64,000 nt of DNA. Source: Streptomyces mirabilis (lineage in GTDB: Bacteria; Actinomycetota; Actinomycetes; Streptomycetales; Streptomycetaceae). Under the pieces are notes generated by a model. The model had not been told where the DNA came from, made no database searches, and saw only the letters and a list, made by a program, of their open reading frames with translations. The DNA is taken from NCBI RefSeq assembly GCF_018310535.1, contig NZ_CP074103.1, positions 372,001-436,000 on the forward strand, given 5' to 3'. This document shows, piece after piece, positions 1-64,000 of this stretch (within the stretch, counting starts at the first letter, position 1; the number at the start of each line of letters is the position of its first letter). The translations under genes and the position numbers were made by a program.

Positions 1-529
1 GAACGTCCAGGGCGCCTACCAGCACATCCTGACCGACCTGTTCGGGTTCGTCGCCACCGCGATCGCCGGCGCCGTGGTGCTGTTCACCGGCTTCGCCCGC
101 GCGGACGCGATCGCCTCCCTGCTGGTGGTCGCCCTGATGCTCAAGGCCGGCTACGGCCTGGTCCGCGACTCGGGCCGCATCTTCCTGGAGGCAGCCCCCA
201 CCGGCACCGACCCCGACGCCCTGGGCGACCTCCTGGCCGCCCAGAACGGGGTGGTCGAGCTCCACGATCTGCACATCTGGACGATCACCTCCGGCCAGAG
301 CGCCCTGTCCGCCCACGTCCTGGTGGAACCGGGCGAGGACTGCCACGCGGTACGCCGGGACCTGGAACAACTCCTGGCCACCGGCCCCGGCATCACCCAC
401 ACCACGCTGCAGGTCGACCACGCCCCCGAGCAGCTGCTCACCCTGCACTCCGCCGAACCGGACGCGGACGGGGCGCACTGCGACGACGCCCACGGCCCCG
501 GCCACCGCCCCGGCCCCCACGAGCACTGA
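1..529 (+). CDS. Cation diffusion facilitator (CDF) metal exporter, C-terminal part
   Basis: The reading frame is open from base 2, so the gene begins before the window; about 175 residues are visible. The first visible helix carries an H-x3-D pair (QHILTD), the metal-site pattern of transmembrane helix 5 in CDF transporters, followed by another hydrophobic helix. A soluble C-terminal domain then has the family phrase LHDLHIWTI, and the tail is rich in His, Asp and Gly. CDF proteins export Zn, Co, Cd or similar divalent ions by proton antiport at the cytoplasmic membrane. The actual metal cannot be told from this fragment. A strong hairpin follows the stop codon. Confidence 0.9.
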   Translation, partial: NVQGAYQHILTDLFGFVATAIAGAVVLFTGFARADAIASLLVVALMLKAGYGLVRDSGRIFLEAAPTGTDPDALGDLLAAQNGVVELHDLHIWTITSGQSALSAHVLVEPGEDCHAVRRDLEQLLATGPGITHTTLQVDHAPEQLLTLHSAEPDADGAHCDDAHGPGHRPGPHEH

Positions 530-537
530 TCCGAAGG

Positions 538-579
538 CCGCTCGCCCCGGAGGCCGCGGTCCGGCTCCGGGGCGAGCGG
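538..579. terminator. Convergent transcription terminator hairpin
   Basis: Perfect 15-bp inverted repeat: arms at 538-552 and 565-579, 12-base loop. It lies between two genes that converge (CDF exporter on plus, MFS transporter on minus), so it can serve both. There is no U-tract, as is common in Streptomyces. Confidence 0.75.
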
Positions 580-585
580 ACTGTG

Positions 586-1845
586 TCAGGCGGGAAGCGG
601 CTGGGGAACCGGCGCCGCGAGTCGGCCGGTGCGGGACAGCGCACGGACGGCTGCCGCGCACAGCGCGCCGGTGGCGGCCAGCCCCGCCCAGACGAGCCAT
701 CCGGCGTGGTGGCGGTGGGCGAAGTCCCACAACGCGCCGGTGGCGAGGTTCCCCAGGGTGATACCGAGGCCGGAGACGGTGTTGTAGAGGCCGTAGTGGG
801 TGGCGACCAGCCGCCCCCCGGCCAGGGAGATGACGGTGTCCATCTCGAAGGGGTAGACCACCGCGCTGCCGGCCGCCAGCAGCACCACCGCCACCACGAG
901 CGCCCCCAGCACCACCATCTTCCCCGCCTGTGAGGGCACGAGCGCCAGGGGCGCGAAGGCCAGCCCCATCGCGGCCAGGCCCCGCACCAGGGCCTGATCA
1001 GGGCTCCAGCGGCGGTTCGCCCAGCCGGTCAGGCGCAGTTGCCCCATCACGGCCACCGCCGCGGAGACCACGAACAGGGCACTGGTGGCCTTGGTGCCGT
1101 TGCTGCCGAGCGCGTCGTCGGCGGCCAAGGGCAGCGCGAGGTAGACCTGGAAGGTCAGGACGTAGGAGCCGATCATCGCCAGCGAGAACAGCAGGAACGG
1201 CCGGTTGGCCACGACCGTGCGCCACTGGGCCAGCACCCCGCCCTCCTCTCGCCCGGCAGCGCCGTTCTGCCGGGCGGACGCGGGCAGGGCCCGCCATTGC
1301 AAGATGGTCAGCGCGGCAAAGATCGCGGCGGCCACGGTGCACACCGCGCGGAAGTCGGCGGCCAGCAGGGCGAGTCCGACCAGCGGGCCGAGGAGCATGC
1401 CGGCCTGGTAGTAGACGTTGAAGGTGGCGAACGCGTCGACCCGGCGTTCGCCGGCTTCGGCGGCGAGGTAGGCGCGGACCGCGGGGTTGAACAGGGCGCC
1501 GGCGAAGCCGGTTGCCGCCGAGGCGATGATCAGCGCGGGGACGTTGTCGACCCAGCCCAGCAGGGCGAATCCGGCGGTACGCAGCAGGCATCCGGCGATG
1601 ATGGGGGCTTTGTAGCCGTAGCGGTCGGCGATGGTGCCGCCGATGAGGAACATGCCCTGCTGGGAGAGGTTGCGTACGCCCAGGACCAGACCGACCGTCC
1701 AGGCGGCGAGGCCGAGGTCGCCGGTGAGGTGGGCGGCGAGGTAGGGCATGAGCATGTAGAAGGCGAGGTTGATGGCGAACTGGTTGGCCATCAGCAGCCG
1801 TACGACCGGGGGGAAGGAGGCGGTGGCGGCCCACAGGGTCTTCAT
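586..1845 (-). CDS. MFS transporter paired with a cysteine-synthase-like enzyme
   Basis: A 419-residue protein with about twelve hydrophobic segments. The loop [11 protein letters not shown] near residue 55 matches the MFS loop 2-3 signature (G-x3-D-R-x-G-x-R/K). The ATG overlaps the stop codon of the upstream PLP enzyme by four bases (ATGA), so the two are translationally coupled. Such pairing suggests that the transporter moves the product or substrate of that enzyme. MFS-enzyme pairs of this kind are known from amino-acid-derived metabolite export, but the substrate here is unknown. Much longer readings in the same frame upstream belong to the shadow of the PLP gene. Confidence 0.88.
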
Positions 1846-3002
1846 CGGGCGGCCTCCGCCAGGGTGCAGGCGGCAGCGTCCGGGCCGAGCGCGGCGGTGC
1901 CGGCGAGGGGGTCGGTGACGGTGGTGCACCGCGTCCAGCGGGTGACGGTGCGCTCGCCAGGGAAGCTGATCTCCTCGGGGGCGTCTGGGGGCTGGTGGCC
2001 GAGCAGGTGGTGTTCGCGGCAGTACGTGTCGTCGAAGACGGTCGTGGTGTAGCGCTGGGGGCCGTCGGGGAAGACCGCCGCGATCCTCGCTTCGGCGGGC
2101 AGCTGTCCGGCGAGCCAGCGGGCGGCGAGGGCGACCGCCCCCACGCTCCAGCCGCCGGTGGCGTAGTGGGCCCTGGCCAGGGCGCGGGCCGCCCACACCG
2201 CCTCGGGGGCGGCGACCCAGTGGACTTCGTCGAACAGCGTGTAGTCGACGTTGCGGGGATAGATGCTGCTGCCCAGCCCCCGCATCAGGCGCGGCGCGGC
2301 GGGCTGCCCGAAGATCGTCGAGCCGGTCGTGTCGACCCCCACCACCGTCAGGTCGGGGAAGTAGCCGCGCAGCACGGAGGCGATCCCGGCCGAGTGGCCG
2401 CCCGTTCCCACGCTGACAACCAGGGCGTCGATCCGGCCGAGCTGGGCGATGAGTTCGTGGGCCAGGGGTCGGTAGGCGGCCACGTTGTCCGGGTTGTGGT
2501 ACTGGTCGGGGCACCAGGCGTCCGAGCGGGCGGCGAGGAGTTCACCGACCCGTTCGCGGCGGGCCTGCTGCCAGCCGCCGGTGGGGTGCGGCTGTGTCAC
2601 GGTCTGCACGTCGGCTCCATAGGCGGTGAGCAGGCCCGTCATCATCGGCTCCATGCCCGGGTCGGTGACCACGGTGACCGGGTGCCCGAAGGTGACCCCG
2701 GCCAGGGCCAGGCCCAGGCCGAGCGTGCCGGAGGTCGACTCCACGATGGGCGCCCCGGGCAGCAGGTCCCCGCGCTCGCGGGCGCGGGCCACCATGTACA
2801 GGGCGGTGCGGTCCTTGATCCCGCCGGGGTTGTGGCCTTCGAGTTTCGCCCAGAAGCCGCGGCCCGAAGCAGCGAATGGCTCGCCGACCCACAGCAGAGG
2901 GGTGTCACCGACCAGACCGGCCGGGGTGTGCGAGGGCAGGGATGTGGCGGCCAGCAGCCGGGCCGGGGCAGGGGGAAGTACGGGCAGGAGCGAAGAGTTC
3001 AT
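1842..3002 (-). CDS. PLP-dependent cysteine synthase family protein
   Basis: A fold-type II PLP enzyme of 386 residues. It has the substrate-loop region GDTPLLW, the PLP-lysine motif [10 protein letters not shown], an ESTSGTLG phosphate-binding stretch and the glycine loop [10 protein letters not shown]. These are hallmarks of the cysteine synthase/cystathionine beta-synthase family. I chose the ATG at 3002 because GGGAGA sits about 8 bases upstream; an in-frame start at 3086 adds 28 residues that do not look conserved. The C-terminus extends past the standard fold. It is coupled to the downstream MFS carrier. Candidate reactions are beta-replacement on O-acetyl- or O-phosphoserine, or formation of a diaminopropionate-type amino acid. 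The exact one is not visible. Confidence 0.85.
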
Positions 3003-3149
3003 GGCGCAGGTCTCCCGCAGCCGTGCCCCCTGCCAGGAGGCGTGGCCGCATCGGTTGAGCGGGCAGGCGGACGCTTCAGATCGCACGGCACCACGCCGAC
3101 TCCGGGAGCGGAACGGCTCCCCGTTGGCCAGTGCGGTGCGCCGCCTGGT

Positions 3150-3581
3150 CTAGGTCCGCCACACCCCGAGCGCAGCGCGCCTGCGGCCCGGAGCTCCACC
3201 CTCGCCGGGCCCCGCCCGGGGCGGGGCGGCCATCACCATCTCCAGCAGTGACGCTTCCACCGGCGAGAGCGCCAGCGCGGTGCAGACGGCCATCGGAGCG
3301 GCCGGGGCAGTGACCCGCTGGGCCGCGACGGCAGGGGTGTCCTCCCCGGAGCACTCCACCGTCGGGTGCGACGGCAGCCGGGAGCCTTCCGCAGAGGCAT
3401 TCGCTGCCGACAGGGCGTGGGCAGCGGTGGTGATCGGCACGGTGTCCGCGCGGGCGCTCCCGGTGAGCTGGGGGCCGTGCGCGCAGCCGAGCAGGTGAAC
3501 GAGCCCGAGCAGGACCACGGCGATCACCGATGCCAGGGGCCGTCCGCGCTGTGCGCTCCGGGGCAACACCCACACCGACAT
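3150..3581 (-). CDS. Small exported protein, function unknown
   Basis: A 143-residue protein not recognised as a known family. The N-terminus has basic residues followed by a hydrophobic run ending in LLGCAHG, which resembles either a signal peptide or a weak lipobox. The rest is Ala/Pro/Thr-rich. It diverges from the His-rich secreted protein and the DUF305 lipoprotein. That association suggests a part in an extracytoplasmic metal response, but this is guilt by proximity only. No convincing ribosome binding site precedes the ATG. Confidence 0.5.
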   Translation of the reverse strand: MSVWVLPRSAQRGRPLASVIAVVLLGLVHLLGCAHGPQLTGSARADTVPITTAAHALSAANASAEGSRLPSHPTVECSGEDTPAVAAQRVTAPAAPMAVCTALALSPVEASLLEMVMAAPPRAGPGEGGAPGRRRAALGVWRT

Positions 3582-3675
3582 GTCACATACGGTACGCGAT
3601 CAGTCACGTAAAGTGCCGATAAGGGTGGAGGCAGCCCACCCGGCCGGGGTTACCAGCGCCGCCTACGATGAGCGC

Positions 3676-4080
3676 GTGAGCCGTGTCCGCTTCCCTTCGG
3701 CGCCGGAGCCCGCCTGGCGGGTGAAGGTGCTACTGGTGCTGGCCGTACTCGTCGGCCTGCTGGGCATGCACGGTCTCGCGTCCGCCAGCATGGCACCCGC
3801 GGCTGCCGCGCCCATGCCCGCTCACGCACCAGCAGCCGTCCCGGCTGACGACTGTGGATGCCACGATCAGGCCCATGGTCCGGCCGGAGGCCACGGCCAT
3901 CACGCCGACGCGCTCTGTGTCGCCGCCGGCACGAGCCACGGCCCGGCCCTTCCTGTCCTGACACAAGTGGCCGTCGAGCCGACCGCGCCCCACGGGGTGC
4001 CGCAGCACCAGCGCGGACACGCCTTCGACGGCGGCCGGGCCCCGCCCTCCTTGAGCGAACTGCAGCTCCTGCGCATTTAG
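3676..4080 (+). CDS. His/Cys-containing exported protein (DUF6153-like)
   Basis: About 134 residues from the GTG at 3676; an in-frame ATG at 3580 would add an unlikely 32-residue extension. One hydrophobic helix (KVLLVLAVLVGLLGMHGL) is followed by an extracytoplasmic region with CGCHDQAH and GGHGHH, a probable metal-binding patch. The layout resembles small DUF6153-type proteins that neighbour DUF305 copper-associated genes in Streptomyces; that assignment is from memory of the family, not a search. It lies 84 bases before the DUF305 gene on the same strand and is probably co-transcribed with it. Confidence 0.6.
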   Translation: MSRVRFPSAPEPAWRVKVLLVLAVLVGLLGMHGLASASMAPAAAAPMPAHAPAAVPADDCGCHDQAHGPAGGHGHHADALCVAAGTSHGPALPVLTQVAVEPTAPHGVPQHQRGHAFDGGRAPPSLSELQLLRI

Positions 4081-4164
4081 GCGCGCCCGCCCGGCACCGC
4101 CCTTACGGCGACCGCCGCGCTCCGGCATGCCCATCCGATGCTTCACCACAGGAGTTGCACCGCC

Positions 4165-4800
4165 ATGACCACACACCGTTCCACCCTCCGCCGGGCCGCC
4201 GCCGTGACGGCCGCCGCCACCGTGGCCCTCGTCCTCGCCGCCTGCGGCAGCAGTGACACCGGCACCTCCGGCAGCGGCACGACGACCCCGCCCGCCTCCG
4301 CCTCGGCGTCGACCGGGGCGCACAACGCCGCCGACGTCGCCTTCGCCACCCAGATGATCCAGCACCACCGCCAGGCCATCGCGATGGCCGACCTGGCCGC
4401 CACCCGGGCCGCCAACAGCGACGTCAAGACCCTGGCCACGAAGATCAAGAACGCGCAGGACCCGGAGATCACCACCATGTCCGGCTGGCTCAAGACGTGG
4501 GGCGAGAAGGTCCCCGACGCCATGGGCGGCATGGACCACGGCATGGACCACGGGAACGCCTCGCCCATGCCCGGCATGATGACCACCCAGCAGATGGACG
4601 AGCTGAAAGACGCATCCGGCAAAGCCTTCGACACCGCGTTCCTGACCATGATGGTCGGGCACCACCAGGGCGCGATCGAGATGGCGAAGACGGAGAAGAG
4701 CAACGGCGTCTACGGCCCGGCCAAGGCCCTCGCCGACGACGTGATCACCGCGCAGAGCGCGGAGATCACCCAGATGAACAAGATGCTCGGCACGAGCTGA
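4165..4800 (+). CDS. DUF305 family metal-associated lipoprotein
   Basis: A 211-residue lipoprotein with a lipobox (LAACGSS) near residue 29. Two halves each carry the DUF305 signature: QMIQHHRQAIAMA and MMVGHHQGAIEMA. A Met/His-rich linker (MGGMDHGMDHG) lies between them and is typical of copper-binding extracytoplasmic proteins. The ATG at 4165 has AGGAG ten bases upstream. DUF305 proteins form ferritin-like four-helix bundles on the outer face of the membrane and are often found next to copper or other metal resistance genes. A long perfect hairpin follows. Confidence 0.92.
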   Translation: MTTHRSTLRRAAAVTAAATVALVLAACGSSDTGTSGSGTTTPPASASASTGAHNAADVAFATQMIQHHRQAIAMADLAATRAANSDVKTLATKIKNAQDPEITTMSGWLKTWGEKVPDAMGGMDHGMDHGNASPMPGMMTTQQMDELKDASGKAFDTAFLTMMVGHHQGAIEMAKTEKSNGVYGPAKALADDVITAQSAEITQMNKMLGTS

Positions 4801-4867
4801 CCCAGCCGGACGGGGACGGCACCTGAGAGACGTCGCCCCGTCCGAGACGCTTCAGCAGGTCGGCCTG

Positions 4868-4911
4868 GACCGGCTCCCCGTTCGCCGGGTGCGGCGAACG
4901 GGGAGCCGGTC
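4868..4911. terminator. Bidirectional terminator, perfect 19-bp stem
   Basis: Arms at 4868-4886 and 4893-4911 are exact reverse complements, with a six-base loop. It sits between the convergent DUF305 and CadD-type genes and ends 7 bases before the CadD stop codon, so it can terminate transcription from both sides. Confidence 0.85.
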
Positions 4912-4917
4912 CTCGTC

Positions 4918-5544
4918 CTACAAGCCGAAGGCGCCGCCTTCGATGAGGATGAGCAGGCCGATGCCGATGAGGACGACGGGGAGCAGGATGTGGCCCCAGC
5001 GGGCCAGGGCCTTGGCGATGACGGGTCGGGTGGCGAAGAACTTGCCCGCGAAGATCCACACGGCGAGCAGGATCAGGAACACCACGGCGTAGACGCTCAT
5101 GCCGCCGACGCCGGCGGTGGCGAACACCGGGACGTAGACGCCGATGTTGTCGCCGCCGTTGGCGAAGGTCACCGCGGCGACCTCCAGGATCTTGGGCCCG
5201 CCCTCCTTGGCCGCACTCTCCTCGTCCCCGCCGTCGCGGTGGTTCTGCCACGCCTGCCAGGCGGCCTTAAGGCCCAGGATCAGCGGCAGCAGACCGAGGT
5301 AGGGGATGGCCGACTCGGGCAAGAACGTGGCGCCGAACGCGGCGGCCACCGCCACACCGAGGATGGCCGCGAAGCCAAGACACTGCCCCGTCGCGATGTT
5401 GCGGGTGGAGCCCTTGTGCCCGGCGCCCTGCGCGAAGAACAGCGCGAGGACCAGGATGTCGTCGATGTTCGTCACCGCGAACAGACCGGCCGCCTGCCCG
5501 ATGATCCCCAGATCCACTGGCTGTCCCACCCCGTACCCTCGCAC
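4918..5544 (-). CDS. CadD-type cadmium resistance/efflux membrane protein
   Basis: About 208 residues with some six membrane segments. The conserved TNIDD at the end of the first helix and NGGDNIGVYVPVF in the middle are characteristic of the CadD branch of the LysE exporter superfamily; the charged middle loop (HRDGGDEES) is cytoplasmic. Known members confer cadmium resistance. The first codon is uncertain. GTG at 5544 gives the longest form, but GTG at 5517 is where conserved similarity should begin (VDLGIIGQAAG) and has a GGGTGG run ahead of it. Together with the CDF exporter and DUF305 lipoprotein it makes this end of the window metal-handling. Confidence 0.87.
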   Translation of the reverse strand: MRGYGVGQPVDLGIIGQAAGLFAVTNIDDILVLALFFAQGAGHKGSTRNIATGQCLGFAAILGVAVAAAFGATFLPESAIPYLGLLPLILGLKAAWQAWQNHRDGGDEESAAKEGGPKILEVAAVTFANGGDNIGVYVPVFATAGVGGMSVYAVVFLILLAVWIFAGKFFATRPVIAKALARWGHILLPVVLIGIGLLILIEGGAFGL

Positions 5545-5617
5545 CGACGCAACCGGCGCGACCCTACTTCAGCGGGCCCGGCCGCCAGGGCCCGGCCCTA
5601 CCTCACGCAGAAGTTGC

Positions 5618-6352
5618 TCAGCGCTGTCCGCCACCGGGCCCCACACGCTGACGGCCGTGCTCGGCGGTGTTCCAGGTGGCGATGGAGGCGGTGGCCAGTG
5701 CGGCGCCGAGGAGGGCTCCGGCGAGGGTGTCGGTGGGCCAGTGCACGCCGAGGAACATGCGGGTGAAGCAGACCCCGGCGACCGAGACCGCTGCAACGGC
5801 GACGGCGAGGCACCACAGGCCGGCGCGGAGACCGGCTCGCCGGGCGAGCCAGAGGAGCAGGACGCAGCTGGCGGCGGCCGTCATGGCGTGGCCGGAGGGC
5901 ATGGCGTTGAAGCTGGCGGAGTCGACGGGGTGTTCCCACACCGGCCGGTCGCGGCCGACGGCCCAGCGCAGTACGGACCGGATGCCGGATTCGACGGCGG
6001 AGGTCGCGGCGATCCACAGTGCGAGGAGCCGCCGGCCGTGCCGCCACAGGACGATCACCCCCACGGTGAGCAGGGCCCTCATGGTCCAGGGGTCCCAGAT
6101 CCAGTCGGTCAGGATGCGGTTGGCATGCGTACACGCGGGGTGTTCCAGCGCCAGGACGTGCAGGCGCGAGGCCAGTCGGTGGTCCGCGCGGAGCAGCGGC
6201 GGCCAGCCGGCGGCGACCAGGGCGATGACGGTGGCCGCGGCGGCGGTCAGGATCAGTGCGGCCTTCCCGTTCGGCTCGGCCCACCAGTGGGCTGCGCGAC
6301 TTCTGCCGGGTGCCTTCGCTGCGCGGGGAGTTGGAGTGTCGGTGCCGGCCAT
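5618..6352 (-). CDS. PAP2 superfamily membrane phosphatase
   Basis: A 244-residue integral membrane protein with the three PAP2 blocks: a GRDRPVW segment, PSGHAM, and RMFLGVHWPTDTLAG, whose His and Asp are catalytic. The start at 6352 is fixed by GAGGAGG about 7 bases upstream; much longer in-frame readings upstream are shadow. PAP2 enzymes dephosphorylate lipid phosphates such as undecaprenyl pyrophosphate or phosphatidate outside the membrane. A 17-bp inverted repeat shared with the padR region lies 95 bases upstream, so this gene is probably in that regulon. A second PAP2 gene of the same regulon is at 10531. Confidence 0.9.
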   Translation of the reverse strand: MAGTDTPTPRAAKAPGRSRAAHWWAEPNGKAALILTAAAATVIALVAAGWPPLLRADHRLASRLHVLALEHPACTHANRILTDWIWDPWTMRALLTVGVIVLWRHGRRLLALWIAATSAVESGIRSVLRWAVGRDRPVWEHPVDSASFNAMPSGHAMTAAASCVLLLWLARRAGLRAGLWCLAVAVAAVSVAGVCFTRMFLGVHWPTDTLAGALLGAALATASIATWNTAEHGRQRVGPGGGQR

Positions 6353-6446
6353 CGGGTGGCCTCCTCGAAGAAACCAGCGGGTCACGTGTGGCGCCCGGTT
6401 ATGGCAGTCGCCGTGTGGTGAAGACGCCCACAGACAACGTATGCCG

Positions 6447-6463
6447 ATATCGTGCGCCGATAC
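6447..6463. promoter_or_regulatory. Putative PadR operator A
   Basis: ATATCGT-GCG-CCGATAC fits the 17-bp pattern ATATCGN-N3-CCGATAT found at four further promoters here. It sits in the divergent region between the PAP2 gene (start 6352) and the flavin oxidoreductase (start 6573), so it could control both. Confidence 0.6.
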
Positions 6464-6572
6464 CTCCTTGGCCCTCACACTGGTGCAGGGGGAATCGGCT
6501 CCTGTGGCTGGGCGCCTTCCCGCGTTGTTGCGCGCCCTGGGGAGGGTGCCGCGCCGATGAGCAGGGGGATGT

Positions 6573-7850
6573 ATGACGCAGTCGCTTTCACCACAACATG
6601 GCGCCCGGGACCGGGCCGCGTCCGACCGGCCGGGTGGCCCGGTGGTGGTGATCGGTGCCGGGCCGTACGGGTTGTCGGTGGCTGCGCATCTGCGCGCCGC
6701 AGGAGTGCGCGTGCGGGTCTTCGGGGAGGTCATGGGCAGTTGGCGGCATGCGATGGCCACCGGCATGTTCTTGAAGTCGACTCCTGCCGCGACCGATCTG
6801 TCCGCACCGCAGCCGGGCGGGGGGCTGGCGGACTTCTGCCGGGCGACGGGCGAGTCGGAGCTGACCGAGCTGACCCCGATCCCGTGCGAGGTGTTCGTAC
6901 GGTATGGCATGTGGTTCGCCGACCGGTACGTCGGCGCGGTCGACGCGGCACGGGTGATGTCGGTGCAGTCCACGGGTGCCGGTTTCACCGTCGGGCTGGA
7001 GGACGGGGAGGTAGTGGAGGCCACAGCCGTGGTGGTCGCCACCGGCCTCGGCGCGTTCGCGCACATCCCCGGCGGGCTGCGTTCTCTGGTGCCCGCCGGT
7101 CCGGGCCCGGAGGCGGTGGTGTCCCACACGAGCCAGCACACCGACCTGTCCCGCTACGCCGGACGGCGGGTCGCGGTCATCGGCGGCGGCCAGTCCGCCC
7201 TGGAGAGTGCCGCGCTGCTCCACGAGGCCGGCGCACAAGCACAGGTGGTGGTGCGCACGCACCGGGTGCTGTGGGGCGGTACTCCGGCGCTCCGGCGGCC
7301 GGTACTGCAGCGGCTGGCGCACCCTTACTCGCCGCTGGGTGCGGGCTGGGCGCTGGCCGGGGTGTGCCGTGCTCCCGGTGCGGTGCGGGGGCTGCCGGCC
7401 TCTGCCCGGCTGTGGCTCTTCCGCCGTGCGCTGGGCCCGTCGGGAGGATGGTGGCTGCGTGACCGCGTCGAAGGAGCCGTGCCCGTGCACACTTCACGGC
7501 ACATCGAACACGCACAACTGCATGGCGCCGAGGTGCAGTTGCGTCTCGCTGGCGAGGGCGATGGCCCGGCGGAGCTCACCGTCGACCATGTCCTGGCCGC
7601 CACCGGCTACCGCCTCGACGTCGACGCCCTCGACTTCCTGACTCCGCCCCTGCGCCAGGCGGTGGCCCGCGTGCCCGGTGCCAAGGCCCCCCAGCTGTCC
7701 GGCGCGTTCGAGACGAGTGCGCCGGGCCTGTACGCCACCGGCTCCCTGGCCGCGCCGATGTTCGGCCCCATGCTGCGTTTCGTCGCAGGCACCGAATTCG
7801 CTGCCCGCCGCATCACCAGGCGCCTGGCACGCCAGTCGGCCGAACGCTGA
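6573..7850 (+). CDS. FAD/NAD(P)-binding oxidoreductase, flavin monooxygenase-like
   Basis: A 425-residue protein with an N-terminal FAD Rossmann motif (VVIGAGPYGLSVAAHL, about residues 25-40) and a second dinucleotide fold (VAVIGGGQSALESAALL, about residues 208-225) for NADPH. A third ATGYRLD motif lies near the C-terminus. This order matches flavin-containing or lysine-N-hydroxylase-like monooxygenases and YpdA-like reductases. The substrate is unknown. GCAGGGGG lies 5 bases before the ATG. Putative operator A lies about 110 bases upstream, suggesting control by the nearby PadR protein and a role in a redox or xenobiotic response. Confidence 0.82.
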   Translation: MTQSLSPQHGARDRAASDRPGGPVVVIGAGPYGLSVAAHLRAAGVRVRVFGEVMGSWRHAMATGMFLKSTPAATDLSAPQPGGGLADFCRATGESELTELTPIPCEVFVRYGMWFADRYVGAVDAARVMSVQSTGAGFTVGLEDGEVVEATAVVVATGLGAFAHIPGGLRSLVPAGPGPEAVVSHTSQHTDLSRYAGRRVAVIGGGQSALESAALLHEAGAQAQVVVRTHRVLWGGTPALRRPVLQRLAHPYSPLGAGWALAGVCRAPGAVRGLPASARLWLFRRALGPSGGWWLRDRVEGAVPVHTSRHIEHAQLHGAEVQLRLAGEGDGPAELTVDHVLAATGYRLDVDALDFLTPPLRQAVARVPGAKAPQLSGAFETSAPGLYATGSLAAPMFGPMLRFVAGTEFAARRITRRLARQSAER

Positions 7851-8061
7851 CCAGCCGCAGCTGGGGCCCCTGCGAACGTAGGTGGGGGCCTCGGGCCGCG
7901 CTGTGCTTGACGTCTCCGCAAGTGGTGCGGCCGATGAGGGGCGTATGGACATCGGTGCGTCATCCTGCCCTGCCGTATGGCCCCCGCCGCCGGCTTGTGC
8001 CAGCTGCTGGGCACCAAAATCCGGCGCACCCGGCCGCCGCCGGCGGACAGCGGACCCTTTA

Positions 8062-8078
8062 GACTCGACCACCGATAT
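8062..8078. promoter_or_regulatory. Putative PadR operator B (autoregulatory, degenerate left arm)
   Basis: GACTCGA-CCA-CCGATAT: the right half is perfect and the left half keeps TCGA. It lies 40 bases upstream of the padR-like ATG, where a repressor that controls its own gene would bind. Confidence 0.5.
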
Positions 8079-8117
8079 CGGTTTCGTCACTGCCCGGCGG
8101 GCAGGGAGGTGGATGGG

Positions 8118-8426
8118 ATGCGGGAGTTCCAGCGAGGCGCGGTGCGGCTGCACATCCTGCATCACGCGGCCGAAGAGGAGATCCACGGCGCCTGGATGAC
8201 GCAGGAACTGGCCAGTCACGGCTACCAGATCAGCCCCGGCACGATGTATCCGACGCTGCACCGGCTGGAGGCCGACGGGCTGCTGGTCTCCGAGCAGCGG
8301 GTGGTCGATGGCCGCACCCGGCGGGTGTACTGGGCCACCGAAGCAGGGAAACAGGCGTTGGCCGATGACCGCCGGGCGCTCAAGGAGCTGGCCCGGGAGG
8401 TCCTCACTGGCGACGCCGACGGCTGA
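8118..8426 (+). CDS. PadR family transcriptional regulator
   Basis: A 102-residue winged-helix protein. The block GYQISPGTMYPTLHRLEADGLL (positions about 36-57) is the recognition-helix signature of PadR regulators, followed by the wing (QRVVDGRTRRVYWAT) and a C-terminal dimerisation helix. The ATG at 8118 follows GGGAGGT by 7 bases; longer in-frame starts lack such a site. PadR proteins are mostly repressors released by phenolics or other small molecules. The shared 17-bp inverted repeat in front of this gene and five neighbours makes it the likely local regulator. Confidence 0.92.
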   Translation: MREFQRGAVRLHILHHAAEEEIHGAWMTQELASHGYQISPGTMYPTLHRLEADGLLVSEQRVVDGRTRRVYWATEAGKQALADDRRALKELAREVLTGDADG

Positions 8427-8440
8427 GGCCACGCTTGCGG

Positions 8441-8941
8441 TCACCGCTGGTCCACACCGTCCGGCAGGCTGGCGGGAGCGCAGCGCAGCCGGGCGTCCAC
8501 GGAACAGACGCCCGCGCCGACGATCAGCAGGAACAGACTGCCGCAGAGCTGGGCGAGGTCGGTGCGGGACTCGTGGATGAAGTCCCACCAGCCCGACTCG
8601 CCCTTGAACAGCGGCGCGTTGCCCCACAGGATGGGCAGCTTGGTGATCAGCAGGGCGCCGAGCATGTCGATCACCATCGGTACGACGGCGAGCCGGGTCA
8701 GCAGCCCGGCCAGGATCAGCAGCCCGCACACGATCTCGAAGACGCCGTCCAACGGGCCGAAGAACCCCGGGAGGGGGATGTTCGCCTTGTCGAACCGGCC
8801 CGTACCGAGTGCGTCGGGGCGCAGGAACTTCAAGATGCCCTCGCAGAGGAACACCAGGCCGACGTAGAGACGGATCAGGATGACCGCTGCGGGAGCGGTG
8901 GTCGAGGTCAGCCGGGTCGGCCAGGTACTGAGCTGCGTCAT
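8441..8941 (-). CDS. DoxX family membrane protein
   Basis: A 166-residue protein with four hydrophobic segments. The opening RLYVGLVFLCEGILKFL and the following FFGPLDGVFEIVCGLLILAGLLTR are typical of DoxX/DoxD-like proteins. The start at 8941 is chosen because AAGAGGGG lies 9 bases ahead and the N-terminal extension of the longer frame is unconserved. DoxX proteins are linked to quinone or thiol redox at the membrane; their exact chemistry differs between family members. A perfect copy of the shared 17-bp inverted repeat sits 30 bases upstream of the start, close enough to block transcription or translation initiation. The gene converges with padR. Confidence 0.88.
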   Translation of the reverse strand: MTQLSTWPTRLTSTTAPAAVILIRLYVGLVFLCEGILKFLRPDALGTGRFDKANIPLPGFFGPLDGVFEIVCGLLILAGLLTRLAVVPMVIDMLGALLITKLPILWGNAPLFKGESGWWDFIHESRTDLAQLCGSLFLLIVGAGVCSVDARLRCAPASLPDGVDQR

Positions 8942-8970
8942 GTCGTGGTGCCCCTCTTGCTGACGGAGAT

Positions 8971-8987
8971 ATATCGGACGCCGATAT
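8971..8987. promoter_or_regulatory. Putative PadR operator C (perfect inverted repeat)
   Basis: ATATCGG-ACG-CCGATAT: two exact 7-bp arms with a 3-bp spacer, the best copy of the motif in the window. It lies 30 bases upstream of the DoxX start codon. Confidence 0.65.
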
Positions 8988-9053
8988 CGTCCCGCGAGGC
9001 AGCTCGGCCCAGCCGGATATGTGGCTGTCCGGCAGCGGGCGCGTCGCGAGGTC

Positions 9054-10331
9054 CTACAACTGCCGGCGCGTGATGAGCGTGCGGCGGATGCCATAGGCAG
9101 CGACGCCGACGGCCAGGACGGCGGCGCCGGAGATCACCGAGGCCAGGGGGAGGGCGAAGGCCAGGACCAGGCAGCCGGCCAGCCCGACGACGGGGATGAT
9201 CCGTGCAGGGCGGCCCTCGGCCGGGGTCAGGGTCCAGGCGGAGGCGTTGGCGATGGCGTAGTAGGCCAGCACGCCGAAGGACGAGAAGCCGATCGCCCCG
9301 CGCACGTCGGTGCTCGCCGCGAGTACGGCCACCACGGCGCCGACCACGAGTTCGGCGCGGTGGGGCACCTTGAACTTCGGGTGCACGGCGGCCAGGACGT
9401 GGGGCAGGTGCCGGTCGCGGGCCATGGCCAGGGTGGTGCGGGAGATGCCCAGGATCAGGGCCAGGAGCGAGCCGAGTGCGGCGAGCGCCGCGCCGGCGCG
9501 GACGACTGGCGCCAGCCAGTCCACCCCGGCAGCGCGCACGGCGTCCGACAGCGGTGCGGTCGCGTCTGCCAGGTTCTCGGGGCCGAGCACGGTCAGGACG
9601 GTGACGGCGACGACGGCGTAGACGATGAGGGTGATGCCGAGCGCGAGCGGGATGGCCCGGGGGATGGTGCGGCCTGGATCGCGGACCTCCTCGCCGAGGG
9701 TGGCGATGCGCGCGTATCCGGCGAACGCGAAGAACAGCAGCCCCGCGGCCTGGAGTACCCCTCCGAAGGTGGCGTCCGAGCCGATGTCCAGCCGGGCGGC
9801 ATCCGTGTTGCCGGAGGTGAGCGCGGCGACGACCACGGCGGCCAGGACCGCCAGGACGACCGCGACGATCGCGCGGGTGAGCCAGGCGGACTTCTGCACC
9901 CCGGCATAGTTGACCGCGGTCAGCGCCACCACCGCCGCGACGGCGACCGCGTGGGCCTGACCGGGCCAGACGTAGGAGCCCACCGTCAGCGCCATCGCCG
10001 CGCAGGAAGCGGTCTTGCCGACGACGAAGGCCCACCCGGCGAGGTAGCCCCAGAAGTCACCCAGGCGCTCACGGCCGTAGACGTAGGTGCCGCCGGACGC
10101 CGGGTAGCGGGCGGCCAGGCGCGCGGAGGACGTCGCGTTGCAGTAGGCGACGACCGCGGCCAGGGCCAGACCCAGCAGCAGTCCGGAGCCGGCGGCGTGC
10201 GCCGCCGGGGCGAGGGCGGCGAAGATCCCGGCACCGATCATCGAGCCGAGGCCGATCACCACCGCGTCGGACACCCCCAGCCGCCGCTGCAACTCCTGCG
10301 GCGCCCCCACGGCGGTCGACGGCTCGCTCAT
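9054..10331 (-). CDS. APC family amino-acid permease
   Basis: A 425-residue protein with twelve hydrophobic segments. The N-terminal GLGSMIGAGIFAAL is the conserved first-helix glycine motif of APC transporters, and the YPASGGTYVYGRERLG loop and FFAFAGYARIATLGEEVRDP segment are also family hallmarks. These proteins import amino acids or polyamines by proton or substrate exchange. The ATG at 10331 is supported by GAGGAG 8 bases upstream; longer in-frame readings are shadow. Operator D lies 39 bases upstream of the start, placing this gene in the putative PadR regulon. Confidence 0.9.
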   Translation of the reverse strand: MSEPSTAVGAPQELQRRLGVSDAVVIGLGSMIGAGIFAALAPAAHAAGSGLLLGLALAAVVAYCNATSSARLAARYPASGGTYVYGRERLGDFWGYLAGWAFVVGKTASCAAMALTVGSYVWPGQAHAVAVAAVVALTAVNYAGVQKSAWLTRAIVAVVLAVLAAVVVAALTSGNTDAARLDIGSDATFGGVLQAAGLLFFAFAGYARIATLGEEVRDPGRTIPRAIPLALGITLIVYAVVAVTVLTVLGPENLADATAPLSDAVRAAGVDWLAPVVRAGAALAALGSLLALILGISRTTLAMARDRHLPHVLAAVHPKFKVPHRAELVVGAVVAVLAASTDVRGAIGFSSFGVLAYYAIANASAWTLTPAEGRPARIIPVVGLAGCLVLAFALPLASVISGAAVLAVGVAAYGIRRTLITRRQL

Positions 10332-10369
10332 AGCCCCAGCTCCTCGGTGCGCAGATCCTGCCCGGCATG

Positions 10370-10386
10370 ATATCGAACCCCGATAT
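10370..10386. promoter_or_regulatory. Putative PadR operator D
   Basis: ATATCGA-ACC-CCGATAT, one mismatch to a perfect 7-3-7 inverted repeat; a further half-site (TATCGG) follows immediately. It lies upstream of the APC permease in a divergent promoter region. Confidence 0.6.
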
Positions 10387-10471
10387 CGGTATCGGACAGG
10401 ATACCTGCGCCTGCGCGCGAGCAGGCCGGGCCCGTGCTCGTCCCGGGTGCCTGAGCCCTCATCGAGTTCCG

Positions 10472-10488
10472 ATATCGTTCCCCGACAT
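10472..10488. promoter_or_regulatory. Putative PadR operator E
   Basis: ATATCGT-TCC-CCGACAT, the same 7-3-7 layout with two arm mismatches. It lies 43 bases upstream of the second PAP2 gene and about 85 bases from operator D across the divergent region. Confidence 0.55.
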
Positions 10489-10530
10489 GGCGTTGGGGTG
10501 AACTCCGCGCGTCCGGCAGAAAGGCACGAC

Positions 10531-11229
10531 GTGACGTCTCGCAGCAGGATCGTGGGCGGCCAGATCCTCCTGGCCGCCCTGGTGGTCCTGGGCCTGGCAG
10601 CCCGGAGTGCAACGCTGACCAGCGCGGACATCTCCCTCAACGAGCACGTGGCCGCCTGGCGTGACCCGGCGCTGACCACTCTGGCCAAGGCGGCCACTTT
10701 CGCCGCGCAGGCCGCCGTCGGCGTGGCCGCGGCCCTGCTCCTCCCGGCCGTGCTGTGGCTGCTGCGCCGCAGGCAGGACGCGGTGCGCGTGCTGTTCACC
10801 CTCGGCGGGGCGATGGCCATCGGCTACGCCGTCAAGATCGCGGTCTCCGAAAAGCGGCCCCCGCAGCGGCTGTGGGTCATCGCCCCGGACAGCGTGCAGA
10901 GCTTCCCCAGCGGACACACCACCATCGCTGTCGCCCTCGCCGTCAGCCTGGTCCTGCTCGTCGGTAGCTCTCTGCGGCTGCCCGCGATCCTCGTCGGCAT
11001 GGCGTTTGCCGCCACCGTGGCGGGCGCCCGCGTCTACCTGGGTGTGCACTACCTGCCCGACGTGATCGGCGGCCTGCTCGCCGCGACCAGCGCCGCACTC
11101 CTCGTCTCCGGGGTGATGCAACTCCCCGTCGCCCGGCGCCACCTGGACACGCTGGAGCGCGGCGGCCCCGCCCACGCGGCACACGCGAACGGGTCCCACA
11201 TCTCCGTCCGCTCGGCGGTCCAGCGATGA
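10531..11229 (+). CDS. PAP2 superfamily phosphatase (second copy)
   Basis: A 232-residue membrane protein with the PAP2 blocks KIAVSEKRP, SFPSGHTTIA and ARVYLGVHYLPDVIGG. It is clearly related in function but not in close sequence to the protein at 5618. The GTG at 10531 is used because AGAAAGG precedes it and the upstream part of the frame covers operator E. It overlaps the following methyltransferase by four bases (ATGA), so the two are co-expressed. Likely substrates are lipid phosphates in the envelope. Confidence 0.87.
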   Translation: MTSRSRIVGGQILLAALVVLGLAARSATLTSADISLNEHVAAWRDPALTTLAKAATFAAQAAVGVAAALLLPAVLWLLRRRQDAVRVLFTLGGAMAIGYAVKIAVSEKRPPQRLWVIAPDSVQSFPSGHTTIAVALAVSLVLLVGSSLRLPAILVGMAFAATVAGARVYLGVHYLPDVIGGLLAATSAALLVSGVMQLPVARRHLDTLERGGPAHAAHANGSHISVRSAVQR

Positions 11230-11897
11230 CGGGGCACGAGCAGGACCCCGCACTGGCGGAAATCCAGCGCGAGCACTGGCAGGACACGTACGCCGCCCAT
11301 CCGGGCATGTACGGCGAACAGCCCTCCGCCCCTGCCGTCCACGCCGCCGAGGTGTTCCGGGCCGCCGGGGCGAGGGACGTACTGGAGCTCGGGGCCGGAC
11401 ACGGCCGCGACGCCCTGCACTTCGCCCGCCAGGGCTTCACCGTCCAGGCCGCCGACTTCAGCCCCACCGGCCTGACCCAGCTCCGCAGCGCCGCCCAGAG
11501 CATGGGACTCGGCGGGCAGGTCACCACCCTGGAGCACGACGTACGCGAGCCCCTCCCGCTTCCGGACGCCTCGCTCGACGCGGTGTTCGCGCACATGCTG
11601 CTGTGCATGGCCCTCTCGACCAAGGAGATCCAAGCCCTCGCCGGTGAGGTCCGCCGGGTGCTGCGGCCGGGCGGCACCTTCCTCTACACCGTCCGCCACA
11701 CCGGCGACGCCCATTACGGCAACGGTGTCGCTCACGGGGACGGCATCTTCGAGCACGGTGGCTTCGCCGTGCATTTCTTCGACCGCGGCCTCGTCGACGC
11801 CCTCGCCGACGGCTGGGACCTGCGGGAGGCCCACGCTTTCGAGGAGGGTGAGTTGCCCCGGCGCTTGTGGCGGGTCACCCAGAGCCTGCCCCGGTAG
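11226..11897 (+). CDS. Class I SAM-dependent methyltransferase
   Basis: A 223-residue protein with SAM motif I VLELGAGHGRDAL near residue 57, followed by QAADFSP (acidic residue at the end of beta-2) and the LRPGGTFLYTVRH post-motif. Similar small methyltransferases in resistance loci act on small molecules such as metalloids or halogenated compounds. The substrate here is not evident. It is translationally coupled to the PAP2 gene and so falls under operator E. Confidence 0.85.
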   Translation: MTGHEQDPALAEIQREHWQDTYAAHPGMYGEQPSAPAVHAAEVFRAAGARDVLELGAGHGRDALHFARQGFTVQAADFSPTGLTQLRSAAQSMGLGGQVTTLEHDVREPLPLPDASLDAVFAHMLLCMALSTKEIQALAGEVRRVLRPGGTFLYTVRHTGDAHYGNGVAHGDGIFEHGGFAVHFFDRGLVDALADGWDLREAHAFEEGELPRRLWRVTQSLPR

Positions 11898-11919
11898 GTG
11901 GCCGGGACAGGCTGCTCGT

Positions 11920-13200
11920 TCAGCGGGCGTCGGGCCGGTGCTCGGTGATCCAGCGGGCGGCGAGCAGGCCCGAGGCGGCGGTGAGGACTGCCGCGGCGAT
12001 GACGGTGGAGTTCAGGCCGAGCCAGTCAGCGAGCACACCGGCCACGAGAGCGCCGGCGGCGTAGCCGATGTCGCGCCAGAACCGGTACGTCCCCAGGGCA
12101 TTGGCTCGCCAGGCGGGGTGGGCGTGATCGGAGATGGAGGCGATGAGGGCCGGGTAGACCATGGCCGTGCCGAAACCGAGGAAGACCGCGGAGATGATGC
12201 CCGCGAGCAGGGGCCGGTCGAGGAGCACGAGAGCGAGGACGAAGCCTACGGACTGGACGAGCATGCCGTAGACGATCAGGGGTTTGCGGCCGATGCGGTC
12301 GGCGAGGTGCCCGGTGGGGATCTGCCCGAGCCCCCACAGGATCGGGTAAAGACCCTTGATGAGTCCGACAGCGGCGAGCCCCAGGCCGTGGTCGGTGAAG
12401 AGCAGGGGGAAGACGCCCCAGGTCAGTCCGTCGTTGAGGTTGTTGATCAGCCCGGCCTGGCTGGCGCCGCGCAGGGAACGGTGACGCCATGAGGTGCGGA
12501 CGAAGGTGGCCTTGAGACCGGTGTCCTCGCCGGTGGGCAGCGGCTTGGTGTGGTTCGCCAGTTCCAGGGCGACGTGGGCGGCGGTGTCGCGGACGACCAG
12601 GGCCAGCGCAAGACCCGCGACGACGAAGATGATGCCGATGAGTTCGGGGACCGGGCGCAGGCCGTAGCTGGTGGCGAGGTAGCCGGTGAGCAGGGCGGTA
12701 ACGCCGACCGCGGTGTAACCGGCGGCCTCGTTCAACCCGGTGGCCAGGCCGCGGCGGGAGGGGCCGACGAGGTCGATCTTCATGTTGACGGTCATCGACC
12801 AGGTCAGGCCCTGGTTCAACCCCAGCAGTACGTTCGCGGCGACGATCCAGCCCCAGGACGGCGCGTAGGCCAGGGCGAAGGGGACGGGGATGCCGAGCAG
12901 CCAGCCGGCCACGAGCAGTTGCTTGCGGCGGAAGCGGGCCGTCAGCGCTCCGGCGGCGAGGTTGGTGAAGGCTTTGGTGAGGCCGAAGGCGATGATGAAG
13001 GAGAAGACGGCCAGGTCGCTGGTCAGGCCGAAGGTCTCGGAGCCGATGAGCGGGACGGTGGTGCGTTCCAGGCCGACCAGGCCGCCGACGCAGATGTTGA
13101 CGATGACCAGCAGCGTGAACTGAAGGCGGTTCTCGCGCAGGCCGAGCCGTACGGGCCGGCCGTGGGCGTCGGTCGTCGGGGTGGGGTGCGTGGTGCTCAC
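11920..13200 (-). CDS. MFS transporter coupled to persulfide dioxygenase
   Basis: A 426-residue, twelve-segment MFS protein. The motifs GALTARFRRKQLL and GHLADRIGRKPLI are the two copies of the loop 2-3/8-9 signature. The GTG at 13200 overlaps the stop of the upstream persulfide dioxygenase gene by four bases (GTGA), so the pair is one transcription unit. By context it may export or import a sulfur compound such as sulfite or thiosulfate, but no residue proves that. The same frame continues far upstream only because it shadows the dioxygenase gene. Confidence 0.85.
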   Translation of the reverse strand: MSTTHPTPTTDAHGRPVRLGLRENRLQFTLLVIVNICVGGLVGLERTTVPLIGSETFGLTSDLAVFSFIIAFGLTKAFTNLAAGALTARFRRKQLLVAGWLLGIPVPFALAYAPSWGWIVAANVLLGLNQGLTWSMTVNMKIDLVGPSRRGLATGLNEAAGYTAVGVTALLTGYLATSYGLRPVPELIGIIFVVAGLALALVVRDTAAHVALELANHTKPLPTGEDTGLKATFVRTSWRHRSLRGASQAGLINNLNDGLTWGVFPLLFTDHGLGLAAVGLIKGLYPILWGLGQIPTGHLADRIGRKPLIVYGMLVQSVGFVLALVLLDRPLLAGIISAVFLGFGTAMVYPALIASISDHAHPAWRANALGTYRFWRDIGYAAGALVAGVLADWLGLNSTVIAAAVLTAASGLLAARWITEHRPDAR

Positions 13201-14576
13201 GAGGTGGTGTCCCCGGTTCCCTGGATGAGCTGCTGGCCGTGGGCCTGGGCGTAGTCGATGGCTCCGCCGTCGAGGACGGCGATGTCGGTGTGGCCGGCAC
13301 GTTCCAGGACGCTGGCCGCGGTCATGCCGCGCTCGCCGTGGGCGCAGGCCACGACCGCGCCCTCGGGGGCGTCGACGGCGGCTGCGGCGAGGGAGCCGAG
13401 TTCGATGTTCAGGGCGCCGGGGACGTGTCCGGCGGTGAACTCCGCGTCCTGGCGGATATCGACGTAGGGGCGGCCCTTGGCGTGGTCGGGGGTGAGGAAG
13501 GCGGTGGTGGTCTGCGGGTTGCTGTCGGCGAGCCAGGCCGCTATGCCGCCCGCGAGCCGTCCGGCCAGGCGCTCGTAGCCGATCTTGTACGACTGCCACA
13601 CGATGTCCGCGAGGTCCTGGCCGTCGCCGGTGACGAAGACGACCGGGTCGGTGTCCGGCAGGAGCCAGCCGAGCCAGGTCGCGAACTGGCCGCGCAGCGG
13701 GATGGAGAGGGAGCCGGGTATGTGGCTGGCGGCGTAGTCGGCTGCCGGGCGGACGTCGACGATCTGCGCGCCGTCGGCGAGCAGCGCCTTGACCTGGCCG
13801 GCGTCGAGCGCGGGCAGCAGCGGGGCGGCATTCAGGACGGTGGGGCCGCGCCGGTTGGCTTCGCCGAGGCGGTCGAAGTAGTCGGGGTAGCTGCCCAGGC
13901 CGGCCACCAGCTGCTTGACGAAGGCGCCCTCGTCCGCGGCGGCGAGCAGGGGGTTGGTCTGCTTCTGGCCGCCGATGGTGGAGGTGCGCTCGTTTCCGCG
14001 TACGGCGGAGCAGAAGGAGCCGGCGCCGTGGGTGGGCCAGACGGCGGTGGCGTCGGGCAGGGTGATCAGGCGCTTCAGCGAGCGGTACTGGGCGCGGGCG
14101 AGTTCCTCGGTGCGGCCAGGGCCGAGGAGGTCGGTGCGGGCGGCGGAGTTCACGATCATCGAGCCGCCGGTGAACACCCCCAGTTCCCGGCCGCCGTCGT
14201 GGAGGAGGAAGGAGAGGTGCTCGTCGGTGTGGCCGGGGGTGGCCAGGGCCCGCAGGGTCAGGCCGCCGAGATCGACCTCGTCGCCGTCGGCGAGGCCCCG
14301 GTGGCCGAAGGCCCGGCGCCCGGCGGCGGAGGCGAGGATTTCGGCTCCGTCGTCGTGGGCGAGCTGGACGGCGCCGGAGAGGAAGTCGGCGTGCAGGTGG
14401 GTGTCGGCGGCGAAGGCGACGGTGAGACCGCGCCGGGCGGCCGCTGCCTTCAGGGCCCGCAGGTCGCGGCTGGCGTCCACCGCGAGCGCGCGGCCGTCGC
14501 CGAGATCGACGAGGTAGGCACTGTTGCCCAGCCCCTGGTCGACCAGCGGTATGAGGTGGTCGTCGGCGAAGCCCAT
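13197..14576 (-). CDS. Persulfide dioxygenase-rhodanese fusion (CstB-like)
   Basis: A 459-residue protein with three domains. An N-terminal metallo-beta-lactamase fold carries THLHADFLSG near residue 62 and TPGHTDEHLSF; it should bind one iron and oxidise glutathione-, mycothiol- or protein-persulfides to sulfite. A middle rhodanese-like domain (VDVRPAADYAASHIPG) has no cysteine in its active loop (VTGDGQDL), a pseudo-rhodanese. The C-terminal rhodanese has the active cysteine in ACAHGERGM. This order matches CstB-type enzymes. The ATG at 14576 follows GGAAGGA by 8 bases. It diverges from the ArsR-rhodanese regulator across a 20-bp palindrome and probably detoxifies sulfane sulfur. Confidence 0.88.
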   Translation of the reverse strand: MGFADDHLIPLVDQGLGNSAYLVDLGDGRALAVDASRDLRALKAAAARRGLTVAFAADTHLHADFLSGAVQLAHDDGAEILASAAGRRAFGHRGLADGDEVDLGGLTLRALATPGHTDEHLSFLLHDGGRELGVFTGGSMIVNSAARTDLLGPGRTEELARAQYRSLKRLITLPDATAVWPTHGAGSFCSAVRGNERTSTIGGQKQTNPLLAAADEGAFVKQLVAGLGSYPDYFDRLGEANRRGPTVLNAAPLLPALDAGQVKALLADGAQIVDVRPAADYAASHIPGSLSIPLRGQFATWLGWLLPDTDPVVFVTGDGQDLADIVWQSYKIGYERLAGRLAGGIAAWLADSNPQTTTAFLTPDHAKGRPYVDIRQDAEFTAGHVPGALNIELGSLAAAAVDAPEGAVVACAHGERGMTAASVLERAGHTDIAVLDGGAIDYAQAHGQQLIQGTGDTTS

Positions 14577-14633
14577 CCTGTGTCCTTCCAACGGAACAAC
14601 CTGGCGGCAGCCATTGCTGCCAGCCTTCAGTTA

Positions 14634-14653
14634 CAATAATCCATAGATTATTG
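14634..14653. promoter_or_regulatory. Operator palindrome between sulfur genes
   Basis: CAATAATC-CATA-GATTATTG is a perfect inverted repeat with 8-bp arms, strikingly AT-rich for this genome. It overlaps the ribosome binding site of the ArsR-rhodanese gene and lies 58 bases upstream of the divergent persulfide dioxygenase. ArsR repressors typically bind such imperfect 12-2-12-like AT-rich dyads. Confidence 0.75.
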
Positions 14654-14662
14654 GAGGAAGCA

Positions 14663-15340
14663 ATGCGGGATGCCACCACAAGCGGCGCCAAGGCCGCCCT
14701 CTACGACGCCTTCGCGGCCAGCGGCAAGGCGCTGGCCAGCGGAAAGCGCCTGGAACTGCTGGACCTGCTCGCCCAGGGCGAGCGCACCGTCGACGCCCTC
14801 GCGAAGGCGGCCGGCCTCAACCTGACCACCGCCTCGGCACACCTGCAGACCCTCAAGCAGGCCGGATTCGTGGCGACTCGCCGCGAGGGGGTGCGCATCC
14901 ACTACCGGCTCGCCGGCGACGACGTCGCCCAGTTGTTCGCGCTGCTGCGCAAGGTCGCCGAAGCGCACCAGGCCGCCGTGCCTGCCGCCCGCGACGCCTA
15001 CCTCGGCGAGGACACCACCGGCGAGATGAGCCACGAGGACCTGCGCGCCCGCGTGGCGTCCGGCGATGTCGTGGTGCTGGATGTACGTCCCGTGGAGGAG
15101 TACCTCGCCGGACATATCCCCGGCGCCCTGTCCATCCCCGTCCAGGAGCTGGCCGAGCGGATCAACGAACTGCCTGAGGACACCGAGATCGTCGTCTACT
15201 GCCGCGGTGAGTACTGCGTCCTGGCCTACGACGCCGTACGGCTACTGACCGACCGTGGACGCCGCGCGATCCGTCTCAACGACGGCATGCTGGAGTGGCG
15301 CCTGTCGGAGCTGCCCGTCGACGCCTCGGACCTGACGTGA
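14663..15340 (+). CDS. ArsR family regulator fused to a rhodanese domain
   Basis: A 225-residue fusion. Residues about 20-100 form an ArsR winged helix (GERTVDALAKAAGLNLTTAS, recognition helix SAHLQTLKQAGF). Residues about 120-220 form a rhodanese domain with the active loop YCRGEYC, containing two cysteines. A rhodanese sensing domain on an ArsR repressor fits a sensor of persulfide or polysulfide. The ATG at 14663 follows GGAGG by 5 bases and the operator palindrome overlaps that site, indicating autorepression. The stop overlaps the GTG of the next gene, cysteine desulfurase. Confidence 0.92.
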   Translation: MRDATTSGAKAALYDAFAASGKALASGKRLELLDLLAQGERTVDALAKAAGLNLTTASAHLQTLKQAGFVATRREGVRIHYRLAGDDVAQLFALLRKVAEAHQAAVPAARDAYLGEDTTGEMSHEDLRARVASGDVVVLDVRPVEEYLAGHIPGALSIPVQELAERINELPEDTEIVVYCRGEYCVLAYDAVRLLTDRGRRAIRLNDGMLEWRLSELPVDASDLT

Positions 15341-16515
15341 CCCCGGGTGGAGATCTCCCGCCGCATCCGGGACTGGCCGGGGGGCCGGTCTACCTGGACT
15401 ACAACGCCACCACCCCGGTCGACCCGCGCGTCACCGCGGCGATGTGGCCGTACCTGGCGGACTTCTTCGGCAATCCCTCCAGCAGCCATCCCTACGCCGA
15501 CGCCCCCCGCCGGGCGCTGGCGGAGGCCCGCGCTCAGGTTGCCGGTCTGATCGGCGCCGGGCCCGGCGAGATCGTGTTCACCGGCTCCGGGTCCGAGGCC
15601 GACCTGCTCGCCCTGCGCGGTGCGGTCCTCGCCTCGGGCCGACCCCACCCGCATGTGATCACCCAGGCCACCGAGCATCCCGCCGTCCTGGAGACCTTCC
15701 GTGCCCTTGAGCGGCTGCACGGTGCCCGGGTGACCGTGCTGCCCGTCGATGGGGAGGGGCTCGTCGCCCCGGCCGCGCTGGCCGCCGCGCTCGCCGAGGA
15801 CACGGTGCTGGTGTCGGTGATGGCGGCGAACAACGAGACCGGGGCTCTCCAGCCGATCAGGGATCTCGCTGCCCTCGCCCACGAGCGCGGGGCGCTGTTC
15901 CACTGCGACGCCGCCCAGGCGGTGGGAAAGATGCCCCTCAGTGTCGGCGATCTGGGCGTGGACCTGCTGACGGTTGTGGGGCACAAGATGTACGCGCCGA
16001 AGGGCGCTGCCGCCCTGTACGTACGCGACGGGGTACGGCTGGAGCCGGTCGTCTACGGCGGCGGGCAAGAGCGCGGCCTGCGCGCGGGCACGGAGAACGT
16101 CGCCCTGGCCGTCGCGCTCGGCACCGCCGCGCAACTCGCGGCCGGCGAGCTCGCCGACGGCGCCCCGGCCCGCATCGCGGCCCTGCGCGACGACCTCCAC
16201 CAACGGCTGACGGCCGCTCTGCCTGGCCGTGTGCACCTCAACGGCCCGGAGAAGAACCGCCTGCCGAACACCCTGAACGTCAGCATCGACGGTGTCCTCG
16301 GGCATCAGCTCCTCGCCGCCACCCCCGAGATCGCGGCCTCGACCGGGTCGGCCTGCCACAGCGGCACCCACACCCCTTCCCCCGTGCTCACCGCCATGGC
16401 CCTCGACCGGGACCGCGCGCTCGGCGCGCTGCGGCTGTCCCTGGGCCGCTGGACCACGGCCGGCGACATCGAGACGGCGGCAGCGGCCCTCACCCAGGCG
16501 GCTGCCGCGCAGTGA
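15337..16515 (+). CDS. Cysteine desulfurase (NifS/IscS-like)
   Basis: A 392-residue class V aminotransferase-fold enzyme. It opens with VYLDYNATTPVDP and has the NNETGALQPI segment, the PLP lysine in VVGHKMYAPKG, and the catalytic cysteine in STGSACHSG. This enzyme takes sulfur from cysteine to form a protein persulfide. It starts at a GTG that overlaps the ArsR-rhodanese stop (GTGA). As a second, non-housekeeping copy in a sulfur island it likely feeds the TusA-like carrier or produces sulfane sulfur that the persulfide dioxygenase then clears. Confidence 0.92.
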   Translation: MTPGGDLPPHPGLAGGPVYLDYNATTPVDPRVTAAMWPYLADFFGNPSSSHPYADAPRRALAEARAQVAGLIGAGPGEIVFTGSGSEADLLALRGAVLASGRPHPHVITQATEHPAVLETFRALERLHGARVTVLPVDGEGLVAPAALAAALAEDTVLVSVMAANNETGALQPIRDLAALAHERGALFHCDAAQAVGKMPLSVGDLGVDLLTVVGHKMYAPKGAAALYVRDGVRLEPVVYGGGQERGLRAGTENVALAVALGTAAQLAAGELADGAPARIAALRDDLHQRLTAALPGRVHLNGPEKNRLPNTLNVSIDGVLGHQLLAATPEIAASTGSACHSGTHTPSPVLTAMALDRDRALGALRLSLGRWTTAGDIETAAAALTQAAAAQ

Positions 16516-16565
16516 CCGGGCCGACCGGCCCGAAGCCAGAGGAACCGACGAACAGCAGGAGAGGC

Positions 16566-17750
16566 ATGACCGAGAACACCGCGCACGGACTGTCCACCCG
16601 CAGTGTCCACGCCGGCGAACGCCGCGACGCCGAAGGGGCCATCCACACCCCGCTCTACAACCACTCCACCTTCGCGTTCGACACCACCGCCGACCTCCTC
16701 GACGTCGTCGAAGGCCGCAAGTCCGGGAACCTCTACACCCGATACGGCCTCAACCCCACCATCCGCTCCACCGAGGCCAAGCTCGCCGACCTCGAAGGCG
16801 CCGAGCAGGCCCTGGCGTTCTCCTCCGGCATGGCCGCCGAAGCCGCGACGTTCCTCGCGCACTGCCGCACCGGCGACCACATCGTGTGTATCGGCGAGGT
16901 CTACGGCGGCACGTTCGAACTCCTCGGCGACAACCTGCCGCAGGTCGGTATCACCACCACGTTCCTGCGCGCCGACGAGGTCGACCGGCTGCCGGAGGTG
17001 CTGACCGGCCGGACCCGGATCGTGTTCTTCGAGACCCCGGCCAACCCCACCCTGACCGTCTTCGACATCGCCGCCATCTCCGCCCAGGCCCGCGCTGCAG
17101 GGGCGCTGACGGTGGTGGACAACACCTTCGCCACCCCCGTCAACCAGAACCCCCTTCAGCACGGCGCGGACCTGGTCGTGCACTCCGCGACCAAGTACCT
17201 CGGCGGGCACTCCGACCTGACCGCCGGCGTCCTGACCGGCCCCGCCGAACACCTCGCCCCCGTGATGGGCTGGCGCAAGAACCTCGGCCAGGTCATCGCC
17301 CCCGAGACCGCCTTCCTCCTCGCCCGCTCCCTCCGCTCCCTGCCTGTCCGGGTCCGCGCCCAGAACGACACCGCACAGGCGGTCGCCGTGTTCCTGCAGA
17401 CGCACCCGCGCGTGTCCCGCGTCCACTACCCGGGGCTGGCCACCGGCGAGCAGAAGCGCATCGTGGACGCGCAGATGCGCGGCGGGGGCGGCATGCTCAG
17501 CGCCGTCCTGGACGCGGATGCCGATCAGACCGCCGCCGTGGTGGACCGGCTGCGGCTGTTCGCCATCGCGCCCAGTCTCGGCGGGGTCGAGTCCCTGGTC
17601 ACCCAGCCCATCACCACCACCCACCACGGCCTGGACCCGGCCGAGCGCGCCAAGCGCGGCATCGCCGACAGCATGGTCCGCCTGTCCGTCGGCCTCGAAG
17701 ACGCCGACGACCTGATCGCCGACCTCGCCCAGGCCCTCGACACCGACTGA
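16566..17750 (+). CDS. Trans-sulfuration PLP enzyme (cystathionine/methionine gamma-lyase family)
   Basis: A 394-residue enzyme of the Cys/Met metabolism PLP family. It has the YTRYGLNPT substrate motif, SSGMAAEA, the VVDNTFATP segment, the PLP lysine in HSATKYLGGHSD, and SLGGVESL near the C-terminus. The family includes cystathionine gamma-synthase and gamma-lyase, O-acetylhomoserine sulfhydrylase and methionine gamma-lyase. I cannot choose between them. The ATG at 16566 has AGGAGAGG just upstream; an in-frame GTG at 16512 overlapping the previous stop is the alternative. It is part of the sulfur operon. Confidence 0.87.
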   Translation: MTENTAHGLSTRSVHAGERRDAEGAIHTPLYNHSTFAFDTTADLLDVVEGRKSGNLYTRYGLNPTIRSTEAKLADLEGAEQALAFSSGMAAEAATFLAHCRTGDHIVCIGEVYGGTFELLGDNLPQVGITTTFLRADEVDRLPEVLTGRTRIVFFETPANPTLTVFDIAAISAQARAAGALTVVDNTFATPVNQNPLQHGADLVVHSATKYLGGHSDLTAGVLTGPAEHLAPVMGWRKNLGQVIAPETAFLLARSLRSLPVRVRAQNDTAQAVAVFLQTHPRVSRVHYPGLATGEQKRIVDAQMRGGGGMLSAVLDADADQTAAVVDRLRLFAIAPSLGGVESLVTQPITTTHHGLDPAERAKRGIADSMVRLSVGLEDADDLIADLAQALDTD

Positions 17751-17833
17751 CAGCCCTCTTCCTTCCGCCCACCGGACCTGTACGAGGGCCCGGTGGGCGG
17801 CCCGTACGACCTCTGCACGAAGGCGTCCATCCC

Positions 17834-18400
17834 GTGACCGGCTTCCCCCTCCACGACGAGGCCACCGCACCCGCCGAGGCCCTCCCGCACCTCGCCGCGG
17901 CTCGCGAACGCATGGGTTTCCTCACCACCCTCAACGCGGTCATGGCCGAATCCCCGCAACTCCTGGCCGGCTACACCGCCCTGGCCCAGCAGTTCGCCGC
18001 TTCCTCCCTGACGAAGCCCGCGCAGCAGGTCGTCCTGCTCACCGCGAGCGTCGCCAACGCCTGCCCGCACTGCGTTGCCGCGCACTCCACCCTCGCCCTG
18101 CGCGCCGGTCTCACCCCGGACGACGTTAACGCCCTACGTGATGCCACCACGTTGAAGGACCCGTCACTGGAAGCCGTACGCCGCCTCACCCAGGCCGTCG
18201 TCGACAAGCGCGGCTGGGCCGACGAGCAGGACATCGTCGGCTTCCTCGCCGCCGGACACACCCACCGCCAGATCTTGGACATCGTCCTGGGCGTCGGGAT
18301 GAAGACCCTGTCCACCTACACCAACCACCTCACCCACACGCCCATCGACCCGGCGTGGCACGACCAGCAGTGGACGCCGCCAGCGACCACAACCTCCTGA
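17834..18400 (+). CDS. Carboxymuconolactone decarboxylase/AhpD-like protein
   Basis: A 188-residue protein with the AhpD-type redox motif NACPHCVAAHS (C-x2-C-x3-H) near residue 76, in an all-helical fold typical of the carboxymuconolactone decarboxylase family. AhpD-like members reduce peroxiredoxins or act as disulfide reductases. In a sulfur operon a thiol/disulfide or persulfide reductase role is the natural inference. The GTG at 17834 is the likely start; longer in-frame readings through the preceding gene are shadow. Confidence 0.82.
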   Translation: MTGFPLHDEATAPAEALPHLAAARERMGFLTTLNAVMAESPQLLAGYTALAQQFAASSLTKPAQQVVLLTASVANACPHCVAAHSTLALRAGLTPDDVNALRDATTLKDPSLEAVRRLTQAVVDKRGWADEQDIVGFLAAGHTHRQILDIVLGVGMKTLSTYTNHLTHTPIDPAWHDQQWTPPATTTS

Positions 18401-18436
18401 CGCACCCACTGCCAACCGCCGCACGCAGGAAGAGAC

Positions 18437-19699
18437 ATGACCAGCACCGCACCCGCCGTCCCCGCCTCCATACCCGACGCCGCCCAAGCGCAGCGCCGCA
18501 TCCTGCGTGTCCTGGTCGCCTCCCAGGTCCTCAGCGGCGCCGGGCTCGCCGCAGGCGTCACCGTCGGCGCCCTCCTCGCCCAGGACATGCTCGGCTCCAC
18601 CAGCCTCGCCGGACTGCCCAGCGCCCTGTTCACCGCCGGATCCGCGCTCGCCGCCATCACCGTCGGCCGCATCTCCCAAGCCCGCGGCCGCCGCCCCGGC
18701 CTCGCCACCGGCTACCTCACCGGCGCCATCGGCTCGGCCGGCGTCATCGTCTCCGCCGTCCTGGACAACCCGGTCCTGCTGTTCATCGCCCTGTTCGTCT
18801 ACGGCGCCGGCACCGCCACCAACCTCCAGGCCCGCTACGCCGGAGCGGACCTCGCCCCGGCCGGCCACCGCGCCCGCGCCGTCTCCACAGTCCTGGTCGC
18901 CACCACCTTCGGCGGCGTCGCCGGACCCAACCTCGCCGCCCCCGCCGGCACCCTCGCCGAACACCTCGGCATCCCCCACCTCGCCGGCCTCTTCGTCATA
19001 TCCGGCGCCGCCTACGCGCTGGCCGCACTCGTCCTCACCCTCTGGCTGCGCCCCGACCCACTGCTCCTGGCTCGGACCGTCGCCCAGGCCAAGGAAGCCG
19101 ACGCCGCAGCCAACCCGGCCTCCGCCGATGCCACCGACACCAGCGAGGGCCGCGGAGGCGTGGTCCTCGGCGCGCTGGTCATGATCCTCACCCAGCTCGT
19201 CATGGTCGCGATCATGACGATGACGCCGGTCCACATGCACGACCACGGCCACTCCACCGCCGCCTCCGGCCTCGTCATCGGCATCCACATCGGTGCCATG
19301 TACCTGCCCTCGCCCCTGACCGGCTGGCTCGTCGACCGCTACGGCCACATGAAGATCGCCGCCGCCTCCGGCATCACCCTCCTGGCCGCCGGCCTCCTCG
19401 CCGCCGGAGCCCCCGGCGACTCCGTCGCCCTCCTCGCACTCGCCCTCGCCCTGCTGGGACTGGGCTGGAACTTCGGCCTCGTGTCCGGCACCGCGATCAT
19501 CGCCGACACCGTCCCGCTCGCCACCCGCGCCAAGACCCAAGGACTGGTCGACGTCTCCATCGCCCTCGCCGGCGCCACCGGCGGCATCACCTCGGGCATC
19601 ATGGTCGCCGCCACCAGCTACCCCGCCCTCGCCCTCACCGGCGGAGCCCTCTCCCTCGCCCTCCTGCCCGCCATCGCCGCCACCGCCTACCGCCGATGA
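18437..19699 (+). CDS. MFS transporter of the sulfur operon
   Basis: A 420-residue, twelve-segment MFS protein. It has GRISQARGRRPGLATG as the loop 2-3 signature and WLVDRYGHMKIA as the second copy. GACCTGACG-type spacing shows no terminator after the AhpD-like gene, and AGGAAGAG lies just before the ATG. Its stop overlaps the ATG of the TusA-like gene by four bases. The substrate is unknown; a sulfur compound is likely from context. It is different in sequence from the MFS carrier at 11920. Confidence 0.85.
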   Translation: MTSTAPAVPASIPDAAQAQRRILRVLVASQVLSGAGLAAGVTVGALLAQDMLGSTSLAGLPSALFTAGSALAAITVGRISQARGRRPGLATGYLTGAIGSAGVIVSAVLDNPVLLFIALFVYGAGTATNLQARYAGADLAPAGHRARAVSTVLVATTFGGVAGPNLAAPAGTLAEHLGIPHLAGLFVISGAAYALAALVLTLWLRPDPLLLARTVAQAKEADAAANPASADATDTSEGRGGVVLGALVMILTQLVMVAIMTMTPVHMHDHGHSTAASGLVIGIHIGAMYLPSPLTGWLVDRYGHMKIAAASGITLLAAGLLAAGAPGDSVALLALALALLGLGWNFGLVSGTAIIADTVPLATRAKTQGLVDVSIALAGATGGITSGIMVAATSYPALALTGGALSLALLPAIAATAYRR

Positions 19700-20004
19700 A
19701 CCCCACGAACCCTGAAACCCCCGCGTCCGACATCACCGTCGACGGCACCGGCCTGCTCTGCGTCACCCTCCTGCTGCGCCTGCGTAAAGAGATCGACGGC
19801 GCCAAGCCGGGCACCGTCGTCCACGTCATCGCCACCGACCCAGCCGCACCACTCGACCTGCCCGCCTGGTGCCACATGACCGGCCACCACTACCTCGGCC
19901 CCGTCCCCGGCGATGAACGGCCTGTGTACGCCCTGCGGATCGCCGCCGATGCCCGTCCCACCCGAGCCAGCGCTCCCTGGCATACGGACGACCGCGAAAG
20001 TTGA
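19696..20004 (+). CDS. TusA-like sulfur carrier protein
   Basis: A 102-residue protein whose DGTGLLCVTLLLRLRKEI opening and VIATDPAAPLDLPAWCHMTGH middle follow the TusA/SirA fold: a cysteine after the first strand, then D-P-A-x3-D-[IL]-P. The classic C-P-x-P motif is altered to C-V-T-L, so the prolines are missing while the cysteine remains. A second cysteine lies in AWCHM. TusA relays sulfur as a persulfide from cysteine desulfurase. Being coupled (ATGA) to an MFS carrier and downstream of a desulfurase supports a sulfur-relay role. It is the last gene before the recombinase island. Confidence 0.82.
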   Translation: MNPTNPETPASDITVDGTGLLCVTLLLRLRKEIDGAKPGTVVHVIATDPAAPLDLPAWCHMTGHHYLGPVPGDERPVYALRIAADARPTRASAPWHTDDRES

Positions 20005-20013
20005 CCGCCGGCC

Positions 20014-20245
20014 TCACCTCTGCAGCTTGGCCGTGCGCTCGGGATGGGCGCTGCCCACAGAATGCATGGCGGTCTTCTCCGTGATTCCGAACAGGCGCAT
20101 CAACTTCAGCGGATCGCCGGTCTCGAACGCCTCGTTCAGGATTCGGTCCCGCCGCAGGCCGTCCCCCTGGCGGCGCGAGCCAGCTGTTCGCGAGTTCATC
20201 CACCAAACCCGCAAGGAACTCGGCGTCGCCGCGTGACGGCATGCT
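20014..20245 (-). pseudogene. Broken C-terminal fragment of an integrase-type gene
   Basis: On the minus strand the last 40 or so codons read DRILNEAFETGDPLKLMRLFGITEKTAM followed by AHPERTAKL (quoted in parts), which resembles the C-terminal tail of large Streptomyces site-specific integrases downstream of the catalytic tyrosine. Upstream similarity (GLVDELANSW) continues in another frame, so there is at least one frameshift, and no start or catalytic domain is present. It abuts the sulfur operon and marks the left edge of the recombinase island. The family assignment is from memory of such tails and should be treated as probable. Confidence 0.5.
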
Positions 20246-20249
20246 CTCC

Positions 20250-22791
<2,542 letters not shown>

Positions 22792-22795
<4 letters not shown>

Positions 22796-24525
22796 GGGGC
22801 GAGGTCTCCCTTGAGCAGGTGGTCGACGATCATTTGGTCGCGGTCGGTGATCCGAGCCAGAGCGGCGTCCCAGGTACTCTCATTGACCTTTATCCGCAGG
22901 TCATCGAGTCGCTGGAGATGTTCGTCCCATCGCTTGCGCCAGAGCTTCTCGGGCCAGCTGGAGTGGAGCGAAGTCAACTGGCGGCGTAGGAGCGCGAGGC
23001 GCGGGTGGTGGCCGGTGTGGACCCGGGAGTTCTCGCAGGACAGGCAGAGCAGGAAGTCGGCACCGCAGCCGCCGCTCGGGGCAGGCCAGGGACTGGTCTC
23101 CTCGTCCGAGCAGTCCGCGGTCGCGGTCTCCTGGTGGGTCGCGTCGGCCGCGTCGGAGAGGCGCCCCTTGAAGGTGTAGTCGCGGGCCTGTTCGTGGGCT
23201 TCCTCGGCGCCAGCCGCAATCACGTCCACGGCGGCTTGCTGGACGTTCTCGTCGGGCAGGACGTAGACGCTCTCGTGGGTGCCACGTTTGTGCTGCAGCG
23301 GCTTGCCCGTGGTGGTGACGGTGGTCCTGCGGGCGCGTTGGAAGGGCGAGCCGATCTTGTGAGAGCTCGCCCATACTCGTGCATCGGCCTTGGACACCCC
23401 GAAGCACAGCGGGCCGACGTTCCGGGGCCGGTCCAGATTGGAGTCCACGTCAGTACGACGCCGGTTGCGGGCGACCATCAGCAGGTCGTGTCCCGGTGAC
23501 AGCGCGGCGGCCAAGGCTCGCCCGGGCTCCGTGGCTTCCAGGGCCTGGGTGATGAGCCGGCCCGGCGAGTCCGCACCGGAGTCGGTGTAGTTCTCCGTGT
23601 CGAACCAGCGCCCCTCGCCCGAGCGGCGCTTCTCCACCAGGACCTCGTAGGTGACCGTGGCGGTCTCTCCCGCGGACGGGGTCGTGACGGGCACGTGCAG
23701 ACGGTCGAAGACCGACAGATTCCAGCCGTAGCGGTCCGTCATCATCACGGCCAGGGCCGTCAGTTCCGACCGGCTCAGGAACAGCCGGCCCGTCGTCTTC
23801 CCGCGGTTCTTTCCGCGCAGCAGCCCTTCGGCTCGGGTGTAGACCTTCCCGCTTTTGTCCGGGTATCCGGGCAGTTCGCCCGTGGCGGCGATGTGCTCGA
23901 GGGCCGCCCCGATCCTCCAGTCACGGCTGTCCGGGTCCAGTGCACCCGCCCGGTAGCGGGCGAGCCACGTGGTGTTCTCCCGGATCCGCAGCAGCGCGGC
24001 CCGGAACTGCCGTTCGGCGGCCAGCAGCACCTGGTCGCGCTCCGACGGCCGGTAGGACTGCTTGGACGGCTTGCCCTTCTTCGGAACGGGGCGGGCCAGT
24101 TCCTCCGCAGCCAGGCCCTGCGACAGCCGCGGCTCGCGTTTCAGCAGCGTGCGCATCTTGCCCAGGGCCTCGCGCCCGCCGGGCGTGTCCTTGTGGTTGT
24201 TGCGCCAGAGCCGGAGCGTGGCGGAGGTGAGGTCGCCCAGGTCCTCGGCCGGCTGGCCCTGGTCCTTGAGGAACCGGGCGAAGACCTCGATGGATCGCCA
24301 ATATGACTCACCGCTCGCGTGGCTGTTCCACCCCATGGACTGCGCGGCGAACGCTCGCGCAAGGGAGCAGCGCATCGGCTGCGGCACGGCGATCGCGGCG
24401 AAATCGAAGACGCGCTCGAAGCCTTCCTTATTCACCACGGTGGCCTGCAGTCCGTCGGCGGCTATCCGCTCGGTTGCCTGGAAGTCCGGCGGCGGCAGGA
24501 CGGCTTTGCGTCCCCGCCCGCTCAC
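22792..24525 (-). CDS. Recombinase-partner protein with zinc motif (TnpA-like position)
   Basis: A 577-residue protein. The segment SRSELTALAVMMTDRYGWNLSV and a later QRARRTTVT followed by ESVYVLPD loosely follow a tyrosine recombinase fold, with an R-x2-R and a Tyr but no complete catalytic set that I can identify. The C-terminal part has CGADFLLCLSCEN, a probable zinc-binding cluster. It is coupled to the 713-residue recombinase downstream and to a 56-codon reading frame upstream through GTGA overlaps. It probably acts as an obligate partner in recombination rather than alone. Confidence 0.7.
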
Positions 24526-24692
24526 GATGCCGCCGCGATGGGCAGGGCGTCGACCAGCAGCTCGATGTCCTGGATCCCGGAGGTTTCCCGGGCCAGCTGG
24601 GCGAACAGGCCGTTCAGATCCTTCGTCCGGTCCGTCTCACCGTGCTCGTCCTCGGTGTCGAAGGCGAGGATCGACTCCAGCTGCATGTGCAT
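24522..24692 (-). CDS. Small coupled reading frame of 56 codons, function unknown
   Basis: ATG at 24692, stop TGA overlapping the GTG of the 577-residue gene by four bases (GTGA). The product is acidic, starts MHMQLESILAF and has charged and hydrophobic residues in a helix-like pattern (DLNGLFAQLAR, IQDIELLVDALP). The overlap is the same as that used between the other genes of the trio, which argues that this frame is translated. I recognise no family. It may be a short accessory peptide, or only a leader that couples translation. Confidence 0.45.
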   Translation of the reverse strand: MHMQLESILAFDTEDEHGETDRTKDLNGLFAQLARETSGIQDIELLVDALPIAAAS

Positions 24693-24746
24693 GACCGGGT
24701 TTAATGGTGACGTCGGGTATTGGAACTATCCGAATGCCCCTGTGGG

Positions 24747-25382
24747 TCACGTGTGCTGTGCGTCTGGTGCTGTGCTGAGGAGGGGCGCCAGGACACTGCG
24801 GAGATCTTCAATCTGTCGGTAGTGGAGGGCTGCCATCCCCACTTCGCGGGCTGCTGTGACGTTGGCGGCAGTGTCGTCGATGAACAGACAGCGGTGGACC
24901 GGGGTGCCAACCCGTTCGGCGGCCAGGAGGTAGACGCGGGGGTCAGGCTTGATGAGGCCAACGCGAGAGGTGTTCACCACGGTGTCGGCGAGGTCGTCGA
25001 GTCCTTGCTGGGCAAGGTCCCGCTCCAGCCGGGTGGTCGCGTTGGAGACCAGGGCGACGGTCGCGACGGTGCGGGCCTGGGAGAGGAGGGACGCAACCTC
25101 GTGGTCGACGAGGGGCACCAGATCGGACCAGTCGGCGACCGCAGCATGGGCGCGTTCGGTCGATCCGCAGATTTCAGCGAGGTCCGCGGCCACTGCAGAG
25201 CGCCACTGCTCGTCGGTGATCTCGCCGGTGATTGCGGGGTGCAGGCGTGACGGGGCGAAGGCCGCCTTCGCGAGTGTGCCTGTGGGAAACCCGTGGCTGG
25301 TTTCAATGTCATCGGCAGCAGGCCAGTGTCGGAGCACGCCGTCGATGTCACAGAGCACGGCGTCGTAGGGGCGAGCAGTCAT
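24747..25382 (-). CDS. HAD family hydrolase
   Basis: A 211-residue HAD phosphatase with all four motifs: CDIDGVLRHW (DxD, residues about 10-19), LVSNATTRL, the lysine in LIKPDPRVYLLA, and LFIDDTAANV. The cap insertion suggests subfamily I. The substrate is not evident. The ATG at 25382 follows AAGGAG by 8 bases and overlaps the stop of the zinc-ribbon protein by four bases, so this metabolic-looking gene is carried inside the recombinase operon as cargo or as an accessory function. Confidence 0.88.
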   Translation of the reverse strand: MTARPYDAVLCDIDGVLRHWPAADDIETSHGFPTGTLAKAAFAPSRLHPAITGEITDEQWRSAVAADLAEICGSTERAHAAVADWSDLVPLVDHEVASLLSQARTVATVALVSNATTRLERDLAQQGLDDLADTVVNTSRVGLIKPDPRVYLLAAERVGTPVHRCLFIDDTAANVTAAREVGMAALHYRQIEDLRSVLAPLLSTAPDAQHT

Positions 25383-27802
25383 GGTGAGGACTCCTTGGTG
25401 GTGGTGTTCCGCGAGCTCACTTCGGCTGCGTAACTGGCCCAGTCGCCCGCTGAGAGACGTTGCCAGGCGACAGCGACATCGGTGTGGATGCCGAGCGTGC
25501 GGGCGAGGATCCCGGCCGGGATCTCGGTGGCGAGCTGGAAGAGCGCGGTGCTGCGGGCCTGATTGGGCCGGATCCCGAGCTGGTTCAGCCGCTGGGTCAG
25601 CTGTGTGGTGCTGATCGGCCGTCCGGGCTGGCCACCAGGGAAGAGCCATGGAGACGGAGTAAGGGCTCCGATGGTGGCGTGACCCTTGCGGTTCGCGGCA
25701 ACCAGGCGGGCCAGTGCGGCGACAGGCTCGGGCAACTGGACGGGAGCCTCGCCGAGGTGGAGACGTACTTCCTGGGCGCCGACCTCGACGTCCTCGATGG
25801 TCAACCGGCTGATCGCTGAAGGTCCTTGGGCATAGAGGAGGAGAAGGAGTCCTGCGAGGCGGTCTTCTGCTTTGAGGGTGTCGTCGTGCAGGAGTCGGCG
25901 TGCGACGTTCCACCTGTGTTCGTCATCGAGTGGCTGGGTGGGGCCGTGCCAGCGGACGGCGGGGACGTGGACGGTGGTGAGCTTGTTGGTTCGAGCCCAG
26001 CGAATGAAGTGTCCGGCCGTGTGGCGGTAGGTGGCGGAGTCGTCGGTGAGCCACTGGTCGAGGTCGGCCTGCTGGAAGGTCTCCAGGGTGAGGTCGTGAG
26101 CTTTCAGCCAGGTCAGGAAGGCGACAGCCGCATGGGTGCGTTGACGCGCGGACATGAACTGCTGCGGGGTCAGGGGGCGGCCGTTCCTGCGTCGGCGTAG
26201 TCGACGGACCAGGTGCCATATCGCGTACCGGTGCAGGACTTTGCGCTGTTCGGGATCTTGCTGTGATGCGAGGAGGCCGGTGAGGAAGCGTTCGAGGCGG
26301 ACCATGTACTCGTCCCGCTCGGGCAGTGCACCGACGCCGACGAGGACTTGGCGGAGGTGGGCGAGGGGCGGGCTGTCGGGCAACTCGTCGAGGGCCTCGT
26401 GAGTCAGGGCTCGTCTGCCGGTCGCGAGGTCGGCCAGGACCGGAGACACGGACGACTTGTTCAGCCACCGCCTGGCGGTGATGGGGTGCTCGGCGGTGGC
26501 GATGTCGTTGCGCAGGGCTTCGAGACCGGGGTGGAGGGCATCGGACGGAGGGCCCAGGAGCTCGTTGAGGCGCCGGTTGATGAGACAGCGAGCGCACTGG
26601 CCAGGGTGCGGGTAGTCGGGATCGCTGCAGGTGGGGCAGGTGTGCCAGACCTCAGGGACGGTGCAGTCCGCGCAAAGGGGGCGGTCGAGAGTGCCGGAGA
26701 CGACCGCCGCGACGCCGCCGCAGGCCGAGCACGGCGCTGAGCGACGCTGGCAGTCCAGGCACCAAGACCGGCCCGTGGCGCGGGAGGTGCCGCAGGGCTT
26801 CTCCTTGCCGCAAATACTGCAGGTCGCGGTGGCCAAGGAGGGGCAGCTCGGGCAGAGCGGGCCGTCCGGCGTGCGGGTGTTCACGACCTTTCGTCGGCCG
26901 CAGTTGATACAGATCTCCAGGTTCGCCGGGGCGCTGACCAGGCAGTTCGGACACACTGGCCGACCTTGGTCGTCGCGGGTGGCGGGCTCTCGGCGGGCTC
27001 CGCATCCCGAGCACTCCTCGATGCGGGAGCGGGAGATGCACATGCGGCAGACCCGCTGTCCATCCAGAGGCTTGTCGATGCGTACGACTCTGTGGCAGCC
27101 GGGGCACGACGGCCGGACGATCCCGGCGATGCCGGCCTCGTGCAGCAGGTCGATCAGTCGGAGGATCGCGCGGTGCGGTGCAAGGTGGCCGTCCCCGGTC
27201 AGCAGAGCGGGGTTTGATTCCAGGGCCCAGGCGAGTTTCTGCTGGTAGGAGGGACGCGGTGCCGATTGGCGGACCGCGTCGGCGATCGTCTCCCGCCCGG
27301 CCTGCGGGTCCAGTTCAGCGATCAGGGCGCCGATCACTGCGACGGGGTCGCGTCCGTCGGTGTCCGGGCACTTGCCGCATCGTGGACGCCCGGCCCGGTC
27401 GCGTGTAGCGACCCGGCGGGTGTTTCCGCAGGCAGCACACGACTCGGGCTGCGGCCCGCAGTTCGAGCAGTACCAGTCCTGGCCGCGGCGCTGGAGAGTT
27501 CGCATCTGCCTGCCGCATTCGGCGCAACACGGCGGCGAGACTCTCTGGGCCCCGGCCTCACGCAGGGCGATGAGCAGGTCGCCGACGGCCCTGGGAGCCG
27601 GCGAGCGACCGTCGTTCAGCACGCGGGGATGCTCGGCGAGATGTGCCGCGAGGCGGCGTGACTTCGAGCGGCCGCCCGCGACGCTGGCGACCACGGCACG
27701 GATCCTGTCAGGCTCCAGCTGATGTTCGATGGCCGCGATCAGATCCACGATGAGCCCGATCGGGTCGCTGACGGCCCGATCGAGGTGCCCGGGTGTGGTC
27801 AC
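25379..27802 (-). CDS. Zinc-ribbon array protein with degenerate tyrosine-recombinase domain
   Basis: An 807-residue protein. Residues about 90-405 hold a dense series of C-x2-C pairs (CAECG, CSNCG, CAACG, CGKC, CPGC, CRMC, CSGCG, CPNC, CINCG, CPSC, CSICG, CLDC, CSACG, CADC, CPTC, CARC), enough for roughly eight zinc sites. The C-terminal third looks like a recombinase core (HAAVAFLTWLKAHDLTLETF, AQGPSAISRLTIEDV, ARSTALFQLATEIPAGILARTLGIH), but the first catalytic Arg and the usual H-x-x-R/GH set are altered. It is coupled to an XRE protein upstream and a HAD hydrolase downstream. I infer a DNA-binding partner of the adjacent intact integrases. Confidence 0.65.
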   Translation of the reverse strand: MTTPGHLDRAVSDPIGLIVDLIAAIEHQLEPDRIRAVVASVAGGRSKSRRLAAHLAEHPRVLNDGRSPAPRAVGDLLIALREAGAQRVSPPCCAECGRQMRTLQRRGQDWYCSNCGPQPESCAACGNTRRVATRDRAGRPRCGKCPDTDGRDPVAVIGALIAELDPQAGRETIADAVRQSAPRPSYQQKLAWALESNPALLTGDGHLAPHRAILRLIDLLHEAGIAGIVRPSCPGCHRVVRIDKPLDGQRVCRMCISRSRIEECSGCGARREPATRDDQGRPVCPNCLVSAPANLEICINCGRRKVVNTRTPDGPLCPSCPSLATATCSICGKEKPCGTSRATGRSWCLDCQRRSAPCSACGGVAAVVSGTLDRPLCADCTVPEVWHTCPTCSDPDYPHPGQCARCLINRRLNELLGPPSDALHPGLEALRNDIATAEHPITARRWLNKSSVSPVLADLATGRRALTHEALDELPDSPPLAHLRQVLVGVGALPERDEYMVRLERFLTGLLASQQDPEQRKVLHRYAIWHLVRRLRRRRNGRPLTPQQFMSARQRTHAAVAFLTWLKAHDLTLETFQQADLDQWLTDDSATYRHTAGHFIRWARTNKLTTVHVPAVRWHGPTQPLDDEHRWNVARRLLHDDTLKAEDRLAGLLLLLYAQGPSAISRLTIEDVEVGAQEVRLHLGEAPVQLPEPVAALARLVAANRKGHATIGALTPSPWLFPGGQPGRPISTTQLTQRLNQLGIRPNQARSTALFQLATEIPAGILARTLGIHTDVAVAWQRLSAGDWASYAAEVSSRNTTTKESSP

Positions 27803-28140
27803 GGCCGCTCGAGACCGCGGATGCGGGCCCGCTTGGGCCGCAGGTCACCGACGCCTGTCTCGGCGCCAACGGCCTTCTTGGTTTGGGTAGTTGCTCCGGC
27901 ACCTGCTGCGGCGACGGGCTCGATGAGGTCGTCCATGGTGCAGTTGAGGATGTCGAGCAGAGCCATGAAGATCTTCAGGCTGAGTCGTTCGGGGCGCTCG
28001 ACGACGAGCCGGTAGACCTGGCTGGACGACAGGGTGATGCCGCGTTCGTCCAGTAGCGGGATGAGATCGGTGGTGGAGAAGAGCCCGCGGTCAGCCATGA
28101 TCTTGCGCAGGTGCCAGTGGTAGTCGAGCTTCGCGGCCAT
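27799..28140 (-). CDS. XRE-type helix-turn-helix regulator
   Basis: A 113-residue protein. The first 70 residues fit a lambda-repressor-like fold of the HTH_26 kind (GLFSTTDLIPLLDERGITLSSSQVYRLV, cited in parts; then RLSLKIFMALLDILNCTMDDLI). The tail is short, basic and rich in Ala/Gly. It overlaps the integrase stop by one base (TGATG) and the zinc-ribbon gene start by four, so it is part of the same polycistron and may regulate the element. Confidence 0.85.
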   Translation of the reverse strand: MAAKLDYHWHLRKIMADRGLFSTTDLIPLLDERGITLSSSQVYRLVVERPERLSLKIFMALLDILNCTMDDLIEPVAAAGAGATTQTKKAVGAETGVGDLRPKRARIRGLERP

Positions 28141-29267
28141 CAGCGGTCCTTGTCTGCGGGGATCGGGGCGAGCGCGGGAGCAAGTGCCTTGTGGAGCATG
28201 GTGTTCATGAAGTCGTCGCTGACGTGGGTGTAGATGGCGGTGGAGCTGTCATTCTCGTGACCGACTTGCTGTTGCAGAAACCGCCGGTCAACCCCGTCCT
28301 CCGTGAGGTGGGTGACGTAGGAGTGGCGAGCGGAGTGGACCGTCAGTGCCTTCGGGAGCTTCAGCGCGTCGCGGTAGGCGACGAACCGGGCGTTGATCTC
28401 CGCCGGCTTGATGCGGCCGCCCCGCTCGGTCACCCACAAGGCGGGGTGGTCCTCGCAGCCGAACCGCGGCCGTACGTTCTCTACGTAGTCAGCGACCGCG
28501 TCCACCGCCCAGTCCATCACCGACAGCACGTTCCGACGGCGCGGTGGCTGCCCCTTCTTCGCTTTGCCGTAGCGGACGTTGAGGGTGCCGTACCGGCCGA
28601 ACGGCGGAGCCTTCGCGTTCCGCCCGAAGTCCACTACATCCAGCTTCGACGTCTCTGTCCGGCGCAGACCCCACCCGTAGATGACCTTGAAGAGGGTGGC
28701 ATCGCGGTAGGCGGCGAGGGCTCCCTTGCGCTTTGCCCGTACCGCTCGATCGACCTGGTCGTCGGCGTAGTCGAGGAAGCGCTGGATCTCCTCGCGGGTG
28801 AACGGCCTCGCCTCGGGGCGCCCCTCGTAGTCGTTGAGGTGGGCGATGGTGTTCCACTCGTGGCAGATGGCCACGGGGTGAGTGCCGAAGGCGTCCTCGC
28901 AGGCCACCGACCAGCCGTAACGGCCGTCGATCAGGAACTCGCTGAACAGGCGCAGACTGCCCTGGTAGCTGCGGATCGTGGACGGCGCGAGGTGCTTCTC
29001 GCTGGTCAGCCACAGTGACCACTCGTCCACGTGGCCGGGCGTCCAGGACCACGGGTATTCGTTGGTGTACTCCAGGAACCTGCGTACGAGTCGTTCCCGG
29101 GCGGTGACCGTGTCCTCGCGGAGCCCACGAGCGGCCTGTTGGGCCCGCCAGCCCCGCACCATCGCCTCGATCATCGCGTCCTGTGGACGCAACTGGGCCA
29201 CCCCGGAGACCAGCTCCAGGTGAGCCGCCCCCGCCAGGTCGGCACGTCGCTGTAGACCCACTTTCAC
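28140..29267 (-). CDS. Tyrosine-type site-specific integrase
   Basis: A 375-residue recombinase with a SAM-like N-terminal core-binding domain (residues about 35-130) and a complete catalytic set: Arg in YGWGLRRTETSKL, the H-x2-R box HSARHSYVTHL, GHE in the last box, and the nucleophile in TAIYTHVSDDF. A GTG at 29267 abuts its AGGGGAGG directly; the GTG two codons later (29261) has a better 6-base spacing and is probably used. The XRE and zinc-ribbon genes follow as a unit. Confidence 0.92.
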   Translation of the reverse strand: MKVGLQRRADLAGAAHLELVSGVAQLRPQDAMIEAMVRGWRAQQAARGLREDTVTARERLVRRFLEYTNEYPWSWTPGHVDEWSLWLTSEKHLAPSTIRSYQGSLRLFSEFLIDGRYGWSVACEDAFGTHPVAICHEWNTIAHLNDYEGRPEARPFTREEIQRFLDYADDQVDRAVRAKRKGALAAYRDATLFKVIYGWGLRRTETSKLDVVDFGRNAKAPPFGRYGTLNVRYGKAKKGQPPRRRNVLSVMDWAVDAVADYVENVRPRFGCEDHPALWVTERGGRIKPAEINARFVAYRDALKLPKALTVHSARHSYVTHLTEDGVDRRFLQQQVGHENDSSTAIYTHVSDDFMNTMLHKALAPALAPIPADKDR

Positions 29268-29325
29268 CCTCCCCTTCAGAGGGCAAATCCTGCATCAGAC
29301 GGGATCTGATCTCCAAACTCCCAGT

Positions 29326-30795
29326 TCAGGCGGCCAAGTTGCAGGAGGATGGAGTCCGCGTCAGGCCACGCTCTGACCTCGCGACCTGCGGTTTCTCGCC
29401 CGTCTGATGCAATTCCTGAGGGTTGAGGTAGTGCTCCTTCGTCGTTTCGACGTCCCGGTGCCCCAACAAGGTCTTCACCAGCCACCACGGGTCGCCGTAG
29501 AGCTGAGCGAAGTCGCGTCGGTCCGCCGCGGTCAGCCCGTACTTCTTGTCCATGAGCTCGTTCAGCACGATCAGCGTGTAGAGCGCCATGGAGTGCCGCG
29601 CGGCATGCGGGCTCGCGTACGGGGCCTTCCCCCGTACCGCAGCCGACCTCAGCGGGTGCGGGATCTCTCGCTCCTCCGGCGTCAACAGAGTTTCCTCGCA
29701 CCGCTGATTGGCCTGCCAGAACACCGTGTTCCATCGGTCCGGCAACATCGGCATGCCCTGCTCGGTCAACCACAGCCACGCCGGCTCCGGACCGTGCGGC
29801 CCCTCGACGAACAGCCACTGCCGCTCGCGCCAGTCCAGCAGGCTCAACTCCCGCCGGCCTGCCACCCCGGCCCGGTCCACCCAGTGCACGACCGGAGCCC
29901 GGCCGTGCGTCACGTTCGTGACCAGCCGCATCAGCGACAGCTTCTCGTAACGGCCCTCCTGCTGGGCACGCTGGATAGCCCACGTCCGCTCGGACTCGCT
30001 GTAGGCACCGAGCTGGCGCACCGACTCGACCGAGGTGTAGTACGTGCGGTCACGCTTCGACCGCGACAGCGCGCTGGCCACCTGGCCATGGCAGTAACGT
30101 CCAGACCGCAGGCGCCGGGTCGGTACCTCGAACGTCAGCATCGCCCCAGCTTCCTGCCGCCGCAGGCCCGAGCTGAGCGCCAGCCCAACGAACGAGGTGT
30201 TCCGCAGTTCGGTTCGGCCGTCCCAACCGGGCAACGGTGCCCCGTCGCGGCCAAGTCCTCGCAGCCCCAGGTCCTGCCACAGACCCCAGGTCCGCGGCGT
30301 CAGCCACGACACCCGAGAGCTACGCGCGCTTGCCTCACGGTCCGCGCGACGCCCCACGTCCAACGGGAGAGGACTCACCTTCGCCCATTTGTAGAGCTGG
30401 GTCAGCGCAGCTGCCTCCCGGTTCCACTTCGCACCGCCGACTCGCTGCGGATTCAACGGCGAATCGACGCGGAATTCCTTGTACGCCCGCAAGTCCGTGT
30501 CGGTCGCCGCCCGCCAGTGAACGCCCCGCCGCCAAAGCCACGACAACAGCAGACGAATATCCGTCGCATAATTCCGACGCGATTCTCTCTCCAGGTCGCG
30601 AAAATCGGGCCAGAGAGCGAACTGCAGCAATTCTGCGTCCACGACGAAATCAGGCCGTACAAAGACCGGATCGCCCGGGCGAAGTCCCACCGCGTCCAGA
30701 GCGGTTGGCAGGTCGCGGACCCCCAGCACCCCCTCCTCCGGCAGCGGCCCCCACCGCTCCGGATCCGGCACGAACACCAGCCACCACTCGTCCAT
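29326..30795 (-). CDS. Tyrosine-type site-specific integrase (island edge)
   Basis: A 489-residue recombinase. Core-binding region RRNYATDIRLLLSWLWRRG near residue 75; catalytic Arg in LSSGLRRQEAGAM; H-x2-R in SPHAARHSMALY; GH in TLLGHRDVETTKEHYL, whose Tyr is the nucleophile. The catalytic domain carries large insertions, hence the length. It is the first gene of the minus-strand island and starts only about 30 bases from the truncated GFA gene, so it lies where an attachment site would be expected. Confidence 0.9.
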   Translation of the reverse strand: MDEWWLVFVPDPERWGPLPEEGVLGVRDLPTALDAVGLRPGDPVFVRPDFVVDAELLQFALWPDFRDLERESRRNYATDIRLLLSWLWRRGVHWRAATDTDLRAYKEFRVDSPLNPQRVGGAKWNREAAALTQLYKWAKVSPLPLDVGRRADREASARSSRVSWLTPRTWGLWQDLGLRGLGRDGAPLPGWDGRTELRNTSFVGLALSSGLRRQEAGAMLTFEVPTRRLRSGRYCHGQVASALSRSKRDRTYYTSVESVRQLGAYSESERTWAIQRAQQEGRYEKLSLMRLVTNVTHGRAPVVHWVDRAGVAGRRELSLLDWRERQWLFVEGPHGPEPAWLWLTEQGMPMLPDRWNTVFWQANQRCEETLLTPEEREIPHPLRSAAVRGKAPYASPHAARHSMALYTLIVLNELMDKKYGLTAADRRDFAQLYGDPWWLVKTLLGHRDVETTKEHYLNPQELHQTGEKPQVARSERGLTRTPSSCNLAA

Positions 30796-30825
30796 CTGCC
30801 ACCCCTGCGAGCCCCTTGAACTTAC

Positions 30826-30951
30826 TCAATCATCAGGGAAGCACAGGTGCGGGTAGACGGCCGGCCCCTTGACGGTGAAGCGGATCCGTCCGCACAGGCA
30901 TCCGCCGGAGCGCTCCTGGGCTGCGGCGACGATGTCGGGGGTGGCGTTCAT
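30826..30951 (-). pseudogene. Truncated GFA (glutathione-dependent formaldehyde-activating) family gene
   Basis: A 41-codon frame starts at an ATG that overlaps the stop of the haem-oxygenase-like oxidase gene by one base (TGATG). Its product has the N-terminal GFA/CENP-V zinc motif GGCLCGRIRFTV and GPAVYPHLC, then stops in FPDD where the family normally continues with a second cysteine cluster and about 100 more residues. It is the remains of a coupled fifth enzyme whose 3' part was lost when the recombinase island joined here. Either the fragment is inert or the operon has lost a zinc enzyme step. Confidence 0.72.
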
Positions 30952-31781
30952 CAGTTCATCTCCGAGGCACGGTGGGCGAGTTGAGCCCACCAGTGTGTCA
31001 TTCCCTCTGCGATCGTGAGGAAGCCGTCGAGGGCCTGGGGCAGGTCGATGTGGAAGAGTTCACTCTCTCTGATGAATCGCGCCAGACCTTCGATGTGGGC
31101 AGCCTCGACGCTCAGCCCGCCGACCTGGGCGGCCTCGTGTTCGTCGTCGAGGTGGAGCTCGTAGTAGTAGTGCAGGGCCTTGAGCTCGCTGCCGCTGCCC
31201 TGACCGGTCAGCACGCCGTAGCGGTTGGTGATGTCGCGCAGGATCTCGGTCTCGGCGATCGCCACGGCCTCGGTCGCGTAGTAGGCGCCCGCGATGTGGC
31301 TGGGCATGTGCGAGCCGACCATCCACTGGTGGAGGTTGACCAGCGTCTCGGTCTCGCGGGCGGGCACGTGGCCGTTGACGAGGAGTCCGAGATCGGACAG
31401 GAGCGCGTTGGTGTAGAGGACGTAGTGCGCGGGGACCTTGCCGCGCTCGCCGCCCTCTTCCAGGTGGTTGCGGCGCAGCTCGTGCGCGAGTTCGGGGCAG
31501 AACCCCTCCACGCTGGTGGCGGCCGCCTTGAGGTACTGCGCGTTGTAGCGGGCGAAGACGCTCAGCTCTTCGATGTACATCCGGGCCTGGCGCTCGTTGA
31601 GGTCGGCCGCGCCGACCTTCTCGGCGATCTTCCCGTACGTCCAGTCGACCATCGGCGTCAGGTGCGCGGTGACCAGGGCGTTGCCGGAGGTGAACTTGCC
31701 CAGCAGAGTGCCGTTGACGGCGCTCTGCGTCTCGGGGTTGGCCTTGATGTACGCCTGGATGAGGCTGTTGTCGGGGGTCAT
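30951..31781 (-). CDS. Haem-oxygenase-like diiron oxidase (HDO) family protein
   Basis: A 276-residue all-helical protein. The conserved stretch HELRRNHLEEGGERGK (about residues 100-115), the Glu of YYATEAVAIAETE (about 167-179) and the helix YYYELHLDDEHE (about 205-216) supply the Glu/His/Asp ligands expected of haem-oxygenase-like diiron oxidases such as CADD-, BesC- and UndA-type enzymes. These use O2 to hydroxylate, desaturate or fragment amino-acid-derived substrates. Its ATG overlaps the JmjC gene stop by four bases. As part of the repeat-peptide cluster it is a candidate peptide-tailoring oxidase. Confidence 0.8.
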   Translation of the reverse strand: MTPDNSLIQAYIKANPETQSAVNGTLLGKFTSGNALVTAHLTPMVDWTYGKIAEKVGAADLNERQARMYIEELSVFARYNAQYLKAAATSVEGFCPELAHELRRNHLEEGGERGKVPAHYVLYTNALLSDLGLLVNGHVPARETETLVNLHQWMVGSHMPSHIAGAYYATEAVAIAETEILRDITNRYGVLTGQGSGSELKALHYYYELHLDDEHEAAQVGGLSVEAAHIEGLARFIRESELFHIDLPQALDGFLTIAEGMTHWWAQLAHRASEMN

Positions 31782-33100
31782 TTCTTGGTGTCCTCCGTGT
31801 CGGCGGGGCGGGGCGACAGCTGCAGGCCGCCGGTGGCTCCCAGGGCCCGGACGGCCGCGAGGAGTTCGGGGTTGTCAGGCAGAGCGATCGTGTCGCCGTC
31901 GTTGAGCGCGGCGACGGTGTCCCGGTCCAGGGCCGCGTCATCGAGGGCGATGCCCGTCTGATGGCCGCGCAGCAGGACCTGCCGGGTGTCGTCGCCGCTG
32001 TCGAGGGTGGTCACCTGGTAGGGGGCGATCAGGGTGATCTCGGCGCCGGGCGTCACCTGCTCGGGGTCGAAGGCGTCCGCGGCTTCCTGGCGGGCGAGGT
32101 CACCTTCGACGAGTTCCCAGCCGCCGTTGCTGAGCAGCGTGGCCCACCGCTGCTCGGCGTGCTGGCGGGCCTCGCCGCCGACGCGGTCGACGGCGAGGAG
32201 CAGCAGTTCGCGGCCGACGCCGGACAGCCGGTCGGCGACGGCGTCGAGCCCAACCGCCGTGTCCGCCATCGCGGAGGGCTCGTTGAGCGGGTCGTCGGGT
32301 CCCTCGCCGGCCAGCGCGGCGAGCACGTCCGGGATGATGCGGCTCTGCAGGATCTGCGCGTACGGGTAGGTGTAGAGCGGCATGGCCACCGAGACGGAGA
32401 AGGTGTCCTGGGTGCCGACGTGGAAGACCCGGCGGGGCAGGAACAGGGCGTCGCCCGGCTCCAGGAGGAAGTGCTCGGCCTCTTCCAGCAGCGCCTGGTA
32501 GTCGCCGAGGGTGGCCTTTTTGCCGCCAGTGAGCTTCTCGTACTGCTCGGCGGGCCAGCAGTAGAAGTTCTTGGCGTTGGGGCCGAGGTGGACGAGGAAG
32601 GCGTCCTCGTAGCCCTCGTGGATGCCGAACGCGGTCCCGCTGTAGTTGCCGGCGAAGGCGACCTGTTCGGCGCCGCCCAGGGGCAGGCCCCACCCGTCGA
32701 TGACGCTCTTGAGGAAGGTGCCGAGGCCGGCGGCGAGGGCGGGGCTGATGGTCTCCAGGTTGTTGATGACCAGGGAGAACCGCTCGGCGGCGGCGACATC
32801 TTGCATCCACGGCACGAAGGCGTCCACGCCCTCGTCCCAGGAGGGGGCGGTCAGTGCTTGGGCCAGGAGGTCGTCGCGGCGGTCCTCGCCGACGTAGACG
32901 CGCGCGTGCGCCTTGATGTCGGCGCTGGCGGCGTGGGCCCGGCGGATGGCCTCGAATCCCGCCAGGACGTCGTCCGGTCCGGCTGCGGCCGCGGGGATGA
33001 TGCCCTTGAACAGGTAGGGCGTGGTCCGTCCGGTGGTGTGCTCGGGGAAGGTGCCGGTCCAGAATGCCTGGTCGGGGGGCCAGGGGTAGGTGCTGTTCAT
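31778..33100 (-). CDS. JmjC/cupin-fold Fe(II) oxygenase-like protein
   Basis: A 440-residue protein. The cupin core spans about residues 140-240, with GTAFGIHEGYEDAFLVHL (His161) and LFLPRRVFHVGTQ (His227) as likely metal ligands, like JmjC/Cupin_4 peptide hydroxylases. A long C-terminal region (residues 260-440) includes a winged or SMC-like domain of unknown role, with paired acidic strands (IALDDAALDRDTVAALNDGD). The ATG at 33100 has CAGGAGA 9 bases upstream. JmjC hydroxylases act on residues of proteins or peptides, so the neighbouring repeat peptide is an obvious substrate candidate. Confidence 0.78.
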   Translation of the reverse strand: MNSTYPWPPDQAFWTGTFPEHTTGRTTPYLFKGIIPAAAAGPDDVLAGFEAIRRAHAASADIKAHARVYVGEDRRDDLLAQALTAPSWDEGVDAFVPWMQDVAAAERFSLVINNLETISPALAAGLGTFLKSVIDGWGLPLGGAEQVAFAGNYSGTAFGIHEGYEDAFLVHLGPNAKNFYCWPAEQYEKLTGGKKATLGDYQALLEEAEHFLLEPGDALFLPRRVFHVGTQDTFSVSVAMPLYTYPYAQILQSRIIPDVLAALAGEGPDDPLNEPSAMADTAVGLDAVADRLSGVGRELLLLAVDRVGGEARQHAEQRWATLLSNGGWELVEGDLARQEAADAFDPEQVTPGAEITLIAPYQVTTLDSGDDTRQVLLRGHQTGIALDDAALDRDTVAALNDGDTIALPDNPELLAAVRALGATGGLQLSPRPADTEDTKK

Positions 33101-33161
33101 CAAGGGTCTCCTGATGTTCGGGCGGCGCGGGGCAAGGGGCCCGGGTGGCCGGGCGGCGGGA

Positions 33162-34307
33162 TCAGGTGAGGTAGTCCTCGGGGCCGCCGAGGCGGACGGT
33201 GTCGAGCGTGAAGCAGTGGAAGCCGCCGCCGAACAGGCGCCGGTGGCGGTGGCGGACCGGGATCACGGTGAAGCCGCGGCGCTCCAGGACGGCGATCAGC
33301 TCCGGGTAGAGGGAGTTGACGACGACGGTGTTCTCGTCGACGGACAGCAGGTTGATGTCCATGTACCGGCTGCCGATGGGGATGACGAAGCCGAGGTCGC
33401 TGTAGTCCGGGAAGTTGCGGTCGTCGGTCTCGGGGGCGTAGATCACGTCCCAGGACTGCATGGCCTCGGGGAGAAATTTCAGGTACTCCGGTGAGCGCAG
33501 CAGCATCAGGCCGGGGCGCAGCGGGACCAGAACGCTGTCGATGTGGTTGTCCGCCATGGCGTCCAGGCGGTGGAATCGCAGGTCGCGCAGGTTGTCCCGG
33601 AGCCAGCGCAGGGCGAGTTCGTGGTTGAGGTTGGCGACGTTGACCAGGACGTCGCGGCCCAGGCGCATGCACTGCGCGCCGTCGAAGACCATCTCCAGGC
33701 CCAGGCCCTCGATCGTGCCGGCCATCTCGCCTTCGGTGGCGCGGGCGACGTCCAAGCCCTGGCGGGTGAAGTAGCCGGTGTCGAGGGAGTCACGGGTCAG
33801 GGCGGGCCGGGGCATGCTCAGCCAGTTCGCACCCCCGGCCTGGTAGTAGCGGTAGAAGGCCGGCTTGAGCAGGTCGTTCTCGAAGATGCGGGCGCGGACG
33901 TGGGGCGCAGTCTCCACGATGGTGTTGCCCAGGACGATGCTCTGGTCGCGGACGTTGAGCGGCGGGGTGGCCCTCGCGTCCCAGTGCGGGGAGCGGATGT
34001 CGACGTCCTTGCCCGGGGCCGCGGGCCGCAGAACGTTCACCCCGCATCCGGTCAGGGCATCGGCCAGGCCGGCGATGTCCTCGTTGAGCTCGTCAAGGAG
34101 TTGCGGGGGGATCGGCAGGAGTTCCTCCCCCGACGGGCTGGCATGCCCGTCGAGGGCGGGGGCGACGTTGTCGTAGAAGAACAGCCGCCACGAGGTGTCG
34201 GTGTGGTGGGCGTTGTAGTGATCAGCGCGGCCGAGGACCACTTCTTCAAGTCGGGTGAACTCGTCGAAGCTGTTCAGGGCCGGCGGGGCAGGGGCGGTCT
34301 GGGGCAT
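33162..34307 (-). CDS. Amidinotransferase (glycine amidinotransferase family)
   Basis: A 381-residue protein of the guanidino-group-modifying superfamily. Likely catalytic triad: Asp209 in VFDGAQCMRLG, His255 in NHIDSVLVPLRPG and Cys365 in GGGFHCFTLDTVR, with NVRDQSIVLGN earlier in the chain. This matches L-arginine:glycine amidinotransferase and StrB1-type enzymes, which move the amidino group of arginine onto an amine. Here the acceptor could be a free amino acid, or the Lys or N-terminal amine of the repeat peptide. GAGGAGG precedes the ATG. It lies 61 bases before the JmjC gene. Confidence 0.9.
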   Translation of the reverse strand: MPQTAPAPPALNSFDEFTRLEEVVLGRADHYNAHHTDTSWRLFFYDNVAPALDGHASPSGEELLPIPPQLLDELNEDIAGLADALTGCGVNVLRPAAPGKDVDIRSPHWDARATPPLNVRDQSIVLGNTIVETAPHVRARIFENDLLKPAFYRYYQAGGANWLSMPRPALTRDSLDTGYFTRQGLDVARATEGEMAGTIEGLGLEMVFDGAQCMRLGRDVLVNVANLNHELALRWLRDNLRDLRFHRLDAMADNHIDSVLVPLRPGLMLLRSPEYLKFLPEAMQSWDVIYAPETDDRNFPDYSDLGFVIPIGSRYMDINLLSVDENTVVVNSLYPELIAVLERRGFTVIPVRHRHRRLFGGGFHCFTLDTVRLGGPEDYLT

Positions 34308-34420
34308 GGCGGGCCGCCTCCTCGGCGGCGGGCGACGGCGCGCCCCTGCCTCCGGCGCGCGGGTGCGCGCTGGGAGGGGCGGTGCCGTACGGGGGTTCGG
34401 CGGGCGGGTTCAGGGTGCGG

Positions 34421-35461
34421 TCATGCGGCCGAGGGGTGCCGGTGCGGGGTGCAGGCGGCGCTGGCGGTGGCGAGCCGGGCGATGATGTCCTCGATCACGC
34501 ACGGCTGGTCGGGAGTGGAGCGCCGGCGGAAGAAGTAGCCGGAGCACCAGGGCACTTCCTCCCACCGCTGTAGACGCTCCGAGGTGAGGGCGCGGGCCTC
34601 GGGCAGGCGCCGCCAGGGGATCTGCGGACACCAGTGGTGGACGGGGTGGTACATGTCGTCGAGATGGCCGCCGAGCAGGTGCCGGGTGAGCCAGTGCGAG
34701 CTCCAGCCGCGGGTCTGCAGGAGGATGTCGTCGTTCTCGATCAGCCCGGCGTGGTTGCCCAGATCAGTGATCCACGTGACGACCGGCCGCACCAAGACGA
34801 GCGGGAGCAGCCAGTAGAGCAGGAGGTACGGCACGCCGCCCACGGGCCACAGTGCGGCGACGACGGCCGCCCAGATCAGGGCACGGGCGGCCAGCGCTCG
34901 CCACGCCTCCCCCGGCGCGCGGGTGACCAGGGTCAGCACGGCGGTCTTCGGCAGGCGCCACATGGCGTTGCGCACGATGACCCGCAGGACGAACGCGCGC
35001 CGGCTGGGCGCCCGGCCGGCGGCACGGATGTTGCCCGCGAGGTAGGACTGGAACATCGGATCGTCGTCGGAGCCGAGCTTGGCGTGGTGCACATAGTGGC
35101 TGCTGCGGTACGGCGCGAAGCCCTCACCGAGTAGCCCGGTCAGCAGGTATCCGATGACCCGGTTGCCGCGGCGGGTGGCCATGAGCTTGGAGTGCACGCA
35201 CTCGTGCCCGAGGTTGGACAGGTGGCGCTGGCGCACGCCGATGTAGCAGACGGCGATCAGCGGGCCGACGACGTGGCCGACGAGATGCCCGGCGATCGCT
35301 GCGGCGGCGATCGCGACAAGGTCCCAGGCGACATCCCACAGACCGATCGTCGGGCGTCCGCAGAGCTTCTCCAGGTCGGTGATGAGCTGCTGGCCGAGGG
35401 CCTTACGCACGGGGCCGGAGGCTCCGGTGCCGTTGCGGGTCCTGCTGGCGGGGCTGCCCAT
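34421..35461 (-). CDS. Membrane fatty-acid-desaturase-like diiron enzyme
   Basis: A 346-residue membrane protein with the three His boxes of the desaturase/hydroxylase superfamily: HECVH (86-90), HYVHH (122-126) and HPVHH (272-276), plus DLGNHAG (about 233-239). At least four hydrophobic helices are visible. In secondary metabolism such enzymes hydroxylate or desaturate lipids, amino acids or peptides. It is the first gene after the repeat-peptide gene and its hairpin. GGAGGA precedes the ATG. Whether it modifies the peptide or supplies a lipid is unknown. Confidence 0.88.
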   Translation of the reverse strand: MGSPASRTRNGTGASGPVRKALGQQLITDLEKLCGRPTIGLWDVAWDLVAIAAAAIAGHLVGHVVGPLIAVCYIGVRQRHLSNLGHECVHSKLMATRRGNRVIGYLLTGLLGEGFAPYRSSHYVHHAKLGSDDDPMFQSYLAGNIRAAGRAPSRRAFVLRVIVRNAMWRLPKTAVLTLVTRAPGEAWRALAARALIWAAVVAALWPVGGVPYLLLYWLLPLVLVRPVVTWITDLGNHAGLIENDDILLQTRGWSSHWLTRHLLGGHLDDMYHPVHHWCPQIPWRRLPEARALTSERLQRWEEVPWCSGYFFRRRSTPDQPCVIEDIIARLATASAACTPHRHPSAA

Positions 35462-35504
35462 CAGGTCCTCCAGTCGATGTGGTGCGGGGTGGGAATGTGC
35501 CGTG

Positions 35505-35566
35505 CTCCGGCGCGCCCGCGGCTGGGCAGCGCACTGGCGGGCGCACTGTTGGCGGGCGCGCCGGAG
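35505..35566 (-). terminator. Stem-loop between the repeat-peptide gene and tailoring genes
   Basis: Perfect 15-bp arms at 35505-35519 and 35552-35566 separated by a 32-base loop. It lies between the precursor stop (35595) and the desaturase start (35461). Partial terminators in this position are common in peptide natural-product operons, where they let precursor transcripts exceed enzyme transcripts. Confidence 0.6.
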
Positions 35567-35594
35567 GACGACGGAAGGGTGGTTCAGCCGCGGA

Positions 35595-35873
35595 TCAGGC
35601 GGCGGTGAGGGCGCTGTCCGGGCGCATGCCGGCCTTGAGGTCGGTGGCGTCGGGACGCATCCCGAGCTTCAGCTCCGGGGCGTCGGGGCGCATGCCGGTC
35701 TTGAGGCCGGTGGCGTCGGGACGCATCCCGAGCTTGAGGGCGCCCGCGTCGGGACGCATGCCGAGCTTCAGGTCGGTGGCGTCGGGACGCATGCCGGCCT
35801 TCAGGTCTGGGGCGTCCGGGCGCATGCCGGCCTTCAGGCCGGTGTCCGGGGTCATTGCGGCGGTAGCGGTCAT
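35595..35873 (-). CDS. Repeat-containing precursor peptide (LKxGMRPDAxx x7)
   Basis: A 92-residue protein. After a 12-residue head (MTATAAMTPDTG) come seven head-to-tail units of 11 residues with consensus L-K-[AL/T]-G-M-R-P-D-A-x-x, the last ending DS, then a short ALTAA tail. There is almost nothing else, and no signal peptide or membrane helix. The ATG has GAGGGAGA 8 bases upstream. Multi-copy core peptides separated by Lys-containing spacers are typical of ribosomally made, post-translationally modified peptides. Adjacent oxygenases and an amidinotransferase fit tailoring of these cores. I know of no named family with this repeat. A structural or metal-binding repeat protein is the alternative. 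Confidence 0.85.
   Translation of the reverse strand: MTATAAMTPDTGLKAGMRPDAPDLKAGMRPDATDLKLGMRPDAGALKLGMRPDATGLKTGMRPDAPELKLGMRPDATDLKAGMRPDSALTAA
35613..35837 (-). repeat. Seven in-frame 33-bp tandem repeats
   Basis: The repeats encode L-K-x-G-M-R-P-D-A-x-x. The DNA units are near-identical (GGGATGCG or GGCATGCG, TCCCGACG runs), pointing to recent expansion. The last unit is cut to nine codons. Confidence 0.92.
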
Positions 35874-36388
35874 GGAGGTTCTCCCTCTTCGGTCGCGGGT
35901 GACCCCGCGAGTCCGTGTGATCGGCTGATGGAGCTGCCGGGCCGCGGTCGGGTGAGGTGCTGAACCGTCGGCTCGGACGTCATGGGCGCGAGCGCCCGCC
36001 GGTGGAAAGTCGCGCCGGAGCACGTCCGCTCCATCCGTGGATGAGCGTTGGATGAGCGTTGCGGTACGTGGTCGCGCTGGGCGCTTGGCCAGTCACGCTA
36101 GGGCTGCGCCGGAGGCAGCCGCAACGGCTATGGGCGTTGCGGCGGTTGCACGGGACCGTTGCGTGACCGTTGCGCGTCCATGCCACCTGAGCTGCGGAAA
36201 CGCCGAAGTCTCGTCCTGGAACAGTGGCGGATCGGGGCCGTCGGGCGCTGCGATGCCAGCAGAAGGGCTTCTGCTGCGCGCGTCGCCGCGGCTAGCTTGT
36301 GGGACCGCCGAGGAGCCGTGCACGAGGACGCCGTGGCGACCGGATTCCCTCCATTTGCCGTTGAAAACAGAGGCCTTGAGGAGCACAC
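35874..36388. promoter_or_regulatory. Divergent promoter region with 11-bp-spaced repeats
   Basis: This 515-base gap between the repeat-peptide gene (minus) and the synthetase-like gene (plus) has no convincing reading frame. It contains GATGAGCGTT twice (36040-36049, 36051-36060) with an 11-bp period, and ACCGTTGCG twice (36155-36163, 36166-36174) also 11 bp apart, with further GTTGC copies at 36136 and 36145. Direct repeats one helical turn apart are the kind of site used by SARP-type activators, but no SARP gene lies in the window. Confidence 0.45.
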
Positions 36389-37267
36389 GTGCTCAACCCC
36401 GTTGTGATGAAGTCCGACCTGCTGTTCAGCCTGCGTGACACGCTGCGCTCAGAGACGTTCGTCGAGGTGGTCACCCCTACGGTGCGCAGAGCCGACCTCG
36501 GCCCGGGACGTCGCGTGCCGGTCGATCTCGACGGGGGCCGCTTCCTGCGGGCGATGATCGGCCCGGCGCTGCGCGTGAACATGGAGCACCACCGGCGGGT
36601 CTTCGAAATCGGTCAGTGCTTCCGGCCCGAGAAGCCGGACGAGCTGCACGCGCCCGAGTTCCAGATGCTCGACCTCTACGCCGCCGACGAGAATTTCGAG
36701 TTCCTGTTCGCGCTGGCCGAGCGCCTGGTCGTCCCGCACATCCGTTACACCCCCGAGCGGGTCTCTGTCGCCGGCCACATCCATGACGTCTTCGGCATCG
36801 ACCTGCGCCGCGAGCCCCTCGGCGATCTGCCCGCACAGATGGCCGCCCACCTGGACATGGGTACCGAGGTGCCGTTCAAGACGGTGCTCGGCCGGTTCGT
36901 GGAGCGCGAACTGGAGACCCAGAGCACGGGTGCCGCACTGTTCCTGACCGAGTACCCGATCGGCGGGGACGAGCCGTGCGCCCGTCTCACACCGGGCACG
37001 ACCGCCGTCCTCAACCGTTTCGAGGTCCTGATCGACGGCCTCGAAGTCGTGCACGGCTACGAGGACGAGCCCGACCGGGCCGCGTTCGTCGAGCGGGCCC
37101 GTGCGGTGGACCTGTACGACGACGAGCAGGCCCTGGCGTGGAAGGCGATCGACGCCGGGCAAGCGCCGGCCCACAGCGTCGGGCTCGGCATCGGCATCGA
37201 GCGGCTGTGTATGGCCGCCTCCGGCATCAAGGACATCAGCGTCTTCCAGCAGTCGGCCCAGTTCTGA
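36389..37267 (+). CDS. Stand-alone class II aminoacyl-tRNA synthetase-like catalytic domain
   Basis: A 292-residue protein equal to the catalytic core of Lys/Asp/Asn-type synthetases without an anticodon-binding domain. Motif 2 is CFRPEKPDELHAPEFQML (about 77-94) and motif 3 is GLGIGIERL (about 265-273), both intact for ATP and amino-acid activation. Similar truncated enzymes (EpmA/PoxA, AsnA) activate an amino acid and attach it to a protein or small molecule rather than to tRNA. The GTG at 36389 follows GAGGAG by about 6 bases. Divergent from the repeat peptide, it may load an amino acid onto it. Confidence 0.85.
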   Translation: MLNPVVMKSDLLFSLRDTLRSETFVEVVTPTVRRADLGPGRRVPVDLDGGRFLRAMIGPALRVNMEHHRRVFEIGQCFRPEKPDELHAPEFQMLDLYAADENFEFLFALAERLVVPHIRYTPERVSVAGHIHDVFGIDLRREPLGDLPAQMAAHLDMGTEVPFKTVLGRFVERELETQSTGAALFLTEYPIGGDEPCARLTPGTTAVLNRFEVLIDGLEVVHGYEDEPDRAAFVERARAVDLYDDEQALAWKAIDAGQAPAHSVGLGIGIERLCMAASGIKDISVFQQSAQF

Positions 37268-37293
37268 CCGCCACCCTTCCGAAAGGAGCCGCG

Positions 37294-38166
37294 ATGTCCT
37301 TGTCGCTGCGCCCGCTCGACGACAGCGGCTTCGGCGCCGTCGTCGACTGCAACCTCGCGACCGAAGCCGAAGGGCTCGCGCCCCAGCTGGCGCGAGCCCT
37401 GCACCAGCACAGGCTGCTGGTCGTGCCCCGCCAGCACCTGACCCACGCCGATCTCCTGACCGTCGCCTCCTGCTTCGGAACGGTGGACACGAGCATCGAC
37501 CGCCGCTATGCCGTCGGCGGCTTTCCCGGGCTGACCGTCATCAGCAACATCGTCGAGGACGGCGAGTACGTCGGCATCTACGACGGGGACGATGAGGAGG
37601 AATGGCACGCCGACAACAGCTTCAAGCCACAGCTGACCGCCGTGACGCTGCTGTACTCGGTCATCACCCCCGAGGAAGGCGGCGAGACCCGCTTCGCCGA
37701 CGCGACCCGCGCCTACACCGGCCTCCCCCCGGCGGCACGGCAGCGGATCGAGAAGATGCGCGCGGTGCACTCCATCCAGCAGCTCGGCGCGTTGCAGAGC
37801 CAGGCCAGCGGCGGGCAGTCGTCGGCCGCGGCCGGGAGCCTCGCCGGCCAGCCAGAGGTCGAGCACCCGCTCGTCCTGACCCATCCGGTCACCGGAGCCC
37901 GCTCACTGCTGCTCGGCTCCATGGTGATCCGCTGCGTCACCGGACTCTCCGATCAGGACAGCCGCGCCCTGATCGACGACCTGCTGGAGCACACGACCAG
38001 AGCGCCGTACCTCTACAGCCATCGCTGGAGTCAGGGCGACCTCGTCGTGTGGGACAACCTCGCCACCCTCCACACCGCATCCCCGTGCGACAGCTCCCGC
38101 CACCCCCGCCTGCTGTATCGCGCTGCCGTTCGACAGCATGCCGCTTCCCGTGGCTCCGAGGGATGA
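37294..38166 (+). CDS. TauD/clavaminate-synthase-like Fe(II)/2-oxoglutarate dioxygenase
   Basis: A 290-residue protein. The iron facial triad is visible: His and Asp in EWHADNSF, and a distal His in NLATLHTAS, followed by the 2-oxoglutarate-binding Arg in LLYRAAV. It has the GGETRFADATRAY segment common to TauD/TfdA enzymes. Members hydroxylate amino acids such as arginine, or taurine-like compounds. GAAAGGAG precedes the ATG, 26 bases after the synthetase-like gene, so the two form one operon. Confidence 0.9.
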   Translation: MSLSLRPLDDSGFGAVVDCNLATEAEGLAPQLARALHQHRLLVVPRQHLTHADLLTVASCFGTVDTSIDRRYAVGGFPGLTVISNIVEDGEYVGIYDGDDEEEWHADNSFKPQLTAVTLLYSVITPEEGGETRFADATRAYTGLPPAARQRIEKMRAVHSIQQLGALQSQASGGQSSAAAGSLAGQPEVEHPLVLTHPVTGARSLLLGSMVIRCVTGLSDQDSRALIDDLLEHTTRAPYLYSHRWSQGDLVVWDNLATLHTASPCDSSRHPRLLYRAAVRQHAASRGSEG

Positions 38167-38218
38167 CCGGCGGCGAGAACACGCTGTCTGCGCTCGTCGC
38201 CAGCCCTAGTGTTTGCCC

Positions 38219-39355
38219 ATGACCGCGAAGGCCGTGAAGGTGCCCCTGAAGGAAACCGCCCTCAACCTCGAGCGCATCACCCAGATCGGACACCAAGTGC
38301 ACGGCGTGTGCCCAGACTTCGACGCCGGCGCCTTCGTACAGGACGTGATGTCCGACCTACCCGCACTGGAGCTGAAAGACCGGATTTCTCGGACCAGCCA
38401 GGCACTGCACACCCACCTTCCGGTCACCGGCACCGAAGCCCTCGACGTCCTGCTGCGCTCGCTGCCGCCGACTCCCGAAGCCGCCGGCATCACAAACGAC
38501 TTCGGGTGGCACACCTACTCCCCGCACTCCGACTTCGTCGCGCGCTACCTGCGCACCGGCGAGTACCTGGACCAAGCCCTCGACGCCCTCGCGCGCTTCA
38601 CCCGGTACTTCTCGGCAGAGGTCGCCGTGCGGGACTTCCTCAACGACTTCCCCGACGAGACGATGAAGGCCGTTGACGCGTGGTCCCGCGACGAGGACCA
38701 CCGGACCCGCCGGCTCGCGAGTGAAGCCACCCGCCCCCTCCTGCCCTGCGCGCCCCGCATCTCCCTGCCCGACGATGCGGCGCTCCCTGTGCTCGACCGG
38801 CTCTACGCCGATTCCAGCACCTACGTCCGTACCTCCGTCGCCAACCACCTCCACGACCTCGCCGGCACGCAGCCCGAACTCGTCCTGGCCACCCTCGGGC
38901 GGTGGAAGGACACCGCCAGCGCCACCGACCAGCACTTCGCCTTCATCGCCAGGACGGCCCTGCGGAGCAGGCTCAAGAAGGGCTCGCCGGACGCCTACGC
39001 CTTCCTCGGCTACCCGCACGACGCACCTCTCGAGCTGACACCCCTCGTCCTGGAACGTACCGAGTTGGCCGACGGCGACGTGCTGACCTTCTCCGCCGCC
39101 CTCACCGCCACCGTGGCCGTCCCGGTGGATGTCATGTTCGTGATTTCCTCCACCACCCCCACCGGCAAGCCGCGCGAGAAGGTCTACTTCCTCAACCGCA
39201 ACACCGTCCAGCCCGGTCGGCCGCTCCTTCTGGCCAAGCCGCACAAGCTGCGTTCGACGGCCACAACGAAGATCACTCCCGGCCCGTACACCGTCGCGAT
39301 CCAGGTCAACGGCCGCCGCTTTCCCGCCGCGCCGTTCACGGTCGTCGCGGCATGA
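38219..39355 (+). CDS. AlkC-like DNA alkylation repair (HEAT-repeat) protein
   Basis: A 378-residue protein. The helical repeats VRDFLNDFPDETMKAV, RRLASEATRPLLP and YVRTSVANHLHDLA are those of the AlkC/AlkD HEAT-like DNA glycosylase family, and a beta-rich C-terminal domain (residues about 265-378) resembles the immunoglobulin-like addition of AlkC-beta types. These enzymes remove bulky or cationic alkylated bases. Lying 52 bases after the dioxygenase gene, it may give self-protection if the cluster product alkylates DNA, or it may simply be a neighbour. Confidence 0.8.
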   Translation: MTAKAVKVPLKETALNLERITQIGHQVHGVCPDFDAGAFVQDVMSDLPALELKDRISRTSQALHTHLPVTGTEALDVLLRSLPPTPEAAGITNDFGWHTYSPHSDFVARYLRTGEYLDQALDALARFTRYFSAEVAVRDFLNDFPDETMKAVDAWSRDEDHRTRRLASEATRPLLPCAPRISLPDDAALPVLDRLYADSSTYVRTSVANHLHDLAGTQPELVLATLGRWKDTASATDQHFAFIARTALRSRLKKGSPDAYAFLGYPHDAPLELTPLVLERTELADGDVLTFSAALTATVAVPVDVMFVISSTTPTGKPREKVYFLNRNTVQPGRPLLLAKPHKLRSTATTKITPGPYTVAIQVNGRRFPAAPFTVVAA

Positions 39356-39639
39356 TCCGCGACCGTCCTTCTACCTGATCTGAGCGCTCTCCACCAGGGC
39401 CGTGCCTCGTCCTCGCCACGGCCCGGTCAGCCATGCCCCACACCGGATCCCCGGCCAGCACGGCAATCCCCCGAAGGAGTGACCCGACTGCGTCGAACAG
39501 ATTTCAAGGCCCGCCGCCGCACCCTGCCCGCCCCAACAGCCCGATCAGAACGTGTGTTCACGAAATGAGCCGTGACGGAGCCCGATCCGACGCGTTCTTA
39601 GAGCACCAGTGCCACTTCCCCGCCCAGATGGAGGACATC

Positions 39640-39765
39640 ATGAATCCCGCCCCCACCCTCGTGCATCAGCCCTCCGGAATCGAACGACGGCCCACCCCCG
39701 TGACGGTGCGCCGTGTTGACGACACCCGCTGCTCAGCACGTCTGGATACGAGGTGGGTGGCATGA
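39640..39765 (+). CDS. 41-residue peptide coupled to an ABC exporter
   Basis: GGAGG lies about 5 bases before the ATG at 39640. The stop overlaps the ABC transporter ATG by four bases (ATGA), so translation is probably real. The product has a Pro/Thr-rich front half and an Arg/Asp-rich end with one cysteine (RRVDDTRCSARLDTRWVA). There is no membrane helix. Its size, position before an exporter and the two PIMT-type methyltransferases in the same operon suggest a precursor peptide. I recognise no known precursor class, and it could instead be a leader for translational coupling. Confidence 0.5.
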   Translation: MNPAPTLVHQPSGIERRPTPVTVRRVDDTRCSARLDTRWVA

Positions 39766-41762
39766 GTGAGTCGACCGATGAAACCGCCGAGACCGTCCCG
39801 GGGCCGCGCCCCACCCCCCTTCCGCCCGCCCCGCCGACCGCGTCACCGCAAGCCGCGCTGGGCGCCGGCGCGGAGCAGCCCTCCCCCGCCCCGGAGATGC
39901 GGTACGTGGACCTGACCGGCAGCCGTGAAGCGGCCGGCCGCTCCATCCGGATGCGCGACATGGCCCGGCGCCTGCCCCAGCTGGTGCGGCGTTCGCTGGC
40001 ACTGGCCTGGCGCGTCGACCGGAAGGCCACCACCGGTCTCCTGCTGTGCCAGACGGTCGCCGGCGTCATGCAGGCCCTGGGCCTCATCGCGATCAGCGGA
40101 ACCCTCACCGCACTGCTGACCAGTGGCGACGTCTACCATCGGCTCCTCCAGGCATGGCCGTCCGTAGCCCTGCTGGCGGCTGCGACCGGGGTGCGGGCGC
40201 TGCTGGGCATCACCGTCAGCTGGCTCTCCTCCCGACTGGGCCCGCTCATGTCGCGCGAAGCCGAGCAGATGCTGCTCACCGGCTGCGCCGAGGTGGAGCT
40301 CTCCGCCTACGACGACCCCGACTTCAACCGCGACCGCGAAGCCGCCGACCGCGGAGCACAGGTCACCGGGGACCTGGTCAACGAGGGCCAGGACCTGATC
40401 GCCTCGGCGGCCTCCTTCCTCGCCGGGGCCATCGTGCTGGCCGGCGTGAGCTGGGTGCTGCTTCCCCTTCTGGTCGTGGCCAGCCTGCCGCAGGCCCTTG
40501 CCCAGGTCAGCGCCGCCCGGGTCCGCTACCTGGCGAACCTGCGCAGCAACGGCGACAACCGCATGCTGTCGGTGCTGCGTTGGCACATCTTCACCCGCGA
40601 GGCAGCCGACCAGATCCGCGCCGGCACCATGGCCGAATTCCTGTCCGGCCGGTACCGGCAGACGGTCGCCCGGATCAACCGCGAAGACCGGACCGCGGCC
40701 GACAAGGGCGCCCGCATGTCGCTGTTCGGCGCGCTGTGCGGCGGCCTCGGATCGGCTGTCGTGTGGGCGGCGGTGGTGTGGCTGCTGGCCACCGGCCGCA
40801 TCAGCGTCGGCCACGCCGGCACGGCCGTCTTCGCTCTGCAGACGGTGGGCCAGTCGGTGCGCGGGCTGGTCGCCGTGGGGGCCCGTGCCGTGCGTACCGG
40901 CCTCTACATGGACGACTGGACCCGGTTCCTCGACTTGGCCGGCGGCTACACCATGCGCCGCGGCGAGCACCGGCCAGCGCCACCAAACGAGATCAAGATC
41001 AAGTCGGTCTCGCACCGCTACGCCGGGAAGGACCAGGACGCGTTGTCCGACGTCTCGCTCACGCTGCGCCGGGGCGAGGTCACAGCACTGGTCGGCTTCA
41101 ACGGATCGGGGAAATCAACGCTGTCGAAGCTGGTCAGCGGCCTGTACCTGCCCACTGGAGGACAGGTGCTGTGGGACGGCGTCCCCACCGACGACGCCGA
41201 CCCGCAGGCACTGTGGCAGCAGGTGGCCCTGGTGCCACAGGACTACGCGCACTGGCCGCTGACGGTCCGCGAGAATGTCACCCAGGGGCAGCCCACGGCC
41301 CGCGGTGACGCGGCGGTCCTCGAAGCCTGCGAGGCCTCCGACGCGGACGAGGTCGTCGACAAGCTCGGCGCCGGCCTGGACACGCTCCTGGCCCGCGAGT
41401 GGCTGAACGGCGAGGAACTGAGCGGCGGCCAGTGGCAGCGCATCGCGCTCGCCCGGGCATTCTTCCGCGAGGCAGGGCTCCTGGTCCTCGACGAACCGAC
41501 CGCCAACCTCGACCCTCGCGCCGAATACAGAATCTTCCAGCGGCTGCGGGACCTGGCCCAGGACCGGGTGGTGTTGCTGGTCACGCATCGCATCACCAAC
41601 GTCGCCGTGGCCGACCGGATCGTTGTCCTCGACGAGGGCAGAGTCGTGCAGGAGGGCACCTACAAGGACCTCGCCGCCCAAGAAGGCGGCCCGTTCCAGC
41701 AGTTGCTGTCCTACCAGGTCACCTCGGAGCCGGACGGCGAGAAGCACGGAACCCGCGCGTGA
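39762..41762 (+). CDS. ABC exporter, fused permease and ATPase
   Basis: A 666-residue half-transporter. After a Pro-rich head come six membrane segments (about 85-370) and an ATPase domain with Walker A GFNGSGKSTL, signature LSGGQWQRIALARAF, Walker B LLVLDEPTANLD and switch His LLVTHRI. It is of the lipid/peptide exporter class. No N-terminal C39 peptidase domain is present. It is coupled to the 41-residue peptide upstream, so export of a peptide or of a small-molecule product are both possible. Confidence 0.92.
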   Translation: MSESTDETAETVPGPRPTPLPPAPPTASPQAALGAGAEQPSPAPEMRYVDLTGSREAAGRSIRMRDMARRLPQLVRRSLALAWRVDRKATTGLLLCQTVAGVMQALGLIAISGTLTALLTSGDVYHRLLQAWPSVALLAAATGVRALLGITVSWLSSRLGPLMSREAEQMLLTGCAEVELSAYDDPDFNRDREAADRGAQVTGDLVNEGQDLIASAASFLAGAIVLAGVSWVLLPLLVVASLPQALAQVSAARVRYLANLRSNGDNRMLSVLRWHIFTREAADQIRAGTMAEFLSGRYRQTVARINREDRTAADKGARMSLFGALCGGLGSAVVWAAVVWLLATGRISVGHAGTAVFALQTVGQSVRGLVAVGARAVRTGLYMDDWTRFLDLAGGYTMRRGEHRPAPPNEIKIKSVSHRYAGKDQDALSDVSLTLRRGEVTALVGFNGSGKSTLSKLVSGLYLPTGGQVLWDGVPTDDADPQALWQQVALVPQDYAHWPLTVRENVTQGQPTARGDAAVLEACEASDADEVVDKLGAGLDTLLAREWLNGEELSGGQWQRIALARAFFREAGLLVLDEPTANLDPRAEYRIFQRLRDLAQDRVVLLVTHRITNVAVADRIVVLDEGRVVQEGTYKDLAAQEGGPFQQLLSYQVTSEPDGEKHGTRA

Positions 41763-41869
41763 AGGGCCCCGACACCACTTCACCAGCTCCGCCCGGGCGC
41801 ACGGCCCCCGCTGACCCGCCCACCCTCGACCCATCCACCAGCCCTTCCATGCTTCTCCGAGGTGTTGAC

Positions 41870-43345
41870 GTGCCGATCACCCGCTCCCACATCCGCGCGA
41901 CCCTCGACAGCTACCTGACTCGGCACCCGCACGAGCGAGAGTCCCTGGCCGGCCTGTTTGCCGTCCTGGACGGGCCGGACGACCCGTCCAGCCGGGCGAC
42001 TCTTCCCGGCCACGTCACCTGCAGCGCGGTCGTCATCGACCGAGACCGGCGCGTACTGCACATCGTCCACAAGGCCACTGGGCTGCTGCTCACCCCGGGC
42101 GGGCACGCCGAGGCGGACCGGAGCCTGATGGCCGCTGCTCTTCGGGAGGTGTCCGAGGAGACGGGCATCCGGCCCGGTGACCTGTGTCTGACCCCGCAGT
42201 TCCTGGGCGGCCCGATCGACATCGACGTGCACGGGATCAACGCCAATCCCGCAAAGGGCGAGCCGAGCCATCAGCACTTCGACTTCCGCTTCGCCTTCTA
42301 CGTCAGCGCCGAGCAGCTGCCGCCGCTCAGGCTCCAGGACGAAGAGGTCTCGGGTTCCCAGTGGCTTGCGTTCGCCGACGTCAGGTCCCCAACGCTGCGG
42401 GCCAAGCTGTCGGACGCCGAGGCCGATGGGCTCGACGGGCAGCCGGAGCCAGTCAACGCGTCGGCTCTGGTCCACGACGGCTTCGGACGCTACCTGCTTC
42501 ATCTCAGGGATCTGCGGGAGGGCATCTGGGCGCCCGGGGTCTTCGACCTCCTGGGAGGCGGGCGCGAAAGGGATGACCGGGGCCTGGAGGACACCTTGCG
42601 GCGGGAGCTCGCCGAGGAGGCCCCCGGCCTTGCACCGGTGGGCTTGGCGCCCTACGCAGTCGAAGAGGCGAGGAGCGTCGACGGCCTCGCGGTGCCGATC
42701 AAGGTCTTCACGGCCCGCTGGAGCGGACACCCCGACACGGCGGGCCTACAAGAGGGCGTCCTTCTGCAATGGTTCACCCCCGACATGCTGGACCGACTAC
42801 CCATGAGTCCCGGTCTCGGCGACCTGATCCGCCGCCACGCGGCCGAGCACCCCCCGGCCGGCAGCCCGCCGGACCGCATCCGCCCACTGCACGAAGAGGC
42901 ACCGGAGGGGACCGAACTCCACATCATCGGCGTCCACCTTCACCTCCAGGACGAGCAGGGCCGGATCCTCCTCGGACTGCGCCATCCCGACTCGGCCTTC
43001 GCGCCGGACGAATGGCACTTTTTGGCAGGTCATTGCGAGAGGGAAGCCGCCATCAGCTGTTTGGTGCGCGAAGCTCAGGAGGAGGCCGGGCTGATCATCG
43101 ATCCCGGTGACATCGAGCTCGTGCATGTGGTCCACCACGTCGACTCGCCGACGGCGCGGGCACGGATCGCGCTCGTCTTCCAGGCCCGGGCATGGTCCGG
43201 TACCCCGCAACTCCTGGAGCCCGACCGGTGCGTGGCGTGGCGGTGGTTCAGCCCGCAGGATCTTCCGGCAAAGGTCGTGCCGTACACCCGCCTGGCGATC
43301 GAAGGCATCGTCGCGGGCCGCCCGTACACGCAGACGGGCTGGTGA
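41870..43345 (+). CDS. Triple Nudix hydrolase
   Basis: One chain of about 491 residues with three Nudix domains in series. Box 1 is GGHAEADRSLMAAALREVSEETG, given here in two parts: GGHAEADRS and REVSEETGI. Box 2 is GGGRERDDRG with RRELAEEAPG. Box 3 is AGHCEREAA with REAQEEAGL, one residue short in its first half. I prefer the GTG at 41870, since VPITRSHIRATLDSYL is how single Nudix relatives start; the GTG at 41759 overlaps the ABC stop (GTGA) and adds a low-complexity 37 residues. Nudix enzymes split nucleoside-diphosphate-X bonds or similar. Substrates are unknown. Confidence 0.87.
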   Translation: MPITRSHIRATLDSYLTRHPHERESLAGLFAVLDGPDDPSSRATLPGHVTCSAVVIDRDRRVLHIVHKATGLLLTPGGHAEADRSLMAAALREVSEETGIRPGDLCLTPQFLGGPIDIDVHGINANPAKGEPSHQHFDFRFAFYVSAEQLPPLRLQDEEVSGSQWLAFADVRSPTLRAKLSDAEADGLDGQPEPVNASALVHDGFGRYLLHLRDLREGIWAPGVFDLLGGGRERDDRGLEDTLRRELAEEAPGLAPVGLAPYAVEEARSVDGLAVPIKVFTARWSGHPDTAGLQEGVLLQWFTPDMLDRLPMSPGLGDLIRRHAAEHPPAGSPPDRIRPLHEEAPEGTELHIIGVHLHLQDEQGRILLGLRHPDSAFAPDEWHFLAGHCEREAAISCLVREAQEEAGLIIDPGDIELVHVVHHVDSPTARARIALVFQARAWSGTPQLLEPDRCVAWRWFSPQDLPAKVVPYTRLAIEGIVAGRPYTQTGW

Positions 43346-43351
43346 GCCCCT

Positions 43352-43873
43352 GTGACGCTCCCACCGACACCCAGCTCTTCCTGGCCTGAGCACTTCCTCG
43401 CGCACCGCGCCGGCCACCACTGCCCAATGTGCGGCAACGACTGGACGGCCGATGACATCGGATGGGGGCTGCTGCTGCACCGCGGCGAGGTGTCCCAGTC
43501 CTATCTCTGGCGCTCCGGGCGAGTCCGGGGCTACTCCATCACCATCGTGACCGCGCGCCACGTGGCCGAGCCCACCGAACTTTCGGACGACGAAGCCGCC
43601 GCCTTCTGGCGGGACACCCTCGCCCTGGGCCGCGCACTTGAGGCGCACTACCAGCCGTTGAAGATGAACTACCTGCTCCTCGGCAACGCCATTCCGCATG
43701 CCCACCATCACGTCGTGCCGCGACGGGAGGCGGGTGCGGACCCGGCGCCGGGCGGCCCCTTGCCCTTCGACGTGCTCGACCTCGGGCGCCAGGAAGAGGC
43801 CCAACTACAGGCGGACGCCCGGGCGCTGCGCCGGCTGATGAACGGCCCCGGCAGGCCGGAGGCCGGGCATTGA
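43352..43873 (+). CDS. HIT family nucleotide hydrolase/transferase
   Basis: A 173-residue protein with the histidine triad PHAHHHVVPR near residue 115 and the preceding NYLLLGNAIP strand. An N-terminal CPMCGNDW pair may bind zinc. HIT enzymes hydrolyse or transfer nucleoside monophosphates, for example phosphoramidates, ADP-sugars or AMP-lysine. Located between Nudix and kinase genes it strengthens the nucleotide theme of the operon. The TGA overlaps the TTG start of the next gene. Confidence 0.88.
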   Translation: MTLPPTPSSSWPEHFLAHRAGHHCPMCGNDWTADDIGWGLLLHRGEVSQSYLWRSGRVRGYSITIVTARHVAEPTELSDDEAAAFWRDTLALGRALEAHYQPLKMNYLLLGNAIPHAHHHVVPRREAGADPAPGGPLPFDVLDLGRQEEAQLQADARALRRLMNGPGRPEAGH

Positions 43874-44904
43874 ACGCGCAGTTCGACGTCACGGCCGTGG
43901 CGGGAATCCTGGCGCTGCACTACCGCGTCGTCCCCACCGACGTCCGCGAAGGGCCGTCAGGGACCGCCACGTGCAACTACGTGGCCAAGGACGGCGACGG
44001 CCGCCGATGGTTTGTGAAGGCCTACCCAGAGCACGCTGACCTGGGCGCCGAGGGGCGCGCCCTCGAGCTGGCCGAGTTCGCCGCACTCGGCGGGGTCCCG
44101 GTGCCGGCGATGCGCCGGACCCTGGACGGCGACCTCATCGCCGTCGAAGGCGGCCTGGCGGTGGCCGTCACCGCGTTCGCCGAGGGCGCCGAGACAGCGG
44201 AAGGCGGCCTGCACGGCGAGCAGTGGGCCGCCGTCGGCGCGACCGTGGGCCGACTGCACCGCACGCTCGCGCGACATCCGGACGGGCCGCCGCGCCGCGC
44301 CCCGTCCCACGAGGTCTGTGACATCGAGCGGGGCCGCCAGCGCCTGGAACGGCTCCTCGACAGCTACGCGAAGCAACCCCCGAGTTCCGCGTTCGGAGCG
44401 TGGTCGAGAGACGCCGCCCAACAACGGCTGGACGAACTCCCCGCAACGGCATCCATGCTCGAAGCACTCCCCTTGACCCTGGCAGCGCAGATCGTCCATG
44501 GCGACCTGTCCTCCCTCAACCTGATGCTGAGAGGCGAGAAGGTCGCCGCGGTCGTCGACTTCCGGCCGCCGACGCACCGCAGCCCAATGTGGGAGCTGGG
44601 ACGCATCGTGCTCGATCCGCGCACGGTCCTGACCGCCCCGGACTGGCCCACGGGCCTGGCCACGGCCGTCGCCGCCTACCGGGAGACCAACCCGGCCATG
44701 CCGGACGAGGACCTCATGACGGTGCCCCGGGTGGCGGCCGGCTACCTGGCCTGCTCGGTGTACCCGCTCTCGGAGCCGCTCGACGACCCAACCGCGGTCA
44801 CCCCTCAGCTGGAGGCGTACGGGCGGGCCCGCCACGAGGCCCTGGGTGTGCTGTGCGCCCGCCTGGACGAGGCGGAGGAGGTGCTCCGTGACCAGCTCCG
44901 CTGA
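43870..44904 (+). CDS. Phosphotransferase (APH/choline kinase fold)
   Basis: A 344-residue protein starting at a TTG that overlaps the previous stop (TTGA). The Brenner-type catalytic loop IVHGDLSSLNLML and the following VVDFRPP (D-F-x, usually D-F-G/E) identify the aminoglycoside/homoserine kinase fold. A lysine in WFVKAYPEH binds ATP. The substrate may be a small hydroxylated metabolite; this family gives resistance in some clusters and biosynthetic phosphorylation in others. Confidence 0.85.
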   Translation: MNAQFDVTAVAGILALHYRVVPTDVREGPSGTATCNYVAKDGDGRRWFVKAYPEHADLGAEGRALELAEFAALGGVPVPAMRRTLDGDLIAVEGGLAVAVTAFAEGAETAEGGLHGEQWAAVGATVGRLHRTLARHPDGPPRRAPSHEVCDIERGRQRLERLLDSYAKQPPSSAFGAWSRDAAQQRLDELPATASMLEALPLTLAAQIVHGDLSSLNLMLRGEKVAAVVDFRPPTHRSPMWELGRIVLDPRTVLTAPDWPTGLATAVAAYRETNPAMPDEDLMTVPRVAAGYLACSVYPLSEPLDDPTAVTPQLEAYGRARHEALGVLCARLDEAEEVLRDQLR

Positions 44905-46279
44905 CTCTCCCGCTCGGCTCCAGACGTCGCTGTGGCGGCACCGCAACTTCCGGACGTTCCTGATCGGGCAGAGCGCCAGCGTGACCGGCAGCTCGATCAG
45001 CTCGATGGTGATCCCGGTGATCGCCGTCCTGGAGCTGCACGCCACCACCTCTCAGGTGGCCTGGTTGGCGTTCCTTGGACTGCTGCCACCCGCGGTGCTC
45101 GCCCTGCACGCCGGGGCGCTCGCTGACCGCCATTCCAAGCAGCGCCAGATGATCATCGGGGATCTGGTCAGTGCGGCCGCACTGGCCACGGTGCCGGTGG
45201 CGGCAGCCCTCGACGCACTGACCCTGCCCCAGCTCATGGCGGTCGCCGTGGTGCAGGGCGCCGCGGGCGTGGTGCATGACGCGGCGGCCATCAGCATCCT
45301 GCCGAGCCTGGTCGACCGGTCCTTGATCCAGCGGAGCAACAGCCGGGTCGGCGCACTCTTCGCCCTCTCCGCGACCGGCGGCAGCAACCTGGGCGCCGCG
45401 CTGACCGCCTTGGTCGGACCGGCCCGAGCCCTGCTCGGAGACATCCTCTCCTATCTCATCAGTGCCTGGTGCACCGCGCGCATCCGCATGCCCAAGACCG
45501 ACCGGGCACGTACCGGGGAGCGTCGGCTGTGGGCGGAGATCGGCGAGGGCGTGCGGTATGTACGCAGTGACGACCGGCTGCGTACCTTGACGCTGGTCAA
45601 CGCGTCGACTTCCTTCGCCCTCGCACTGCTCAACACACTGTGGGCGCTGTACTTGCTGCGCACCCTTGCGATGAGCACCACGGCGTTCGGTGTCGTGCTG
45701 GGGCTCGGCGCCCTGGGCGCGGCCGCCGGCGCGCTCCTCGCCCCTGCCCTTGCTCGACGGATCGGGCCCGGGCCGATGATGCTGGCCGCGCTCGCGATCA
45801 CGCCGGTGACCCAGATTCCGCTGCTGCTCGCCTCTCCCGGCCTTGGCTGGCAGATCGTGATCGGTGCGGCGCTGTTCGTGCAGTTGGCGTGCGCGGGTGC
45901 GGCGGGCACCACCCAGCGGTCAATCCGTCAGATCATCACCAACTCCCGCATGCAGGCACGGATGCAGGCGGTGAGCACCTGGTTGACATCGGGTGCCAGG
46001 CCGGTCGGCGCGCTGCTCGCCGGCGCACTGGGGACGTGGGCCGGTGTCCGGGCCGCCCTGGTCGTCGGTGCCTTTCTGCTCACTGTGCCGCTCCTGGTCC
46101 TGGCGCTCTCTCCGCTGCGCGGCCTGCGGCAGATGCCCGGTGCCCCGCCCGAGCGGGAGGAACCCGCGCCTGCCGAAGAACTACCGCGCCCCGGCCCTCC
46201 ACCTCAGGTGCCGGCCCCTGGAGCGGCGGCCGCCGCAGACATCCGCCGTGAGAGCTCGTTGGACGGAGGCGCCACATGA
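44888..46279 (+). CDS. MFS exporter
   Basis: A 463-residue protein with about twelve membrane segments, the loop AGALADRHSKQRQMI and a long Pro/Glu-rich cytoplasmic tail. The start GTG at 44888 follows GAGGAGG by 6 bases and overlaps the kinase gene by 17 bases. It belongs to the MFS_3-like (enterobactin exporter-type) group and is the second exporter of the operon. It overlaps the next gene by four bases. Confidence 0.87.
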   Translation: MTSSADSPARLQTSLWRHRNFRTFLIGQSASVTGSSISSMVIPVIAVLELHATTSQVAWLAFLGLLPPAVLALHAGALADRHSKQRQMIIGDLVSAAALATVPVAAALDALTLPQLMAVAVVQGAAGVVHDAAAISILPSLVDRSLIQRSNSRVGALFALSATGGSNLGAALTALVGPARALLGDILSYLISAWCTARIRMPKTDRARTGERRLWAEIGEGVRYVRSDDRLRTLTLVNASTSFALALLNTLWALYLLRTLAMSTTAFGVVLGLGALGAAAGALLAPALARRIGPGPMMLAALAITPVTQIPLLLASPGLGWQIVIGAALFVQLACAGAAGTTQRSIRQIITNSRMQARMQAVSTWLTSGARPVGALLAGALGTWAGVRAALVVGAFLLTVPLLVLALSPLRGLRQMPGAPPEREEPAPAEELPRPGPPPQVPAPGAAAAADIRRESSLDGGAT

Positions 46280-47625
46280 CGGACCTGAACACCGGGGACA
46301 CCACGCGACGGCCCGCTGACCCAACTGCGCACGCTCCAGCGACGCTTACCACTACGGACCCCTTCCACACGGAGACGGCAGAAGTCACCGGGTCGGCGGA
46401 CAGCCGCGGCACCCGGGGCGATCGCGGTGCTCCTGCAGCCCGGGCAGCGATGGTCGCCCGCCTGGAGAAGGCCGGCGATCTGGCGGCCGGCCCGGTACGT
46501 GAGGCGCTGCTCGCCCTGCCGCGCGAGGTTCTGATGCCGCAGGCGTACGTACGGCGCAGTGCGCCGAGCGAGGAGCCGCCGCGGTGGGACCTGCTGGACT
46601 GGTCGGCGCCGCAGGACCGCCCCGAGCTGCTCGGGCTGCTGTACGGCGGGGCCAGTGTGCTCGTTCAGCACGACGGCGAGCCGTTGGTGGGCCGGGCGCG
46701 CGGGACGCGGTCGGGGGCGTCGATCACGTCAATGTCGACGGTGATGGGTCTGACCGCCTCGCTGCTGGAGGAGCTGGATCTGCGTCCGGGTCTGCGGGTG
46801 CTGGACGTCGGGACGGGAGCGGGAGTGACCGCCGCGGTGGCCTGCCAGGTCTGCGGCGACCAGGGGGTGGTCTCCCTCGACCGGGATCGGCACCTCACTG
46901 ACGCGGCTGCGGCCCGGCTGGCCGATCTCGGGTTCCGTCCAGAGGTGGTGTGCGGGTCAGGAGAACAGGGCGTTGCGGGGCGGGAGTTCGAACGGATCTT
47001 CGTGTCGTACACGGTGGAGCGCGTGCCCACGGCCCTCGTCGAACAGCTCGCTCCCGGGGGCAAACTGCTGGCGCACGTGAGCAGTGCGTCCCCGTCGTGG
47101 CCCGGCCTCGCCGTTGTCGAGCGCACCGCCGACGGGCAGATTACGGCGGAGCTGCGGGCCGTGGAGTTCGCCCACCGGGCGGGACACGGCGTGGCGCGGA
47201 TCTGGCTCACGAAGGAGTTCCGGCAGCGCATGGCCACCGAGCCGGGCACGTGGACTCAACGGAGCATGCTGGCGCCGCCCCCGGACAGCAATCGCGGTTT
47301 CTGGCTGGCGGCCGACCATCTCCTCGGCGGTGGCCTGGTCCGGGACTTCGGCGCCGAGCACGTCGTGATCGGCGCGCCCGGCTGCGGATCCTGGATGCGC
47401 GCGGAGGCGGTGGGCCACCGGCGCTGGAGCGTCACCGTCAACGGGCCGCGGGACATCTGGAAAGAGATCCAGGACCTCGCCGACCGGTGGCGGGCCGCAC
47501 GCTCCCCTGACCGCTACCGCCTCCTTTTCGATGCGGACGGTAGGCAGTGGGCCGCCTCCGAGTGCGGACGCCTGTCCTGGCAACTACCCGCCCCCCACCC
47601 GCTCGATGAGGGAGCCACTTCGTGA
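46276..47625 (+). CDS. PIMT-type methyltransferase
   Basis: A 449-residue protein. After about 55 disordered residues, ALLALPREVLMP and SASITSMSTVMGLTASLLEEL lead into the SAM motif VLDVGTGAGVTAAV, the order seen in protein-L-isoaspartate O-methyltransferases. The C-terminal 150 residues end in RYRLLFDADGRQWA, an extension seen in actinobacterial PIMT homologues. Such enzymes in peptide clusters methylate aspartate side chains to form aspartimide or isoaspartate. It is in the same operon as the 41-residue peptide, which has three Asp near its end. Confidence 0.8.
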   Translation: MTDLNTGDTTRRPADPTAHAPATLTTTDPFHTETAEVTGSADSRGTRGDRGAPAARAAMVARLEKAGDLAAGPVREALLALPREVLMPQAYVRRSAPSEEPPRWDLLDWSAPQDRPELLGLLYGGASVLVQHDGEPLVGRARGTRSGASITSMSTVMGLTASLLEELDLRPGLRVLDVGTGAGVTAAVACQVCGDQGVVSLDRDRHLTDAAAARLADLGFRPEVVCGSGEQGVAGREFERIFVSYTVERVPTALVEQLAPGGKLLAHVSSASPSWPGLAVVERTADGQITAELRAVEFAHRAGHGVARIWLTKEFRQRMATEPGTWTQRSMLAPPPDSNRGFWLAADHLLGGGLVRDFGAEHVVIGAPGCGSWMRAEAVGHRRWSVTVNGPRDIWKEIQDLADRWRAARSPDRYRLLFDADGRQWAASECGRLSWQLPAPHPLDEGATS

Positions 47626-48491
47626 CCTACCCCGACGGTCCCTTTCCGGGCCTCCCATCGGAGCAGGAGGCAATGTTCGAGGCCGCGGCCTCGACCTACG
47701 CCTGCCACCGTCCAGGCTTGCCGGACGCGGCGGTGCGCCTGCTCACCGACGCGCTGCGGGGCCGCCCTTCCCCGGTGCTGCTCGACCTGGGCACCGGGAC
47801 CGGGCAGGTGCCCTTCGCGCTCCTGTCCGCCAGCGCCGGCCTGACGCACATCGAAGCGGTCGACGTCAGCCCGCAGATGCTGCGCCAGGCCGGGCAAGCC
47901 CTCGCCCCTGTGCTCGGCAACTGCACCCTCGCCCTGGTCCACGCGGCGGCCGACGCCTACGAGCCGCTCGCGACGCTGCCCGGCGAACCGGATTCCGGCC
48001 CGGACCTGATCACCTGCTGCCGGTCCTACCACTGGATGGACGGTCCGTCGGTCCTGGAGATGGCAGACCGGGTCGCCACACCGGGTGCCGCAGTGGCGAT
48101 CATGGGCGACGGGAGCCTGTGGACCCACGACGCCGACTGGACCCGTGCGCTGCGCGAGCTGATCCAGCTCTACCTGGGCGACGAGCGCCGGGCGGGCGCC
48201 CGCAGTTCCTACGCCGAGCCCCGCCGCTCGTACCAGGAGGACCTTGCCGCCTCAGCGTTCAAGGAGGTCACCGAACACCTCTTCCCCGTGACCCGCACCT
48301 GGGCGCCGCGGGAGGTACTCGGTTACCTGCGCACCACGTCCTTCGCCGGGGCTGGCCTCTTCGCAGAGCGGCATCAGGCGTTCGAGGACGAGGCCCTCGC
48401 ACTTCTCCACGCGCACGCGATGGACGGGTCTCTGGTCGAGGAGACGACGTTCAGGGTTCTGCTCGCCCGACGTCCGGAGGGAGCGCGATGA
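47622..48491 (+). CDS. Class I SAM-dependent methyltransferase
   Basis: A 289-residue protein with motif I VLLDLGTGTGQVPFAL near residue 50, EAVDVSPQML for the ribose-binding acidic residue, and CCRSYHWMD as a typical post-motif II of UbiE/trans-aconitate-like small-molecule methyltransferases. The GTG overlaps the previous stop (GTGA) and its own stop overlaps the next ATG. The substrate is unknown. Confidence 0.85.
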   Translation: MTYPDGPFPGLPSEQEAMFEAAASTYACHRPGLPDAAVRLLTDALRGRPSPVLLDLGTGTGQVPFALLSASAGLTHIEAVDVSPQMLRQAGQALAPVLGNCTLALVHAAADAYEPLATLPGEPDSGPDLITCCRSYHWMDGPSVLEMADRVATPGAAVAIMGDGSLWTHDADWTRALRELIQLYLGDERRAGARSSYAEPRRSYQEDLAASAFKEVTEHLFPVTRTWAPREVLGYLRTTSFAGAGLFAERHQAFEDEALALLHAHAMDGSLVEETTFRVLLARRPEGAR

Positions 48492-49924
48492 GCGGCGGGC
48501 AGCGGCACACCGAGCCGGTGGACGTCCACCTGATCCTGCGCCGGGAGACCGCCGACGGGCCGCAGATCTTGCTGTCGCGGCGGGCCGGGCAGGTGTACGC
48601 CGCCGGCCTGTGGCACCTGCCGTCGGGTCATCTGGACGGTCCGCACGAGGACGTCGTCACCGCCCTGATCCGCGAGGCGCGGGAGGAGACCGGTGTCGTC
48701 ATCGACCCGGCCGACGTGCGGGCCGCCGTGACCGTGCACCACCGCAGCCCCGGAGGCGCCAGCCGTAGCGGGCACTTCTTCGAGGTCCGGAGGTGGAAAG
48801 GCGCGCCCGGGATCGCGGAGCCGGACGTCTGCGACGCGATGGACTGGGCATCCCTTTACGCGCTGCCCGCCCAGATGGTGGCGTACTGCCGTGCGGGCCT
48901 GGACGCCTACAGCGCCGGCGCACGCCTCGCCGTGCACTTCCAACTGCCCGGCGACAGCATCGCCTTCGACCCCGGCGCCGACCGGTTGCGCCTCGTGCCG
49001 GACGTGACCGATCAGGCGTCTACCGCCCGCCCCGACGCCGCGATGGTGGAGTTCGCGGAACGGGCGGTCGGCCGGATCACGCAGTGGACGGATACGTCAT
49101 GGGCGCGCGCGGAGAGCCGCGTGTGGCGGGTCCACGGCGTCCAGGGCGGCACCTGGTACGTGAAGGTGCACCAGAGCGAGCGGTTCCACTCCAGGGAGGT
49201 TCGAGGACTACGGACGTGGGCGCAGGAGCTGGGCGCGGCCGCGCCCCGGCTGGTCGCCGCCGACGAGACCGTGCGGGCGGTGGTCCTCACCGCGGTGCCG
49301 GGCCACCCGCTGCACGGCACCGTTCTGGCCCCGGACCGGGAGAGGGCTGTCTTCCAACGGATCGGCTCGCTGGCCCGCCGCATCCACCAGTCCTCTCCCC
49401 CACGGCCCGCTCCGGTCGGCAGCGGCCCGGCCGTCGCCAAGGCCGACCGGCACCTGGCCGGAGCACGGTCTCATCTGCTCCCGGGTGATGAGGAGTTCGT
49501 CCGCGAGCTCGTCCGGCAGGCCGAGGACCTGCAACCGCTGGAATGGGTGGAGACCCACGGAGATCTCCAGCTCCGCAACGTCCTGTTCACCCCTGACGAG
49601 TCGGACGCCCTTGATGTCTTCGTCGCGGTGATCGACTTCGAGCGCAGCGAGCCGGGACCGGCCGTACGGGACCTTGTCCGCCTGTCCGATGCCTGGGCTG
49701 GCCGCGTCGACTTGTTCGAGGCGTTTCTGGCCGGGTACGGCAGGTCCCTGACCGCCGCTGAGGAAGCCCGCCTCGTCATCGACGCAGCGCTCGATTCTGT
49801 GAGCGGGATCGCGTACGGCGTCGCCCACCGCGATCCCGAGCTGGTCGAACGCGGCCGGCGGACCCTGGCCCGGCTGCGCGCCGAGCACCGTGCAGCCCTC
49901 TCACCGACAGGAGATGCGACGTGA
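48488..49924 (+). CDS. Nudix-phosphotransferase fusion
   Basis: A 478-residue fusion. Residues about 10-140 are a Nudix domain (box PSGHLDGPHEDV with REAREETGVV), and residues about 190-478 are an APH-fold kinase with ATP lysine WYVKVHQSE, catalytic loop THGDLQLRNVLF and metal-binding IDFERSEPG. Fusion of a Nudix hydrolase with a small-molecule kinase implies that the two act on one substrate or on sequential intermediates. Starts with ATGA overlap. Confidence 0.87.
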   Translation: MSGGQRHTEPVDVHLILRRETADGPQILLSRRAGQVYAAGLWHLPSGHLDGPHEDVVTALIREAREETGVVIDPADVRAAVTVHHRSPGGASRSGHFFEVRRWKGAPGIAEPDVCDAMDWASLYALPAQMVAYCRAGLDAYSAGARLAVHFQLPGDSIAFDPGADRLRLVPDVTDQASTARPDAAMVEFAERAVGRITQWTDTSWARAESRVWRVHGVQGGTWYVKVHQSERFHSREVRGLRTWAQELGAAAPRLVAADETVRAVVLTAVPGHPLHGTVLAPDRERAVFQRIGSLARRIHQSSPPRPAPVGSGPAVAKADRHLAGARSHLLPGDEEFVRELVRQAEDLQPLEWVETHGDLQLRNVLFTPDESDALDVFVAVIDFERSEPGPAVRDLVRLSDAWAGRVDLFEAFLAGYGRSLTAAEEARLVIDAALDSVSGIAYGVAHRDPELVERGRRTLARLRAEHRAALSPTGDAT

Positions 49925-50961
49925 ACGCCGACACGGCACCCACTGCCGCGGCCGAGCCGCATGACGCCGCCGGGCGATCGCCGGTCCGCGCGGCAACGCC
50001 TAGTGACGCCGAGGCCATCACCCGGATGCGCTCCGCATACATCCTGTCCGCACCGTTCACCGAGGACTGGGTCCGCCAGTGCACGGACGAGCTGGCGCCA
50101 CGGCTGACGCCCGAGGGAGATGCGCGGGCCTTCGTCGTCGACGCCCAGGACGGCACGATGGCTGCCTGCGCCCTTGGCCTGATCCACCCCGTCCTGGCGG
50201 CGCCGGCCTACCCCCGGGGCCGGGCCGCCCGCGTGCAGTTGGTCGCCACGCACCCGGAGCACCGGCGCTGCGGCTATGCCCGGGCCGTCGTCTCCTCTCT
50301 CCTCGACCACCTCGCCGACGTCGAGGACGTCACGCTGTTTGAGCTGCACACCAGCCCGGAGGCCGCGCCCCTGTACCGGGAGCTCGGCTTCAGCGGCAAC
50401 CCGGCGCTCATGCGGATGACCCGCCACCGCCCACCCGCCGGTCTCGCGCCTGGTGCGCAGCCGGATTCGGCGTGGGTGCCGCCGCAGCAGTACGCCGACG
50501 CACTGCCCCGGGCGGCCGCGTTCGTATGCCTCTACGTCACCGACGAGGACGACCAGCCGCTCCAGCTGCACTCCGTCTACTCCCCCGGGCACCCCTGGCA
50601 CATGATCGGCGGCGCGATGGATCTGGGCGAGCGGCCCTGGGACGCGGTGGTGCGCGAGTGCCGGGAAGAGACCGGCATGACCGCCGTGGGCCCGCCCCGG
50701 CTGCTGGCCACCGTGTACGGGCAGCCCCGGGCGCAGCGTCCGTACAGCACGCTGCAGCTCGTCTTCGATGGCGGGCGCCTGACCGATGCACAGATCCGGG
50801 GTCTCACCCTCAACGCGCGCGAGCACGACGAGGCCCGCGTTCTGCCTCTGGCCGAGTGGGAGGCGTTGATGCCGGCCCGCGATTTCGTGCGGCTGCGCGC
50901 CGTGGAGGAGGCCCGCCGCACCGGCGTGGCCGCATACGTCGACACCTGGGGGAACGCGTGA
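49921..50961 (+). CDS. GNAT acetyltransferase-Nudix fusion
   Basis: A 346-residue fusion. Residues about 20-165 are a GNAT domain, with acetyl-CoA loop VATHPEHRRCGYARAVV and the C-terminal LYRELGFSG. Residues about 190-330 are a Nudix domain with box GGAMDLGERP and RECREETGM. The GTG overlaps the previous stop. The acetyltransferase may cap an amine of the cluster product or of an intermediate. Confidence 0.87.
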   Translation: MNADTAPTAAAEPHDAAGRSPVRAATPSDAEAITRMRSAYILSAPFTEDWVRQCTDELAPRLTPEGDARAFVVDAQDGTMAACALGLIHPVLAAPAYPRGRAARVQLVATHPEHRRCGYARAVVSSLLDHLADVEDVTLFELHTSPEAAPLYRELGFSGNPALMRMTRHRPPAGLAPGAQPDSAWVPPQQYADALPRAAAFVCLYVTDEDDQPLQLHSVYSPGHPWHMIGGAMDLGERPWDAVVRECREETGMTAVGPPRLLATVYGQPRAQRPYSTLQLVFDGGRLTDAQIRGLTLNAREHDEARVLPLAEWEALMPARDFVRLRAVEEARRTGVAAYVDTWGNA

Positions 50962-51614
50962 CCGCCAGCAACATTGTCTTGATGTCCGACCGGAGAGTCG
51001 CCGCGATCCCCGTCCAGGAGTGCGGCGAGGTCCTCGTCGACGCCCGCGCGCACGGCCTGAAGGTCGACGACCGCAAACGGGACTCGGCGGGCGCCTGGGC
51101 CCACGTTCGGCAAGGCGTTCTTGCCCGGCTGCTGCACGCCCAGTCGCTGCTTCCCACCGGTGTGTCGCTGCTGTTCGTCGAGGGCTTCCGGCCGCCGGCC
51201 CTGCAGCGTCGGTACTTCGAGGAGTACTCCGACGAGCTCGCGCGCGCCCACCCGGACTGGCAGGCGGCCGAGCTCCGGGCGGCCGCCAGCCGCTTCGTGT
51301 CGCCTCCGGAGATCGCGCCGCACTCCGCCGGCGCGGCCGTCGACGTGACGCTGATCGACCACCAGGGCCGCGAGCTGGACATGGGAACGCGCGTCAACGC
51401 TTCACCGGAGGAGTCCGACGGCGCCTGCTACACCGACGCCCCCGGCCTCAGCGGCCCGGCCCGCACGAACCGGGCCACTTTGAGCCGTGCCCTTGCCGCC
51501 GCGGGCATGGTCCCGTACCGAACCGAATGGTGGCACTGGTCGTTCGGCGACCGGTACTGGGCACTGCAGACCCAGCAGCCGGCCGCCCTGTACGGACCCG
51601 TCGAACTGCCCTGA
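50958..51614 (+). CDS. VanX-type D-alanyl-D-alanine dipeptidase (M15D)
   Basis: A 218-residue zinc peptidase. Family signatures are FVEGFRPPALQ, the zinc His/Asp pair in PHSAGAAVDVTL (S-x2-G-x-A-x-D), and the catalytic EWWHWSFGDRYWA. VanX-like enzymes cleave D-Ala-D-Ala or related dipeptides. With the MurA and MurB paralogues nearby it points to a cell-wall precursor theme, or it may trim a dipeptide from the product. GTG overlaps the previous stop by four bases. Confidence 0.9.
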   Translation: MTASNIVLMSDRRVAAIPVQECGEVLVDARAHGLKVDDRKRDSAGAWAHVRQGVLARLLHAQSLLPTGVSLLFVEGFRPPALQRRYFEEYSDELARAHPDWQAAELRAAASRFVSPPEIAPHSAGAAVDVTLIDHQGRELDMGTRVNASPEESDGACYTDAPGLSGPARTNRATLSRALAAAGMVPYRTEWWHWSFGDRYWALQTQQPAALYGPVELP

Positions 51615-51648
51615 CACCGCCTGCCCTTTCACGAACGAGGAGCGATCT

Positions 51649-53958
51649 GTGGGAATCACCCGGACTGATTGGTCCAAGCGCTACACCGAGGGGCGAGGCT
51701 TCCGGCGGCTCGGGGACGACGAGAAGGGCTTGATCGTCGAGCACGCGCCGGCGCCCGAGGGCGGCCGCGCGCTCGACGTTGGGTGCGGGACGGGCGAGAT
51801 GTCCGTGTACCTTGCCTCGCTCGGGTACACCGTCGACGGAGCGGACTTCGCCGAGGGCGCCCTGGAGCAGGCCCGCACGGACCACCCCGACGCGGAAGTG
51901 CGGTGGCTGTGCCTGGACATCGAACGCGACGACCCCGCCCCGCTGGGCAACGACCTCTATGACCTGGTGGTCTTCCGCCTCTCGGTGGCCTTCTTGAACG
52001 ACCGCACCCGGGTCCTGCACGCGCTCGGACGCCGACTGCGCGAGGGCGGCACCATGCTGGTCATTACCCCGCTCGCCGCGCACACCCCGGCCGCAAAGCG
52101 GCGCATCGCACTGGACGAGGAGGAGATCACCGCCCTCACCTGCGGATGGACGAGCGTGCAGCGCATCGCCGCCGGCGACCTGGCGGCGCTGGTCCTGCGC
52201 GGTCCGTGTGCGGACACGGTCGCCGTGGAGCGGTCCGTGCCGGCCACCGGCTACGCCGTTGCTGGGGCGCTGGCTGTCGTGACCGACGAGCACGGGCGTG
52301 TCCTGCTCGGCTGGTCCAAACGCGGCATGTGGGAGGCTCCGGGCGGGAAGATCGACGGTGCGGAACCGCTGGACGGGGCCGGGGTGCGCGAGCTCGCCGA
52401 GGAGACCGGCCTGCACGCCACCGGCGCCAGCGTGGTGTCCATCCTCACCGACGCCGCCCAGGGCGTCCCGCGGGTGACCGCCGTCATCCGGATCGCCGGC
52501 TTCACCGGCACCCTCACCACGGCGGAGCCGCAGAAGTTCACCCGCTGGGAATGGCACGACCCCCACGGTCTCGGATGTCTCGGCCCGGTGTTCACCCCGG
52601 CCGCGAACGCACTGGATGCCGTCTGGCCCGGTGTCATCCCCGGCCTGCCGCCGGTCAACGCCTACCCGACCGCCGCCGAACCCCCGCCGGTGCCCGGAGA
52701 GCCGGCCGAAGCTGTCCGGCTACGCCACCGCATGGCAGACGCCGTCATCGCGGGCGGCTGGGCACCCTCCGCCGTGGTCCAAGACGCGCTGCGCACGGTG
52801 CCCCGGCACCGGTTCGCACCGGAGACGGACCTCAAGACCGTCTACGACGACGACCTGGCCGTCGTCACCCGCCGGGACGAGCACGGCCGGGCGACCAGCT
52901 CGGTCAGCGCCGCCTGGCTCCAGGCCGACATGGCCGAGCAGCTCCAGCTGACGCCCGGGGCGGCCGTGCTTGAGGTCGGATCCGGCGGGTACAACGCGGA
53001 GCTGCTCGCCCATGTCGTCGGGCCGGCCGGGCGGGTGGTCACGGTGGACGTCGACCCGTACGTGGTGCACCGCACGCAGCGGCTGTGCGCGGAGGCCGGC
53101 AGCGGCCGGGTCACCGCCGTCCTGGGCGACGGTGGTCTTGGCGCACCGGGCCAGGTCCCCGCCCAGGGGTTCGACGGGGTGGTGATCACACACAACGCGG
53201 CTGACGTCGCCCCGGCCTGGCGCGAGCAACTCCGTGAGGGCGCACGGTTGGTGGTGCCGCTGGAAATGGGCGGCTACACCCGTTCCCTGACCCTGGTCCG
53301 GCGCGGCGACGTGCTGCACTGCGAGCACTGGACGTACTGCGGGTTCGTGCGGGACCGCGGTGCCGCCGCCCGCACGGCCCCCGTCCTCCCCCTGGCCGAC
53401 GGCGAGGTCACCGTGCGGTGGGAAGACGGTGAGCCCGGTGACACCGCGGGGCTTGAGGAGGCGCTGCGCGGGCTCCGGCGCGAGCTCACCACGGGCCTGG
53501 TGGTCCGGGGCACCTTCAATTTCGAGACCTTGCAGGTCTACGCCGCGACGACGCTGCCGGGGTTCTGCCGCCTGACCGCCCGGGAAGGTTCCGCGCTGGT
53601 GGCGCAGCAGGACGCAGCGGCGATGGTTTCAGACGGCTCCCTCGCCTACCTGACCTACCGCAAGGTCCAGGACGCCCCGGATCCAGCCGACCGTCTCACC
53701 GAGTTCTTCATCCACGCCTACGGCCCAGCGGCCGAAGAGGTGGCGGAGCGCTTCGCGGAGTGCGTGCGCGTTTGGGACCGCGAGGTGCGCGAGAGCGGCT
53801 ATCCGCCGATGACCATCCACCCGGCCGGCACGCCCGCCGACCAGCTGCCGCCCGGCGACGTGCTCGACAAGCCCAGCGCACGGCTCGTCTTCCAGTGGCC
53901 GGCCCGGACCCCCGCTGGCGCACTGGGCCTTTCGGCCGCAGGGGGACAGCGTGCCTGA
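51649..53958 (+). CDS. Methyltransferase-Nudix-PIMT (FxLD-type) triple fusion
   Basis: A 769-residue protein. Residues about 15-200 are a class I methyltransferase (ALDVGCGTGEMSVYL). Residues about 200-330 are a Nudix domain (box APGGKIDGAEPLDG with RELAEETGL). Residues about 360-769 are a PIMT-like methyltransferase (VLEVGSGGYNAELLAHV) with the C-terminal region MTIHPAGTPADQLPPG and DKPSARLVFQWP seen in methyltransferases of the FxLD system associated with lanthipeptide-type precursors. The GTG at 51649 follows GAGGAG by about 6 bases. I do not know of this three-part fusion elsewhere. Confidence 0.82.
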   Translation: MGITRTDWSKRYTEGRGFRRLGDDEKGLIVEHAPAPEGGRALDVGCGTGEMSVYLASLGYTVDGADFAEGALEQARTDHPDAEVRWLCLDIERDDPAPLGNDLYDLVVFRLSVAFLNDRTRVLHALGRRLREGGTMLVITPLAAHTPAAKRRIALDEEEITALTCGWTSVQRIAAGDLAALVLRGPCADTVAVERSVPATGYAVAGALAVVTDEHGRVLLGWSKRGMWEAPGGKIDGAEPLDGAGVRELAEETGLHATGASVVSILTDAAQGVPRVTAVIRIAGFTGTLTTAEPQKFTRWEWHDPHGLGCLGPVFTPAANALDAVWPGVIPGLPPVNAYPTAAEPPPVPGEPAEAVRLRHRMADAVIAGGWAPSAVVQDALRTVPRHRFAPETDLKTVYDDDLAVVTRRDEHGRATSSVSAAWLQADMAEQLQLTPGAAVLEVGSGGYNAELLAHVVGPAGRVVTVDVDPYVVHRTQRLCAEAGSGRVTAVLGDGGLGAPGQVPAQGFDGVVITHNAADVAPAWREQLREGARLVVPLEMGGYTRSLTLVRRGDVLHCEHWTYCGFVRDRGAAARTAPVLPLADGEVTVRWEDGEPGDTAGLEEALRGLRRELTTGLVVRGTFNFETLQVYAATTLPGFCRLTAREGSALVAQQDAAAMVSDGSLAYLTYRKVQDAPDPADRLTEFFIHAYGPAAEEVAERFAECVRVWDREVRESGYPPMTIHPAGTPADQLPPGDVLDKPSARLVFQWPARTPAGALGLSAAGGQRA

Positions 53959-54757
53959 CTCCGACGAGCTGGTCCCCGAGACGGCGGCGTCCTCCACGAT
54001 GCCGTCCCTGCTCGGCGTGTTCGGCCACCCCGACGACGAGAGCCTCCTCGCCGGTGGTGTCCTCGCCCAGCACGCCGCCGCGCACGCGCGCACCGCCGTC
54101 GTCACCATGACGTGGGCGCCCGACAGCCCGCGGGCTCCCGAACTCGCCGACGCCTTGCGGGCGCTGGGCGCGGGTCCGCCCCGCATGCTCGGATACGGCG
54201 ATGCCCGCAACCCGCAGGCGGCTCCCGGCCGTCCCCGCCTCGTCGACGCACCGCTCGACGAGGTGGTCGCCGCCCTGGTTCAGCAGATCCGCTCGTTCCG
54301 CCCCGACATCGTGGTCACGCACGACGCCCTGGGCCAGCTGACCGGTCACCCGGACCACCGCCGCACCCACCAGGCCGCTCTCCTCGCCGCTCAGGACGCG
54401 GGCCTCCCGCACCTTCACCCTGAAGCAGGGGAGCCCTGGCAACCGCGTGCCGTGTACTGCGCCACGCACCCCGAGTCCGGTGTCGGCGAGCTCGGGCCGC
54501 TTCTGGAGGCCGTCGGCAAAGCCGTGCTCGCGGTGCCGGACGCGTACGCCACCACCACCGTCGACGTCAGTGCCTGGCTGGAGCAGAAGTGGGCCGCGAT
54601 CCTCGCACACCGGGGAGAGGTTGCCCTCGAACGGCCACTGCCCGGCATCCTCGCCCGCCTGCCCGAGGAGACCCGCCGCGACATCATCGCGACCGAGTAC
54701 TTCACCCGGCTCGCGACCGGGCCCGTCCGGGGTGGCCCTCACCTGCTCACCGCCTGA
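53951..54757 (+). CDS. PIG-L family deacetylase
   Basis: A 268-residue zinc deacetylase with the AHPDDE-type motif GVFGHPDDESLLAGG near residue 22 and the distal zinc His in HDALGQLTGHPDHRR. Relatives (MshB, Mca, LmbE) remove acetyl groups from GlcNAc-containing compounds or mycothiol conjugates. With MurA, MurB and a GNAT domain in the locus, an amino-sugar intermediate is plausible. It overlaps the previous gene by eight bases. Confidence 0.88.
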   Translation: MPDSDELVPETAASSTMPSLLGVFGHPDDESLLAGGVLAQHAAAHARTAVVTMTWAPDSPRAPELADALRALGAGPPRMLGYGDARNPQAAPGRPRLVDAPLDEVVAALVQQIRSFRPDIVVTHDALGQLTGHPDHRRTHQAALLAAQDAGLPHLHPEAGEPWQPRAVYCATHPESGVGELGPLLEAVGKAVLAVPDAYATTTVDVSAWLEQKWAAILAHRGEVALERPLPGILARLPEETRRDIIATEYFTRLATGPVRGGPHLLTA

Positions 54758-54816
54758 CGGCGGCCAACTACCCACCTCCTTCCGGGCCCGACCGGCCCGT
54801 TCCTGATCGGAGAGCC

Positions 54817-55911
54817 ATGACGACCACATCCGTTCCCGGCGAGCTGCCCGGCACCGCCATGACCGACGAGGCGTACGGCGCGATGCGCGCCGCGGCCGCC
54901 CTGTGGGTCGGCACGTCTGTGCTCATCACGAACCCCTTCGGCCAGGTCCTGGTCCAGCACGTCGACTATCGCGACACATGTCTCCTGTCCGGCGGCGCCG
55001 TCGACAAGAACGAGTCCCCCGCTCGCGCAGCAGCCCGTGAACTGGTCGAGGAACTCGGAGTCACCGCCACCGTCGACCGCTGCCTGGCCGTCGACTGGAT
55101 CGCCGCCGACAGCACCGACGCACCCGCCGCCATGCGGTTCCCCGGCGAGATTCTGCACGTCTTCGACGGCGGCACCTGGGAGGACGACCGGATCGGCGAA
55201 ATCCGGTTGCCGCCGAGTGAGATCACCGGGATCGAGTTCGTCGAGCCCGCGCGACTGCCCGATCTGCTCTCCCCGGCCGACGCCCGCCGCGCCCTGTCCG
55301 CGCTGCGCGCCCGGATCAACGCTGGCGGAACGGTGATCCTTGAGAATGGCCTCCCGCTCGCCCCGACCATCCTCGACCGCGCAGCCGTCCTGCAGACCGC
55401 CCGCCCCACCTACCACTATCCCTGGCACCAGGGGCCAGCCCCGCACGACCTCGCAGTCACCCAGGTGTGGGCCTGGTGCTTCGCGCCGGACGGACGCGTC
55501 CTCGTCCTTCTCGAACCCCACACAGGAGTCGCCATCCTGCCCGGCGGCACACCCGAGGAACAGGACCAGGGCGACCCCGTAGCCACCCTGCGTCGCGAAG
55601 CTGAAGAGGAGGCGACCGCCCGGATTGGTAGACCGCTGCTCCTGGGACACGTCACCGACCCCTCGGTACGGCGCGGATACCTGCGCTACGCCGCCGCACT
55701 CACCAACGTCGGCCCCGCGCAGCCCGATCCAGCCACGGGCCATACCTACATCCGCATCCTGGCCACCCCCGAACAGGCTATGGAACTCTTCGACTGGGGG
55801 CCAACGGCCGTTGACCAGCTCGCGGTCGTCCACTGGGCCCGCCAGCAGCTCGGCGTTCCCCGGGCCGTCCGCCAACCTGTCACCGAACTCTCCGGCCCCG
55901 CTGCCTGGTAG
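54817..55911 (+). CDS. Double Nudix hydrolase
   Basis: A 364-residue chain with two Nudix domains: box 1 SGGAVDKNESP with RELVEELGV (about 65-90), box 2 PGGTPEEQDQGD with RREAEEEATARIG (about 250-275). The ATG at 54817 follows a GGAGAG run; there is a 59-base gap after the deacetylase. It is the last gene of the long plus-strand operon and converges with MurB. Confidence 0.85.
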   Translation: MTTTSVPGELPGTAMTDEAYGAMRAAAALWVGTSVLITNPFGQVLVQHVDYRDTCLLSGGAVDKNESPARAAARELVEELGVTATVDRCLAVDWIAADSTDAPAAMRFPGEILHVFDGGTWEDDRIGEIRLPPSEITGIEFVEPARLPDLLSPADARRALSALRARINAGGTVILENGLPLAPTILDRAAVLQTARPTYHYPWHQGPAPHDLAVTQVWAWCFAPDGRVLVLLEPHTGVAILPGGTPEEQDQGDPVATLRREAEEEATARIGRPLLLGHVTDPSVRRGYLRYAAALTNVGPAQPDPATGHTYIRILATPEQAMELFDWGPTAVDQLAVVHWARQQLGVPRAVRQPVTELSGPAAW

Positions 55912-56149
55912 CCGCCGCTTCGCGTTTTTGGGACAACTGGGCGAAGAACCCGGCTCCCTTCAACAGCCGCCTCGACCGCTACCCAGGGCGCCAGCTTTCC
56001 TGGAAGCCTTCCGTCTGTGGTGACGCCCGGCCTCACAGGCACGGGGACGAATCCAAGACCTCCGCACGGCATCCGAACTTCCTGACCGGCGAGGGCTCGA
56101 GAGCGGCGGCCCGAGATCCTTGGTTGAGGTCGGGCCGGTACGGGCGGGC

Positions 56150-57253
56150 TCACGCCGGCGCAAAGGCGTCCGTCCCCGCTGCGCCTCCTCGGTGGGAGGG
56201 CCCGCCCGGGCCGTCGGACGATCCTCTACTCGGGCCCGGCCGAACAGGCTCCGGACGAAGTCGGATGCCGTACGCCTCGAAGACGGCGGCGGCGAGTTGC
56301 CGGAGAGCCGAGGTGAAGGCAGTTGCTGTGGCACTTTCTCGCGCGGTCAGCGTCAGGGTTCGGGCGGTGGAGCAGTACACCCCCGGCCCGATACGGCCCC
56401 CGGGACGGTAGTCACACCGCTCCAGCAGCCACCCGGCGCTTGCGCGCAGGGATCCGCTCTGGTCGCGGTGGACCGGGCCGTCGGCGCAGCGTATGGCTGC
56501 GGCCTGGACGGGAGTGATGACCGGGTTGAGGAAGACGGACCCTGCCTGCCGGGCATCAGGGCCGGAATCCGGCAGGGCGAGACCGCGCTGCTCCCGGTCG
56601 GTGATCACGGCTTGGGCGGCCTCGGCGAGCGGTGGCCGGGCCCCCAGTCCTACGGCCAAGGAGTCGGCGAGGTGCTGGTAGGCGACCGGGGCCGCAGATG
56701 AACTGCGGGTGAGACACACCGTGATGTCGAGGATCGTCCACCGTCCGGGCTGGGACTTGAAGGCGCTGGCGCGGTAGCCGAAGCCGCATTCCGCGGCTCG
56801 GAGTTCGACGATGCGTTCGAGGTGCCAATCGAAGGCGGTGACGCGGGTGAGGGTGTCAGATATCTGCTGTCCGTAGGCACCGGTGTTCTGCACCGGGGCG
56901 GCACCGGTCGTGCCGGGTATGCCGCCTAGGTACTCGATCCCCGAGAGCCGCTGGTCGACGGCGAACGCGACGAGCGCGGAGAGCGGTTCCCCCGCCTGTG
57001 CGACGACCTCCACGAGGTCGTCGCCGAGCGGGCGTACGGTCGCACCGCGGGTGGCCATGCGGATCACGGTCCCGGGGTATCCCGCGTCTTCGGCCAGGGT
57101 GTTGCTGCCGCCGCCGAGTACGAACGGCGCCGTGCCTTCACCCGTCACGGAACGGGCGACGTCGGGCCAGGCGGCGGGGTCGGTGTGGGTGAGGAACTGG
57201 TGGGCGGGTCCGCCCAGGCGAAGCGTGGTGTGGTCGGCCAGCAGCTCACCCAT
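56150..57253 (-). CDS. murB: MurB paralogue, UDP-N-acetylenolpyruvoylglucosamine reductase
   Basis: A 367-residue protein with the FAD-binding segment LGGGSNTLAED, EYLGGIPGTTGAAPVQNTGA, the substrate Tyr/Arg region FGYRASAFK, the catalytic Ser of AGSVFLNPV, and SAGWLLER near the end. The C-terminal 40 residues are a Pro/Gly-rich extension. It is the last gene of a minus-strand operon with a MurA paralogue. Being clustered with secondary-metabolism-type genes rather than with cell-division genes, it is probably a second copy for a dedicated pathway or for self-resistance. Confidence 0.87.
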   Translation of the reverse strand: MGELLADHTTLRLGGPAHQFLTHTDPAAWPDVARSVTGEGTAPFVLGGGSNTLAEDAGYPGTVIRMATRGATVRPLGDDLVEVVAQAGEPLSALVAFAVDQRLSGIEYLGGIPGTTGAAPVQNTGAYGQQISDTLTRVTAFDWHLERIVELRAAECGFGYRASAFKSQPGRWTILDITVCLTRSSSAAPVAYQHLADSLAVGLGARPPLAEAAQAVITDREQRGLALPDSGPDARQAGSVFLNPVITPVQAAAIRCADGPVHRDQSGSLRASAGWLLERCDYRPGGRIGPGVYCSTARTLTLTARESATATAFTSALRQLAAAVFEAYGIRLRPEPVRPGPSRGSSDGPGGPSHRGGAAGTDAFAPA

Positions 57254-57268
57254 GGGTTCCTCCGTGTG

Positions 57269-58306
57269 TCAGGTGGCGGAGATTGTCTTGAGTGTGAGTT
57301 CCCGCAGCGGGGCGATCTTGGTGCGGGCGTTGCCGCCGTAGATGGCGTTGGTGCAGATCACGAGGTAGCGGCCGGTCTCCGGGGCGAGGTAGAGGCTGGT
57401 GCCGGTGAATCCGTGGTGGTACGCGACGCGTCCGCCGGCGGCGAGGATCCAGGACAGCCCGCGGTCCAGGCCCGGTTCGATCGGCGTCTGGGGGATGAGG
57501 CTGGCGTGCAGCCAATCGCCCAGGCCGTGTTCGTCGCCGTCCGCGTGCGCGATCAGGAGCCGTTGGGCGTAGAGGGCGAGGTCGGCGGGGGTGGAGAAGA
57601 CCCCGGCGTGGCCGGCGATGCCGCCGAGCAGGCCGGCATTGTCGTCGTGCGGGGCGCCCCAGATCCGTGGCGCGCCGGGGATGCGCTGCTCGGTCGGGGC
57701 GACCTGCGGGGTGCGGGCGAGCGGTCCGTACACCGTGGCGTCCATGCGGAGTGTCTTCCACAGGGACTTGCCGAGCTCGTCGAGGGGGCGGCCGTGGATG
57801 TGGGCGAGGGCCAGGCCGAGAAGGATGTAGCCGCGGTTGATGTAGCGGTGCTGGCCGGGGGCGTCTTCCAGGGGTTCACGGCACAGGAGTTCGTGCAGCG
57901 GCAGGTCGGCGCCACGGTAGTGGTCGAGGCGGGTGGAGGCACGGAGCCCGGAGGTGTGGGAGATCAGCTGGCGGACGGTCGCCTCGCCGCTGGGGCTCTC
58001 GCTGTTCATCGGGGGCAGGAAGTCGCGGATCGCAGCGTCGAGGTCGAGCAGCCCGGCATCCAGGGCCTGGCCGATCAGGGGCCAGGTGGCGACGACCTTG
58101 GTCAGCGAGGCGATGTCGTAGAGCGTGTCCTGCTCGGGTTCGCGTTCACCGCACTCGGGGGCGATCTTGCCGGCCGTGAGGAACCGGGCAGTGGTGCCGG
58201 TGGTGCCGTACGCGAGGACACCGCCGGGGGTCGCACCGTCGGCGACGACCTGGTCGAAGGTGTCCCGGAGGCGGGTGATGTCATCGGCGGTGAACGGGAC
58301 GGGCAT
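57269..58306 (-). CDS. Serine hydrolase, beta-lactamase/DD-peptidase family
   Basis: A 345-residue cytoplasmic-looking protein without a signal peptide. It has S-x2-K in IASLTKVVATW (about 66-69), Y-x-N in YINRGY, and HHGFTG in the position of the K-T-G box. The family includes class C beta-lactamases, DD-peptidases and esterases. It sits between MurA (one-base overlap) and MurB (15-base gap), so it belongs to the same unit. Lack of a signal peptide argues for an intracellular esterase, amidase or transacylase. Confidence 0.85.
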   Translation of the reverse strand: MPVPFTADDITRLRDTFDQVVADGATPGGVLAYGTTGTTARFLTAGKIAPECGEREPEQDTLYDIASLTKVVATWPLIGQALDAGLLDLDAAIRDFLPPMNSESPSGEATVRQLISHTSGLRASTRLDHYRGADLPLHELLCREPLEDAPGQHRYINRGYILLGLALAHIHGRPLDELGKSLWKTLRMDATVYGPLARTPQVAPTEQRIPGAPRIWGAPHDDNAGLLGGIAGHAGVFSTPADLALYAQRLLIAHADGDEHGLGDWLHASLIPQTPIEPGLDRGLSWILAAGGRVAYHHGFTGTSLYLAPETGRYLVICTNAIYGGNARTKIAPLRELTLKTISAT

Positions 58307-59616
58307 CAGCGGCCTCCGGGGATGGTGGTGATCTCGGCTCCCAGCGTGGCCAAGTTGGGCAGCAGGTGGCCGTAGCCGCGCCGGAGATGGAACATCCCTC
58401 GGATCGTAGAGGTGCCGTCGGCGGCGAGTGCGGCGATCAGAAGGGCGGTCACCGCACGGATGTCCGCGGCCTGCGCCTCGGCTCCGCGCAGCCGCACGGG
58501 CCCGCGTACGCGGATCGTCGACCCGTCGGCCGTGATGTCAGCGCCGAAGCCGCGTAGCCCCGGCACGTGGGTGTCGCGGCGGGGGTAGACCCGCTCGTCG
58601 ATCACCGAGATGCCGCCAGCCTGGGTGAGCATCGCGGCCAGCTGCGGTGCGGTGTCGGTTGGCAGGGCCGGGTGCGGGCCGGTCGCCGTCTCGACGGGGC
58701 GCAGCGCCCCGAAGAGCCGGGCCTGCATGCCGCCGCTCGGGTCGTTCGTCATCATGATGCCGGCGTCGGCGAGGGCCCGGGCGAGACCGGCGGGGAAGTC
58801 AGTGACGGTGATGTTGTCGAGGTGGACGCTGCCACCGGTCGCTGCGGCGGCCATGACCATGGTGGCTGCCTCGATCCGGTCGCCCGCCACGGCGAAGGTG
58901 CCGCCGGCGATCCAGTCGCTGCCGGACACATGCAGGCCCTCCTCGTCGAGGTGGACAAGGACGCCCCTCTCGGCCAGGAAGCGGGCGGTCTCGGTGACTT
59001 CCGGCTCGATGGACGGGTGGGTGATCAGGCTGGTGCCGTGGGCGCGGGAGGCCAGCAGCAGCGCGGACACCGTCGCTCCTAGGCTCGGTCCGTACGGCGT
59101 GCTCACATCCACGGTGAACGCCCGCACCCCGCGGGCACCGCACCGTGCGCGGATGCCGGTGTCGTCTGTGACAACCTCGGCGCCAGCGGCCTGCATGGCC
59201 GCGAGGTGCCGGTCGATGAGCCTCGGGCAGAACGCGTCGCCGCCGGGATAGGGGAAGGCGACCTGCCCAGTCCGGGCCAGCACTGCCGCGGCAAGCACCG
59301 CGGTCGTACGGACCCGGCGGCCGAGCTCAGGATGGATGACCGGGCAGATGACGCCCGCCGGAGACACCGTGAAGCAGCCGTCGTCGTAGTCGGCGCGGGC
59401 TCCGGTACCGCGCAGGATCTGCGCGCACACGCCGCTGTCAGTGATGTTCGGCGCGCCCGTCAGGGCGACGGGGACGTCGACCAGGAGGGCGGCGGCGTAG
59501 AGGTGAAGGGCGATGTTCTTGCTGCCCTGCACCGGCATCCGGCCAGACAGTGTGTGCCCGCCGGTGATCCGCACGAGGGCGGTGTCCTTGGCGTCGTGGG
59601 CGGGGGCGGTGGTCAC
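58306..59616 (-). CDS. murA: MurA-type enolpyruvyl transferase
   Basis: A 436-residue EPSP-synthase-fold protein. It opens with GRMPVQGSKNIALHLYAA (the Lys-Asn pair of MurA) and has the loop PGGDAFCPRLIDRHL, where MurA enzymes carry Cys or Asp; here Asp occupies that position, a form known to be insensitive to fosfomycin. It starts with GTG. The sequence is clearly diverged from a housekeeping MurA (for example LIDRHL in place of RPVDLH), so the acceptor may be UDP-GlcNAc or another nucleotide such as UMP, as in NikO/PolA enzymes. Confidence 0.85.
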   Translation of the reverse strand: MTTAPAHDAKDTALVRITGGHTLSGRMPVQGSKNIALHLYAAALLVDVPVALTGAPNITDSGVCAQILRGTGARADYDDGCFTVSPAGVICPVIHPELGRRVRTTAVLAAAVLARTGQVAFPYPGGDAFCPRLIDRHLAAMQAAGAEVVTDDTGIRARCGARGVRAFTVDVSTPYGPSLGATVSALLLASRAHGTSLITHPSIEPEVTETARFLAERGVLVHLDEEGLHVSGSDWIAGGTFAVAGDRIEAATMVMAAAATGGSVHLDNITVTDFPAGLARALADAGIMMTNDPSGGMQARLFGALRPVETATGPHPALPTDTAPQLAAMLTQAGGISVIDERVYPRRDTHVPGLRGFGADITADGSTIRVRGPVRLRGAEAQAADIRAVTALLIAALAADGTSTIRGMFHLRRGYGHLLPNLATLGAEITTIPGGR

Positions 59617-59622
59617 CGCGGG

Positions 59623-60348
59623 TCACCGGACCCGGGAGCCGGCGGGCAGGAAGCCGCCGATGTGGTCGCGGGGGTAGACCACCGTGCCCGGCCCGATCAG
59701 CGTGCCCGGCGACAGGACGGTCCCGGCCGGTAGGGCGACCTCGTCGCCGATGACGGCGCCGAACTTCGTCTGGCCGGTGGGGAGGCGCCGTCCGTCGAGG
59801 TTGACGGTAATTTCCTGGATCGCCGGCTCCGGGACGGGGCCGCAGTCGCACCGCAGTCCGGTGGTGGAGCAGAACGAGCCGACGTTGACCCTCCGGCCGA
59901 TCACGGAGTCCCCGATGAAGCTGGGGTGCTTCATGAAGACGTGCCCGGCCAGCAAGCTGCGGGTGATCTCCGCGCCGAACCCGATCCGGCAGCCGGGGCC
60001 GATCACACTGTGGTCGCGGACCATCGCGCCGGCCGCCACGACGGCGCCGGTGCAGATCAGGACCGGACCGATCACCTGGGCGCCCGCCTCGATCCGGGCC
60101 CCGGCCTGGACGATCACCTCGCCCTGCACCACGGCGCCGTCCTCGACGACACCCTGTCCATCGCGCAGCTGCTCACCCCCGTGGGCGAGGTCGTCGGCCA
60201 TCGCGGCCTTGATGTCGAAAACGCTCGAGCAGCGGCCTAACAGGGCGGCAACGTACGGGCCGAGACCCTCGGGCCGTACGTAGTAGGCGGGAGTGAGGCG
60301 GACATCGGTGATCGGCGCCGTGCGCGGGACGGGATTCACGGACTGCAT
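59623..60348 (-). CDS. Left-handed beta-helix (hexapeptide repeat) protein, GlmU/acyltransferase-like
   Basis: A 241-residue protein made mostly of hexapeptide repeats (VVEDGAVVQGEVIVQAGARIEAGA and similar, cited briefly), as in sugar acyltransferases and the C-terminal half of GlmU. A GSFCSTTGLRCDCG cysteine cluster interrupts the helix. There is no N-terminal nucleotidyltransferase domain. GGGAGG precedes the ATG at 60348. It is the first gene of the minus-strand operon with MurA, which follows after six bases, and may transfer an acyl group to an amino sugar. Confidence 0.8.
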   Translation of the reverse strand: MQSVNPVPRTAPITDVRLTPAYYVRPEGLGPYVAALLGRCSSVFDIKAAMADDLAHGGEQLRDGQGVVEDGAVVQGEVIVQAGARIEAGAQVIGPVLICTGAVVAAGAMVRDHSVIGPGCRIGFGAEITRSLLAGHVFMKHPSFIGDSVIGRRVNVGSFCSTTGLRCDCGPVPEPAIQEITVNLDGRRLPTGQTKFGAVIGDEVALPAGTVLSPGTLIGPGTVVYPRDHIGGFLPAGSRVR

Positions 60349-60454
60349 CAGAACCTCCCGGAGTTGGGGGCGGCCCGTGGCTGCGGACCGCTCGCTCTTG
60401 AAGGTCGTCGGGGACGGGCAGCCAGCGGGAGGGGCGCTGTCCTGGCCTGCAAAG

Positions 60455-60477
60455 CCGTTTGCATCTCATGCAAACGG
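60455..60477. promoter_or_regulatory. Perfect 23-bp palindromic operator
   Basis: CCGTTTGCAT-CTC-ATGCAAACGG: exact 10-bp arms with a 3-bp spacer, in the divergent region between the beta-helix/MurA operon (start 60348) and the XRE regulator (start 60589). It is the natural binding site for that regulator or a related dimer. Confidence 0.75.
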
Positions 60478-60588
60478 TCTGTTGGCCGCACTGTCCTAGG
60501 ACTACGGTTGAAGCGGCGCAGCCTCGGCTATCGGCGGGAACGAGGTACTGATGCGGTCAGCGAAGCATGAGCGACCCTTGGGGCCGGT

Positions 60589-61947
60589 GTGAGGCCCGGG
60601 GAACTGATACGCCAGACCCGGCAGGCCAAGGACCTCACGCTCGCCGAGCTGGGCAAGCTGACCGGGTACTCCGGGGCTCAGGTCTCCCGATACGAGCGGG
60701 GCATCTCACCGCTGACCGACATCGACGTGCTGCGGCGATTCGCCGACGTCCTCGAACTCCCGCGCCAGGCGTTCGGCCTCGCTCCGCCCGCGCCTCGCCC
60801 GGAGATACGACACGGTCAGCCGATCGGAGCATCTGCGGCCTTCCCCTGGATGCCCACCCATAGGCTGGGCAGTCCAGGACAGGAGGACGGTGAAGATCCG
60901 TTGCGGCGAAGGAAGTTGATTGCGGGCTTGGCTGCCACGGCCGCGGCAGCCGCTGGCTCCCCACTCCTTGGGAACGGAACAGCCCAGGCTAGCGAGGCCA
61001 TGCTCGGAGAGCTGCTTGTCGCCCGTCTGCGTGATGCCATGCTCGGCCTCGGGCAGGCCCCGGTGATGCCGCTGGCCGAGACACTCGCGACAGACTTCAC
61101 CCGTGCCCTCGCCGACTTCGACGCCTGCCGTTACGCCAGCCTCGCGGTGCGCCTGCCACGCCTCATCCGCTCCGGACATGCGCTCACCGCCAGCGCCCGT
61201 GAGGCTGGGGACTACGTGCTCCTGGCCAAGAGCTACCTGCTGGCGACCCGCATGCTCGTCAAGTTGGACGAGCAGCAGCTCGGCTGGCTGGCCGCCGACC
61301 GCGCCCGCCAGCTCGCCGAAGCAGGCGGCGCACCCCTCGCTGTTGCCGAGTCTGCCCGGCAATTGGCCGTGCTCGCTCGAAAAGCTGGATGGCATCAGGA
61401 AGCCCTGTCGATCGCCCTGACCGCCGCCGACCACCCGGACCTGCGCAGCGCCGGACGCGCGGGAACGGCCCTACGAGGGCTCCTCGTCCAGAGTGCGTCG
61501 TACACCCTGGCCAGGCGGGGCGACCGGGACGGGATGCGAGAGCTCACGGACGAGGCCGCCGCGATCGCCACGGAACTCGGCGGCCGCACCATGCTTCGTG
61601 ACCACGGCGGGGGCTTCAGCCCCCTCACCGTGCAGCTTCACCGGATCAGCGCCGAAAACCATGCGGGGGATCCTCTGGCCGCGCTGGATGCTGCCCGCAT
61701 GATCTCGCTGAAGGCGCTGCCCAGCGTCGAGCGTCGCTCTCGCGCCCTCGGTGACATCGCCGTCACCTACGACCGCCTCGGCCGCCGCAGCGACTGCGTC
61801 CGAACCCTCCTGGCGGCGGAACGATGCGCTCCCGAGGAGACCCATGCCCGCCCAGCGACGAAATCGCTGATCGCTGGCCTGCTGGTCTCGGGGCCCACAT
61901 CGACCGAGCTACGCGGCCTTGCCGAGCGCAGCGGCGTTCTGGCCTGA
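60589..61947 (+). CDS. XRE family regulator with tetratricopeptide-like C-terminal domain
   Basis: A 452-residue protein. Residues about 5-62 are a helix-turn-helix (LIRQTRQAKDLTLAELGKLTG, then AQVSRYERGISPLTDI in turn). Residues about 105-135 are an Ala-rich hydrophobic segment, and the rest is helical with repeated A-R-L-A-type faces, as in signal-sensing XRE regulators of Streptomyces secondary metabolism. It starts at GTG 60589 without a strong Shine-Dalgarno. The adjacent 23-bp palindrome suggests it controls itself and the divergent operon. Confidence 0.87.
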   Translation: MRPGELIRQTRQAKDLTLAELGKLTGYSGAQVSRYERGISPLTDIDVLRRFADVLELPRQAFGLAPPAPRPEIRHGQPIGASAAFPWMPTHRLGSPGQEDGEDPLRRRKLIAGLAATAAAAAGSPLLGNGTAQASEAMLGELLVARLRDAMLGLGQAPVMPLAETLATDFTRALADFDACRYASLAVRLPRLIRSGHALTASAREAGDYVLLAKSYLLATRMLVKLDEQQLGWLAADRARQLAEAGGAPLAVAESARQLAVLARKAGWHQEALSIALTAADHPDLRSAGRAGTALRGLLVQSASYTLARRGDRDGMRELTDEAAAIATELGGRTMLRDHGGGFSPLTVQLHRISAENHAGDPLAALDAARMISLKALPSVERRSRALGDIAVTYDRLGRRSDCVRTLLAAERCAPEETHARPATKSLIAGLLVSGPTSTELRGLAERSGVLA

Positions 61948-62083
61948 GAAGTGCCGTGGGCGAGGTGCGAAGGTCCTAACCCACTACGGATGGCCGAAGA
62001 CCGAACCCGATCCGCCGGTCAGCCCGGAGGGAGCGACCGTCCATCACGTTCGGCTCCGGCCCGCTGGCCCTGCGCGGTACGAG

Positions 62084-62920
62084 TCAGCGGTCAGGGTTTT
62101 GACGCCGGAGAAACTCCCGGGCTCCGCGAAGGTGGATGGCCAGGCGCTTCTGGGTGACGCGGCTTTCGAGGCGGACACAAAGTCCGCCAGGGAGGCCGCT
62201 GTCAGCCCGACGGCCGGTCGGCAGCAGCGATGCGTCAAGGCCATCCCGCTGCGCGATGAGGGTGCCGAGTTCGTGGCGGGTGACGGCGTCCGGGCCGGCG
62301 AGGTGAAAGACGCCGGCCGCATCGGACAGGGTGAGCTCCCACAGGGCGGCGGCCAGGTCGCGGACGTGGACTGGGCATCTGACATCGTCGGTGAACAGGG
62401 CCCCGTCCCGTGTGCCGGCGGCCAGAGCGTGCACCAGGCGTTCGTGCTCGGACCGGCCATCGCCGATGATCAGGGAGGTCCGTGCGACGACGGCGCCCGC
62501 GCTCAGGAGCCGCACGGCCGTTTCGGCCGCCGCCTTCGCGGCCCCGTACGGTGTTACCGGGTCGGGCAGACACGTCTCGTCGTACAGGTCCTCGCGGCGG
62601 CCGGAGAAAACGGCGTCACTCGAGACGTGGACCAACTTGATGCCCCGTTGCGACGCAACTTGGGCCAGGCGCATCCCGCCCTCGGCCGTGACCGCCCACT
62701 CGGCTCCGCCGCTGCTCGCGTTGATGACCGCGCTTGGGCTGACGGCATCCAGGACCTCCTGGAGATTCGCCGAGTTGCGCAGGTCGAGGCGGTGCCACGC
62801 GCCGGCGCCCTTGCCAGGGTGCGAGTGGAAGGTGGCGGCCGTCTCCAAGCCCGCTGAATGGCCCTGGCGGGCCAGCTCAACGCCCAGGAACCCGCTGCCG
62901 CCCACAATCAGTACCGTCAC
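62084..62920 (-). CDS. RmlD-like NAD(P)-dependent sugar reductase/epimerase
   Basis: A 278-residue extended short-chain dehydrogenase. VLIVGGSGFLGVELA binds the dinucleotide, VHVSSDAVFSG provides the catalytic Ser/Thr region and TPYGAAKAAAE the Tyr-x3-Lys. Closest family is dTDP-4-dehydrorhamnose reductase (RmlD). It converges with the XRE gene. The substrate is likely a nucleotide sugar, which would fit the Nudix/MurA theme, but it has its own promoter. Confidence 0.85.
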   Translation of the reverse strand: MTVLIVGGSGFLGVELARQGHSAGLETAATFHSHPGKGAGAWHRLDLRNSANLQEVLDAVSPSAVINASSGGAEWAVTAEGGMRLAQVASQRGIKLVHVSSDAVFSGRREDLYDETCLPDPVTPYGAAKAAAETAVRLLSAGAVVARTSLIIGDGRSEHERLVHALAAGTRDGALFTDDVRCPVHVRDLAAALWELTLSDAAGVFHLAGPDAVTRHELGTLIAQRDGLDASLLPTGRRADSGLPGGLCVRLESRVTQKRLAIHLRGAREFLRRQNPDR

Positions 62921-62996
62921 GCCTCCCCACGCTAGGACTGCAAGGTGCGTCCTGTGGCGGATCCGTCTGAAGTGGGTGCTTAACGTTCAGCCTTTG

Positions 62997-63737
62997 TCAG
63001 CCCAGGGCTGTGTCGAAGGTCTTGCGGTTGGCCGATGTGTAGGCGTGCTCTTGCTCGGACCACTGGATGCGCCTGGCGATCGTGTGGTCGTCGGCGACGT
63101 GCGGGAACGGGCCTGCGAGGTGGCTGTGCCACCACCTGGCGTTGCGGGCCTGGCGGTCGAGCGCGGCATCGATGAGGCGGGAGCGGGAGGTGGCGTCGAG
63201 CCCGTACGCGTCGGCGAGGACGCGTACCTGTGCGGCCTGGACGGCGGCGGGCGGAGCGGTGGGTTTGGAGGAGATGCACCAGGTCCACGCCATGTAGCCG
63301 AGGTCTTCGAGGGGATCGCCCGGGGCAGCGGTGTCGAAGTCGATGAAGGCGGTCGGGATGTCGTCGGTGAAGACCGTGTTGTTCGGCCCCGGGTCGTGGT
63401 GGCAGACCACGGGATGCCGTCCGGTCAGGCGACTGCTGCGGGTGGCGTCGTGGAAGGAGCGGAGGAGGGTGCCGGCCGCGGCCACTTGGGGGTCGGTCCA
63501 GCGCTGGAATCGGGCGGGCACCCAGCCGGGGAGGTAACTGAGGATTTCGCGGCCGGCTGTGTCGAACCCGAGGTGGCGCGGAGCGCCGGTGAAGCCCTCT
63601 CGCTGGAGGTCACAGAGCAGCTCGGCGACGAACGATGACGATGCCGTGGCTGGCCGCCGGACGGTGCGCCCGACCCTGACCACGCCGAAGGTGATACGTC
63701 CGCCGGACAATGGCACTTCGTTCTCCATGGGCCTCAT
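62997..63737 (-). CDS. Phosphotransferase (APH family)
   Basis: A 246-residue kinase-fold protein. Catalytic loop CHHDPGPNNTVF and metal-binding FIDFDTAAPGDPLEDL are intact. The N-terminal lobe is short. The ATG at 63737 has GAAGGGGG about 7 bases upstream; a further in-frame start at 63866 adds 43 unconserved residues, and an internal ATG at 63728 is also possible. It lies 76 bases before the RmlD-like gene on the same strand. Confidence 0.85.
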   Translation of the reverse strand: MRPMENEVPLSGGRITFGVVRVGRTVRRPATASSSFVAELLCDLQREGFTGAPRHLGFDTAGREILSYLPGWVPARFQRWTDPQVAAAGTLLRSFHDATRSSRLTGRHPVVCHHDPGPNNTVFTDDIPTAFIDFDTAAPGDPLEDLGYMAWTWCISSKPTAPPAAVQAAQVRVLADAYGLDATSRSRLIDAALDRQARNARWWHSHLAGPFPHVADDHTIARRIQWSEQEHAYTSANRKTFDTALG

Positions 63738-63899
63738 CCTGGCCCCCTTCGTGCGCCGAGCACTCAGCCGACTCTGCACTCGCAGGGCATTGGTCAAGTT
63801 CAGCGGCAAACGGACGTGCACGTGACACGCGCGCCGCATCGGTGACGCAGCCGGATGACGCTGCACCGTTCTCTCCCACGATGGTGTTGACCTGTGCTT

Positions 63900-63950
63900 C
63901 TACCGTCCGGGGGCCGGTCGGCGGACGCTGATGACGCTCGGGCGCGCCAT
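63900..63950 (-). other. 16-codon reading frame with very strong Shine-Dalgarno
   Basis: ATG at 63950 is preceded by a purine-rich GGAAGGAAGGAGAGAC run; the frame encodes MARPSVISVRRPAPGR then stops. It lies upstream of the phosphotransferase gene and could be a leader peptide or just the start of a decayed gene. Nothing else is seen between 63738 and 64000. Confidence 0.25.
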
Positions 63951-64000
63951 GTCTCTCCTTCCTTCCTCCCCCTCTTTCGTTGAGAGAGATGGGGTCGGAG

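Follow-up and report, generated by a model that had tools for sequence, protein, structure and literature searches.

In the analysed DNA of Streptomyces mirabilis (the window: 64,000 nucleotides, positions 372,001 to 436,000 of contig NZ_CP074103.1) a gene for a peptide built of repeated units is located beside genes for several oxygenases and an amidinotransferase, which raises the question of what these enzymes produce and if the peptide is their substrate. Peptide, enzymes and a DNA glycosylase are encoded together and are conserved. The reading favored here, with a probability of about 0.55, is that a RiPP-like cluster oxidizes one arginine in each K-x-G-x-R-P unit, likely giving rise to a DNA alkylator from which the AlkC-type glycosylase would protect the producer.

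Organization of the gene cluster

The following features were assigned:

1..30846, no strand: window share of an inserted element of ~54.7 kb (C2:348187-402846) that splits the cluster
28140-29267 and 29326-30795: putative integrase-like genes within the inserted element, read from the translated sequence only
30847..30951, minus: GFA-family gene, first 35 codons only, interrupted by the inserted element
30951..31781, minus: haem-oxygenase-like dimetal oxidase, HDO (DUF3865, CADD-like; family score and fold)
31778..33100, minus: JmjC/cupin enzyme with full-length YcfD (arginyl hydroxylase) fold (family search, fold comparison, alignment)
33162..34307, minus: amidinotransferase of the StrB1/AGAT family (structure-sequence match, alignment)
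34421..35461, minus: membrane fatty-acid-desaturase-like oxygenase with His boxes (Pfam PF00487, NCBIfam)
35595..35873, minus: repeat precursor peptide, 92 aa, seven LKxGMRPD units (ORF translation, repeat analysis, homologues)
36389..37267, plus: class II aminoacyl-tRNA-synthetase core, LysRS/EpmA-like, lacking an anticodon domain (Pfam, NCBIfam)
37294..38166, plus: TauD-type Fe/2-oxoglutarate dioxygenase (Pfam, alignment)
38213..39355, plus: AlkC-type alkylpurine DNA glycosylase, proposed self-resistance gene (match over whole length)
39753..41762, plus: ABC exporter, permease-ATPase (family searches, cluster comparison)
41870..43345, plus: NUDIX protein with three matched stretches, adjoining the cluster, membership uncertain (family search)

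The precursor gene is the first gene of an operon that continues with the desaturase-like enzyme, the amidinotransferase, the JmjC-fold enzyme and HDO, and it is divergent from the genes for the tRNA-ligase-like class II core enzyme and TauD. At 30847, inside the GFA gene, the operon is broken by the inserted element; the remainder of the GFA gene is found near C2:347860-348189, outside the window. The genes downstream in the cluster encode GFA, an arginine-deiminase-like enzyme, an antiporter and a nitroreductase. The exporter, these downstream genes and the interruption were absent from the first-pass annotation.

The repeat precursor peptide

The 92-residue peptide of seven repeats, as originally proposed, is confirmed by the coding sequence 35595-35873, by homologues and by a repeat of period 33 with 6.9 copies and a score of 263 (Tandem Repeats Finder), the unit consensus being KxGMRPD or GMRPD in all seven. 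The mechanically called ORF around the gene has its upstream limit at 36023, and the homologue on plasmid pFRL5 is annotated with 279 bp and 92 aa. The codons of the fixed G, R and P differ synonymously from unit to unit and the same gene order is found in other genomes, which together argue that the gene is not a product of chance. In a comparison of 45 distinct precursors K-x-G-x-R-P emerged as the core, to which 190 of 197 units conform perfectly, and the precursors on two Nostoc plasmids carry GVRPD units, the peptide of Nostoc commune being 44 aa long. Arg, rather than Lys or Asp, is thus the likely target of modification, as judged from this conservation. Lysine amidination, suggested earlier, is not supported as a general step, as the core Lys is replaced by Gln in 3/197 units and neither Nostoc stretch contains the amidinotransferase; oxidation of the Asp following the core, also suggested, is likewise not supported, as this Asp is replaced by Gly in 20/197 units.

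The putative modifying enzymes

The four enzymes and the class II core/TauD pair named in the first-pass annotation are supported by family and structure matches. The JmjC enzyme matches the YcfD-type arginyl hydroxylase over the whole length in fold comparison, and the Pfam match to JmjC_2 (3.3e-5) is just above the cut-off. The metal motif of YcfD is HxD. The YcfD-type HxD...H triad was not found in the JmjC enzyme, which shows H162-x-G164 ... H228 (numbering from the TTG start at 33103), HxG being present in 57/57 aligned sequences and in the two from Nostoc, whereas relatives from Pantoea, Klebsiella and Mg1 have HxD instead. The alignment thus indicates that the iron-binding Asp of YcfD is lost, and since this residue is missing a plain Arg hydroxylation by the JmjC enzyme is not assured.

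HDO matches DUF3865 with 3.1e-10, and family score and fold both agree. Its candidate metal ligands for the three-His, three-carboxylate set of the family, E108/E109, H119, E171, H210, E226 and H229, are kept in 55 aligned sequences and the two from Nostoc. As for an SznF-type pair, two fold comparisons listed 50 matches each, and the cupin domain of SznF appears in neither list, although it may still be homologous.

The desaturase-like enzyme matches PF00487 with 7.6e-30. Its best NCBIfam match is the arginine gamma-hydroxylase GntB, but the 112.7 bits are below the equivalog cut-off of 380 bits and it was not assigned as GntB proper. The amidinotransferase gave no Pfam match at E 0.1 but shows full-length similarity to StrB1 (1bwd, 7e-43), and Asp209, His255 and Cys365, which we take to be the AGAT/StrB1 triad, are invariant in 5/5 sequences. 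For the class II core enzyme a tRNA-synt_2 match of 9.9e-22 was obtained; its scores are below the NCBIfam cut-offs for EpmA (genX: 76.1 of the 286.9 bits needed) and for the lysyl ligase models of LysRS, and it may carry out the final aminoacylation predicted earlier. TauD was matched with 1.1e-48, with H105, D107 and H260 invariant in 5/5.

Distribution and conservation

Among 392 Streptomyces genomes the true peptide is found in five, exactly the five encoding full-length HDO. Enzymes without the peptide, or the peptide in contexts without the enzymes, would have spoken against the original proposal; such cases were sought and not encountered in the clusters examined, as both occur together in 17/17 actinobacterial and 2/2 Nostoc clusters, most of which were located via the enzymes, with 27 further peptides left out of this count. 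Exceptions are one plasmid with a JmjC relative alone and another with the cluster but without HDO. The analysis counted 201 HDO relatives. On the two Nostoc plasmids the peptide, the JmjC enzyme, HDO and GFA are kept. The desaturase, the amidinotransferase and the arginine-deiminase-like enzyme were not found in either Nostoc stretch and therefore cannot belong to the core. A small ribosomal precursor gene is kept together with dedicated modifying enzymes, as expected at the genomic level of a RiPP, whose precursor would then be modified and set free as the product.

The AlkC glycosylase

AlkC is similar to the solved structure 5vi0 (E 7.8e-47, residues 11-377), with a C-terminal part that is presumably Ig-like. 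It is located inside the interval 30951..39355 delimited by the first-pass annotation, which did not mention it.

That the pathway is RiPP-like but gives a product which does not alkylate DNA, with AlkC repairing unrelated damage or acting as a DNA-binding regulator and the product having another target or role, e.g., metal binding or as a non-DNA toxin, is unlikely, albeit to be taken seriously. It is favored by the occurrence of some AlkC anywhere in the genome of 54/392 Streptomyces, by the Nostoc commune plasmid, which gave no match to the AlkC-type family (PF08713) or to TAG, and by a Cys that in the clade of the window replaces the Trp of other AlkC copies. Against it, AlkC is present in 16/17 actinobacterial clusters compared, adjoining TauD, and E136, E171 and D215 (numbering of the window copy), which we take to be the catalytic acidic residues, are kept in 21/21 places. 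In the remaining cluster, that of CB02959, AlkC is lacking, and the tRNA-ligase-like gene is spread over two reading frames. Moreover, the cluster-type AlkC group occurs with the exporter even without the biosynthesis genes, and the Nostoc carneum cluster, one of the two from Nostoc, is flanked by TAG, a different DNA-alkylation glycosylase, although TAG is common (5/14 control genomes) and this is a single case. Four plasmids carry AlkC but not HDO, for which remnants are another reading.

Comparison with known systems

In the literature searched, the repeat peptide with its dedicated oxygenases fits no described RiPP class, as claimed originally. Among the closest known systems is thiovarsolin (var) from Streptomyces varsoviensis, which shares a repeating precursor, a haem-oxygenase-like enzyme, an amidinotransferase and the lack of a dedicated protease; in the available part of the report, deletion tied VarO, the haem-oxygenase-like enzyme, to Arg side-chain desaturation and the amidinotransferase was dispensable (PMC6511847). 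However, var needs YcaO and TfuA, has an ATP-grasp enzyme and a core of APR/GPR versus K-x-G-x-R-P here, and that part mentions no JmjC enzyme or DNA glycosylase (PMC6511847). Among the cluster proteins scanned here no match to YcaO, TfuA or ATP-grasp was obtained, in line with the first-pass annotation for YcaO and ATP-grasp, and no dedicated protease was recognized; of the marks of the thiovarsolin family, the repeat precursor with an HDO is present, and YcaO and TfuA are missing among these proteins. In biphenomycin biosynthesis (bip/pbs) the substrate of a JmjC-domain enzyme is an Orn that is derived from Arg and belongs to a ribosomal peptide; unlike here, this goes together with MNIO, B12-radical-SAM and arginase chemistry, and no DNA-repair gene is mentioned in the portions available (PMC12707348, PMC12257519). 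SznF (streptozotocin) and GrbD-GrbE (graminine) oxidize the Arg guanidine with a cupin, SznF also having an HDO part, but according to the accessible parts of these sources act on free amino acids, in contrast to a repeat peptide and a cupin with YcfD fold and HxG here (PMC9679993, PMC13108848). With YcfD/RoxA, the arginyl hydroxylase of ribosomal protein L16, the JmjC enzyme shares the whole fold, and the substrate there is Arg in a protein.

In-cluster DNA glycosylases are known as YtkR2 (yatakemycin), AlkZ (azinomycin), HedH4 and TxnU2/4, which guard the producer from its own alkylator and, as far as the sources were available, are of the AlkD or HTH_42 types and not AlkC (PMC8626424, PMC9040887). 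In those portions of the literature on glycosylase self-resistance AlkC is not mentioned in such a role, while AlkZ-like genes near uncharacterized RiPP/depsipeptide-related clusters were noted before (PMC8626424, PMC9040887).

Proposed pathway

In the favored reading, Arg within the peptide would be the substrate of the JmjC enzyme and HDO, which are the oxygenases that actinobacterial and cyanobacterial clusters have in common. In actinobacteria the guanidine side chain may be acted on by the membrane oxygenase together with the amidinotransferase and the arginine-deiminase-like enzyme. The units would then be excised from the precursor, the tRNA-ligase-like enzyme and TauD would complete the product and the ABC pump would export it. 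It would carry an electrophile that may alkylate DNA bases, which AlkC, or TAG in one Nostoc cluster, would remove. The bond formed on Arg could be N-O/N-N, or the step could be a chlorination, a desaturation or a fragmentation.

As a sub-case of this pathway, rather unlikely, HDO and the cupin-fold enzyme as a pair could build an N-N or N-O warhead (nitroso or diazeniumdiolate) on the peptide Arg, like the SznF halves on free N-methyl-arginine; the nitroreductase and AlkC would suit such chemistry. A little less likely still is a ribosomal DNA alkylator for which the HxG JmjC enzyme would halogenate the peptide Arg and HDO would then fragment or desaturate the side chain. HxG is the change that makes Fe/2-oxoglutarate halogenases, and the reaction of the halogenase-HDO pair BesD-BesC releases formaldehyde, so if JmjC and HDO react alike, the GFA protein encoded near HDO would handle formaldehyde. 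If true, one system common to actinobacteria and cyanobacteria would unite a halogenase of the JmjC type with a genotoxin of RiPP origin.

Least probable is that the peptide serves only as a scaffold or regulator and that the enzymes make a small molecule out of free arginine plus further amino acids, with no part of the peptide core entering it. In favor of this, the substrates of GntB, amidinotransferases and arginine deiminases in known pathways are small molecules or free amino acids, and an amino-acid-adenylation protein is encoded in Nostoc carneum and an enzyme of the ornithine/arginine-decarboxylase family in N. commune. Against it, one Arg per unit is conserved in multiple copies, the enzyme operon follows the peptide gene in the clusters examined, and the JmjC enzyme shares its full-length fold with enzymes that are known to act on residues in proteins.

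Significance

Yatakemycin, azinomycin B, hedamycin, trioxacarcin and LL-D49194 are described, in the parts of the literature available, as glycosylase-guarded DNA alkylators. The combination of a repeat arginine peptide, oxygen-using enzymes and AlkC was not found in the literature searched. To our knowledge, none of the named alkylators is a ribosomal peptide. The cluster is found in Streptomyces and some relatives, with a version also on Nostoc plasmids. If the favored reading is true, a gene-encoded repeat peptide would be a source of alkylators and form a genome-minable class, as the K-x-G-x-R-P repeat, the JmjC-HDO pair and AlkC are a usable search key, and AlkC would gain a role in self-resistance. 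The JmjC family with its natural HxG site is a candidate for new chemistry on arginine.

Organization and interruption of the cluster

The repeat peptide, its enzymes and an AlkC alkylpurine DNA glycosylase are encoded together and conserved, in a cluster best read as a RiPP-like pathway. The seven-unit, 92-residue peptide beside desaturase-like, amidinotransferase, JmjC and haem-oxygenase-like dimetal oxidase (HDO) genes, with a facing ligase/TauD pair, was found again as described in the first-pass annotation, from which AlkC and the ABC exporter were absent. The window contains:

35595-35873, minus strand: repeat peptide gene, 92 residues, seven 11-residue LKxGMRPD units
38213-39355: AlkC DNA glycosylase, matching the solved AlkC over residues 11-377 (E 7.8e-47)
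39753-41762: ABC exporter, located after the AlkC gene

Behind the peptide gene, the operon encodes a membrane desaturase-like oxygenase, then an amidinotransferase, JmjC-fold protein and HDO; it faces genes for a class II tRNA-ligase core (ligase-like) and a TauD dioxygenase. On plasmid pFRL5 the full operon continues with a GFA-family gene, an arginine-deiminase-family protein, a cation-proton antiporter and a nitroreductase, the last two of which were found in only some of the clusters compared. On the 518-kb contig bearing the window (C2), sequence 99.7% identical to pFRL5 stops at window 30847, past GFA codon 35, and the second flank (rest of GFA, deiminase, antiporter, nitroreductase) is located at about C2:345-348 kb, 54.7 kb off; in pFRL5 both flanks are contiguous. 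An integrase-bearing element of about 54.7 kb (C2:348187-402846, including window 1-30846) lies inside the GFA gene. Besides a second homologue of GFA (71% identical, at C2:365372-365794), it carries a transporter for cadmium resistance (window 4918-5544) and a gene block for rhodanese, class V aminotransferase and Cys/Met metabolism (window 13197-17750). As the element splits the cluster, this strain may have an impaired pathway; uninterrupted copies are known elsewhere. NRRL F-6676 (L044:10831-11500) shares this insertion junction in GFA, with DNA about 85% identical, reflecting either an old common insertion or a favoured integration site.

Adjoining the cluster, window 56150-60348 encodes MurB-like, beta-lactamase-family, EPSP-synthase/MurA-family and hexapeptide-transferase genes, perhaps another biosynthesis locus. 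Two ARAGORN tRNA calls, at 10358-10449 (four-base anticodon cgcg) and 51508-51599 (tRNA-Cys), overlap long ORFs and are probably spurious.

Distribution in actinobacteria and Nostoc

A peptide search of 392 Streptomyces genomes matched 36, of which the best five were true peptides; full-length HDO was found in the same five genomes and no others, plus two C-terminal HDO fragments. In a class-wide draw HDO was present in 3 of 394 genomes, one of which (G445) represents another family and is the sole HDO carrier among 35 genomes of that family. Among the named strains are S. turgidiscabies Car8, S. anulatus, S. actuosus and S. violens. Of 72,556 plasmid records, nine Streptomyces and two Nostoc plasmids carry HDO. 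Seventeen distinct actinobacterial clusters were compared (the window, L032-L035, L042-L046, L050, L060, L063-L065, L068 and L085; L047, L048 and L049 repeat L032, L033 and L035 and were not counted). Peptide, desaturase, amidinotransferase, JmjC, ligase-like protein and TauD each occur in 17/17, the ligase-like gene of L032 (strain CB02959) being split between two frames, while HDO (missing in L085) and AlkC (missing in L032) each occur in 16/17; because most clusters were located via their enzymes, the survey of 392 genomes tests the association with less bias.

The two Nostoc plasmids encode JmjC (35-37% identical), HDO (41-42%) and GFA, preceded by small repeat peptides built of GLKTGVRPD and ALKVGVRPD units. 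N. commune additionally has a ligase-like protein (32%), a decarboxylase and one further gene, and N. carneum an amino-acid-adenylation protein and a 3-methyladenine DNA glycosylase (TAG). These two stretches yielded no desaturase, amidinotransferase or deiminase, so the core common to both phyla is peptide, JmjC, HDO and GFA. The final repeat of the N. carneum peptide (L066:10429-10602), KNWCSPRR, resembles an out-of-frame unit.

Several related genes were observed elsewhere. The ligase-like family also occurs in other contexts: on Vibrio lentus plasmid p1 (L100:7351-8322) a protein 34.5% identical to that of the window lies close to two ABC genes, and the 20 kb read around it gave no match to HDO or JmjC. 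A JmjC relative (76% identical) on the Streptomyces NBC_00445 plasmid (L073:14004-15347) stands alone, with no peptide, HDO or AlkC within the 29 kb read. On Pantoea and Klebsiella plasmids (L069, L070, L072) and a Streptomyces Mg1 plasmid (L071), two JmjC/cupin genes lie close to small ORFs ending in RDRRDTGH, RDRSDTGH or GPRQDVGH. The Pantoea and Klebsiella loci also include an arginase-family gene. These loci may represent a further, uncharacterised type of RiPP that uses arginine.

AlkC as a candidate resistance determinant

DNA glycosylase self-resistance is established for other alkylators (PMC8626424, PMC9040887). AlkZ-like genes have also been described near uncharacterised RiPP/depsipeptide-related clusters. 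Cluster AlkCs are 52-100% identical to that of the window, compared with 33-38% for five other Streptomyces AlkCs. Some AlkC is present in 54/392 Streptomyces genomes, yet scores better than 1e-200 were obtained in only five: four of the producers (of five in all) and G275, where the copy is broken and adjoins an ABC gene and part of a TauD gene. Cys179 of the window's AlkC (38747-38749), adjoining the conserved catalytic stretch, is shared by seven close copies; the other cluster and chromosomal AlkCs examined have Trp there.

AlkC of more than 50% identity was found on 14 plasmid records: all nine Streptomyces HDO plasmids, NBC_01201 (with JmjC and peptide, without HDO) and four others without HDO. 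In about 20 kb read on three of these four (all but NBC_00841), neither biosynthesis genes nor a precursor were present. NBC_01724 (L103:9007-14179) carries cluster-type AlkC beside an ABC pump (90% identical) and a NUDIX gene, without biosynthesis genes; L101, L102 and L097 likewise have cluster-type AlkC without biosynthesis genes. These loci may represent a resistance module able to travel alone; possibly they are remnants instead.

Target residue and proposed pathway

Counting units matching at least four of five positions of K-x-G-x-R-P-[DG], 45 distinct precursors contain 197 units, 190 of them perfect; departures concern Lys (3), Arg (2), Gly (1) and the last position (1). Arg is preceded by M (158), V (31), Q (4) or others, and Pro is followed by D (176), G (20) or A (1). 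Codons at the G, R and P positions vary synonymously. Arg is the presumed modified residue, and K, G and P would serve recognition.

No paper on the repeat-peptide/JmjC/HDO/AlkC system was found in a literature search covering few subscription journals; its core motif, enzymes and putative DNA-glycosylase resistance are, taken together, new to us. Beyond co-encoding and conservation, the mechanism is one that we infer throughout. JmjC and HDO would oxidise the Arg of every unit on the peptide, possibly by N-oxygenation (as for SznF and graminine), desaturation (thiovarsolin) or hydroxylation (biphenomycin), or, most boldly, by halogenation, as hinted by the JmjC HxG motif. In actinobacteria, the membrane oxygenase and guanidine enzymes would elaborate the oxidised Arg. 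The units would next be excised, completed by TauD and the ligase-like enzyme, and exported. In this scheme the product would alkylate DNA, and AlkC would remove its adducts.
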